Shown piece after piece: positions 1 to 37,624 of a DNA stretch of 37,624 bases. How positions within the stretch are numbered: the first letter of the stretch is position 1; the number at the start of each line of letters is the position of its first letter. The notes below the pieces were generated by a model. That model made no database searches and was not told where the DNA came from. It worked only from the letters and a program-made list of their open reading frames with translations. The position numbers were made by a program, and so were the translations under genes. Source of the stretch: a virus; IMG/VR virus record IMGVR_UViG_3300042564_003692, positions 1 to 37,624 of that record. One strand, written 5' to 3'.

Positions 1-1143
1 CCGGCCGATGAACGACAGGAAGCGCGCGTCGTCGGTGTTGTAGATTTTGACCTGGTCGCCGGCCGCGATCGTCGCGTTGCCGACCACCGTGACCGTGCAC
101 AAGCCGCTCACGACATCGACGTCGCCGCCGGTCGCCTCGAAAACCTGGGGCTGCACGAACGTGCCGGCGCGGACTTTCGTAAACCCGGTGACGCATCTCG
201 ATGCGGCGGCCGGCGTGAAGGTCTCGTTGGCACCGGGCAGGGCGAAAGTCAGCGTGCTTGCCGTCGGCGTACCGGTCACCACCCGGGTGCCATTCGGGTT
301 GGTCGTCGAGAAACCCAGGCCGGAAACCACCACCGTGTCCCCGGTTGTCAGCCCGTGGTCCGCCACCGTGATCGTCGCGACATTCGACACCAGGGAGCCG
401 AGCGTGATCGCGCGACCCGCCGTGCCATGCCACTCCCACGCCTGCTCGCCGTCGCGGAACAGGAAGACCCGGTCGAACGCCTGGATCAAATCGACGTCGC
501 TCGAGATCGTGCCTCCGGTGGGATACGAGATCGCCACCGGCGTGCCGGTATCGAGCGCGACCCGGTATGCCTCGCCGGATCCTGCGATGACGATGAACTC
601 GTCGGAGTCGGACGATGGATCCGAGAAGACGCACGACCCGTAGATCGCCGCAGCGGCACCATCGTCGATCACGCTCCGAACCTTCCCCGACCCGGTGTAG
701 GTCTCGGAACTCACCGCGCCGGGAATCTCAAACGTGAACTGGTTCGCCGTCGTGATCGTCACGAACCGCACACCGTTGGGATCCACCGTGCCAGTCAGCG
801 ACTCGATCCCCAGGTAGCCGGACGCACCGATGGCAAACCCGTGCGACGTCACCTCGACCGTCACCAGCGTGCCCACCCGGGACGCCGAAACAATCGACGC
901 ACCACCGGCAGCATCGACCACGAAGAACGGCAGCCGCAGCGGATCCCCGTCGGATTGCAGCGCCCCGCTCAGATTGCCGATCGCGAGCCGCGGCTGCCAA
1001 CTGCCCCGATCCATCCGACCGTTGAGCGACGACGAAACCTCGCCGGCCTGCAGTTGCTCCGCTTCCAGCCTCGCATTCAGGCGCAGGAAACCGCGGTCAC
1101 CCAGGGAGACCGTGGCACCACCGGATGACCCGCCAGCAACCAT
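1..1143 (-). CDS. Tail tube protein B-like virion protein, N-terminal part (runs off left edge)
   Basis: The frame is open for 381 codons from an ATG at 1143 to the window edge. The ATG overlaps the stop of the upstream 89-aa gene (ATGA), so the two are translationally coupled. The N-terminus (GDRGFLRLNARLEAEQLQAGEV, then NGRMDRGSWQPR) resembles the opening of podoviral tail proteins that follow the neck. It is followed by two copies of a beta-rich repeat, at about residues 84-155 and 245-335, each with a V-T/S-x-H-G-(F/L)-x-x-G core, an NPNG turn and an F-T/A ending. The frame ends on a complete codon at position 1 and would continue in phase into the fragment at 37424-37624 if the molecule is circular. 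Family members are usually several hundred residues longer than the 447 aa this joining gives. The tail role comes from layout and similarity by eye. Confidence 0.7.
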   Translation of the reverse strand, partial: MVAGGSSGGATVSLGDRGFLRLNARLEAEQLQAGEVSSSLNGRMDRGSWQPRLAIGNLSGALQSDGDPLRLPFFVVDAAGGASIVSASRVGTLVTVEVTSHGFAIGASGYLGIESLTGTVDPNGVRFVTITTANQFTFEIPGAVSSETYTGSGKVRSVIDDGAAAAIYGSCVFSDPSSDSDEFIVIAGSGEAYRVALDTGTPVAISYPTGGTISSDVDLIQAFDRVFLFRDGEQAWEWHGTAGRAITLGSLVSNVATITVADHGLTTGDTVVVSGLGFSTTNPNGTRVVTGTPTASTLTFALPGANETFTPAAASRCVTGFTKVRAGTFVQPQVFEATGGDVDVVSGLCTVTVVGNATIAAGDQVKIYNTDDARFLSFIGR

Positions 1144-1412
1144 CAGGCGACCGTGTAGTTGCCGTCGAGAACGTAGACGATGACGACGCCGGACGTCACG
1201 CCCAGCGACGTGGTCACCCCGCCAATGGGGTAGCCCGCCGGGATTGTGACCCCGATCAGTTTCGTGCTGCCGCCCACCAGGTTTCCGGCATAGGAGGACA
1301 GCACCGCATCGACCGTCACCGAAACAAACCGGGCTTGCCCGGTGAACGTCTGACCGGCGCTTAGGACCACGCCCCCGCCCATACCCTGCAAATCGTAGGC
1401 ATCCTTCGACAT
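1143..1412 (-). CDS. Small virion-associated protein, first gene of the late block
   Basis: An 89-aa beta-rich protein with no signal peptide. It opens with the pattern YDLQGMGGGVVLSAGQTFTG and has a hydrophobic, glycine- and valine-rich C-terminal half (SGVVIVYVLDGNYTVA). Small proteins with this opening occur among structural genes of many tailed phages and may be spike or fibre-associated, but their exact role is not established. The gene is the first after the long noncoding gap, so it probably opens the late transcript. The 16-bp late motif at 1456-1471 ends 44 bp before its ATG. Its stop overlaps the start of the tail protein gene (ATGA). No Shine-Dalgarno site is visible. Confidence 0.65.
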   Translation of the reverse strand: MSKDAYDLQGMGGGVVLSAGQTFTGQARFVSVTVDAVLSSYAGNLVGGSTKLIGVTIPAGYPIGGVTTSLGVTSGVVIVYVLDGNYTVA

Positions 1413-1452
1413 GCCGTCCCGCTATCACTGCGGGCGCGGCGGGTCAATCCCT

Positions 1453-1471
1453 AACGCAATCGGATTGCGTT
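1453..1471. promoter_or_regulatory. Perfect 19-bp palindrome upstream of the late block (late site A)
   Basis: AACGCAATC and GATTGCGTT flank a single central base. The inner 16 bp (1456-1471, GCAATCGGATTGCGTT) match two other sites, at 22283-22298 and 25465-25480. The site lies 44 bp upstream of the first late start codon at 1412. It is most likely an operator or activator site for late transcription. The XRE-type protein encoded at 2396-2647, just upstream, is a plausible but unproven ligand. Confidence 0.6.
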
Positions 1472-1871
1472 TGCAGCTCGCTTGCAGTTCGAGGGCAGAC
1501 ATCGATGGGATGACGATGGGGTGAAAGGGGGTTGGCCCATTGCGGAATTTTTTGTGGGGCAGGCTGACCGGTCCCGGATTTTTGGGTGGTCGATCCCCGA
1601 CCCCCTCCCCCCCCCTGGTCGGCGGCCATAACTTGTTACAACGGGTCTAATGCCGAGTCCGTTGCCGCTGGTTATCAACGACTTGTGATTGCTCGGCTGT
1701 AATTGTGGCAAGTCGGGGCGCTTCCTGTCACCCATGCGCATGTTCCACGGCTGACCCTCGCGCGTTTCCGGGGCGGCCGGCGCAACCGGGACCGGTTCGG
1801 CTCGCCCATCGTCCGACCTGCCTCCGACCTGCTGCCTGTCCGCTCCCCCCTTTCGTGCTCTCGCTCGCCCC

Positions 1872-1957
1872 GACGCGCAGGAAGGCACCGTGGCAGCCTC
1901 GCGCCCCTTCTCTGGGATCATGTGGCACCCTGCACCCTGAGACGCGCAGGAAAGCAC
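1872..1957 (+). repeat. 17-bp direct repeat, two copies
   Basis: GACGCGCAGGAAGGCAC at 1872-1888 and GACGCGCAGGAAAGCAC at 1941-1957 differ at one base and lie 69 bp apart. Both are in the noncoding region between the early and late blocks. They may bind a protein, but no function can be assigned. Confidence 0.5.
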
Positions 1958-2049
1958 TTCTGTCGCCAGCAAAGCAGCACCAGCAGAACTGGGTGCGATC
2001 CGTTGAATGGGATCCAAGTGGGATCGGCAGCAGGGGCAAATTGGGCAGC

Positions 2050-2314
2050 GGGGGACATGGGGGACATAAGGGCGGGTTGCAGAAACATGTTCTATAGAGA
2101 GAAATCCCCCCTATAGGGAGCTTAGGACATTTATGTCCCCCATGTCCCCCAAGGCAGGATAGGTCTTTCCCTCTTAGTGTTTTAGATGCGGGGGACATGG
2201 TTTTTCTTGATCCCCCAACGGGGGACATGGGGGACATGGGCATTTTGGGCGGGGGACTAGCGGGAGATGGAAACGGAACTCGCTGCTGAAAATCACAGGG
2301 GAGATGGGGGACAT
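2050..2314. repeat. Iteron array: eight copies of GGGGGACAT, candidate replication origin
   Basis: Exact plus-strand copies start at 2050, 2059, 2190, 2220, 2229 and 2306. Two exact copies on the minus strand occupy 2133-2141 and 2142-2150. Three pairs are directly abutting (2050/2059, 2133/2142, 2220/2229). The first two pairs form a perfect 20-bp inverted repeat, GGGGGACATGGGGGACATAA at 2050-2069 against 2131-2150, with a 61-bp spacer. A near copy (GGGGGACTA) lies at about 2251-2259. Phage P4 alpha protein, a primase-helicase of the same general type as the one encoded at 3030-5510, binds repeats of the form GGTGAACAR, which match this word at six of nine positions. Origin function is inferred. 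Confidence 0.6.
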
Positions 2315-2341
2315 GGATACGAGACGCTCTCTCGACTGCAC

Positions 2342-2375
2342 GAAAATGCCCGCCGACCTGGATTGGCCGGCGGGC
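2342..2375 (-). terminator. Intrinsic terminator of the early operon
   Basis: Read on the minus strand, just after the stop of the last early gene at 2396, GCCCGCCG and CGGCGGGC form a perfect 8-bp GC stem (2368-2375 with 2348-2355) with a 12-nt loop. A short T-rich run, ATTTTCG, follows. Its position between the early operon and the noncoding origin region fits a stop for early transcripts. The T-tract is short, so termination may be partial. Confidence 0.6.
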
Positions 2376-2395
2376 TGGGGCGTGGTGCTGATCGG

Positions 2396-2647
2396 TCACT
2401 TCACGAGCCGCAGGGTCACCCCATCATCCACCAGGATATCGTTGGGGGTGCAGTCGAGTGCCGCGCAGAGCTTCATCAGGTTCGCCAGGCACGGTCGCCC
2501 GTATGCCCTCTCGAAGCGACCGATAGAGTCAATCGACAATCCGGTGACCTTGGCGACATCGGCCTGGGTCATCCCTCGAGCCTGCCGGAAGGTTGCGAGT
2601 CGCCCTGCAATCATGTAGTCGAGTCGTCTCTGGTCGTTGGTGGTCAT
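2396..2647 (-). CDS. XRE-family helix-turn-helix regulator, last gene of the early operon
   Basis: An 83-aa DNA-binding protein with the order typical of Cro/CI-type domains: a GRLATFRQARGMTQADVAKVTG helix pair, the recognition helix SIDSIGRFERAYG, then LANLMKLCAALDCTPNDIL. It is nearly all domain, with only a short C-terminal tail. A GTG at 2659, overlapping the upstream stop (GTGA), would add four residues. The ATG at 2647 is preferred because it is preceded by the ACC-rich leader common here. As the last early gene, next to the late block, it is a good candidate regulator of late transcription or of the switch from early to late, possibly acting at GCAAYNNNRTTGCGTT sites. That assignment is inference. 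Confidence 0.8.
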   Translation of the reverse strand: MTTNDQRRLDYMIAGRLATFRQARGMTQADVAKVTGLSIDSIGRFERAYGRPCLANLMKLCAALDCTPNDILVDDGVTLRLVK

Positions 2648-2655
2648 AGTGGTGA

Positions 2656-3015
2656 TCACTGGGGGCGCTGCCTTCTTTCGATCTCCGACTTGAGGTAGAC
2701 CGACAGGTCGAGCGCCTCTTCGTAGGCGTGCCGCAGCATGTCGTCCTGCGACTCCGCGACGGTCACCCCGTATTTGGCGATACCCAGGCGCTGCCGCGCC
2801 GCGATGTCCTGGCAGACTCGAGCCTCGACGCCGGTCGCGGCCGGCGGGTCCGGTTCACCCTGCATCCTGTTCTGTTCCTCGTTCCAGTCGTCGATCAGCT
2901 TGCGGATCGCGGTGCTGATAGCCGGCGGCGGGTCGTTGCCGATTGCCTCCTCGATCAGTGCATACCATTCCGGTGGTTCCGGGTGGTCGGGCGGGTCGTT
3001 ATACCAGTCGTTCAT
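2656..3015 (-). CDS. MazG-like / conserved phage protein of unknown function
   Basis: A 119-aa protein. Its C-terminal half (AARQRLGIAKYGVTVAESQDDMLRHAYEEALDLSVYLKSEIE) carries the pattern R-Q-x-L-G-x-x-K-Y-G ... H-A-x-E-E-x-L-D, common in small phage proteins near replication genes. The EEALD motif recalls the metal-binding helix of MazG-type nucleotide pyrophosphohydrolases, but the protein is short and catalysis cannot be assumed. The ATG at 3015 was chosen because it follows the primase-helicase stop (3030) with the local TGAACCAATCCACGACC-ATG leader. A longer in-frame extension would lie antiparallel to nothing but inside the primase gene and looks like noise. Its stop overlaps the alternative GTG start of the XRE gene. 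Confidence 0.6.
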   Translation of the reverse strand: MNDWYNDPPDHPEPPEWYALIEEAIGNDPPPAISTAIRKLIDDWNEEQNRMQGEPDPPAATGVEARVCQDIAARQRLGIAKYGVTVAESQDDMLRHAYEEALDLSVYLKSEIERRQRPQ

Positions 3016-3029
3016 GGTCGTGGATTGGT

Positions 3030-5510
3030 TCAGTCGTCCCCCAGTTCGCTCCCGATGATCCGCAGGCCGCGGAACATGGTGGCGTTGTTGTGCCCACGAT
3101 AGCTCTCGAGTCCTTTCTCGCGCAACCTGGCAGTCAGTTGCCGCACGGTGCTGTAGTTCGACTTCTCCCCGTTGTCCTGGCACCAGGCCAGGTAGACCTT
3201 GAGCAACCGCTGCGCCGGCACGCTGTCGGCGAGATCGCGCTCGGTGCGCTCCTCGAGGAAGTTGCCGACCTGGTCCTGCTCGGACTGGTATTCGCCGGTC
3301 GCCTCGAGCACGGCTTTCGGTGGGCACAGTCCGCCCATCTCGTGATACTCCTGCCAGGCGGCGAGCACCCAGTTGAGGATCCCCGGCAGTTCCTGGCGGA
3401 ACTCGGCGAGCACCTCGTTGCGCGGCCGGCGCTCGTCGATCGGGATGGTGACGGTGAATGGGATCAGGCAGATGCGCCGCCAGATGCCTGCGTCGGTGCC
3501 CTCGATGGTCGGCTTGTGGTTGCCGGTCATCCAGAGTTTGTGCGTGGGGCTGAAAACGTAGGGTCGCTCGTAGGGTCGGCGCGCCACGATGTCGTCGCCG
3601 CCGATCAGCGCCTTAACCATGCTCTCGGCGAGCTTGTAGCCGGCCGGGATCTCGTCGGTGATCGCGACCCGGCAGCCTTCGAGCGTGCTCTTCTTGTAGT
3701 CGTCGTTGGCATCGGATCGCGTCGCCAGCAGCGTCTTGACGTCGATGGTCGTCATCAGTTCGCCGAGGAGCATTTTGAAGGTCAGCATGAACGTGCTCTT
3801 GCCGTTCGCGCCGCCGCCGTAGCTGAAGAACAGCACGTCGGCATCGGTCAGTCCGGTCAGGCTGTAGGCGACGGCGCGCATCACGAACGACGAGACCTCT
3901 GGGTCGGGCAGGATCCGGTCCACGAACGCGCGGAACTTCGGGCAGTCCGCATCGGGATCGAACGTCACGCCGGCGCGGTGGGTGAGCATGTCGCGGGGGT
4001 GCGCCTCGCGGAACTCGCACGCATCGAAATCGAGCACCCCGTTCTCGACGGCGAGCAGATACGGGTTGCGGTCGAACTCCGACGCGCGGCAGGCGAGCTT
4101 CGGCATGGCTTTCGCGAAATCCATCGTCCCTCGCAGGTGCTGCGTGCGGTGCAGATCCTTGATGCGAGCGGTGGCGTTCTTGATGACCGCGCGCCGCGGG
4201 TCGCTCTTGATGTCCTCGCTCGGGTGGGCGGCGATCTGCTGCCGCATCTCGGCAATCAGGTCACGATAGCAACCCGACAGCGTGTCGGTCATCTCGACCT
4301 TGACGGCATCGACGTGGTCTCGCTCCCAGATCGACCGGCGATAGATGCGCCAGCACCCGGCGAAATGGTCGTAGAGTCGCGACCCCTGGGCGACCGACTG
4401 CCACAGTTCGGCGTCGCCGCGCTGCTCGTGGTTGAGGCACCACTCGACGAACTGCGGGTTGTCGCTGTCCTCGGCACCCTCGACGTCGGAGATCCGGCGC
4501 GCCGGCCCGTCGGCGTGGTCGGGTGCCACCTCGATGAGCTTCGACCTCGACTCCCCGTTGGCGAAACTGATGCGGCCGCACCAGCGTTTCCGGCGGGCGG
4601 CCGCCGCGGCGTCGAACCCGTGCGCCTGAGCATACCAGGCGAGCGTGCCGACCCGGATGTCGCGCAGACGCTTCTTGTATTTCCGCTGATACTCGCCGGG
4701 TTCCTCTTCCGGCGACCATTCCTCGAGCAGCGAGCACCCGGCAGTCTCGTCGAGCACCGACCACACCGCGGATGCGATGCGGATCCAGTCCTCGTAGTCC
4801 GGCCGCGGTGGGACGAACGCCAGCATCTCGCGGACGTCCTCGACGGTGGTGTCGCCGGCGTCGAATCCGGTCTCGCCGCGGGCAGCCTGCTTCTTCGGCT
4901 GCAGCACCTGGACGTTGTCGCGGATCCATGCGCCCGGGTCGTGCGACACGAAGCACAGGCGGCCGGGATCCTTGGTCGCCCGGTCGATCTTCAGCCCGAA
5001 CCGCAGGAAGTGCTCCTCGGCAGCCTCGAACGACGCGCGGTGCTTCTCGACGTCGGGCAGGATCGAGATGACCGCTTTGACCCCCTTCCCCGATGGGGAG
5101 ACGAATGCGGCACCGACGTGCGGATCGGCGCGCAGCAGGTCCATGATCTCCCCGACGTCGAGATGCGGGTGGTCCTTGCCGTCGAAGTCGCCCTGCAGCC
5201 ACCCCGAGTGCTCGATCGCGCGCTGCTCCGGTGTGGCGTCGCCGCGGCGGGTCTCCATCCAGCCCGACAGCATGACTGCGGGCAGGTTGCGCTTGCTTTT
5301 GTCGTAGTTGTCCTGGCCGCGCGACTCGAGCGCGCTCCGCAGGTCATCCACCTGCGTTTGCCATCGGCCGGCGGAAATCATGCCGACCAGTTCCGGCAGG
5401 GTGATCTCGTCGGTCGGGTCGGATCCGAAGGCATTGTCGAAGAATGCCAGGCGCGGGTGGGCGAGCATCGCCTGGTTCTGGCTAGGGGCGAAAAGGTCGG
5501 AGAGTTTCAT
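3030..5510 (-). CDS. Primase-helicase, D5/P4-alpha type
   Basis: An 826-aa replication protein. Residues about 60-205 resemble the VirE/BT4734-type N-terminal domain (WLQGDFDGKDHP, then AAFVSPSGKGVKAV). Residues about 222-300 resemble a PriCT-2 domain (EDVREMLAFVPP ... DYEDWIRIASAVW). A D5-type N-terminal region precedes a superfamily 3 helicase core: Walker A GGGANGKST (565-573), Walker B-like RVAITDE (614-620), sensor MTGNHKP (661-667) and a GIWRR arginine motif (675-679). The expected role is to open the origin and prime synthesis for host polymerase. It follows the Pif1-like helicase gene by 6 bp and lies about 0.7 kb from the GGGGGACAT array, its likely target. No classic Shine-Dalgarno site precedes the ATG. 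Confidence 0.88.
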   Translation of the reverse strand: MKLSDLFAPSQNQAMLAHPRLAFFDNAFGSDPTDEITLPELVGMISAGRWQTQVDDLRSALESRGQDNYDKSKRNLPAVMLSGWMETRRGDATPEQRAIEHSGWLQGDFDGKDHPHLDVGEIMDLLRADPHVGAAFVSPSGKGVKAVISILPDVEKHRASFEAAEEHFLRFGLKIDRATKDPGRLCFVSHDPGAWIRDNVQVLQPKKQAARGETGFDAGDTTVEDVREMLAFVPPRPDYEDWIRIASAVWSVLDETAGCSLLEEWSPEEEPGEYQRKYKKRLRDIRVGTLAWYAQAHGFDAAAAARRKRWCGRISFANGESRSKLIEVAPDHADGPARRISDVEGAEDSDNPQFVEWCLNHEQRGDAELWQSVAQGSRLYDHFAGCWRIYRRSIWERDHVDAVKVEMTDTLSGCYRDLIAEMRQQIAAHPSEDIKSDPRRAVIKNATARIKDLHRTQHLRGTMDFAKAMPKLACRASEFDRNPYLLAVENGVLDFDACEFREAHPRDMLTHRAGVTFDPDADCPKFRAFVDRILPDPEVSSFVMRAVAYSLTGLTDADVLFFSYGGGANGKSTFMLTFKMLLGELMTTIDVKTLLATRSDANDDYKKSTLEGCRVAITDEIPAGYKLAESMVKALIGGDDIVARRPYERPYVFSPTHKLWMTGNHKPTIEGTDAGIWRRICLIPFTVTIPIDERRPRNEVLAEFRQELPGILNWVLAAWQEYHEMGGLCPPKAVLEATGEYQSEQDQVGNFLEERTERDLADSVPAQRLLKVYLAWCQDNGEKSNYSTVRQLTARLREKGLESYRGHNNATMFRGLRIIGSELGDD

Positions 5511-5516
5511 GAGGTG

Positions 5517-6887
5517 TCAGTAGTCGTCGGAGAGGGAGAACGGTTTGTCGGTCGAGGCGGCGAGGCATCCAACGTCATCGCCCCACGCGGCTTCGATTTC
5601 GCGGTGGAATTTCTTGGCGTCGTCGGAGACCCAAACCCCCTTGAACATATCTTTCATGTACAGCCCGTCGAGACTACGGACCCGGGAGAGTGCGACGTAG
5701 GCTTGCCCAGGCTCGCGGGCCGCGCGGATGTCGATCAACGCGCGCGGGATCGTCAGTCCCTGACTCTTGTGGATGGTGCATGCCCACGCGAGCCGCAGCG
5801 GGAACTGGACGAAGGTGCCGGTGGATTCGCCGATCGTCGCGTCGAACTGCCACGTCTTGCGAGCCACGTTCAGCGCCAGCCCGCTGTCGAGAGCGACGTC
5901 CACCTGGTCCTCGCGCCACCCGGTGACGGTGCCCATGTCGCCATTGGCGGCGAGCAGCGAGTCGCTGCCCTCGGCAGGAAGATTCGCAGTGACCATCACG
6001 CGCGCCCCGATCTTCAGCCGCAGCACGGTCGGGGTCACCAAGTTCTTCTGCAGCCAGGCGATCTCCTCCTCGGGACCGTAACCGTCAGCAGTGAAGATGA
6101 TCTCGGGCGACTCGATCGCCTCGAGTTGGTAGGCATTCCACTTATCGACCTGTGTGTTGTGGGTCATCAGCCGCAGCAGGTTGCGGTCGGGGAACATGGC
6201 GACCCGGGTGCGGAGCAGCGCGGACCCTTCCGATGTCACCCGTCCTTCGCGGAACATGTTGAGCAGGTCCACGAACCGCGCGTCGCGCTGCCGGTGAACG
6301 GTTCGCAGCGAGACTGAATGAAAGCCCGCGGCCTGCCATGCACGAGACTGGAACGCCCAGTCGTAAACGCCAGTCTTGGAGACTGGGGGAAGCTGCAGGA
6401 AATCCCCGACGGCGACCACCTGGATCCCGCCGAACGGAAGGTCCGGTTCATTTCGGATCGCACGGCAGACGTAGTCGATGAAATCGAGCGTGCGCCCCGG
6501 CAGCATGCTGACCTCGTCGATGATCAGCATCCTGGTGCGACTGATCCGCTGGCAGGTCGAGACGAACGACCGGCCGCGACCGCTCATCCATTGGTAGTAG
6601 TCGCCGAACGACTGGTTGGGTTTCGGCCCGATGCCGATCCCCGACCACCGGTAGACGGTCGAGGTTTCGACGTCCTGGCCGAACTCCGCGGAGAGCTTGT
6701 CGCGCAGGTTCAAGGCAGCCACGCCGGTGGTGGCGCAGACTTTCATGCCGCGGTCGCCGAGCCGGCGGCGGATCACCTCCACGGTGACGGATGATTTGCC
6801 GGTGCCGGCCGCGCCGGTGAGGAAGACGTTGCGTCCCTCGTTGATTCTCGCCATTGCGGCGATCTGGTCTTTGTCGAGTGTGATCAT
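5517..6887 (-). CDS. Pif1/RecD-like superfamily 1B DNA helicase
   Basis: A 456-aa ATP-dependent helicase. Near the N-terminus come the Q-motif region and Walker A, GAAGTGKS. These are followed by motif Ia (CATTGVAALNL), Walker B LIIDEVSML, motif III VAVGDFLQLPPVS, and near the C-terminus the UvrD-C2-type motifs TIHKSQGLT and QAYVALSRVRSLDGLYM, as in Pif1 and Dda proteins. A start at 6953 is possible but would overlap the upstream gene by 23 bp. The ATG at 6887 is preferred: it follows an ACCAACCAACCCC leader and starts MITLDKDQ, as is typical of the family. The protein ends SLSDDY, one of several acidic-aromatic tails in this genome. It probably acts at forks or in recombination alongside the SSB-like, exonuclease and RusA proteins. 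Confidence 0.85.
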   Translation of the reverse strand: MITLDKDQIAAMARINEGRNVFLTGAAGTGKSSVTVEVIRRRLGDRGMKVCATTGVAALNLRDKLSAEFGQDVETSTVYRWSGIGIGPKPNQSFGDYYQWMSGRGRSFVSTCQRISRTRMLIIDEVSMLPGRTLDFIDYVCRAIRNEPDLPFGGIQVVAVGDFLQLPPVSKTGVYDWAFQSRAWQAAGFHSVSLRTVHRQRDARFVDLLNMFREGRVTSEGSALLRTRVAMFPDRNLLRLMTHNTQVDKWNAYQLEAIESPEIIFTADGYGPEEEIAWLQKNLVTPTVLRLKIGARVMVTANLPAEGSDSLLAANGDMGTVTGWREDQVDVALDSGLALNVARKTWQFDATIGESTGTFVQFPLRLAWACTIHKSQGLTIPRALIDIRAAREPGQAYVALSRVRSLDGLYMKDMFKGVWVSDDAKKFHREIEAAWGDDVGCLAASTDKPFSLSDDY

Positions 6888-6930
6888 GGGGTTGGTTGGT
6901 GTGGTTATCGACACTTCAGGGTCGGGACAA

Positions 6931-7236
6931 TTATCTGTTCGGGATACGGACATAGACGGATCGCTCCGACTCGGGCAGCGACCAGTAATGGCGATTGAGT
7001 TCTTCGGCGTTGCCTTTCACGTCCACCCAAAGCCGCTCCCTCAGAGCCGCCATTCTCCACCATTGGCCGCGGGACAGCACGTAGTGGCGACAGGCGCAGG
7101 TAAGTCCGCGCTGCTGAAGGATTTTGTGGACGCCGCGACGAGGGCCTTCACCGCATCGAGAACAGCGCCAGCAATCCCGAACCAGCCGCTGGACTGAATC
7201 GCCAGCGGGCTTTGGAGGTGTGTCGGCGGTTTGCAT
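6931..7236 (-). CDS. Small cysteine-rich protein, possible zinc-binding
   Basis: A 101-aa protein not recognised as a named family. Cysteines at residues 22, 25 and 28 (CWRCSRC), with CAC and a histidine at 47-51, could bind one zinc ion. The C-terminal half is basic with several tryptophans (QWWRM, HYWSLPESER). The ATG lies five bases after the upstream stop at 7242. It sits inside the replication operon, so a DNA-associated role is plausible but unproven. Confidence 0.55.
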   Translation of the reverse strand: MQTADTPPKPAGDSVQRLVRDCWRCSRCGEGPRRGVHKILQQRGLTCACRHYVLSRGQWWRMAALRERLWVDVKGNAEELNRHYWSLPESERSVYVRIPNR

Positions 7237-7241
7237 GGCGA

Positions 7242-7457
7242 TCAGTCAGCTTGGACGTTCGTCCGATAGATCGCTACGTAGAGGTGTAACTCGGGCGCGT
7301 CTGCGTAGCGCTTCCACGTCCGGCTTCGCACCGTCCATTTCTGGCTTTCGTGGTCGATCTGGTCCCCTACTGCGACAGCGTGGGGCAGACTCCATTCTTC
7401 GATTTTGATGCAGCGTCCGTCAGTTTCGCAGAGTGCGACGGTTGTAGTGGTTTTCAT
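7242..7457 (-). CDS. Hypothetical protein, replication operon
   Basis: A 71-aa protein with alternating hydrophobic residues suggesting a small beta-rich fold (TTVALCETDGRCIKIEEW, then LHLYVAIYRTN). It has no recognisable motif, signal peptide or membrane segment. It is followed at five bases by the cysteine-rich gene and preceded by a gap of about 70 bp in which nothing is recognised. Confidence 0.5.
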   Translation of the reverse strand: MKTTTTVALCETDGRCIKIEEWSLPHAVAVGDQIDHESQKWTVRSRTWKRYADAPELHLYVAIYRTNVQAD

Positions 7458-7526
7458 AGCGATCGGAGTTTGCTGGTGAATTCCCGGACGAACAAGGCCG
7501 CCGCACGCGACCTGTCCCTGCCGTTG

Positions 7527-7847
7527 TTAGGTTTGAGGCGGAGACCCGCCGCCATCCGGCAGGGCCGGTCGCGTGGGCGCAGCGTTCGTCGCAAAATGGA
7601 ACTTGGCGCGGCAGGCTTCACACTCAAAAGCCTTGAAGGGATTCCCGGCGTGATATTCCTCGTATGGGATCAGCTCCAACCCGACCATTCGGCGCGCGTC
7701 CTCGTTGTAGCAGTATGGGCACATTTCGCGCTTGTCTCGCTCGGGGTGCGTATATCCGAAAGGCGACACAAACGACGAACAAGTCGCGGATGGACAATCC
7801 GCCTTCTGGGGTTCTTTCGGAGCGGGGATTTGGTCAGTGAGTGCCAT
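7527..7847 (-). CDS. Zinc-ribbon-like small protein
   Basis: A 106-aa protein with two C-x-x-C knuckles, MCPYC at about residues 42-46 and CEAC at about 76-79, spaced as in a zinc ribbon. An earlier cysteine pair (C18, C23) could form part of a second site. The C-terminus is proline- and glycine-rich. The start MALTDQIP at 7847 lies 14 bp inside the preceding gene; upstream in-frame codons run through that gene in another frame and are rejected. Zinc-ribbon proteins of this size in phage replication operons are usually uncharacterised. Confidence 0.55.
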   Translation of the reverse strand: MALTDQIPAPKEPQKADCPSATCSSFVSPFGYTHPERDKREMCPYCYNEDARRMVGLELIPYEEYHAGNPFKAFECEACRAKFHFATNAAPTRPALPDGGGSPPQT

Positions 7848-8082
7848 CTTGTATCGGAGTTTGAGTGTCGGCGGATGCCATCGCTTGGACGTTCGACTTG
7901 AAAGCCCGCTGCGCCGCCTTGGCGATCGCACGAAGTTTCTTGAGTGGCAGCGCCCGCAGTTCGGCGATGATTGCATTCCGCTCGTCTCGTGCGGCGTGCG
8001 CCCGTGCCAGGGCATGCTTGGCATTCCTGGCACGGGTCCGCTGCTCGCGGCGCTCGGTGAGGTTCTGGATGGTAAGACTCAT
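7834..8082 (-). CDS. Small basic, helical protein
   Basis: An 82-aa protein, very rich in arginine, alanine and glutamate (NLTERREQRTRARNAKHAL, then ALPLKKLRAIAKAAQRAFK), probably all-helical and possibly nucleic-acid binding. The start MSLTIQN overlaps the RusA-like gene stop as ATGA, which fixes it. Its 3' end overlaps the zinc-ribbon gene by 14 bp. No family is recognised. Confidence 0.5.
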   Translation of the reverse strand: MSLTIQNLTERREQRTRARNAKHALARAHAARDERNAIIAELRALPLKKLRAIAKAAQRAFKSNVQAMASADTQTPIQDGTH

Positions 8083-8537
8083 TCCGGGTCTTCGCTGAGT
8101 TCGTGGATCTCGATCTCGCACCCTGGGGGGCGCAGCTTGGACTCATATCGTTTGCGAGCGATGAGCGTCACGACCAGCGAGTCGTCGGTCCACACACCGA
8201 GCGACGTCAGCGCGTCCATCACAGCCTTGGCCAGGTTGTCGGCATCCGGCTTACCGGTGAACAGGCTCGACGCATGCGCCGGCTTGATCTCGCCGTTCTT
8301 CTTGAGGTGCCCCGCCGGCCGCGGCATGTGGAACGTCAGCAGCAGCGACATCGGGGCGTGGACCTTGCGGTTCTCGAACTCGCGGAAGGCAAGAGCGATC
8401 TGCCCCTTCCAGCCCTCCGAGGTGCCAGGATCGAAGACTGCGGCGCGGCCGCCACGCACGAATGCGCGCGGCCGCGGTTGTCCTTTCGGCTGCCCCTTGA
8501 CGTAGATGCTGCAGATGAGTGATCGGGTGATGTTCAT
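8079..8537 (-). CDS. rusA: RusA-like Holliday junction resolvase
   Basis: A 152-aa protein with the RusA pattern: an N-terminal beta strand leading into VKGQPKGQPRPR, and the conserved metal-binding acidic block KPDADNLAKAVMDALTSLGVWTDDSLVV, whose D-x-D and D-D residues are the catalytic aspartates in this family. The length is close to E. coli RusA (about 120 aa) and its phage relatives. It resolves four-way junctions during replication and before packaging. Both ends overlap their neighbours as ATGA, so it is translated as part of a coupled string. Confidence 0.85.
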   Translation of the reverse strand: MNITRSLICSIYVKGQPKGQPRPRAFVRGGRAAVFDPGTSEGWKGQIALAFREFENRKVHAPMSLLLTFHMPRPAGHLKKNGEIKPAHASSLFTGKPDADNLAKAVMDALTSLGVWTDDSLVVTLIARKRYESKLRPPGCEIEIHELSEDPE

Positions 8538-8818
8538 GTGTGGTCGCCTGAAAGGTGGTAGTTGCCCCGCTCTTGATGCCTCAGTAGCTCAAACCCGGAA
8601 ATGAACCCGAGTGACTGCCCCTCGTGTTGCTTTGGGACTGTCGGTCCGGTCGCGTCGATCTCGCGGGCCTGCTCGAGCGTGCTGCGCGGATATTTCTTCG
8701 CGAGGTCGTGCTCCTCCGCTGTGCGGAATGCGGGAGGGATCGAGGCAAGGGGCGCGCGCCGCCGGTGCTTTTCAAGGGCAGCGCGCGCCAGTTCCATCTC
8801 GTGGTCAGTCAACGGCAT
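8534..8818 (-). CDS. Hypothetical protein, replication operon
   Basis: A 94-aa, mostly helical protein (DHEMELARAALEKHRR near the start). The middle, PPAFRTAEEHDLAKKYPRST, is followed by a loop and a C-terminal SGFELLRHQERG. No family is recognised. The start at 8818 is supported by the TGAAGACC-ATG spacing after the upstream stop. The stop overlaps the rusA-like start as ATGA. Confidence 0.5.
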   Translation of the reverse strand: MPLTDHEMELARAALEKHRRRAPLASIPPAFRTAEEHDLAKKYPRSTLEQAREIDATGPTVPKQHEGQSLGFISGFELLRHQERGNYHLSGDHT

Positions 8819-8823
8819 GGTCT

Positions 8824-9054
8824 TCACTTTCGAGTGAACTTCAGCGTGCCGCGGATCTCCCGGTCGAACTCGACGTCGAGCCTTTTCAGCGTGTCGATGT
8901 CGTCCTTGTCGAGGTCGTCCGGGGTGTCGATCGCCTTCTGGACGACCCGCTGCTCGTTGCCGGACCCGAGCCTGACGCAGACTCGCTTGAGGATCTCGAG
9001 ATCCCGGTCGCTGATCGGGCACCGGAGGTTGTTGGTTGGTTGGGTGAAGATCAT
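8824..9054 (-). CDS. Hypothetical protein, replication operon
   Basis: A 76-aa, charged, helical protein (SDRDLEILKRVCVRLGSG, then DDIDTLKRLDVEFDREIRG). No known motif. It lies between the 160-aa coiled-coil gene (stop 9067) and the 94-aa gene (start 8818), with spacers of 12 and 5 bp. Its leader contains TGACCCA from the preceding stop. Confidence 0.5.
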   Translation of the reverse strand: MIFTQPTNNLRCPISDRDLEILKRVCVRLGSGNEQRVVQKAIDTPDDLDKDDIDTLKRLDVEFDREIRGTLKFTRK

Positions 9055-9066
9055 CGCCGTGCTGGG

Positions 9067-9549
9067 TCAGTAGTCGTCACCTGCCGGTGCGTCGCCGGGT
9101 TGCTTCTCGGAGTCATCGACCCGCTCGGCATCGATCTCGACGATGTTGTCGATCACCGCATCCTTCTCCTCCCTCGATCCAGTCTCGAGATCCAGTTGGA
9201 GTTGCTTGTCGGCATCGGTCATCGGCTTCGTCTCGATCACCTCGCCGGTGTCGGTGCGGGAGATCGACTTGATGCCCTTCGCCGGCTCGTCGAGAATCAC
9301 GACGCACTCGACGTCGCGCCACTCCTGCCCGGTGCTGACTTTCCGACGCAGCTCGTCGGCAGTCGCCTGCAGGCCGCCGATGCGGTCCTTGTAGTGGTCG
9401 GCGTTGCGCTTCTTCTCTTCCTCGACTCGCTGGACCTCCTCCAGGGTGGTCGCGAGCTTGATGCCGAAATCCTTTCTCTCCTCGTCGGTGAGTTTGCAGA
9501 GCAGGGATTTGCTGATGGTGTCGGGCATGGTGTTGGTGTTGCTTTTCAT
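9067..9549 (-). CDS. Coiled-coil protein with acidic DDY tail
   Basis: A 160-aa protein. Residues about 32-72 form a strong coiled coil (TTLEEVQRVEEEKKRNADHYKD). Then come a short beta region (RDVECVVILDEPAKGIKSI) and a highly acidic C-terminus ending GDDY. The 3' end, GACGACTACTGACCCA, is shared exactly with the terminase small subunit gene. The ATG at 9549 is preceded by CCCCACTGACCAAC, the non-Shine-Dalgarno leader common here. No enzyme motif is present; a structural or adaptor role in replication is possible. Confidence 0.55.
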   Translation of the reverse strand: MKSNTNTMPDTISKSLLCKLTDEERKDFGIKLATTLEEVQRVEEEKKRNADHYKDRIGGLQATADELRRKVSTGQEWRDVECVVILDEPAKGIKSISRTDTGEVIETKPMTDADKQLQLDLETGSREEKDAVIDNIVEIDAERVDDSEKQPGDAPAGDDY

Positions 9550-9628
9550 GTTGGTCAGTGGGGAAAGGGGTTGCCGCCGAGACCGGTGCTGTCTCCCATG
9601 AGGATCCGGCGTCGGCGGCCCTGGAAAT

Positions 9629-10459
9629 TCAGCGCGTCGAGACGACAGGTTTGAGGGTGACCTTCAGGCCCGCCAGGGCACATGCAGCGCGAAGGCTGTC
9701 GTTTTGCAGGTCGAGCGTCTTCAAAAGCGCGATCGTCTCGCGGCGTTTCACGGTGATCTCGCACAGTTCCGGGTGGTTCGAGTGGAACAGCGCCATGTCG
9801 ATCACCTCGAAGTCCGGCTCGAACCGCACGCCGGCGACGTCGCGCACGCTGGCGACCGCGGCGCTCGATGCCATCCGGTCAGCGAGAGCGACCTGCTTCT
9901 CGACCGCGGCGCGATCTGCCGCTTCCTGCGCTTCGCGGGCTGCCTGCTTCGCCTTGATCGCGTCCAGGATCGACACGCTGCTCGTGGCGGCTGCCGCTTC
10001 CTGCGCGCGCTGCGCCTCGGCGGCGGCACGCTCGGCATCTTCCTTCGCCTTGCGTGCCTCCTCGAACTTCCGGCGCTCTTCCGCCTCGGCGCGCCGCTTC
10101 TCGAGCATCACCTCCTCGGCATGGCGGGCGACCAGCTTCTTGATGCGGGTCTCCTCCAGCACGATCTCGCCGGCAAAGGACTGCGCCGCTTCGTCGATCT
10201 TCTTGCCCAGGTCGATGATCGGGCGCTTCACCTCCAGCCGGGATTTCTCGACGGTGTTGCGGAAAGCGGCGAGGTGCCGGATCTGGAATTGTGCGACGGC
10301 GACCTGGTTGTCGTCGGTGACCTCGGTCACCGCGCCGGCCGCGGCGAGCAGCGACGCTTTGTGGGCGACGGTTTCGGCAGTCACCGACAGCGTGTAACCA
10401 TCGCCGGCGAGTTTGAGGATTGCGGTCGGCTCGGCGACCATCGGGATTTCGGTATTCAT
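9629..10459 (-). CDS. Long coiled-coil protein of the replication operon
   Basis: A 276-aa protein. The N-terminal about 75 residues are globular. A long central coiled coil follows, about residues 80-190, rich in A, E, R and K (RRAEAEERRKFEEARKAKE). The C-terminal domain (VRDVAGVRFEPDFEVID ... LKVTLKPVVSTR) is globular. Proteins of this shape, resembling the DUF1351 type, sit in replication/recombination operons of many temperate phages next to SSB or recombinase genes, with no proven activity. The ATG at 10459 overlaps the upstream stop as ATGA and follows CTCAACCAACCCC. Confidence 0.6.
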   Translation of the reverse strand: MNTEIPMVAEPTAILKLAGDGYTLSVTAETVAHKASLLAAAGAVTEVTDDNQVAVAQFQIRHLAAFRNTVEKSRLEVKRPIIDLGKKIDEAAQSFAGEIVLEETRIKKLVARHAEEVMLEKRRAEAEERRKFEEARKAKEDAERAAAEAQRAQEAAAATSSVSILDAIKAKQAAREAQEAADRAAVEKQVALADRMASSAAVASVRDVAGVRFEPDFEVIDMALFHSNHPELCEITVKRRETIALLKTLDLQNDSLRAACALAGLKVTLKPVVSTR

Positions 10460-10710
10460 GGGGTTGGTTGAGAAATTGGAGATCTTGGAATGCAGTCCCG
10501 CCCGGTCAGCGCGTGACCTGTGCAGACGCAGCACCCAGCGAGGAGTCGGCGGCCCCATCGGGTCGCGCATGTGGCGCAGTGCCCTGGCGGAGGTGCCATG
10601 AGCGCGTCGCGCCGTGCTTTGGCCGCGGCCTGCAGCGTCGCCTGGATGCTGCCCGGGGCAGGTTGCCTCGGCAGTGGCTTGCGCCTCGCCAGGCGGACGT
10701 GGTGCGGCAC
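10456..10710 (-). CDS. Small cysteine-rich protein with probable GTG start
   Basis: An 84-aa basic protein whose C-terminal half has clustered cysteines and histidines (HCATCATRWG, then GCCVCTGHAL), suggesting zinc binding. The GTG at 10710 was chosen because it follows CCAACCGACCAACG, the leader seen at other starts, and because the stop overlaps the next ATG as ATGA. A competing frame starts with ATG at 10739 but has the arginine/alanine-rich look of a shadow. Start confidence is moderate. Confidence 0.45.
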   Translation of the reverse strand: MPHHVRLARRKPLPRQPAPGSIQATLQAAAKARRDALMAPPPGHCATCATRWGRRLLAGCCVCTGHALTGRDCIPRSPISQPTP

Positions 10711-10748
10711 CGTTGGTCGGTTGGAATTTTCGTATTCATCGCCGAACG

Positions 10749-11150
10749 TCAGAATGGGTCGGGCGTCGGGCCTGGGTGCGGGAACGCGGGCAGGCTGAAC
10801 AGGAACAGCGGTCGGGTCGGGTCGTCCGGCCGGCGGATCGCCAGCCACGACCGCTGGTTGCGCGGGTCGGGGTCCGGGATCACGCACAGTTCGGTGTTCA
10901 GCGCCTCGAGCGCCGAATGCCACACGACGTCCTGCTGGCTCGCGTCGTAGGGTTTCCTCGGCACGTCCTCGCCGGATGTCGAGGAGAGCGACCTGGTCGC
11001 AATCTCCCCCCACGGTTCCACCTTCGGGCGATCGTCCCCGGAGATCTTCAGCCCCGGGAACGGCAGAGGCTTTTTTGCCGCCGGTGCCGCCGCCCCCTGC
11101 TTGGAGGCGGCGGCAGCCTTCGCGGCGAGCATCTCGGAGATGGTCGGCAT
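10749..11150 (-). CDS. Hypothetical protein, replication operon
   Basis: A 133-aa protein. An alanine/lysine-rich N-terminus is followed by a globular region (VVWHSALEALNTELCVIPD, then RSWLAIRRP) and a proline-rich C-terminus ending PDPF. Not recognised. The ATG at 11150 lies one base after the exonuclease stop (TGAGATG), so the two genes are coupled. Confidence 0.5.
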   Translation of the reverse strand: MPTISEMLAAKAAAASKQGAAAPAAKKPLPFPGLKISGDDRPKVEPWGEIATRSLSSTSGEDVPRKPYDASQQDVVWHSALEALNTELCVIPDPDPRNQRSWLAIRRPDDPTRPLFLFSLPAFPHPGPTPDPF

Positions 11151-11151
11151 C

Positions 11152-11853
11152 TCAGTAGTCGTATTCGTCCGCAGGGACGGTTTGGTTGCCTCCGGGTGCG
11201 GTCGCAGCAAAGCCGGTCGCCGATCCGATGTTGATGCCCAGGCGCTCGGCGACCTTCGCGGTCAGGTGGATGTCGTTCTCGAGGTAAGCGAGCGCCGCGG
11301 ACTCGTCGAATTTCATCAACTCAGCGAAATGCGCGCCGGATCCATTCTTCGCTCCGACCCCGAGGAATTTCGCGACGGTGTCGAGCGATGTGAACTCCTG
11401 CCGATCGCCCTGCTGGAACACCTCCATCAGGTCGGTGGACCTCGGGTATCCGCGGTCGTGGACCCGCGGCGGGACGAGGCCGTGCGCCCATGACCGGCGC
11501 ACCAGGAACGGCAGGTCGAAGCGGTGGCTGTTGAACCCGATCAGGGTGGTGCTGCCGGTCAGCACGTTCCAGAACTGGGAGATCACGCCGGACTCCTCGC
11601 CGATCAGCGCGTGGTATTCCCCGTCGATCAGCATGCCGATCGCCAGCACCTGGCCGGTCAGCGGGGACAGTGCCGCTCGTGCGAGCCAGGCGTCGCGCTT
11701 CGCCTCGATCGCCGCGGCGATCTTCTCGGGGTCTTTGTAGTTCGATGGTGCCTCGAATTCCGGGGCGAGTGCCGAGATCTGGTCGAAGGGAAGCGGGCCG
11801 GTCTCGATGTCGAAAACGATGGTGGTGGGTGCCATGATAGCAGCGAATGACAT
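11152..11853 (-). CDS. DEDD-family 3'-5' exonuclease (PolB-like proofreading fold)
   Basis: A 233-aa protein with the DEDD exonuclease motifs: Exo I FDIETG (D15, E17), Exo II LIGFNSHRFDLPFL (D113) and Exo III YLENDIHLTAKVAERL (D194). The spacing fits stand-alone predicted 3'-5' exonucleases related to DNA polymerase B proofreading domains. It probably trims ends during recombination or replication with the SSB-like protein encoded just upstream. It ends ADEYDY, an acidic-aromatic tail shared in type with the helicase and other proteins here. The start at 11853 is preceded by CCAATCCAACCACC. An internal ATG at 11835 is possible. Confidence 0.8.
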   Translation of the reverse strand: MSFAAIMAPTTIVFDIETGPLPFDQISALAPEFEAPSNYKDPEKIAAAIEAKRDAWLARAALSPLTGQVLAIGMLIDGEYHALIGEESGVISQFWNVLTGSTTLIGFNSHRFDLPFLVRRSWAHGLVPPRVHDRGYPRSTDLMEVFQQGDRQEFTSLDTVAKFLGVGAKNGSGAHFAELMKFDESAALAYLENDIHLTAKVAERLGINIGSATGFAATAPGGNQTVPADEYDY

Positions 11854-11940
11854 GGTGGTTGGATTGGTGGGAAAGGGTCCGGTGACTGATCCGGTGTCTG
11901 CTCTTCAAGGTGCGAGGCAGCAGTGGGTATTCGCGATCGT

Positions 11941-12696
11941 TCAGAAGTCCTCTTCGGCGGCCGGCTCCTCGGCAGCGCCGCCTTCCAGCAGCGCCTTCAC
12001 CTCGAGCAGCGCCTTCTGCAGTCGCTTGTCGTCGGCAGTGGGTTTCGGTTGCCCTTCGGCACCGCACTTCGGCAGCCACTTTTCGATCAGCGCCTGGACT
12101 GCCTCGGCATCCAGGTCGCCGAGATCGACTCCCTTGTTCTTGCCGACATGCACCTTCGTCTTCTGCCACGACTCGCGGGCTTCTTCCGATGCCGGTGCCT
12201 TCTTGTAGCTCGCGCCCGCGCCGCCGGCGTTGGTCTTGCCGTCACCGTCGCGCTGCTCGCGGTCCTTGATGCGGACGTATTTGCCGGTCCGCGTGAGCGG
12301 CTTGTCGTCCGGTTTCATCAGCACGATGTTCGCGTAGGTCTCGTCGCCCTTGTGCTGGTGCTCGATCATCAGCTTGGCACCCAGGCCGATCAGCGACTCG
12401 GTCTCGAACTCGGCGAGTTCCTGCGCGGTGAGATCGCGACCGAGGATCTTTTTGACGTCCTTGCGGAAGTTCGCCTTCTCGTTCAGACTCGGTGCGTAGA
12501 GCCGGCTGCGGACGACGAACGGGTCGCCATTCTCCATCTTCTCCTCGGTCTCAAAGACCAGGCGGAACTCCTCTTTCGGGCCGAACTCGGTCTCCCGCTT
12601 TTTCAGCGGGGTCACGTCGATGATGACAGCCTTCACGGGGCTTTCGGTTTCAGGGTGGGGAGTGAACTCCCCCGTTTTCTTTTCGCTCAGTTTCAT
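11941..12696 (-). CDS. Single-stranded DNA-binding-like protein with acidic C-terminal tail
   Basis: A 251-aa protein. The first about 130 residues form a beta-rich domain (AVIIDVTPLKKRETEFGPKE, EFRLVFETEE, FVVRSRLYAPSLNEKANFRKD, LIGLGAKLMIEHQHKGDE, YANIVLMKP). This matches by eye a family found beside exonuclease or recombinase genes in many phages and often taken as SSB-like. The middle is a charged linker and the C-terminus is acidic, ending EEPAAEEDF, like the partner-binding tails of SSB and T7 gp2.5. The expected role is coating ssDNA and recruiting replication proteins. The leader CCCTGACCCAATACCACC-ATG nearly repeats that of the gene at 12982-13152. Confidence 0.65.
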   Translation of the reverse strand: MKLSEKKTGEFTPHPETESPVKAVIIDVTPLKKRETEFGPKEEFRLVFETEEKMENGDPFVVRSRLYAPSLNEKANFRKDVKKILGRDLTAQELAEFETESLIGLGAKLMIEHQHKGDETYANIVLMKPDDKPLTRTGKYVRIKDREQRDGDGKTNAGGAGASYKKAPASEEARESWQKTKVHVGKNKGVDLGDLDAEAVQALIEKWLPKCGAEGQPKPTADDKRLQKALLEVKALLEGGAAEEPAAEEDF

Positions 12697-12721
12697 GGTG
12701 GTATTGGGTCAGGGAAATCAG

Positions 12722-12985
12722 TCAGATGATCGAGAGGGAGAAAGTGACCCGGACCGGGCCGCCCAGGGCAGCCGCGTGGATCTTCTCGACCATCTCGATC
12801 TTGGTCTTCGGAATGCCGATCTTGATCGCGCGGAGGTGCTCCTTGAGCCTTGCGGTGGGCAGGTCGTTCAACACCCAGTAGGCGACTTGATTGAAGCCGG
12901 TCAGGTTGTCTTGCGCGCATTCGATGACGACGGCGGGCTTTTTCCCGGCGCTCTTCCTAGCTGTTCTGGTCTTGGTGGTGCTCAT
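12722..12985 (-). CDS. Hypothetical protein, early operon
   Basis: An 87-aa protein with a basic N-terminus (MSTTKTRTARKSAGKK). The globular remainder (LTGFNQVAYWVLNDLPTARL ... IGIPKTKIEMVEKIHAAALG) looks helical and ends in a short beta segment. Not recognised. The ATG at 12985 overlaps the stop of the 56-aa gene as ATGA and is preceded by ACCCAACAGAACC. Confidence 0.55.
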   Translation of the reverse strand: MSTTKTRTARKSAGKKPAVVIECAQDNLTGFNQVAYWVLNDLPTARLKEHLRAIKIGIPKTKIEMVEKIHAAALGGPVRVTFSLSII

Positions 12986-13152
12986 GGTTCTGTTGGGTCG
13001 GAGTTGCATGGAATGGTCTCGGTCGCAGCGGTCGTCAGCAGCGCGGCGGCGAGCCTCCAGGTGCTGGCGTTGAGTTGGTCGCCGGCGGCCTCATCGGCCC
13101 GGGCGCGGCGGATGAATTCCGCCTCGAGTTCGGCAATCTGCGTGGGAGTCAT
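12982..13152 (-). CDS. Small hypothetical protein, early operon
   Basis: A 56-aa protein (MTPTQIAELEAEFIRRARADE ..., ending PCNSDPTEP). It is mostly helical, with a likely amphipathic helix over residues 4-20 and another around residues 30-42. It is supported by its position in the otherwise continuous string of coupled genes, by the ATGA overlap with the next start, and by a leader (CCCGACCCAATACCAAC-ATG) nearly identical to that of the SSB-like gene. No function is recognised. Confidence 0.55.
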   Translation of the reverse strand: MTPTQIAELEAEFIRRARADEAAGDQLNASTWRLAAALLTTAATETIPCNSDPTEP

Positions 13153-13176
13153 GTTGGTATTGGGTCGGGGGAAATT

Positions 13177-13344
13177 TCAGATGGGCTGGCGGATCCCCAC
13201 CCAGGCGACAGCGACGACCAGGGTCGCCATCACGACGTAGGGGACTGGGTCGGAGACACCGATCGCGGCCAGGCAGATCATCAGGGTGACGAGCAGCACC
13301 AGCAGCGTCGCCGCGGTCATGCGTTGGAGGTCGAAGGATCTCAT
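13177..13344 (-). CDS. Small two-helix membrane protein
   Basis: A 55-aa protein with two predicted membrane segments, about residues 9-29 (MTAATLLVLLVTLMICLAAIG) and 34-50 (PYVVMATLVVAVAWVGI), joined by a short turn. The N-terminus is basic. The ATG overlaps the preceding stop as ATGA. An early-expressed membrane protein of this kind could act in superinfection exclusion or alter the host membrane, but nothing in the sequence decides this. Confidence 0.55.
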   Translation of the reverse strand: MRSFDLQRMTAATLLVLLVTLMICLAAIGVSDPVPYVVMATLVVAVAWVGIRQPI

Positions 13345-13535
13345 CGCTTGCCGGGGGTGGTTGCGCGGGCTGCCAGGGTGGCTCGCACTTTTTGAAGATC
13401 CCAACGGAGGCACCGTGCCTCGCTGATTTCCGGGGTGATCACGCCGGCCTTTTTCCAGCGGGTGATCACCGGCTGGGAGACACCGAGCGCCGCGGCGAGC
13501 GCCTTGCTGTTGAGCAGTGCAGGGGCAGCGTTCAT
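13341..13535 (-). CDS. Small helix-turn-helix protein, Cro- or excisionase-like
   Basis: A 64-aa protein consisting almost entirely of a helix-turn-helix (LNSKALAAALGVSQPVITRWKKAGVITPEI) plus a short C-terminal helix and a basic tail. The pattern V-S-Q-P-V-I-T-R-W-K-K-A-G-V is typical of small Cro/YdaS or MerR-type excisionase domains. It is second in the early operon and faces the repressor gene, so it could be the Cro counterpart or the Xis needed for excision. Its start overlaps the preceding stop as ATGA. Confidence 0.65.
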   Translation of the reverse strand: MNAAPALLNSKALAAALGVSQPVITRWKKAGVITPEISEARCLRWDLQKVRATLAARATTPGKR

Positions 13536-13747
13536 CGGGCTGCCTCCTCGCTGGTGTTGCAGGTTGTGCTGGCGGCGAACCGGCCCGCTGTCGCGGCGGC
13601 ATTCAGCACGTCAGCCACCACTCCGCTGATCGGCTTTGCGCCGCCAGAGGTTGCGATCAGGAAGTCCTTGGTCCGCTCTGGCAACGCCGAGAGCGGGATG
13701 TCGGGAAGTCTTACTTCCGAGGATGTCTTAGGTGGGTGCAAATTCAT
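13532..13747 (-). CDS. First gene of the early operon, unknown function
   Basis: A 71-aa protein with no recognised domain. The N-terminus is proline-rich, the middle (ALPERTKDFLIATSGG) looks partly helical, and a second helix is rich in alanine (VVADVLNAAATAGRFAAS). The ATG at 13747 lies 15 bp from operator arm 13762-13776, so it is the first gene controlled by the repressor. Position alone suggests an early regulatory role; this is not supported by sequence motifs. Confidence 0.5.
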   Translation of the reverse strand: MNLHPPKTSSEVRLPDIPLSALPERTKDFLIATSGGAKPISGVVADVLNAAATAGRFAASTTCNTSEEAAR

Positions 13748-13761
13748 GACGGCGGGACAAA

Positions 13762-13776
13762 AGTCGTATTTTGCGA
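13762..13776 (-). promoter_or_regulatory. Operator arm 1, in front of the early operon
   Basis: AGTCGTATTTTGCGA is an exact inverted copy of 13815-13829. Each arm is itself an imperfect dyad, TCGYAWWWTRCGA. It lies between a possible -35 (TTGACC on the minus strand, 13780-13785) and the early start codon at 13747, where bound repressor would block RNA polymerase. Confidence 0.65.
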
Positions 13777-13784
13777 TCTGGTCA

Positions 13785-13799
13785 ACGCAAAAAACGGCA
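13785..13799 (+). promoter_or_regulatory. Weaker middle operator
   Basis: ACGCAAAAAACGGCA matches operator arm 2 at 11 of 15 positions. It lies between the two perfect arms, at a spacing of 23 and 30 bp. It is probably a third, lower-affinity repressor or Cro site, as in lambda-type switches. Confidence 0.45.
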
Positions 13800-13814
13800 C
13801 CTTGGTTATTTTCC

Positions 13815-13829
13815 TCGCAAAATACGACT
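13815..13829 (+). promoter_or_regulatory. Operator arm 2, immediately before the repressor gene
   Basis: TCGCAAAATACGACT is the exact reverse complement of 13762-13776, with a centre-to-centre distance of 53 bp, about five helical turns. It ends two bases before the first possible repressor ATG at 13832, so binding here would be expected to autoregulate the repressor. Confidence 0.65.
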
Positions 13830-13831
13830 CA

Positions 13832-14605
13832 ATGCAGGACATTGCGGGCATGATCCACTTCGACGAGATCGACTCCCGCCTGGAAACGCTCGGCTTTGAC
13901 CGCACCTGGCTGACCGAAAACACACCGTATTCGGCCGCCTACATCCGCGATGTCCTCGCCCCGAAATCGACGCGTCGCACGGATCGCGTGATGCAGATCC
14001 TCTCCGACGCCATCGAGCGGGAAGAGGCATCGCGTCGCGTCCAGCTTCCGCCCCCGGCGCTGCCGAACCGCATCACCGTGGAACCCTCGGTCGCCGAGTT
14101 CGACTTGTGGGATCGCGCCAGCCGCGCCGCCGGGGCGGAATCCCTGCACGGGTGGGCTTTGGAGGAACTCAACAAGGCCGCCGACGCATGGTTCTCCCAG
14201 GTCGCTCCGATCTCCGACAACCGGGTCGTCGCCATCTTCCCGGAGGTTCCCCTCCTCCGCGCCGCCGCCGGCGCTCCGATCCTCGCCGACGCCGAGATGG
14301 TTCAGCCCGACCACGATCTCGGGAAAGGTCGCTTCCTGCTCGAGCTTCGCGGCGATTCGATGGAGCCGCGGTTCCTCGACCGTCAGCGCGTCGTCCTGCG
14401 CGACAAGGCGACCCTGCGCCGCCCGCTGCTCAAATACGGGCAGTTCTACTGCTTCCTCCACGAAGGTGCTGCCACCTTCAAGGAATGGGCGAAGGACGAC
14501 CAGGGCCGCAAAGTGTTGCGCTCGCTCAACCCGGAGCATTCGGACATCCCCGCCGACGAGCAGACCGAGTGGATCGGGTGGTTCGATGCGGCAGACAATG
14601 CCTGA
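13832..14605 (+). CDS. LexA/CI-type self-cleaving repressor (S24 peptidase)
   Basis: A 257-aa repressor and the only plus-strand gene. The N-terminal region, about residues 10-45, carries a helix-turn-helix-like segment (LETLGFDRTWLTENTPYSAA). The C-terminal half is an S24 peptidase domain: a cleavage-site segment LLRAAAGAPIL with the Ala146-Gly147 bond, the nucleophile motif GDSMEP (Ser176), and the general base Lys217 in ATFKEWA, 41 residues later as in LexA and CI. It keeps the phage dormant and would be inactivated by RecA during DNA damage. The ATG at 13832 has no Shine-Dalgarno site and may be leaderless. A second ATG at 13850 has AGGA ten bases upstream and would give 251 aa. It converges on the integrase gene. 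Confidence 0.85.
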   Translation: MQDIAGMIHFDEIDSRLETLGFDRTWLTENTPYSAAYIRDVLAPKSTRRTDRVMQILSDAIEREEASRRVQLPPPALPNRITVEPSVAEFDLWDRASRAAGAESLHGWALEELNKAADAWFSQVAPISDNRVVAIFPEVPLLRAAAGAPILADAEMVQPDHDLGKGRFLLELRGDSMEPRFLDRQRVVLRDKATLRRPLLKYGQFYCFLHEGAATFKEWAKDDQGRKVLRSLNPEHSDIPADEQTEWIGWFDAADNA

Positions 14606-14616
14606 TCGGCCGGGAC

Positions 14617-15687
14617 TCAGCCGGGGTCAGTGACCGGCGAGCCAAAAAACCGGCACCCGTCGCGCTCCGTAATGGCGCGCCGGTAGTGCCGGAACAGCGT
14701 GGCGCTGTCAGCGGTGTGCCCCATCGCCTGCTTGGTGGCGTGGTCGCCGAACGCGGCGAGGAAATGCGACGCGAAGGTGTGCCGGGTGATGTCCTGCTCC
14801 TTGCCGATTCCCGCAGCCTTCCTCAACCGCTGCCAGCGCACCTTCCAGCCGGCGGGGATGACCGGTCCCTCCGACGGGTGACCTTTGAGCAGCGTCCGCA
14901 ACCGCGGCGTGACCGGGATGTGCCGATCGGTGCCGGTTTTCGCGACATCCGACGCGATGTAGATCTCCTGGCTGCCGACGTCCGACCAGTCGAGCCGCGT
15001 GATTTCTCCGTCCTCCGCGGATGGGCGGATCCCGGCGTAGATCAGCAGCGCCACCGCGCGTCGTTCGGCCGGCCCGTCGCACGCACCCAGGATCGCCTCG
15101 ACCTGGTCGCCGGTCATGATCGAGATGCGGGACATCCGCCGCCGGCTGCCTCGCCCTGCCAGCACGGCAGCCACCCGGGTCGCCCGGGCCTTGATGGTGG
15201 ACTCGGCGCTCGCGCCGCCGGCGATGACGGCAGTGCGGATCGCGGCCGGCGTGATTGCCTGCACGCTCGTCTGCATGAACGCCTTCGGCACCCACCGCGG
15301 GATCTTGCCCATGTCGTCGGCATAGCGGGGCCGCCAGTGGGTCTCTCCCTCGTCGCAGTAGCGTTTCCAGCGAGCCTCGAAGGTCTCACCTCCCCCGCTC
15401 TCGTTCGCGCGCGCCACGGCTGCCTTGGCAGCGTCCAGGATGGTCATGCCGATCGGCTCGAGCAGCGCGGCCGCCATTGCTGCCATCGATGCCAGTTCGG
15501 GTGAGATCGTGCCGCCACGCAAGCCGGCGTGGTAGTCGCCGCGCAGTCGCCTGGCGAACTTCTCAGCCTCCTTCGGATCGGGGAAAAACCGCTTCCGGCG
15601 CTTGCCGTCGCCGGACATCGACTCGGGGATCGAAACCATCCAACCGTCCGCGGTTTCGAGGGGCGTGAATGTGGGGCGCTTCGGCAT
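14617..15687 (-). CDS. int: Tyrosine recombinase integrase
   Basis: A 356-aa phage integrase with an N-terminal arm-binding part, a central core-binding part (about 95-180) and a C-terminal catalytic domain. Catalytic residues are R221 (YAGIRPS), K250 (VAKTGTDR), R302 (DITRHTFASHF; the usual His of HxxR is Asp299), H324 (AMGHTADS) and the nucleophile Tyr335 (FRHYRR). It integrates phage DNA at a host tRNA-Thr gene, judged by the attP core at about 15769-15813, 80 bp upstream of its start. Its stop lies 12 bp from the end of the convergent repressor gene. An inverted and direct repeat cluster at 15687-15720 covers its start and may bind Int or Xis. Confidence 0.88.
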   Translation of the reverse strand: MPKRPTFTPLETADGWMVSIPESMSGDGKRRKRFFPDPKEAEKFARRLRGDYHAGLRGGTISPELASMAAMAAALLEPIGMTILDAAKAAVARANESGGGETFEARWKRYCDEGETHWRPRYADDMGKIPRWVPKAFMQTSVQAITPAAIRTAVIAGGASAESTIKARATRVAAVLAGRGSRRRMSRISIMTGDQVEAILGACDGPAERRAVALLIYAGIRPSAEDGEITRLDWSDVGSQEIYIASDVAKTGTDRHIPVTPRLRTLLKGHPSEGPVIPAGWKVRWQRLRKAAGIGKEQDITRHTFASHFLAAFGDHATKQAMGHTADSATLFRHYRRAITERDGCRFFGSPVTDPG

Positions 15688-15720
15688 TTCCCCGGACGTT
15701 TATGGACGTTACGGGGGAAA
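15687..15720. repeat. Inverted plus direct repeats at the integrase start
   Basis: TTTCCCC (15687-15693) and GGGGAAA (15714-15720) form a 7-bp inverted repeat. Inside it, GGACGTT occurs twice in direct orientation (15694-15700 and 15704-15710), one helical turn apart. The cluster covers the int start codon and lies near attP. It could be a set of Int or Xis arm sites, or an autoregulatory operator. Confidence 0.45.
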
Positions 15721-15768
15721 CTCAAGGAATTAGGGGGGATTCGGATCCTTTATAGATCAACGATTGAA

Positions 15769-15813
15769 GGAGCCGCTGGTCGGATTTGAACCGACGACCT
15801 GCTCATTACGAAT
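15769..15813 (-). other. attP: attP core: 3' half of a tRNA-Thr(CGU) gene
   Basis: Read on the minus strand, the segment starts in the anticodon loop (TTCGTAA, anticodon CGT). It continues through the 3' anticodon stem, the variable loop, a T-arm with stem GTCGG/CCGAC and loop TTCAAAT, and the 3' acceptor strand CAGCGGC. No CCA is encoded. The 5' half of a tRNA is absent: beyond the anticodon loop the sequence no longer pairs. Such tRNA 3' halves beside an integrase gene restore the host tRNA on integration. Phage genes flank it on both sides, so this is attP rather than attL or attR. Confidence 0.8.
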
Positions 15814-15897
15814 TTGCCGCGGGCCTTTGCAGCATAATGCCTGCCGGTCTCTCGCGCGCTGCCGGACACATTGCGGACGCATCGCGGGGAGCGCGAG
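15814..15897. other. Gap between attP and the last late gene
   Basis: This 84-bp stretch holds no gene or tRNA element. It has a 7-bp inverted repeat (CTCGCGC/GCGCGAG on the minus strand) with a long loop and no T-tract, which is too weak to call a terminator. It may contain integrase arm sites that cannot be recognised by eye. Confidence 0.4.
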
Positions 15898-16698
15898 TCA
15901 GACTTCGGTGACGATGACAAGAGAGCCGGCAAGCAGGCCGATACTCCCTGTTTGTGCTGCCGTCTGGTGGTAGGAGTTGAAGACGACGTTGCCGCTTCCG
16001 GTGGGTCGAAGATAGACATGACCGCTGATTCCGAGCGTGCCGTTGGGGTTTCCGGTCGTGTTCGGATTGAGACCCGTAAAGGTAGCGCCCAAGTTGGGCA
16101 ACTTCACAACGGTCTGGTGAGCGACCATCGAGTGACCAAACCCTGTCCGCGAAGTGGTTGGGTAGGTCATCGAGACCTGATAGCCAGGATTGTTCGGCGA
16201 CGTGCCCGCGATGCTCGCCACGACCAGGCTCAAATCAACCCGGTAGATTTTCCCTGCCTCGACGGGGAACGTGAGGTCGGCAGCCGTAACCGGCGTCGTG
16301 CTTGTTGCGCGAGCGTCGGATCCAAGGATGCGCCGGATAATCCCCATCGCCTCCCGGGCCGCCACCACGGTGGTCGCGCCGGTGCCGCCGCGGGAGATCG
16401 GCAGCGTGCCGCCGGCCCCAGCGGTGAGGAACCCACCGGATGTGTCGCTGGCAACCGCGAGCGCGGTGGACACGCCGGCACCGAGTCCGGTCAGCTTGCC
16501 GAGGGTGATCGACCCGGCGAGCATGTCGTTGGTCACAGCACCGGAGTTGATCGTCCAGGTCGATCCGCCCGACGTGACGGTGATGCTGCCCTTGTTCCCA
16601 TCCGACACCCCGCCGCCGCCGCCGCCCGAACTGACCGACCGCGCCTCGAGCAGCGTCAGCCTGGTCAGCACCTGGCGGATGGTTTCGATCGGGTTCAT
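15898..16698 (-). CDS. Tail fibre / receptor-binding protein
   Basis: A 266-aa protein. The N-terminus is a short helical trimerisation-like segment (ETIRQVLTRLTLLEARS) followed by a run of six glycines. Next come beta-rich repeats and the motif LPISRGGTGATT, a hallmark of phage tail fibres. The C-terminal about 140 residues form a globular beta-rich domain that probably contacts the receptor. It is the last gene of the late transcript, directly after the endolysin gene and next to attP, a position often occupied by exchangeable host-range genes. The ATG lies three bases after the upstream stop. Confidence 0.7.
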   Translation of the reverse strand: MNPIETIRQVLTRLTLLEARSVSSGGGGGGVSDGNKGSITVTSGGSTWTINSGAVTNDMLAGSITLGKLTGLGAGVSTALAVASDTSGGFLTAGAGGTLPISRGGTGATTVVAAREAMGIIRRILGSDARATSTTPVTAADLTFPVEAGKIYRVDLSLVVASIAGTSPNNPGYQVSMTYPTTSRTGFGHSMVAHQTVVKLPNLGATFTGLNPNTTGNPNGTLGISGHVYLRPTGSGNVVFNSYHQTAAQTGSIGLLAGSLVIVTEV

Positions 16699-16701
16699 CG
16701 C

Positions 16702-17166
16702 TCAGTAGATGCGGATCCTGCTGCGGATCTTCTCGATCCCCCGGAACTTCCGGTAGACCCCGTCGCCTTCGCGCGAGCCGGCCCCGTTGGTGTTGCCCTC
16801 GATCGTTTCGATCATGCCATCCTCGTCCGGCGACGAGACCGCGATGCCGATGTGGGAAAACGAGAAGATCACGATGTCGCCGGCCTTGATGTCACCGTGG
16901 TGCGGCTTTCGCAGGCGTGCCCAGTTGCCGACGCCACGGCACCACTTCTCGAAGTCCCAGGCGCCCGCGGTGCGGGGAAGCTCGGGGTGACCAGGAAGCG
17001 CGCGGGACAGCACCCAGCAGACGAACGCCGCGCACCAGGGCCAGGATCCCGGCGGCAGCCAGGTCGCGCGCTGGTATCCCTCGATCTCGGCTCCCCCGTT
17101 TTTTTTCGACTCCCGCACGCCGACTTCGGCCGATGCGACTGCGACGATTTTCTCGGCGTTGGTCAT
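16702..17166 (-). CDS. CHAP-domain endolysin
   Basis: A 154-aa peptidoglycan hydrolase. The N-terminal helix (AEKIVAVASAEVGVRESKKNGG) and PGSWPWCAAFVCWVL give the catalytic Cys45. His105 lies in FSFSHIGIAVSS and a polar third residue in EGNTN (about 123-126), as in CHAP amidases/endopeptidases. It has no signal peptide, so it needs the holin candidate encoded two genes upstream. The ATG at 17166 follows CTCCACCATC. An ATG at 17196 overlaps the upstream stop as ATGA and would add ten residues; either could be used. Confidence 0.82.
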   Translation of the reverse strand: MTNAEKIVAVASAEVGVRESKKNGGAEIEGYQRATWLPPGSWPWCAAFVCWVLSRALPGHPELPRTAGAWDFEKWCRGVGNWARLRKPHHGDIKAGDIVIFSFSHIGIAVSSPDEDGMIETIEGNTNGAGSREGDGVYRKFRGIEKIRSRIRIY

Positions 17167-17192
17167 GATGGTGGAGATCAATGAAGAGGTTG

Positions 17193-17414
17193 TCATTTGC
17201 CGTCGTGGACGAGCATCGGCCGGCGCTGGGCGTATGCGGCGGCGGCGGCCTCGGCGAACTTCATCGCCGCGGGGTCGGCACCCTTCCTGGTGGTGGTCAC
17301 GTCGGTCACGGTGCCGGCCTTGTCGGTCGTGATGGTCCTGACGGTTTCGATCGTGCACGACGTGTGGCAGCACGGGATCGCGATGGCGGCTGCAGATAGG
17401 ATGATTGCTTTCAT
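17193..17414 (-). CDS. Small exported protein or lipoprotein, spanin candidate
   Basis: A 73-aa protein with a lysine plus hydrophobic N-terminal signal (MKAIILSAAAIAIP) followed by three cysteines in CCHTSC. One of these could be lipidated, although no perfect lipobox is present. The mature part is hydrophilic. It sits between the holin candidate and the endolysin, where an Rz1-like outer-membrane spanin would be expected in phages of Gram-negative hosts. The TGACCCACGAACC-ATG leader matches the local pattern. Confidence 0.5.
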   Translation of the reverse strand: MKAIILSAAAIAIPCCHTSCTIETVRTITTDKAGTVTDVTTTRKGADPAAMKFAEAAAAAYAQRRPMLVHDGK

Positions 17415-17424
17415 GGTTCGTGGG

Positions 17425-17775
17425 TCATTCGCGATTGCCCCGCTGCGCCCGGTCGAGGTGGGTTTTGACGTCCTCGAGGATGTGCGAGTTTTGCTGCACG
17501 ACGGTGATCAGCGCCTTGCGATCCTCGTCCCGCTCTTTGTCGCGGATGTCGTTCTTGTCCTCGGCACGGTTGAGCCGCCTGTTCATCCAAACTAACCCGA
17601 GACCTAGCCCTACCAGCGCGCCGAAAGGACCGGTGAGTTGGTTCACCCAAGGAGGGGTCACCGCATTGACCACGTCGGATGCCACCTCGGTGGATGCGAC
17701 CATCAGCCGAGACCCGAAGATCCCTGCGACGATCGCTGCGATTCCTGACAGGGTGTGGTCGATGGTCGGGTTCAT
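17425..17775 (-). CDS. Holin-like membrane protein with coiled-coil tail
   Basis: A 116-aa protein. Two hydrophobic segments lie at about residues 9-26 (LSGIAAIVAGIFGSRLMV) and 46-62 (LTGPFGALVGLGLGLVWM). They are followed by a positively charged stop (NRRLNRAEDKND) and a charged helical C-terminus (about 65-116) likely to form a coiled coil. The topology and the position just before the lipoprotein and endolysin genes fit a holin, although a combined inner-membrane spanin is possible. The start at 17775 overlaps the upstream stop by one base (TGATG). Confidence 0.6.
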   Translation of the reverse strand: MNPTIDHTLSGIAAIVAGIFGSRLMVASTEVASDVVNAVTPPWVNQLTGPFGALVGLGLGLVWMNRRLNRAEDKNDIRDKERDEDRKALITVVQQNSHILEDVKTHLDRAQRGNRE

Positions 17776-18356
17776 CAAAGGGTGATGGAGTTGGAGTAAA
17801 CCGAGACGGTATACCATTCGGTGTGTGCTGTGACGATCATCTGGATGGTGTCGCCTGTCGTCGCTGCACCGGCATACTGCCCCGATGTTTGCCCGAACTC
17901 AGGGGACCCGTTCAATTCCCACTGGTATTCCTCATAGAGGGGAGCTTGCTCCCAAACTGCATTGTTTTGCAGTTCGTAGTAGTCCCCCACCACGTTCAGC
18001 CAGATCTCGGGTGGTTGAATGGCTGCTTGCGGGAAGTCGATGACAGGGGTGGGGTTAGACTCTCTCGTGCCCGCACCCTTGGCGTCGGTGCAGGTCACTC
18101 GGCAACGGATGATGGTGCCGAAATCGGCCGCGCCGTCGATTGTGTAGCTGTTTGTCGTCTCTCCCGGAATCGGGGATCCGTTCCTCATCCATTGGAGGGC
18201 AATGGTGCCGACACGATCCCAGCCCCCATCGTCGCAGGTGAGGGTGTCGCCAGGGTGGAAGGGTAAGGAGTAAATCAGCGTGGGCGCGGTGGTGCTGTTT
18301 GGGCCGCGGCTGATAGCGCCACCGCTGATGGAGACCTGTCTGCTGATGGAGAGCAT
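17775..18356 (-). CDS. Ig-like virion surface protein
   Basis: A 193-aa, beta-rich protein with two immunoglobulin-like segments. The first contains GTIALQWMRNGSPIPGETTNSYTI, then GTIIRCRVTCTDAKG. The second contains YEEYQWELNGSPEFGQTSGQY, then GDTIQMIVTAH. Such Ig-like domains decorate phage heads, tails or fibres and bind weakly to cell-surface sugars. The gene lies between the neck adaptor and the lysis cassette. It has no signal peptide. Its base composition looks less GC-rich than its neighbours, suggesting recent acquisition, but this was judged by eye. Confidence 0.6.
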   Translation of the reverse strand: MLSISRQVSISGGAISRGPNSTTAPTLIYSLPFHPGDTLTCDDGGWDRVGTIALQWMRNGSPIPGETTNSYTIDGAADFGTIIRCRVTCTDAKGAGTRESNPTPVIDFPQAAIQPPEIWLNVVGDYYELQNNAVWEQAPLYEEYQWELNGSPEFGQTSGQYAGAATTGDTIQMIVTAHTEWYTVSVYSNSITL

Positions 18357-18380
18357 GGCGAGGGGGTCAGGAGGTGATTT

Positions 18381-19319
18381 TCATCGGGACTGATGGTTGG
18401 CGTGGTTCATCACCCGGGTGGCGACCCGGGCACCACCCTGGCGGGAGACCTTTTCGAGTTGCTCCTGCAGGATCTCGGTCGCTTCAGCCTCGGCGACCAG
18501 CGCCTTGTCCTGCTTCCCTTCGTTCCGCAGGAAATCGGCATAGGCACCGTGGGCTGCATACTCGAACCACTCCTCGGGGAATCCTGTCGTGTCGCCGGCG
18601 TTGCTGCCGTAGGTGGCAGTCAGCGCGGCCTTGTAGGTGATGTAGGCGGAATAAAACGAGTTTTTCGTCACCACCGGTGACCCGGATCCTGATGTGACGA
18701 TCGTCCACGTCTGAGCGAGTTCCGGCGAATTCACCCCGACCTCGCTGATCCATGACTGAGATGTCAATTCGTCGGCGACGACCCAGCGGTCGATCTCATC
18801 GCCGGGGATTCCTGACGAGGGGAGTCCGACAATCGCGAGATTCGGATTGCTCGGCGTGCGGTAAATGTCAAAGCCCGAGATGTCGGTCTCGGAGTAGGTG
18901 TAGTCGCCCGATACGTCAGGAATCAGGGGGTCATCATTGCTGCTGCCGTCGATCGTGTAGCTTTGTCTGCCGGTGGATTCGACCGCATCGTAGCCCGTGA
19001 TCTGGATGCCAGCGGTCGATGCGTAGAACTCGCCGTATTCGCGCGCAGGATCGGCCAGGAAGGGTCTCGTCGCGTGGATCCGCAGCACGGTGCCGATGTC
19101 GGCGAGAGCCGGTTGTTCGTAGGGCAGCACCCCCCCCTCTGAGACGACGCGTTCCTCACCGACGACCAAGAACCGCGGCCATAGTTCGGTCGCGGCATAT
19201 GCACGCTGGGCGCGCCGGTTGACGAAGTAGCGGATGCGGACGCGTTCCTGCTCGGCGAGCGTCGCGCCGCAGAGTGCCTCGACGAGTCCGAGGAGGTCGG
19301 TGTAGGGTCGGGTGTTCAT
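18381..19319 (-). CDS. Neck / head-tail adaptor protein with inserted beta domain
   Basis: A 312-aa protein. The N-terminal helices (YTDLLGLVEALCGATLAEQERVRI, RYFVNRRAQRAYAATELWPRFL) and C-terminal helices (FPEEWFEYAAHGAYADFLRNEGKQDKALVAEAEATEILQEQLEKV) resemble podoviral adaptor proteins that plug the portal. The middle, about residues 90-240, is a beta-rich insert (SYTIDGSSNDDPLIPDVSGDYTYSE). Part of the insert uses the same SYTIDG word as the Ig-like gene next door. It follows the 105-aa gene with a one-base overlap (TGATG). Confidence 0.6.
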   Translation of the reverse strand: MNTRPYTDLLGLVEALCGATLAEQERVRIRYFVNRRAQRAYAATELWPRFLVVGEERVVSEGGVLPYEQPALADIGTVLRIHATRPFLADPAREYGEFYASTAGIQITGYDAVESTGRQSYTIDGSSNDDPLIPDVSGDYTYSETDISGFDIYRTPSNPNLAIVGLPSSGIPGDEIDRWVVADELTSQSWISEVGVNSPELAQTWTIVTSGSGSPVVTKNSFYSAYITYKAALTATYGSNAGDTTGFPEEWFEYAAHGAYADFLRNEGKQDKALVAEAEATEILQEQLEKVSRQGGARVATRVMNHANHQSR

Positions 19320-19636
19320 CAGGCAGAGTAGACCTTGGTCGATGGTTCGAGGCGCTGCATGTCGCGGATGAATCCGCGGTCGCTGAAGGCGTCGTAGCCG
19401 TGTTGGGAGACGATTGCCTCGTAGTCCTCTTGGGACAGCGTGAGGACGCATTTCCCGAGTCCTTCGACGGTGCGGTGGTTCCGCATGGCAACCGCTTGTT
19501 TGCCGGCTTCGATCTCCCGCTGCTTCTCAAGCGCGAGTTGGGCATTCCAGCCACGGGTCAACTCCCGCTCGAGCGCCTGCGCGTCGGCGAGCGTCAGCCC
19601 CATGTCGAGCGCCACGTCATGCAGGGATCCGAACAT
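19319..19636 (-). CDS. Small protein between capsid and neck genes
   Basis: A 105-aa, mostly helical protein. Residues 1-50 resemble a short coiled coil (HDVALDMGLTLADAQALERELTRGW), and the C-terminal half is LTLSQEDYEAIVSQHGYDAFSDRGFIRDMQRLEP. The position, after the decoration gene and coupled to the adaptor gene, suggests a connector or chaperone role. No family is recognised. Its start directly follows the terminator at 19638-19677, so it is transcribed only by read-through or from an unseen promoter. Confidence 0.5.
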   Translation of the reverse strand: MFGSLHDVALDMGLTLADAQALERELTRGWNAQLALEKQREIEAGKQAVAMRNHRTVEGLGKCVLTLSQEDYEAIVSQHGYDAFSDRGFIRDMQRLEPSTKVYSA

Positions 19637-19637
19637 G

Positions 19638-19677
19638 AAAAAGAGATGCCGGGTGCCCCAGGGAGAGGGCACCCGGC
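19638..19677 (-). terminator. Strong intrinsic terminator after capsid and decoration genes
   Basis: On the minus strand, GCCGGGTGCCC and GGGCACCCGGC form a perfect 11-bp stem (19667-19677 with 19648-19658). The loop is 8 nt, and ATCTCTTTTT follows (19638-19647). It lies between the decoration gene stop (19690) and the next ATG (19636). It would lower expression of neck and lysis genes relative to capsid. Confidence 0.8.
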
Positions 19678-19689
19678 AAGGGGGTGGGG

Positions 19690-20163
19690 TTAGGCGACGG
19701 GGTTCACGCCGAACCGAGCCGGGTCGAACGCTTTCCATCCGATGATCCACTCGCCAGCGGTGAGGTTGGCGACCGTGCCGCCCACCTCGAGGTAGATCGG
19801 CACCGCAGCGGTGGTGTTGTTGACGTAGAGCGTCCCATCGTCACCTGCCACAGTGAGTGCGTCACCGGTGTTGTAGGCAGCCTTGGTCAGCGCATCGGCG
19901 TCGAGTGCGTCGATGAATTCGTCGGGGTCCGCACCGGAGGTGCCGACGTCGAATACGATGTCGGTCGTTCCCGCGGTCGAGGTGAGCTTGAACACACCGC
20001 AGACGTTCACCGCGCCGCCCGAGGGGACGTAGCCGATGATCACCTGATTCGCAGCGCCAAGGGTGGCGAGGAAACCGGGTGTCTTCAGATCTTTGTAGGA
20101 GAATCGGAAGAAATCGGTGAAGTCGCGAGCCTCGTTGTTGCTGAGTTTTCCTTTAGTTGCCAT
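19690..20163 (-). CDS. Head decoration protein candidate
   Basis: A 157-aa beta-rich protein encoded directly after the major capsid protein. It is glycine-, threonine- and valine-rich (NQVIIGYVPSGGAVNVCGVF, GTTDIVFDVGTSG, GTLYVNNTTAAVPIYLEVGG), with no signal or membrane segment. The size and position match capsid cement/decoration proteins of SU10-like heads. The ATG at 20163 has AGGAAG 12 bases upstream, one of the few purine-rich leaders here. Confidence 0.6.
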   Translation of the reverse strand: MATKGKLSNNEARDFTDFFRFSYKDLKTPGFLATLGAANQVIIGYVPSGGAVNVCGVFKLTSTAGTTDIVFDVGTSGADPDEFIDALDADALTKAAYNTGDALTVAGDDGTLYVNNTTAAVPIYLEVGGTVANLTAGEWIIGWKAFDPARFGVNPVA

Positions 20164-20195
20164 GATGTTTGGTCTTCCTGGGATGAAAGGTTGAA

Positions 20196-21176
20196 TTAGT
20201 AGCTGATCTTGCCGTGGGCGCGCGGGTCGGAGACTGCCAGCGTGAGGATGGTATCGATGATGCCGCGGCGGCCGCCGCCCTGGTTCTCAAGCTCGCGGGA
20301 ACCCACGGGCAGGAGGGTCTTCAACTCGACGTAGTTCGGGTTGACGAAGTAAGCGGTGGTGGCGCTCGGCATGCAGGCAGGGTTGCCGTTGACGATCCGC
20401 ACGAAGCCGAAATCGCTGTCGAAAATGTTCACGGCGAGCGTGACCTTTTTCGAGTCGGCGGCCTGGGTCACGTTGTAGACTGCTTCCGACGCGTTGTTGT
20501 CGGTGCGAGTGAACTCGGTGATGCGGCTCCGCACGGTGGACCCTGCGATGACGGTGAGGTTGTTGACCTCGCCATTGATCGTGAAGATCGATGCGAGCGC
20601 GGCGGCGAACGTGATCTCGGTCGGAGCAGCGGTCAGGATGCTTCCGGTCGGGGTCTTGTAGTCGTCCGGCACGTCGTTGCCCGGGGTGGTGCTGATCCAC
20701 TTCCCGAAACCGCGCATCTTGCCAGCGACGCCGGCGGACGGGGTGACCGAGTCGTTGGACGACAGGATGGTCGCCTCGATGTCGCGCTTGAGTTCGAGCA
20801 TCTTCTTGACCTTGGCGCGGGCGACGTCCTGCGGGCCGGCGCTTTCGGTCGCCTCCTGCTCGACGGACACCATCCACTTGCGCCAGAGACGCTGACCGCG
20901 ATTCTGCAGGCGGGCGGAATCGCCGAACGGATCCTCGAAGGAATCAGCATCGCTGCCTTCGACGACACCGTCGGTGCTCGGGGCACCGAGCTTGTCAACT
21001 GGCCATTCGGAGAGGGTGCTCTTCGCCTTGCTGCGCTTGCACAGCACGGTCATCGGACAGGTCACGGCGGCAAGCATCGTCAGCTTGTCGTCGAGATCCT
21101 CGCGGTTGTTGATGCCGCTGCCCTGGCCGGCGCGGCCGGCGGGTGCGGAGGGGGAGAATGTTGCGGAAAATGCCAT
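20196..21176 (-). CDS. Major capsid protein, SU10-like (DUF5309-type)
   Basis: A 326-aa capsid subunit. The opening REDLDDKLTMLAAVTCPMTVLCKRSKAKSTLSEWPVDKL follows the pattern of SU10/DUF5309 capsid proteins: a helix, a threonine/cysteine-proline turn, then the basic K-(A)-K-x-T-x-x-x-W strand. The remainder has the expected E-loop, spine helix (DVARAKVKKMLELKRDIEATILSS) and beta-rich axial domain, ending in AHGKISY. It is encoded between scaffold and decoration genes. HK97 fold assignment is from family knowledge. The ATG is preceded by CACCATCACACCATT. Confidence 0.82.
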   Translation of the reverse strand: MAFSATFSPSAPAGRAGQGSGINNREDLDDKLTMLAAVTCPMTVLCKRSKAKSTLSEWPVDKLGAPSTDGVVEGSDADSFEDPFGDSARLQNRGQRLWRKWMVSVEQEATESAGPQDVARAKVKKMLELKRDIEATILSSNDSVTPSAGVAGKMRGFGKWISTTPGNDVPDDYKTPTGSILTAAPTEITFAAALASIFTINGEVNNLTVIAGSTVRSRITEFTRTDNNASEAVYNVTQAADSKKVTLAVNIFDSDFGFVRIVNGNPACMPSATTAYFVNPNYVELKTLLPVGSRELENQGGGRRGIIDTILTLAVSDPRAHGKISY

Positions 21177-21201
21177 AATGGTGTGATGGTGAAATGTGGA
21201 A

Positions 21202-22239
21202 TCAGACTGCTGACATCGCTTTGATCAGGTCTTCCGGGTCACCGGATTCCTGGAATCGTTTTTCGAGCACCGCTGCCTTTTTGCCTTTCGGATCTCCGCT
21301 TCGCCCTTGGCTCGGTGCCGCAGCGCCCGACGGGGTCGAAGGCGGATTGGCCCTCGATGGTTTTCCCGTTGCTGCTGGTGCCGTGCCCTTTCGCGCGGAT
21401 GCTGCCAGGATCCCCTTCGTGCCGAACCCGGCGAGCAGTGTCAGCACTGGTCTCGCCTCGGGGACTGCATTGCAGATCTTCTGGAACATTTCCGAATCGG
21501 TCAGGTCTTTGAAGGTCTTCGCGACCGGGGACTTCTCATCGCTCATTTCCGCCACGGATTTCCGCACCCTGGTCATCGCCTCAACGCTTTCCTGCTCGAT
21601 GAGCGAGTGGCGCTGGAACTTCGACTGGTAGTAGGGAACAGCCTCATCGAGCGTGTCGCGGATCTCGCGACTGAGTTCTTTGAGCTGCCTCTTCGTGTAG
21701 GATTTGTCGCCCACTTCGATGTAGTCCTGCGGACCGTAGTCGTCGTGGTCGTCGAGGATCCGTTCGGTGTCCTTGGCGAGCTTCTTCAGCGCCACGACCT
21801 TCTCCGAGAGCTTTTCGACGGTATCCACATCCTTGAGGAAGCGGCTTTCGACTGGCTCGGCTGATGTCGCGGCCTGCGGTTGCTGACCCTGGAGAGCGGC
21901 AATCTGTGCGTCCTTGGCTTTCGACTCGCGCTTGAGACGTTGAATGTCTGCTGCGGCGCGGGATTTCAGCCTGGTGCGAACAAGTTCCCACTGCTCATCC
22001 GTTAGATTCTCGAGGTCGATGCCCTCGGTTTCCTCGTCGTCACTTTCGGTTTCCTCCTCCTCGGTTTCGGTCTCCTCGACCTCCTCTTCGGCATCGGTCT
22101 CCTCGGTGTCCTCGTCGGTCTCCTCGGTGTCCTCCTGTTGCTCGTCCTCCCCTGCCATGAGGTCGATCAGATCGCTCTCGGACAGGCTGTCGTCTCGCTC
22201 GGATTGCCCGCCGGCGTTCGGGTCGGTCTGGATGCTCAT
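21202..22239 (-). CDS. Capsid scaffold protein
   Basis: A 345-aa protein. Residues about 33-75 are an extreme acidic tract of D, E and T (EDTEETDEDTEETDAEEEV). A long helical/coiled-coil centre follows (DIQRLKRESKAKDAQIAALQG, VEKLSEKVVALKKLAKDTERIL), then a basic, proline-rich C-terminus (KPSRANPPSTPSG, GKKAAVLEKRFQE) that could bind the capsid shell. This composition and the place before the capsid gene are typical of assembly scaffolds. The start MSIQTDPNAGG at 22239 was chosen; late site B (22283-22298) lies exactly 44 bp upstream. Confidence 0.75.
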   Translation of the reverse strand: MSIQTDPNAGGQSERDDSLSESDLIDLMAGEDEQQEDTEETDEDTEETDAEEEVEETETEEEETESDDEETEGIDLENLTDEQWELVRTRLKSRAAADIQRLKRESKAKDAQIAALQGQQPQAATSAEPVESRFLKDVDTVEKLSEKVVALKKLAKDTERILDDHDDYGPQDYIEVGDKSYTKRQLKELSREIRDTLDEAVPYYQSKFQRHSLIEQESVEAMTRVRKSVAEMSDEKSPVAKTFKDLTDSEMFQKICNAVPEARPVLTLLAGFGTKGILAASARKGTAPAATGKPSRANPPSTPSGAAAPSQGRSGDPKGKKAAVLEKRFQESGDPEDLIKAMSAV

Positions 22240-22282
22240 GCTCACACGATTGCGCCCGGGTGTTGGCGTTGCGGTTGCAATA

Positions 22283-22298
22283 GCAACTTTGTTGCGTT
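22283..22298. promoter_or_regulatory. Late site B, upstream of the scaffold/capsid genes
   Basis: GCAACTTTGTTGCGTT on the plus strand is a GCAAC/GTTGC dyad with GTT appended. It matches late site A and late site C in the core. It lies 44 bp before the scaffold ATG, the same distance as site A from its gene. A second dyad, GTTGCAATAGCAAC, overlaps it at 22274-22287. Confidence 0.55.
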
Positions 22299-22329
22299 TA
22301 GCAAGCCGGAATGTGCTCGAGGAGAGGGT

Positions 22330-22374
22330 GGATCCGACCCGAACAACCAACCCAAAAGCAGACGGGTCGGATCC
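22330..22374 (-). terminator. Long hairpin between the portal group and scaffold genes
   Basis: GGATCCGACCCG (22330-22341) and CGGGTCGGATCC (22363-22374) are perfect 12-bp inverted arms with a 21-nt loop. It lies after the stop of the 71-aa gene at 22422 and before late site B. No T-run follows the stem, so it may be a weak or factor-dependent terminator, or an RNA processing or stabilising structure, rather than a classic intrinsic terminator. Confidence 0.5.
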
Positions 22375-22421
22375 TGTGCGGCGATCGCCCCGCCGGACGA
22401 TGCACCGCAAATCGTCAAAAA

Positions 22422-22637
22422 TCAGGTGGCAGCCTCGCCCATCGGCACGCCGAACATGTCGAGAATGTCGGTGTGGACCGAGATCTCCGCTGCAGCCTTC
22501 CGCAGTTCGACGTCGGTCGAGTAGTTGCCCAGGCGGGAGATCGCATGCTCGCGCCGCTCGACCAGGTCGGTGAGGATCAGTTTGAACCTGTCGTCGTGGC
22601 GCAGGAACTCGATCGCGTCTTGGAGAGGGGTTTTCAT
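22422..22637 (-). CDS. Small helical protein of the packaging block
   Basis: A 71-aa, probably all-helical protein (LQDAIEFLRHDDRFKLILTDLVERREHAIS, then VELRKAAAEISVHTDILDMFGV). Similar short helical proteins are found between portal and scaffold genes in other podoviruses, with no proven role. Its start overlaps the upstream stop as ATGA. A 182-bp gap containing a hairpin and late site B follows. Confidence 0.55.
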   Translation of the reverse strand: MKTPLQDAIEFLRHDDRFKLILTDLVERREHAISRLGNYSTDVELRKAAAEISVHTDILDMFGVPMGEAAT

Positions 22638-23056
22638 GCCGGTGCGAGGGTGCCTGTTTTCAGGGTCGAGAAATCATCGCCGGTGCGGACGAACCGCGGC
22701 ACGAAACCGATCGTCTGCATGGCGATCTGGCTCGCGCGCCCGAGGACGTCCCTCTGCACCCACTCGGGGTAGTTCGCCTTCAGTTCGGACGCGAAAAGAA
22801 TGCGCCCGACGTAGTCCTCGGCGAGGTGTGTGACATTCAGCCCGTGCTGCTCTTTGCCGTTTAGCGCGCGGTCGAACAACACGGGTTCCCGGCACGGGAG
22901 CGTCTTGCCGAATGTCTCCCGGTGGTGGAAGCATTCGAGCGCGGAAAACCCATCGGGATCCAGAGGGGTCGACAGGTGGCGCAGCGTGTCCTCGCACGCC
23001 GAGAAATAATCGAAGCGGGAGATGCTGCGGCGGGTTGGTTTCGGGATGGTCTTCAT
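22634..23056 (-). CDS. Hypothetical protein downstream of the portal gene
   Basis: A 140-aa protein with a basic N-terminus (KTIPKPTRRSISRFDYF) and a mixed globular body (ALECFHHRETFGKTLPCREPVLFD, YPEWVQRDVLGRASQIAMQTIGFVP). Not recognised. Its start at 23056 overlaps the portal stop as ATGA and its stop overlaps the next start as ATGA, so translation is coupled through portal, this gene and the 71-aa gene. Confidence 0.55.
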   Translation of the reverse strand: MKTIPKPTRRSISRFDYFSACEDTLRHLSTPLDPDGFSALECFHHRETFGKTLPCREPVLFDRALNGKEQHGLNVTHLAEDYVGRILFASELKANYPEWVQRDVLGRASQIAMQTIGFVPRFVRTGDDFSTLKTGTLAPA

Positions 23057-25134
23057 GGTCCGACGTTGGTGCCTTGGAACTCGGTGGGTGCGGTGCCGAT
23101 CTTGCCGATCTGAGCGTTCTGCGCCTGCTGCATCTGGAACTGCGCCTGCCCGACGTAATCGTCCACGCGCTTCGCGAAGCTCTCGTCGGACTGGTATCGC
23201 TGGGCGACGTCGCCTTGCTGCATCCACGTCTGCAGCATCTGCATGGTCGCCTGCGCTCCGTTGGGTTGAGGTCCGACGGCGACGCCACCGAACAGTTTCG
23301 CGAAGTCGTCGGTGACCGCTTTGACCAGTTTCTGCTGGTTCTCTTCGGCCGGCAGGAGGATGTGCGACGCGAACGCGGGGTCGATGGTGAACGCCAGGAA
23401 CTCGATGAATTTCGACTGGTCGATCCGACCCATGCGGTCCATCGACATGAGGCTGCCCATCTGCTCGGCGCGCGCTTTCATTGTCTCGGGGTCGGTCGAG
23501 AGCGAATCGAAGGTCACGGTGAACTCGAACTCGTCGTCGGCGATGTTCTGCAGGGTCACCGGATCCGGCACGCCGGTCACGTTGAAGAAAACCTCGTCGG
23601 GACCGAACCGCTGGAAACAGGTGTAGGCGAGCCGCAGCACGGCGGCGGCATGCTCAAGGGATTTGTTGATGACGAACTGCTGCCGCACCGGGGTCAGCGG
23701 GTTGTTCGCATCCAGGCCGGCGATGCCGTCTGCCATTCGGAGCGTCGCCTGCTCGATCTCGATCGAACCCGGGTCGAACGGTGGCGGGGCCATGTAGGTA
23801 TACTCGCCGGCGCGCCGGACCGTAATGTATCGGCCGGGACCACGCTCGGTCGGCGGCCGCGCAGCGGGTCCGGTCAGTTCCGGCAGCGTCGCCAGGCTCG
23901 TCCGGTCGGTGCGAGCGTCCCTCTGCACCTTGACCTGCCACTGCGCGCCGCGGAGTCGCTCGGGCAGTGCCTGCAGGTCATACATGCGCTTGCTGTCGCG
24001 CGACATCCTGGTGACGACAAACGGCATCTGGTCGTAGCTATTCATCAACTCGCGTTTCCCGAATGCCTGGACGTCCTTGTTGGCACCGGTGTAGTGCGGG
24101 TTGAATGCGGTGCAGTAGATGCCCTCGCTGCCGTCGTCCTCGTCGATCAGCCGCTGATAAGCATGCACGACCAGGATCAGGTCGCGGTTCGCCTCGCTGT
24201 CGGTCGTCGCAATCCCTGAGAATGTCGCGGACTGGTCGAAGATCAGATCGGAGACCCCGATGCCACGGTAGTTCTCGATCATCTCGTCCACCCACTCGCG
24301 GTTCCACCCCTCGGAGGCGACCTTCCCCTCGAGTTCCTGCACGGTGTAAAGTTGTCGCCAGAAGACGTAGGGGGCACGCTGCGGGTCCATGCACCACGGT
24401 GGGAAGAAGACCTCGCCGTCGGGCGCGCAGGCCCGCACGATCGGCCTGGAGTCCATCAGCGCGGACCTGGAAACATAGAGTTCCGCCACGCCTGTCGCGC
24501 GCAGTTGTCGCAGCGCCTTGGCGGCGCGCGCGGGTTTCAGCTTCGGGAACCGCTGGATGAACATCGCGACGATCTCCTCGTCGTTCTCGCCCATCTCGAT
24601 CATGGCGGCGATCTCTGGCGCGGCCTGCCGGATCTCCTCGAGGTTCATGTCCTGCCGGAAGGTTCGCTCGACGCGCTCCCAGCCGACGTAGGTGATCATG
24701 ATTCCCTTCTCGAGACCGTAGTTGACCACCTCCTCGTGCTGCGCGCGGAAGTCGCGGATGTAGGTGCTCGCCATCCATTTCGCGAACGCTGAAACGGTGG
24801 CGGCCCGCGGGAGCGAATCGACCTTCACGGCGAGCGCCTTGATGTGGGATCTCGAGAGCGCCGACATCGCCAGGGCGACGTGGGTGTCCATCCGCTCGCT
24901 GACGACGTGCACCTCCTGGTCGCTGGCACCCTTCCAGGGGAATGCGTCCTCGGAGTTTTTCCGCTGATCCATGCTCTTGCCTGCCCATTCGTTGCGGCGT
25001 GCTTCGCGGTTGCGCTCGCACTGCTGGAAGTAGGCATCCAGCCCTGCCGTGGTCGCGGCGTAAGCGTCGGCAAGGAGTCCGATGTCGGGGTCGTCATCGG
25101 TGTAGGACAGCAATTCGATTTCCTCGTCCATCAT
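23053..25134 (-). CDS. Portal protein
   Basis: A 693-aa protein whose length and domain order fit podoviral portals. It has an N-terminal helical region (TTAGLDAYFQQCERNREARRNEWAG), a wing with the conserved-looking PWKGASDQEVHVVSERMDTHVALAMSAL, a central crown/stem region, and a C-terminal helical, glutamine-rich barrel (QMQQAQNAQIGKIG). It forms the dodecameric channel through which terminase pumps DNA. It is encoded two genes downstream of terminase large subunit and upstream of scaffold and capsid, the standard packaging order. The ATG overlaps the preceding 100-aa gene stop. Confidence 0.85.
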   Translation of the reverse strand: MMDEEIELLSYTDDDPDIGLLADAYAATTAGLDAYFQQCERNREARRNEWAGKSMDQRKNSEDAFPWKGASDQEVHVVSERMDTHVALAMSALSRSHIKALAVKVDSLPRAATVSAFAKWMASTYIRDFRAQHEEVVNYGLEKGIMITYVGWERVERTFRQDMNLEEIRQAAPEIAAMIEMGENDEEIVAMFIQRFPKLKPARAAKALRQLRATGVAELYVSRSALMDSRPIVRACAPDGEVFFPPWCMDPQRAPYVFWRQLYTVQELEGKVASEGWNREWVDEMIENYRGIGVSDLIFDQSATFSGIATTDSEANRDLILVVHAYQRLIDEDDGSEGIYCTAFNPHYTGANKDVQAFGKRELMNSYDQMPFVVTRMSRDSKRMYDLQALPERLRGAQWQVKVQRDARTDRTSLATLPELTGPAARPPTERGPGRYITVRRAGEYTYMAPPPFDPGSIEIEQATLRMADGIAGLDANNPLTPVRQQFVINKSLEHAAAVLRLAYTCFQRFGPDEVFFNVTGVPDPVTLQNIADDEFEFTVTFDSLSTDPETMKARAEQMGSLMSMDRMGRIDQSKFIEFLAFTIDPAFASHILLPAEENQQKLVKAVTDDFAKLFGGVAVGPQPNGAQATMQMLQTWMQQGDVAQRYQSDESFAKRVDDYVGQAQFQMQQAQNAQIGKIGTAPTEFQGTNVGP

Positions 25135-25433
25135 GGTCGGTGGGTCAGGGTGCCATCATCCAGCCGCTCGACTTGGATGGTTTTCTTCAAGAGCTTGCTG
25201 CCCATGCCGCGGCGGACCTTTACCGGGACCGAGACCCCGTCGAGAGCGCACAGCACGAACGACGCGTTGGGGGCGAGTTTGACGACTTTCAGCGCCTGGA
25301 TGGCAGGGGGCGGCAAGGCGGCCGCCGGCGCTTCCTGCTCGTTCTCGGCGACGGGATCGTCTTCGACGTAGCGCAGCACCGGCGCGGTCGGCGGGGGAGG
25401 AATCGGCCTGCTTTTCGTCGATCGGGGTGGCAT
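25131..25433 (-). CDS. Small hypothetical protein between terminase and portal
   Basis: A 100-aa protein. A proline-rich, basic-then-acidic N-terminal half (PPRSTKSRPIPPPPTAP, EDDPVAENEQEAPAA) leads into a small beta-rich domain (LKVVKLAPNASFVLCALDGVSVPVKV, KTIQVERLDDGTL). Not recognised. Late site C lies 32 bp upstream, so it may begin a separately regulated portal group. Confidence 0.55.
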   Translation of the reverse strand: MPPRSTKSRPIPPPPTAPVLRYVEDDPVAENEQEAPAAALPPPAIQALKVVKLAPNASFVLCALDGVSVPVKVRRGMGSKLLKKTIQVERLDDGTLTHRP

Positions 25434-25464
25434 GCGGGTGCTTTTATCCGCTCCCCCGCTTTTT

Positions 25465-25480
25465 GCAACCTGATTGCGTT
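25465..25480. promoter_or_regulatory. Late site C, upstream of the portal group
   Basis: GCAACCTGATTGCGTT on the plus strand matches sites A and B in GCAAY...RTTGCGTT. It overlaps the terminase large subunit stop codon (25479-25481) and lies 32 bp before the 100-aa gene start. The 45-bp gap is otherwise without features. Confidence 0.55.
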
Positions 25481-27089
25481 AGTAACCCCCCACCCCGCAG
25501 CGCCGCCCGCCCCGGGTTGCCGCCTCGGGGACGTGCTCGATGTTCGACACGCAGGCATAGCGCGCGCAGTCGATCGGGTCTTTCCACGCCTCCTTCAGCC
25601 CTGCTTCGCCGGTGTATTCGCCGAGCGCCGCGATGAAATTCTCGCAGCAGTCGGCGACCAGGAAGTGGGGCCGGTTGAGCGAGTCGATCGGCCTGGTGAT
25701 GTCGTAGGACATCTTCGACAGCAGCGACTGCAGCCCGTCGTCGATGTCGAGACCGGGCGCGGGCACGCAGATGTAGTCGTGGTCCGCCAAGTCCTCGATG
25801 ATCGACGACGCACCGTCGTTGCCGACGTATTTCGCAGCGCCGAGCCGCGGGTCGATGATTCGCTCGAAGATGGTCTCGCCGTGCTCCATCTCGAGGAACA
25901 TCTCGACGTAGTCCGCGATGCCGTAGCCGAGACCTTTGGATCCCTCGCCTGGCACCCACTTGCCGCCCTTCCACTCTGCCCAGTCGCCGACGCCGACCCC
26001 GGGCCATTCGCGATAGACGTAATAGGTGCCCTCCTCGTCAACCGCGATCCAGAGGGCGAACCAGTTCTTCGCGCCCGACGGATCGATGATCTGGTAGCGG
26101 GTCACGCCGCGTTCCATCAGCGCCGCCATTTCGGCCGGCGTGATCACGTTGACGGTGGTCGAGAATTTCGGGAATTTGGTCGCCTGCGACTTCACCGGCA
26201 CGCCATAGGCACGGATCAGGATGTGCTCGCGATCCCTGCCGACCAGGTCGGCGCGGATCCGCTCGTAGCCCCCGAACGGGTTGTCCTGGGAGTGGAAGTA
26301 GACGACGCAGGCGTTCCGTTTTCTGCTGCGCTGGATGTAGGGGACAAGCTCGCCGCCGAGCAGTTCCGCCGGCTTGCTCTCGAGCGTTTTTGCCCCGTCG
26401 AGGTAGTGCTTGATCACCTCGGTCCATCCGTCGATCGGCGTGAAGGTGATCAGCATTTTGGAGTTCCGGGTCGCCAGGCGGAATCGCAGCGTGTCGATCA
26501 GTTCCGGCCCGAGCAGGTATTCGTCCAGCCACACCCCGATGTTCAGCCACGTCGCCTCCTTGCTGCCGAGTTCGGCACCCTCGAGGATCGTCGGGTTGTT
26601 GAGATACTGCGAGTAGGTCTTGAAAATGATCTGCGACCCGTTCGGCAGGATCAGCGACCCGTCGGTGAATCCGTTCTTCTTCGTGTAGGAAATCCAGGTC
26701 TGCACCCCGACGTCCTTCTTCTTCAGTTCCGCCGGCAGCCACTCCCACACCGCTGCTTGCTGCTGTCGGATCGACACCTCGCTCGTCTGCGCGAAGCAGA
26801 AGATTTCCGCGCCCGGGTTCTCGACCGCGGCGCGCACGACGGTCCTCGCTCCGTAGCGGGTCTTGCTCGACCGGTTGCCGCCCAGGATCAGCGCCTCGTC
26901 GGTCTCGGCGAACTCGGTGTCGGTGCGCTTCCAGTTCTGTAGCTGGAACCCGTAGCGGTAGGGATCCTTGGCGCTCTTCTCGATCGCCTCGTGGTAGTTC
27001 CGGTGGAGGTTGATCACCTCGCCTGGTTCCATCAGCGCCAACTCCTCATCGGAGGGCGGACTCAGCATCTCGTGCTTTCTCCACTTCAT
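25479..27089 (-). CDS. terL: Terminase large subunit
   Basis: A 536-aa packaging motor. The ATPase domain has a Walker A-like LILGGNRSSKT (68-77) and Walker B VWLDE (186-190), with a coupling T-P in ITFTPIDGW. The C-terminal RNase H-type nuclease has acidic residues at D336 (IIDPSGAKNW) and D413 (IIDPRLGAA) and the late WKDPIDCARYAC. It cuts concatemers and drives DNA into the head through the portal. It follows the small subunit gene by three bases (TGACCC-ATG). Confidence 0.9.
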   Translation of the reverse strand: MKWRKHEMLSPPSDEELALMEPGEVINLHRNYHEAIEKSAKDPYRYGFQLQNWKRTDTEFAETDEALILGGNRSSKTRYGARTVVRAAVENPGAEIFCFAQTSEVSIRQQQAAVWEWLPAELKKKDVGVQTWISYTKKNGFTDGSLILPNGSQIIFKTYSQYLNNPTILEGAELGSKEATWLNIGVWLDEYLLGPELIDTLRFRLATRNSKMLITFTPIDGWTEVIKHYLDGAKTLESKPAELLGGELVPYIQRSRKRNACVVYFHSQDNPFGGYERIRADLVGRDREHILIRAYGVPVKSQATKFPKFSTTVNVITPAEMAALMERGVTRYQIIDPSGAKNWFALWIAVDEEGTYYVYREWPGVGVGDWAEWKGGKWVPGEGSKGLGYGIADYVEMFLEMEHGETIFERIIDPRLGAAKYVGNDGASSIIEDLADHDYICVPAPGLDIDDGLQSLLSKMSYDITRPIDSLNRPHFLVADCCENFIAALGEYTGEAGLKEAWKDPIDCARYACVSNIEHVPEAATRGGRRCGVGGY

Positions 27090-27092
27090 GGG

Positions 27093-27710
27093 TCAGTAGT
27101 CGTCCTCGTCGGCGATCGCTGGCACCACCTCTGCCTCGATGCTCTGCACCTTGAGCTTGGCCGCCACCCGGTCGCGCGCCGCCTGGATCTCGATCATCAC
27201 GTCCTCGATCGTGGGACCGCTTCGGTGCTCGATGACCACGGTGGGTTGGTTCGACAGCGCGGCCGCCTTGTCGGTCACGATGCCCATCGACAGCGCGATG
27301 TCCTTCAGTGCCGTCTTCGACAGTTGCTCGTCGTCGTCCTCGATCTGGTCGAGCTTGCGCTCGAGCAACCGGGCGAGACCGTTCGACAGGTTCGTCATCC
27401 TGGCGGCCAGGCCGGCGCGGCGAAGCTCGAAGGTGCCGTGGTGCCGCTCGAGCCGCCAGATCTCCTGCGGGTAGACCCCGACGTGGGCGGCGATCGCCCT
27501 CTTGCTCATCCCGGTGTGGGCGAGCAGGTAGAGCGCCTCGGCGGCCAGGGTCGGCTCGCGGATCTCGAGCGCCCGCTTCGCCCGCGGGTTCGCCGCGAGG
27601 TGCTCGGCGGCCCGTTTCCGCACCTCCTCCTGCCAGTGTTCGAGTTCCTGCGACTCGCGCCAGTTCTCGGGCGGGGCCGGCGGCGGCAGGGTGGAGATCG
27701 ACTCGGTCAT
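27093..27710 (-). CDS. Terminase small subunit-like protein
   Basis: A 205-aa protein. A helical N-terminal region is followed by a DNA-binding HTH-like segment (HTGMSKRAIAAHVGVYPQEIWRLERHHG), then a coiled-coil oligomerisation region (LSNGLARLLERKLDQIEDDDEQLSK). A late segment, NQPTVVIEHRSGPTIEDVM, resembles terminase small subunits of many podoviruses. It recognises packaging sites for the large subunit encoded next. It ends ADEDDY. This is the one start with a strong Shine-Dalgarno site (GGAGG, seven bases before ATG), contributed by the end of the giant gene, which it overlaps as ATGA. Confidence 0.75.
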   Translation of the reverse strand: MTESISTLPPPAPPENWRESQELEHWQEEVRKRAAEHLAANPRAKRALEIREPTLAAEALYLLAHTGMSKRAIAAHVGVYPQEIWRLERHHGTFELRRAGLAARMTNLSNGLARLLERKLDQIEDDDEQLSKTALKDIALSMGIVTDKAAALSNQPTVVIEHRSGPTIEDVMIEIQAARDRVAAKLKVQSIEAEVVPAIADEDDY

Positions 27711-30700
27711 CGCATCGCCTCCTTGATCGCTTTCGCGGCTTGGGGATCGACCCGTGCCTTGGCTGCCCGTGGGCTTTGGGTCGGCGCGGGTTCAGCGAAT
27801 GCGCTTTTCGCGTAGGCATCTACCCGGGCTTGACGTCCTGCGGGGTCGAGGGATCCCGGGGAGTGTCGCTGGAAGGCATCTTCAAGGTTTCCGGCGTATT
27901 GCTCACGGAAACGAAGGACATCCCTCCATAACGCTTCAGGGCCTCCTCGTTCGATAAACGCCTTCCGGTAAGTTTCCCCTTTCGGATCGGTTGTCCAGTC
28001 GTGTCCACTGAAAGAAGCCTCCGCTGGGACGTCCTCAAAGTCAAGGTCAAGTCCGGTCTCCTCAACGAACCGCTGGAGGGTATTGATCGCTCTTTTCGCG
28101 GAAGATTCTGTCAATCCGAACATGACCAGACCATCCTTGTTGGGCATCACTTTCGTCGATGCACCGTTGATCACCGATGCATCCTTTGCCGCGGCCTTGT
28201 CGCTGGATTTCTTGGTAGCCTCGACGAACTCGATGAACCTCTTTGAGGTTTCGGCATTCATCTGAGGCAGGATGACTGCCCGGTTGTTTTTGCCCCCGAC
28301 TCCGAATCTGACCCGGGCTGTTCCAGCTTGTTCGGTAGCATGCGCCAGCGCGACTTCAACCATGCCGGCGGCCTCGTTGCTGCCTAGAACCCAAAACTGG
28401 GAACTCGGAGCCGCGGATCCCTCCCAATAGCCCTGTCCAAAATCGGCACCACGGAACGTCGCCTGGGGAGCGACGAGATTGACGATTTCGGGGATCGTCT
28501 TCTCCATCACGGTCCTCGTGATGGCTGTTTTGGTGTCCTCGTCGAAGCTGGAGAATTCTGGATAGAGTTCCCGCAGGCTGCTGCTTAGTCCGTAATCCAC
28601 CTCGGCAGAGATGCGGTAGGTGTTCTCGTCGAGACTGGACGCTAAAGTGGCTTCTTTCAGTCCATACTGCCTGAGCACCCGCATCCAGCCAACAGCTTGC
28701 ACCTGCTCAGGGGACCAATCGGTCCGTCCTTTCCACTTGGTCTTGTTGAGGTATGCCGTTAGGTTTTCTCCCCACTCGGCGATCCCTTCGTAGGTGTTGT
28801 TGCTGGGCGACCCCGTCAGGTCACGAGTGATCGTTCTGCGACCACCCGGGTAGATGATCTCGATCTCTTCCGGGACCACTTTCACCTGGTCTTTGACGGT
28901 CAGGTTTTTCGACCTGGTGACTTTGACTTTGGCCGGCTTGCCATTCACTGTCAGCTTTCCCCTTTCCGCTGAATTCTTCAAGCGAGTCAGCGTCTGCTGA
29001 TCGACGTGACCAGAATCCCTGCCTGTGTGAACGTCGGCGACGAAGGGACGTCCACCGGCAGGGTCGTCACCCATGTATGTGCGGGTCTTTTTCCCCATTC
29101 CCGCGTCCACGAAGTCCGAGAGTTTGGCTCCGTAGCCACCGTCGGGGATCGTGTCCATGAAGACAGATCGCAGCTTGTCGTCCGCCAGTCCGCCCTTTTT
29201 CATGTGGGTTAATCCAGCGATCCCGTCTTTCACCCGGTAGGTATTCCTCACGGCACCTCCTGGGCTTTCGTTCTGCTGTGCCGACAACCATGCCAGCATC
29301 ATTTTCGGAGCGTCAGCTTCGCCGAACTCGGCAACGAACATGTCGTGCAGTTCCCCATACCACGCTGCTGCTGCGTCGATCTCCTTGTCGGAATACCATG
29401 CCTCGGTCTCCTCAACCCACGCATTGAAAGGTTTACCTCCTGATTCTTCATTTGACCCGATCCACAAAGGTTTCCCGTCAACCTCCATGCGGAATGCTGC
29501 GTTTTTCCCAACTCCCGTGCCTGGTCGCCGATTGCGCTTCTGCCTGAGATTCACGGATGGATCTCCGATGCCCGCTGCCATGTTCAGCGTCTGATCCTGC
29601 GGCAGCATCCTGACGTCTGGTGGTCGGGTCGGCATGGTCGGCGATTCGCTGAACGCCACTGCCACTGCCTTCGCGTCATCACTCCACACGCTCATCTTCC
29701 CCCGCGGGGCGGCGGACGCCAATCCGTAGCGTGCGGTGAGGAATGGCGCGCGGTCCCGAGCGACCACCGGAGTGCCAGCAGTCAGGTCTCCTCTTTGAAC
29801 CGCTTGATCGTATTCCTCCTTCTGCTCCGCGGTCATCTCCACCGGCGACATGACGTAGTCCATCTTGTCGCCCATGCTCATTGCCTTCCACTCCGGGGAT
29901 TCGAGGGTGAGAGGAGCAGGCAGCATCCGCGGGTTCGGATCCGGGATCCCGTTCGGTGCCAGGTTCGCCTTCACCTGCTCGTAGCCGAACCGGAAGAGCG
30001 GCTTGCCCTGCATCCGGGTCGTCTGGTTGATGCGGTCGAGCCGGCGCGATTTGAAGACCCCGCCAGCGCGGATCGAGTCGGCGGCGAAGATCGGGTTCAC
30101 GTCCTGCTGCGAGCGGGTCATCAGGCCGAATGCCGTGTTGACGAAGTTCTTGTATTCCGGCCCGTTGATCGACCCGTATTTGTCGGCGAAGTAGGTGTCG
30201 GTCCGCTCGCCCTTCCGGTGGAGGTCGAGCACCGCTTGCGCGTCGCGCAGGATCTCAACCTGGCTGCCGTTGTAGAGTCGCTTGCCACGCTTCGAGGCAG
30301 CGCGCTCGCGCACGTTTTCGACCAGTTGCGTCACGCTCATCGTCTCGACGATGATGTTGCCATCCTTGGTGATTTTCACGCCGACCGGCACCACCTCGCG
30401 GAATGTGGCGGGCAGGGTGCCGTAGCCTTTCCGCTTCCCCTTCCGCGGGATCGTCGCTGCCTGGTAGATCATCAGGAACGTCTCGCCGGTCAGACCCTTC
30501 GCCGACCGGTTGAGCATGCCCAGCATCGCCAGTTGCTTCGCGTTGAAGACTCCCGAGTCCGCCAGGCGCTGCAGCGCCTCCGGGGACAGGTGCGTGCCCT
30601 GCCAGGATCCGTCGGTCTGCGGTGCGAGTTCGCCTTCCGGCAGTTGCCGGCCATTCTGGATCCGCTCCGCTTCCAGTTCGGTGATGATCAAGCCGGCCGC

Positions 30701-33505
30701 CATGCGCCGCAGTTCGGTCTCCCTGCTTGTGATCGACACGTTGCCGTTGGCATCGACGATCGGGTTGCCGGCGGCATCGGTCTCGAGCGTCGAGAACATC
30801 GCCGACCGCATCGCGGGGTCGTCCCGCATGATCTGCACCGGGATGGTCGCCGACTCCTCGGAAATGACCCCGTCGCCGCGGCGGCCGGCCTGCTCTCGCA
30901 TCAAGCCGCGCAGCATCGCTCGCGCGCCAGGAATGGTTCGCACTCCATCGGCCAGGATGCCGGTGCCCATGACCATCCGGCCGCCGCGGTCCATGCCGGT
31001 GCCGAATTTCATGGCGAGATCGCGGATGAACGGCACCCGCCCGATCAGGTTGCGGGACATCTCCCGCACCATGCGCTCCGCGTTGGTTCGGCCTGCCATC
31101 CGCGCGAGTTCCCCCGACTCGACCATCGTGGTGATGTCATCGACGGTCGATTCGGTGAAATACTCGATCGCGATGTCGCCGATCGGCAGCGGGTTGATGC
31201 CCTGGGCGACCAGGCGACCATTGTAGGCATCGGCAAAGCGTTTGAAATCGGGATTCAGCGACCCGTCCGGCGCGCGCAGGATGCCGCCGGTGGCACCGTC
31301 GCCGACCAGCATCGCGGTGATGCCTGCCTCCATCTGACCCTTGATCTGGATGAAGTGGGACACCTCGTGCCCGATGATCGGTGCCATCCAATCCGACTGC
31401 CGCGTGTTCAGCGTCATCGTGTTCGACGTCCGGTCCATGAAACTGTTCCCCTCGGTCGTCAGATTGAACCGCAGCGCCGGGTTGGCCGCCGCGTAGCTCG
31501 ACAGCACCCGGCGCGCGCCCGGGTTCATCCGCCCGAATGCCAGCGCCTCGCGATCGACCAGTCCGTTGCGGAAATTGATCTCGTCGCCGAGTTGCTGCTG
31601 TTGCAGCGCGGCCCGAGACCCGGCGACCACGCCAGATCCCCCACCGAAAAGGATCGACTCGGCGAGCGCCTGCTTCATCTCCGCGGGACCGAGGTCGCCA
31701 CCTGCCTCGACCCACTCGAACGCCATGTCGATCGGGGCGGCGGCCGCGGTGCCCTTGGCGGCCTGGCCTGCCATCCGCAGCGGAATGCCCGCCTTGCCAC
31801 CCAGTGTCGCCGTGTCGAGCAGGTGCGCCGTCGCGCGGGCGACCGGGGTGAGCGTCGAGTTGTTGGCGACGCGCTGCCAGAACGGGATCATCCCGCGGCG
31901 CTGCAGCGTTTCGGCACCGACCACCCGGGAGAAGTTGCCGATCGATTTCAGAACCGGGCCGGACGCAAGCGCGCGGCCGGCACCGGCAACCACGGCACCG
32001 ACCGGTCCCGCGGTGATCGCCCCGATAGCGACCGGGGTGAGTGGGGAACTGAGCACTTTGCCGACGCTCTCGAATCCGTATTTGGTGGCAGCCTCGCGCA
32101 ACCCGTCGTCGAGCTTGATGATGCTGGCACCCATGCGCTCGGCGAGTTCTCCGAACGCCTTGAATGGCACCGCGCGGAGCGCGCGCGCTCGCTCGCCCAT
32201 GCCTAGCAGCGCCTCGGCGACCCGGGCATCCTTCGTGAGCTTCGCGACGTCGCCTGCCCGCTCGGCGATGACAGCGTCGAGCTTGGTGACATCATCCCAC
32301 GACTCAGCCGATTTTGCCGCCATGCGTTCCGAAAACGACCGTGCCATCGTCGAGTCCTTGCCGAGTGCCTGTAGGTTATCGGCGCGGGACGCTGCCCTGC
32401 GGCTGAGTTCCGCCGAGCGTTTCGCCACGGTTTCTGCCGATGCTCGAGCCGCGGTCGCCTCGAGCGCCGCCAGTCGAGCCATTGCAGCCTTCTCAGCTTT
32501 TGCGGTCATCGACAGCGCGACGCCTCCTTTGCTGACAAACCCGGCGGCACCCATCGTCAGGATGGTGCTCGGGTCGGTGAGAATGCTCGCCGCCCCGCCC
32601 TCGCGGCGCGCCTGCTCTGCCTTCTCGGGACCGATCAGCGCCTCCGCGTCAGCCGCCTGCTTCTCGAGATTGGAGATCGCTTCCATCGACCCGATCGCGC
32701 CGCCCCAGAGTTCGCCGGCCGAGGCATCGTTGAATTCCGCGATCTGCCGCTCGCTCTCTCGCTTCGCCTGATAGAACTTGAATTCGTTGCCCTCCAGTTT
32801 GGCTGCCCCCTGCTGGAGCACTGACAAACCACCGCTGCCCAGCGTGGCGTTTCCGGTCAGCGTCTGCTTGCCTAGTTCCTGCAGCGCGATGGTGTCGAAT
32901 GCTTCCTTTTGCTTGATGGCATCCAGTTCCTTCTGCTCCTCTTCCGACACGATCCCGTCCATGTTGGCAAAGGTCGTGAACCGATCTGCGTGTCGCTTTT
33001 GTGCCGGTCTTCCGATCAGGATCCCAGCACCGCGGACGAAGTCTCGACCCAGGTTCCAAACCGTATCGGCCAGGCTTGTAGTGTCAGGTGTTTCGTCGAG
33101 ACCCGCCTTGTCGCGGATCATGTAGGATTCGAGCGCATCCTCGTTGTCGAGAACCTCCTGACGGGTCATCGAGAACGCCTTGCCTTCCGCTGTCAGATTC
33201 CCTCGGTCGTCGAACATGCCGGCATCGACGAGTGCCAGGAATTCCTCCCCCATCGGGGTCATGTCCTCGTTCTCGTCGAGATACCCGCGGATCTGCATCG
33301 CTCCGGGTTGCTGGACCGGCATCATGCCTCCCGGCGCTTCGTTGCGCGGCAAGGCCGGTCGCTGGCTGCCGATGATGTCACCGTAGATCGGCACCCCGTC
33401 AATGCCGGGTCCGTTTGCCATGTTCAGCGCCTCGGCGCGGGCGGCCTGGTCTCCAAGGTGTTGCTTGAGCAGTCGTTCGGCGATGACGTGTCGTTCTTCA
33501 GGCAT
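27707..33505 (-). CDS. Giant internal virion / ejection protein with zincin motif
   Basis: A 1932-aa protein and the largest gene. It is helical and charged over much of its length, with a glycine/alanine-rich hydrophobic stretch at about residues 485-515. A GHEVSHFIQ segment near residue 710 carries an HEXXH zinc-protease-like motif. The C-terminal third (about 1285 onward) contains patches resembling large polyvalent phage proteins, such as LAWLSAQQNESPGGAVRNTYR. Its place beside two other ejection-type proteins and its size recall T7 gp16-like or N4-like proteins that enter the host with the DNA. The DNA of residues about 1285-1885 looks less GC-rich by eye. It overlaps the terminase small subunit start. 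Confidence 0.7.
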   Translation of the reverse strand: MPEERHVIAERLLKQHLGDQAARAEALNMANGPGIDGVPIYGDIIGSQRPALPRNEAPGGMMPVQQPGAMQIRGYLDENEDMTPMGEEFLALVDAGMFDDRGNLTAEGKAFSMTRQEVLDNEDALESYMIRDKAGLDETPDTTSLADTVWNLGRDFVRGAGILIGRPAQKRHADRFTTFANMDGIVSEEEQKELDAIKQKEAFDTIALQELGKQTLTGNATLGSGGLSVLQQGAAKLEGNEFKFYQAKRESERQIAEFNDASAGELWGGAIGSMEAISNLEKQAADAEALIGPEKAEQARREGGAASILTDPSTILTMGAAGFVSKGGVALSMTAKAEKAAMARLAALEATAARASAETVAKRSAELSRRAASRADNLQALGKDSTMARSFSERMAAKSAESWDDVTKLDAVIAERAGDVAKLTKDARVAEALLGMGERARALRAVPFKAFGELAERMGASIIKLDDGLREAATKYGFESVGKVLSSPLTPVAIGAITAGPVGAVVAGAGRALASGPVLKSIGNFSRVVGAETLQRRGMIPFWQRVANNSTLTPVARATAHLLDTATLGGKAGIPLRMAGQAAKGTAAAAPIDMAFEWVEAGGDLGPAEMKQALAESILFGGGSGVVAGSRAALQQQQLGDEINFRNGLVDREALAFGRMNPGARRVLSSYAAANPALRFNLTTEGNSFMDRTSNTMTLNTRQSDWMAPIIGHEVSHFIQIKGQMEAGITAMLVGDGATGGILRAPDGSLNPDFKRFADAYNGRLVAQGINPLPIGDIAIEYFTESTVDDITTMVESGELARMAGRTNAERMVREMSRNLIGRVPFIRDLAMKFGTGMDRGGRMVMGTGILADGVRTIPGARAMLRGLMREQAGRRGDGVISEESATIPVQIMRDDPAMRSAMFSTLETDAAGNPIVDANGNVSITSRETELRRMAAGLIITELEAERIQNGRQLPEGELAPQTDGSWQGTHLSPEALQRLADSGVFNAKQLAMLGMLNRSAKGLTGETFLMIYQAATIPRKGKRKGYGTLPATFREVVPVGVKITKDGNIIVETMSVTQLVENVRERAASKRGKRLYNGSQVEILRDAQAVLDLHRKGERTDTYFADKYGSINGPEYKNFVNTAFGLMTRSQQDVNPIFAADSIRAGGVFKSRRLDRINQTTRMQGKPLFRFGYEQVKANLAPNGIPDPNPRMLPAPLTLESPEWKAMSMGDKMDYVMSPVEMTAEQKEEYDQAVQRGDLTAGTPVVARDRAPFLTARYGLASAAPRGKMSVWSDDAKAVAVAFSESPTMPTRPPDVRMLPQDQTLNMAAGIGDPSVNLRQKRNRRPGTGVGKNAAFRMEVDGKPLWIGSNEESGGKPFNAWVEETEAWYSDKEIDAAAAWYGELHDMFVAEFGEADAPKMMLAWLSAQQNESPGGAVRNTYRVKDGIAGLTHMKKGGLADDKLRSVFMDTIPDGGYGAKLSDFVDAGMGKKTRTYMGDDPAGGRPFVADVHTGRDSGHVDQQTLTRLKNSAERGKLTVNGKPAKVKVTRSKNLTVKDQVKVVPEEIEIIYPGGRRTITRDLTGSPSNNTYEGIAEWGENLTAYLNKTKWKGRTDWSPEQVQAVGWMRVLRQYGLKEATLASSLDENTYRISAEVDYGLSSSLRELYPEFSSFDEDTKTAITRTVMEKTIPEIVNLVAPQATFRGADFGQGYWEGSAAPSSQFWVLGSNEAAGMVEVALAHATEQAGTARVRFGVGGKNNRAVILPQMNAETSKRFIEFVEATKKSSDKAAAKDASVINGASTKVMPNKDGLVMFGLTESSAKRAINTLQRFVEETGLDLDFEDVPAEASFSGHDWTTDPKGETYRKAFIERGGPEALWRDVLRFREQYAGNLEDAFQRHSPGSLDPAGRQARVDAYAKSAFAEPAPTQSPRAAKARVDPQAAKAIKEAMR

Positions 33506-33521
33506 GGGGAAATCAAGGGTT

Positions 33522-35330
33522 TCACCTGCGGTTCATGTCGCGCAGGCGCTGGGCATCAGCGGCGCGCTGCGCGGCGGCGGGATCGGCGGCGGGCGCGGTG
33601 GATCCGGCCGGCGCTGGCGAGCCGGCGGCGGGAGCGGATCCTGCTTTCTTCGCGAGAATCGCGGCAGCGTCATCGACGCCTTTCTGGACGATTGCCCGGT
33701 ATTCAGCGAGCGCCGCCTTGAAGTCTGACTCCTTCTGATTCGGGTCGAGCCTCGCGGCGGCCTGCTGAAGTTTTGCTCCTTCCGCGTCCGACAGAGCGCC
33801 GAGACCTCGCAGTTGCTGGATTGCGTTCAAGAACGCCTGCCCCTTCAACTGGGCAATCATTGCTTCGGCACCGGCGCGGTCCGACCCCCTGATCGCTTCG
33901 TCCTGGCGCAGGACCGTCTTGGAGAACCCGGATCCAACTGCAGCCTCGAACCCGGGGTGCTTGACCAGGTTGTCCATCACGACGATGGCAGCCTCGGCAT
34001 TGGTCTTCGCACCCGACAGCGTCGTGACCTCCTTCGCGATCTCGCCTTCAGCCTTCGCCAATGCCATCTCGTCGAGCTTCTTCTGCGTCTCGGTCTGAGG
34101 TTTCGGCGGCGCGGCGATCGGAGCACCAGCGGTGACCCGGGGCTTCCCTGCGAACTCGGCGATCTGAGCCTGGATCCCCTCCACGGTGGTCGCCGGTTTC
34201 ACGTTCCCAATCACCTCAAGGTTGCGGTTCTTCTTCTCGGCTTTGTATTCGTCGGGAGGTTGGTAAACATCAACCACCTTCGGATCCTTGTTGCCGTGGC
34301 GATCGGCCGCAATCATCACCTCGCCGGTGTCCTTGTCGCGGAACACGGTGCCGATCGGGAAAACGCTCTCGTTGACCGCGACGACACCCTTCGTGAGATT
34401 TTTCCCGGTCGAGGAGAATCCTTGGTTCGTCCACTTGTCCTGCATTTCGTCCGGTCCGCCGGCCGCCGCGCCTTGCGAGTAGTTGGTGGACGGCACGGTG
34501 ATCACCGACCCGTCGTTTTCCGGCAGAAAATGCCCGCCGGACCCATCGCCGTAGGCAGTGCCAGGCACCTCGACAGGCAGCACCTTGAGCTTGCCGGTGC
34601 GGACATCGTAAACCCCGGTGCCGGTCATCGCGACACCGTCCTGCATGAACTTGACGTCCCGCAGTTCCGATCCCTCTGGGCGCATTGCCATCGCCGCCTT
34701 CGCGATGTTGAGTTGCACCGCGGGTGGGGAATCGAGCGCCGCCTGCAACTGCTCGACCGACATCCCGCCAGTCCGGCCGGCGGCCTTGTCGGATTGAGCC
34801 TGCGCGACCAGTGCATCGAGAACAGCCGGACCGACGACCGCTTCGGTTTGGGTCTGCGTCTCAAGCGCGCGGTCGAGCGCCTCGGTGTCATACCGCTGCC
34901 GCTCTTCCTCATTGTCCATCCCACGCTCGGAAACAGCCACGCCCCGTTCGTTGAGGTTGTAAGCCTTCTCGCGCATGTCCCGCTCGAACACGTTGTCACG
35001 CTCGCCGATGTACTGCGAGATGACGGTGCTCACCCCTTTGCCGAGTGCCGCCTGGTGCGACAGCGGGTTCTCGTCGTTGTCGAGTTCGGCGAGGTAAGGG
35101 TCGAGCGTCGGAGCGATGTCGGGGTAGAGCGTCTTCATCGCCTTCGCCAACTCCTTCCCCATCTTGACGTCGCTCTTGTATTCCGCGCGCCGGTCGATCG
35201 CCGATCCGATCGCGCCGACCCCGCCCGCGATGCTGCCGCCGATCGACTGCGTCGCGTTGCCTTGCGCCCGCAGGTAGGGGGTCGGGTCGTAGGCATTCAA
35301 GCCCGCCTGGATGGTGTCGCCGATTCTCAT
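33522..35330 (-). CDS. Ejection protein with a 3D-type lytic transglycosylase-like domain
   Basis: A 602-aa protein. The N-terminus is glycine-rich (QSIGGSIAGGVGAIGSAID), followed by charged helices to about residue 190. Residues about 281-357 match the 3D (MltA/RlpA-like) fold: S-T-N-Y-S ... FSSTGKNLTKGVVAVNESVFPIGTVF ... AADRHG ... VVDVY. Two of its three aspartates are present (Asp343, Asp354); the first position is Asn320. This domain cleaves glycan strands, so it may open the cell wall during DNA entry. The C-terminus is helical, then a long alanine/proline linker. It is the middle of three ejection-type genes. Confidence 0.68.
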   Translation of the reverse strand: MRIGDTIQAGLNAYDPTPYLRAQGNATQSIGGSIAGGVGAIGSAIDRRAEYKSDVKMGKELAKAMKTLYPDIAPTLDPYLAELDNDENPLSHQAALGKGVSTVISQYIGERDNVFERDMREKAYNLNERGVAVSERGMDNEEERQRYDTEALDRALETQTQTEAVVGPAVLDALVAQAQSDKAAGRTGGMSVEQLQAALDSPPAVQLNIAKAAMAMRPEGSELRDVKFMQDGVAMTGTGVYDVRTGKLKVLPVEVPGTAYGDGSGGHFLPENDGSVITVPSTNYSQGAAAGGPDEMQDKWTNQGFSSTGKNLTKGVVAVNESVFPIGTVFRDKDTGEVMIAADRHGNKDPKVVDVYQPPDEYKAEKKNRNLEVIGNVKPATTVEGIQAQIAEFAGKPRVTAGAPIAAPPKPQTETQKKLDEMALAKAEGEIAKEVTTLSGAKTNAEAAIVVMDNLVKHPGFEAAVGSGFSKTVLRQDEAIRGSDRAGAEAMIAQLKGQAFLNAIQQLRGLGALSDAEGAKLQQAAARLDPNQKESDFKAALAEYRAIVQKGVDDAAAILAKKAGSAPAAGSPAPAGSTAPAADPAAAQRAADAQRLRDMNRR

Positions 35331-35333
35331 GGT

Positions 35334-36215
35334 TCAACGGTTTTCGTAGATGGTGCCGGCCAGGTTCATCAGGGAGCCTCCGACCTGGCCGAACATCGCG
35401 GAGCGGTTCTGCTGCGCCGCGGCGTTCGCCATGTTGTAGGAATTCATGTTGGCAGCGTTCTGCATGCCCATGTTGATACCAGCGTCCGGGTTGATGAACT
35501 GCGGGCTGTTCTTGCCGATGATGCCCGCGGAGTTCGCCAGGTAGTCCTGACCGAGAGCGGTGCTTTGCGGCGTGCCCATCAGCAGGCTGAGCGCCGGCGA
35601 CGAGAACTGCTGGTTGAGGTTGAAGGCATTTTGCCCGAGCGCGACCGCTTCGCCGCGGCGTGCCGTCTTGACGTCCTCGCGACCGAGCACCTCGGCGGCG
35701 ATCGACGCGTTGTCGTTGAGCCGGCCGCGGTCAGCGAATGCTTCGCGCGCGGTCTGGTCGGCACTGCGCGCGTCCTGGAACGACAGCGGACCCTGCGCCC
35801 GGGTGTAGGCGTCGTTCGCCAGTTGCGTCGCCTGGCTCGCCTGCTGGCGGCCGGCAGGGTCGATGCCGCCCAGGATCCCGAGCGCCGACCCGGTGTTCTG
35901 CTGCATGTAGCCGAAATCCTGCTGGCGTGCCTGCTGGATTTGCTGCCCCGCCGCGGTCGCCGTGCTGCCACCGAGACCGAGCAGCGCGTTGAGATACTGG
36001 GTCTGGTCGTTGATGTTGAGTTGACCGAACTGGGGACGATACTCGCTCTCCATCGATGCGAGTTGCGGCAACCCCTGACTCAACCCTTTGAGGTATTTCA
36101 GAAGGTCTTTTCCGTAGTTGGGCTGCACGGGTTGTGGCGCATCGCCTCCTTGTGATGCTCCGTAAGCGGAAATGCCCGCGCCGACGACTGCTGCTCCTGC
36201 TGCCCATACACTCAT
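35334..36215 (-). CDS. Internal virion protein (gp14/gp7-like pilot protein)
   Basis: A 293-aa protein. A hydrophobic, glycine- and alanine-rich N-terminus (MSVWAAGAAVVGAGISAYGASQGG) is followed by glutamine-, asparagine- and alanine-rich helical sequence (GQQIQQARQQDFGYMQQNTG, NAANMNSYNMANAAAQQNRSAMFG). This is typical of small ejection proteins that line the channel across the envelope. It is encoded directly before the 602-aa and 1932-aa ejection proteins. The ATG overlaps the upstream stop as ATGA and follows GACTACCACC. Confidence 0.65.
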   Translation of the reverse strand: MSVWAAGAAVVGAGISAYGASQGGDAPQPVQPNYGKDLLKYLKGLSQGLPQLASMESEYRPQFGQLNINDQTQYLNALLGLGGSTATAAGQQIQQARQQDFGYMQQNTGSALGILGGIDPAGRQQASQATQLANDAYTRAQGPLSFQDARSADQTAREAFADRGRLNDNASIAAEVLGREDVKTARRGEAVALGQNAFNLNQQFSSPALSLLMGTPQSTALGQDYLANSAGIIGKNSPQFINPDAGINMGMQNAANMNSYNMANAAAQQNRSAMFGQVGGSLMNLAGTIYENR

Positions 36216-36730
36216 GGTGGTAGTCTTAATTTGTTAGAGATGCAAAAAACCGACGGGCTGTTGCTGGTCTTCCACCCGTTTGCCCGCGGGTCGTCGGGGT
36301 CGATGAGGGGGTTGTTCGCCGCATCGGTGATTGTCTCGACGATCATGTCGGGATCGGTGATGTCGTCGGGATTGGCGTGAATCGTTGCCCACACGGTATC
36401 CTCGATCGCCAGAAGCGCCCGACGTGTCCCCGGATCGGTGATGCCCATGTAGGGCGCTCGGTAGACGACATCCTCGGTGCCGGACTTCACCACAATCACC
36501 CCCTTCAGAATGATGAAGTGGTGCTCGGTCTTATGGACGCGACTGGTGATCATGGCCCCCGCCGGAATAAAGATCTGCCGGATGTAAATGCCCGGGGTGA
36601 AGCTGTGAACGAGGGGACAAGTGATCTGCTCACCATCCATCAGCGCCGCCTCGAGACGGTTCATGGCATCCTCCTCGGCGGCGCGAGCCTCCGAGATTTC
36701 AGCCGCGGGTGGTGTCAGCGATTCGATCAT
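36212..36730 (-). CDS. Cupin-fold virion-region protein
   Basis: A 172-aa protein. A cupin-like core spans about residues 38-115: FTPGIYIRQIFIPAGAMITSRVHKTEHHFIILKGVIVV, then YRAPYMGITDPGTRRALLAIEDTVWATIHA. The H-x-T-E-H-H and late HA positions resemble the metal-binding positions of cupins. Relatives occur among structural genes of many tailed phages without a known function. It has ATGA overlaps with both neighbours and lies between fibre and ejection genes. Confidence 0.6.
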   Translation of the reverse strand: MIESLTPPAAEISEARAAEEDAMNRLEAALMDGEQITCPLVHSFTPGIYIRQIFIPAGAMITSRVHKTEHHFIILKGVIVVKSGTEDVVYRAPYMGITDPGTRRALLAIEDTVWATIHANPDDITDPDMIVETITDAANNPLIDPDDPRANGWKTSNSPSVFCISNKLRLPP

Positions 36731-37419
36731 GCCCTTTGTCCGAATACCACGAACTCGATGTAGCGACCCGTTCCCTCGGCGGATCCGGTGAGGGTGAACT
36801 TCGTCGTCGTCTTGCCCGACACATCAACCACGGCACTGCCGCCGGCGGATGGGGTCGCCACGACGATGTAGTTGGTGTTTGCCATCGTGATCCCGAGCGT
36901 GATCTCGCGGGAGTTCGTCCCGGTGTCGGTTGCCGACGTCACGTTGTAGCCGCCAGTGATAGCGGCGCTCGCGGTTTCCATCGCCACCCTGCCGTATGCC
37001 TTCGCGACACCCGGGTGGAACTTCAAGACGTCCGGCGAGGTGAAGTGCGCCGCCGATTCGGCCTGCATGTCCGCCTGCACCGCTCGATCGGCCGGCAGCG
37101 TCTTCGCGTAGGTGACCGCTTCGTCGGCGATCTTCGCCGCGGTCACCGCGCCGGCCGCGATCTTGCCTTCGGTCGCCGCGAGGTCGGCGAGCTTGCCGGT
37201 CGTCACGTTCGCGTCGGCGATCTTCGCCGTGGTCACCGAATTGGACTGGAGGTTGGTCGCCGAGAGCACCCCGACCCGGAGCGCGCCGGCCGAAACCACG
37301 ATCGTGCCGTCCGCGGCCAGGTCGGCGTCGGCGGATAGACCGGAAACGATGGCGTTGAGCTTCCCCGAGGTGATCTGCTCGGAGTTCGCGAACGACTGGG
37401 TGGTGGTGAATTTGGCCAT
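36727..37419 (-). CDS. Tail fibre/needle with decapeptide-type repeats
   Basis: A 230-aa protein. Residues about 62-108 carry tandem repeats of the form T-A-K-I-A-D-x-x-V-T / G-K-L-A-D (TTAKIADANVTTGKLADLAA), a shaft pattern common in phage fibres. The C-terminal about 100 residues form a compact beta domain ending in YIEFVVFGQRA, which may be the tip. It follows the tail protein fragment by four bases and its stop overlaps the cupin gene start as ATGA. Confidence 0.68.
   Translation of the reverse strand: MAKFTTTQSFANSEQITSGKLNAIVSGLSADADLAADGTIVVSAGALRVGVLSATNLQSNSVTTAKIADANVTTGKLADLAATEGKIAAGAVTAAKIADEAVTYAKTLPADRAVQADMQAESAAHFTSPDVLKFHPGVAKAYGRVAMETASAAITGGYNVTSATDTGTNSREITLGITMANTNYIVVATPSAGGSAVVDVSGKTTTKFTLTGSAEGTGRYIEFVVFGQRA
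37124..37237. repeat. 24-bp imperfect direct repeat inside the fibre gene
   Basis: Segments 37124-37147 and 37214-37237 (both starting TCGGCGATCTTCGCCG) differ at one base and lie 90 bp, 30 codons, apart. They encode the repeating shaft motif VTTAKIAD/VTAAKIAD. They could promote in-frame changes in shaft length by recombination. Confidence 0.5.
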
Positions 37420-37423
37420 GATG

Positions 37424-37624
37424 TCAGATTTGGTTGGTCACGCTCGAATTGGTCACCGACGCCTCGAGCGACAGCGACTTGACCTTCGGGCGACCCTCGG
37501 TCGGCTCGAATGTCACGACCGCGCCGTGCCCACGCTGCCCGCCGGTGCGGACCCGCAGGCTCGCCCCCTCGTCGGGACCGAGAACGGTGCCCAGAACCGT
37601 CGAAATTGAGCCGATGGCGACGTC
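37424..37624 (-). CDS. C-terminal fragment of a tail protein (runs in from right edge)
   Basis: The frame is open from the right edge for 66 codons to TGA at 37424-37426. The end reads SLRVRTGGQRGHGAVVTFEP and then ASVTNSSVTNQI, and looks like the C-terminal strand-rich end of a podoviral tail protein. The first complete codon lies exactly at the window edge and is in phase with the open frame at 1-1143. It is therefore probably the end of the same gene on a circular or permuted molecule. Whether any sequence is missing between the two parts cannot be seen. Confidence 0.6.
   Translation of the reverse strand, partial: DVAIGSISTVLGTVLGPDEGASLRVRTGGQRGHGAVVTFEPTEGRPKVKSLSLEASVTNSSVTNQI

What the first reader, a model, noticed from the sequence alone, without database searches (positions are those of the whole stretch)
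2050..2314. Dense iteron array GGGGGACAT beside a P4-alpha-like primase-helicase: candidate origin
Eight exact copies of a 9-mer lie within 265 bp, six on one strand and two on the other, three pairs abutting. Two pairs form a perfect 20-bp inverted repeat around a 61-bp spacer holding CTATAG twice. The word matches six of nine positions of the P4 alpha repeat GGTGAACAR. The array lies about 0.7 kb from the gene for a D5/SF3 primase-helicase, in the only long noncoding stretch, and no other origin candidate or polymerase gene is visible. It suggests a self-contained iteron/primase replicon in a temperate phage, with the word and protein co-evolved.
Basis: partly seen in the sequence, partly recalled or inferred. 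Interest (0 to 1): 0.75.

Follow-up and report, generated by a model that had tools for sequence, protein, structure and literature searches.

The report
Iteron origin of a temperate phage
A cluster of short repeated DNA words in an uncultured temperate phage is almost certainly the place where the phage starts copying its DNA, read by its own primase-helicase protein; related phages use the same layout with a different word, so it is a new and unusually clear example of a known kind of origin.

Summary
Chance does not produce it.

The origin reading is well supported, though only by sequence. A relative with a 73%-identical primase-helicase (L091) has the same array (GGGGGAC[AG]T, same order and strands) directly 3' of that gene. 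Iteron columns are 85% identical between the two, other columns 48%. Two small genes separate gene and array only in the window.

Across D5-type phages, the strongest short-repeat cluster lies beside the D5 stop codon in 38.5 of 48 dereplicated loci (2.1 expected). The typical form is abutting ~9-bp units as inverted arms around a 59-97 nt AT-rich spacer. The word differs between phages and tracks the C-terminal winged-helix domain better than the helicase domain. Two relatives without an array beside D5 have one near the integrase instead. The cumulative GC-skew minimum lies at ~1985, next to the array.

Phage P4 (crr/ori1), SaPI Rep and plasmid pRN1 are the known kin. The pRN-plasmid "stem-loop" arms are also imperfect 9-bp tandems. 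Verdict: a new member of a known kind. Binding and replication from the array are untested.

The parts
2050..2314 (.). Iteron array: 8 exact GGGGGACAT plus at least 4 degenerate copies (2102-2110 -, 2251-2259 +, 2260-2268 +, 2297-2305 +); proposed phage origin
   Evidence: conserved in L091
2050..2069 (+). Core right arm (in D5 orientation): two abutting iterons
   Evidence: (I1)
2070..2130 (.). Core spacer, 61 nt, AT-richer than the genome (0.54 vs 0.36 for the 65-nt version 2068-2132); proposed unwinding region; holds CTATAG twice and a CTCCCTATAGGGGG hairpin
2131..2150 (-). Core left arm (in D5 orientation): two abutting iterons on the minus strand
   Evidence: I1
2190..2314 (+). Outer iterons on the D5-proximal side (2190, 2220, 2229, 2306 exact; 2251, 2260, 2297 degenerate)
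   Evidence: several aligned with L091 copies
2348..2375 (-). Intrinsic-terminator-like stem between the HTH gene and the array; P4 has a terminator between alpha and crr
   Evidence: P4 annotation
2396..2659 (-). 87-aa Cro/C1-type HTH protein; lies between D5 and array only in the window
   Evidence: no tblastn match in L091's record
2656..3015 (-). 119-aa protein of unknown function (PHROG 11184-like); no match in L091's record
3030..5510 (-). 826-aa initiator: BT4734-like N-domain, PriCT_2, D5_N / SF3 helicase, C-terminal winged helix
3033..3281 (-). C-terminal winged-helix domain (residues ~744-826), proposed iteron reader
   Evidence: Pox_D5 hit; AF2/Foldseek; Mantel test
5517..12696 (-). 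Rest of the replication module shared with relatives: Dda-like helicase 5517-6953, RusA 8079-8537, g160 9067-9549, g313 9629-10570, PolB-type exonuclease 11152-11853, g251 11941-12696

Best explanation
The array is the phage's replication origin (oriV). The C-terminal winged helix of the 826-aa D5-type primase-helicase binds the 9-bp iterons. The two inverted tandem pairs at 2050-2069 and 2131-2150 position two helicase assemblies facing each other across the AT-richer 61-nt spacer, with the outer iterons adding protein. The SF3 ring melts the spacer, the N-terminal primase domain primes, and host polymerase extends bidirectionally. SHOWN here: the array, its conservation with the D5 gene, its placement and architecture across the family, word/winged-helix co-variation, and the skew minimum. 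INFERRED: binding, hexamer placement, melting, priming and directionality.
For: L091 (73% D5) has the same array 3' of D5, iteron columns 85% vs other columns 48% identical. The top 8-mer cluster is beside the D5 stop in 38.5/48 dereplicated loci vs 2.1 expected. Of 18 loci with a tandem-9 plus inverted-arm site above every shuffle, 16 have it beside the D5 stop; the other two are the window and L015. Arms chosen by complementarity alone show lag-9 self-match 0.50 vs ~0.25 at most other lags. Spacers are AT-richer than their locus in 21/21. Word similarity follows the winged helix (partial Mantel r 0.29, p 0.001) more than the helicase (0.08). The C-terminal model is a winged helix resembling the RFX1 DBD and ASFV C962R tail, and that tail is reported similar to the P4 gp-alpha origin-binding domain (PMC10516667). 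Cumulative GC-skew minimum at 1981-1990, block-shuffle p 0.0005. P4 type-1 repeats lie in crr directly 3' of alpha. SaPI Rep origins lie directly downstream of rep and are read by the C-terminal domain (PMC7581432). Origins 3' of the replication gene are experimentally essential in pRN1.
Against: No binding, replication or coverage data. The closest D5 by its C-terminal half after L091 (L012, 55%) has no array in its 5.5-kb fragment. L093 and L097 have theirs far from D5, and L097's is weak (score 22, equal to the highest shuffle). With the array excluded, the detrended skew minimum moves to 3416, and the record may be incomplete. Part of the word/winged-helix correlation may be shared ancestry. 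No PDB hit to P4 gp-alpha itself appeared in the listed rows.
Confidence: 0.88

Rival explanations
1. The array is an operator cluster for the neighbouring Cro/C1-type HTH protein (2396-2659), controlling leftward transcription of the tail gene at 1-1428 or lysogeny.
For: The HTH gene is the nearest gene and a weak promoter-like site lies at 1702-1731(-).
Against: L091 has the same array but no tblastn match to the HTH protein in its record, and there the array abuts D5. The array lies 3' of the HTH gene behind a terminator. Abutting 9-bp tandem units are not the usual dyad operator. Equivalent arrays occur 3' of D5 across the family.
Confidence: 0.05
2. The inverted repeat acts as an extruded DNA hairpin (stem-loop origin as proposed for pRN1), with sequence-specific iteron reading secondary.
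For: pRN1 needs its ~21-nt stem and 58-nt loop, and one stem mutation was rescued by restoring symmetry (PMC4234260). The geometry equals the window core.
Against: In the window and L091 the word recurs at sites outside any single hairpin, in mixed orientations, and the word itself is conserved. Stem arms are tandem 9-mers in phages and pRN plasmids alike, which a hairpin alone does not require.
Confidence: 0.1
3. The array is a G-quadruplex, packaging or partition element unrelated to D5.
For: G-runs at 2050-2080 and 2220-2256 fit a G4 pattern by eye.
Against: Most relatives' words in the same position are not G-rich. No ParA/ParB-type protein was found among the gene products scanned.
Confidence: 0.03

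Closest known systems
Phage P4 replicon (gp-alpha, ori1 and crr)
   Same: Primase-SF3 helicase with C-terminal winged helix; short repeats with 9-bp spacing (4314/4323, 4494/4503) in both orientations; crr directly 3' of alpha behind a terminator
   Different: P4 primase part is TOPRIM (stated in PMC4234260), here BT4734-like; P4 has two separated sites (crr and ori1), here one merged array; the word differs (6 of 9 positions)
SaPI Rep / SCCmec Cch2 self-loading helicases
   Same: Iteron origin directly downstream of the helicase gene, read by the C-terminal domain, Rep thought to bind as two hexamers (PMC7581432); DNA primase 7OLA, recognised from memory as SaPI5 Rep, matched by sequence
   Different: Helicase and primase are separate proteins in some SaPIs and in SCCmec; SCCmec iterons are 5 nt; here a 37-kb phage
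pRN1 family plasmids (ORF904)
   Same: Primase-SF3-winged helix protein; essential origin 54 bp 3' of its gene, ~20-nt inverted arms around ~58 nt; the arms are imperfect 9-bp tandems
   Different: Archaeal; described as a stem-loop and not as iterons; no copies outside the inverted pair were noted
Phage L091 (IMGVR_UViG_3300032004_000406)
   Same: Same word, same array layout, 73% D5, shared replication module
   Different: Array abuts D5; no tblastn match to the window's structural proteins

Membership tests
P4/SaPI-type D5 initiator replicon | Initiator with SF3/D5 helicase domain | tested here: met
   D5_N, DUF5906, PHROG 1156; C962R and 7OLA matches
P4/SaPI-type D5 initiator replicon | C-terminal winged-helix DNA-binding domain | tested here: met
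   AF2 model pLDDT ~85 over the domain, Foldseek to RFX1 DBD and C962R tail
P4/SaPI-type D5 initiator replicon | Iterons 3' of, or near, the initiator gene | tested here: met
   0.7 kb 3' in the window, +24 to +242 in L091
P4/SaPI-type D5 initiator replicon | AT-rich segment between iteron clusters | tested here: met
   AT 0.54 vs 0.36 genome
P4/SaPI-type D5 initiator replicon | Initiator binds iterons and drives replication from them | not testable with these tools
   Needs EMSA/footprint and a mini-replicon
P4 proper | Two separate cis sites (ori1 and crr) | tested here: not met
   All 8 exact words are in one cluster; P4 has two sites
P4 proper | TOPRIM-type primase domain | tested here: not met
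   N-terminal domain is BT4734-like_N plus PriCT_2
pRN1-type origin | ~20-nt inverted arms, ~58-nt spacer 3' of the initiator gene | tested here: met
   20 nt / 61 nt; pRN1 itself remeasured
Host-type iteron plasmid origin | DnaA boxes beside iterons | not tested
   No DnaA-box scan was run

The most novel reading that the evidence does not exclude
Origins of D5/PrimPol-type initiators in phages, P4/SaPI satellites and archaeal pRN plasmids share one architecture: abutting ~9-bp winged-helix sites as inverted arms around an AT-rich spacer of about 60-100 nt. The pRN1 'stem-loop' would then be an inverted iteron pair. The word turns over quickly with the winged helix, and the whole module can relocate in the genome.
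Probability: 0.6. Interest if true: 0.65.

Novelty: new member of a known kind. Interest (0 to 1): 0.5.

Why it matters
It gives a natural, sequence-diverse set of initiator/origin pairs (about 40 usable here) in which the word read by a winged-helix initiator changes from phage to phage. That makes the recognition code and the stem-loop versus iteron question (open in pRN1 since 2013-2014) directly testable. It also gives a practical rule for finding origins in uncultured D5 phages.

Tried and rejected
DNA-level relatives of 1429-3030 in phage and plasmid records: none. The 18-mer tandem word in IMG/VR found only L001, inside a coding frame with no D5, taken as unrelated. A single-protein D5 scan of IMG/VR found nothing; alignment scans did. 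Literature search for the word gave only unrelated papers with matching letter strings. The simple exact 8-mer test missed arrays with degenerate or very short arms (L009, L011, L092), so the inverted tandem test was added. BIP-1 phage, said in PMC4234260 to share a stem-loop, shows no tandem 9-bp arms. The strict tandem-9 test does not fit the Listeria/Bacillus-type arrays, whose copies are more widely spaced. P4 crr was not found by the strict test either, although its annotated repeats show the 9-bp pitch.

Full report
WHAT IS THERE. The word GGGGGACAT occurs eight times in the 37.6-kb record, all within 2050-2314, six on + and two on - (expected 0.39). In 60 simulated genomes no 9-mer reached more than 3 copies in 265 bp. 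Three abutting pairs, the 20-nt perfect inverted repeat and the 61-nt spacer are as described. At least four further two-mismatch copies fill the array. The record is an IMG/VR virus contig with an integrase-like gene. All main genes lie on the minus strand.

THE INITIATOR. The 826-aa product of 3030-5510(-) carries BT4734-like_N, PriCT_2, D5_N, DUF5906 and a C-terminal Pox_D5 match; its best PHROG is a DNA primase family. With a 59-sequence alignment, AlphaFold2 gave mean pLDDT 85, and Foldseek ranked full-length ASFV PrimPol C962R first. Sequence profiles also reach a DNA primase, 7OLA, which I recognise as SaPI5 Rep from my own knowledge. The C-terminal domain alone folds as a winged helix, closest to the RFX1 DNA-binding domain and the C962R tail. 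The C962R paper reports that its tail resembles the P4 gp-alpha origin-binding domain (PMC10516667).

THE CLOSEST RELATIVE. Locus L091 encodes a full-length D5 at 73% identity. Directly 3' of its stop codon, from +24 to +242, lie nine copies of GGGGGAC[AG]T. They follow the window's order and strands with almost no gaps: 85% identity in iteron columns against 48% elsewhere. The replication genes (g251, exonuclease, RusA, Dda-like helicase, D5) are shared, and no window structural protein matched L091's record. The two small genes between D5 and array in the window (119-aa protein, HTH) have no match there. So the array goes with D5, not with the HTH gene.

THE FAMILY. brought in about 100 more D5 loci. 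In dereplicated loci the densest 8-mer cluster lay within -150..+350 of the D5 stop in 38.5 of 48, against 2.1 expected by uniform placement. A stricter search for abutting 9-bp units with inverted arms gave 18 dereplicated loci above all 216 shuffles. Sixteen of these were beside the D5 stop, one was the window (+880), and one (L015) looks like low complexity. When inverted arms were picked by complementarity only, their self-match peaked at lag 9 (0.50; 0.40 at lag 8; about 0.25 at most other lags, 0.34 at lag 12). Spacers of 59-97 nt were AT-richer than their locus in 21 of 21. Words differ: AAGTGGTCG in L010, GGCGAACAT/GGCGAACTT in L090, GTGCGGTAC in L095, GTGAACGAT in L034, ACGGAGATG in L094.

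RELATIVES WITHOUT AN ADJACENT ARRAY. L093 and L097 have none beside D5. The L093 record carries an array of the same design at 33670-33933 (six AAGCCGGAG; inverted arms score 27, above all shuffles) next to an integrase gene. The L097 record has a weaker candidate at about 11885-12210 (score 22, equal to the highest shuffle) next to an integrase-like gene. L012 is only a 5.5-kb fragment and shows none.

CO-VARIATION. Across 41 loci with usable arrays, word similarity correlates with winged-helix identity (Mantel r 0.53, p 0.001). The partial correlation given helicase identity is 0.29 (p 0.001); the reverse partial is 0.08 (p 0.019). This points to the winged helix as reader, but common descent is not fully removed.

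SKEW. Cumulative GC skew is minimal at 1981 (raw) or 1990 (detrended) and maximal at 25,440; the amplitude exceeds block shuffles (p 0.0005). Because all main genes lie on one strand, gene direction does not explain the turn. Leaving the array out moves only the detrended minimum, to 3416.

HOW IT PROBABLY WORKS. Winged-helix domains load D5 on abutting 9-bp sites. The inverted pairs place two assemblies head to head, the SF3 rings melt the spacer, the N-terminal domain primes, and host enzymes extend. Only the DNA-side facts are shown here; the protein steps are inferred from P4, SaPI and pRN1.

KNOWN KIN. P4 carries its type-1 repeats in crr directly 3' of alpha, with a terminator between, and again at ori1; the window has a terminator-like stem between HTH gene and array. 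SaPI origins lie directly downstream of rep and are recognised by the C-terminal domain (PMC7581432). pRN1 needs a ~100-bp element 54 bp downstream of orf904, which also works when moved (PMC4234260; PMC3869888). Its authors call it a stem-loop and explicitly not an iteron structure. Remeasured here, the arms of five pRN plasmids show lag-9 self-match 31/55, shuffle p 5e-5, or 1e-4 over all lags. Against a pure iteron reading, one pRN1 stem mutation was rescued by restoring symmetry.

HOST. Two bacterial loci with 46-49% D5 are Opitutales/Opitutia MAGs, so a Verrucomicrobiota host is plausible but not shown.

VERDICT. Observation confirmed and interpretation supported; a new member of the P4/SaPI/pRN1 kind of origin, with the displaced position and single merged array as local differences.

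Noticed in passing
L117 14670-14933 (record position 33670-33933) and L118 11885-12210: Arrays of the same design sit next to an integrase or integrase-like gene, far from D5, in the L093 and L097 records (L097's is weak): the origin module appears to relocate.
   Followed up: partly
L123 5083-5185 and pHEN7, pRN2, pDL10, pSSVx equivalents (L125-L128): Arms of the pRN-plasmid stem-loop origins are imperfect 9-bp tandem repeats, a feature I did not see mentioned in the passages read.
   Followed up: yes
window 1872-1888 and 1941-1957: Direct repeat GACGCGCAGGAAGGCAC / GACGCGCAGGAAAGCAC, 69 bp apart, in the noncoding stretch beyond the array; role unknown.
   Followed up: no
L009, L010, L011, L089, L092, L095, L110 spacers: Inside many spacers lies a second, inner inverted repeat (e.g. 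CTAACTTTT...AGAAGTTAG), conserved while the outer iteron words change.
   Followed up: no
window 2105-2120: Hairpin CTCCCTATAGGGGG inside the core spacer, scored as terminator-like on the minus strand.
   Followed up: no
window 27707-33505: 1932-aa protein without any PHROG match, probably a large virion protein beside the terminase gene.
   Followed up: no
L106 about 1430-1674 nt 3' of D5 stop: Nineteen copies of CAAGCAGG in 250 nt, a separate repeat cluster not of the iteron type.
   Followed up: no
L001 6440-6457: The only other exact tandem ATGTCCCCCATGTCCCCC in IMG/VR lies inside an open reading frame of an unrelated phage.
   Followed up: partly
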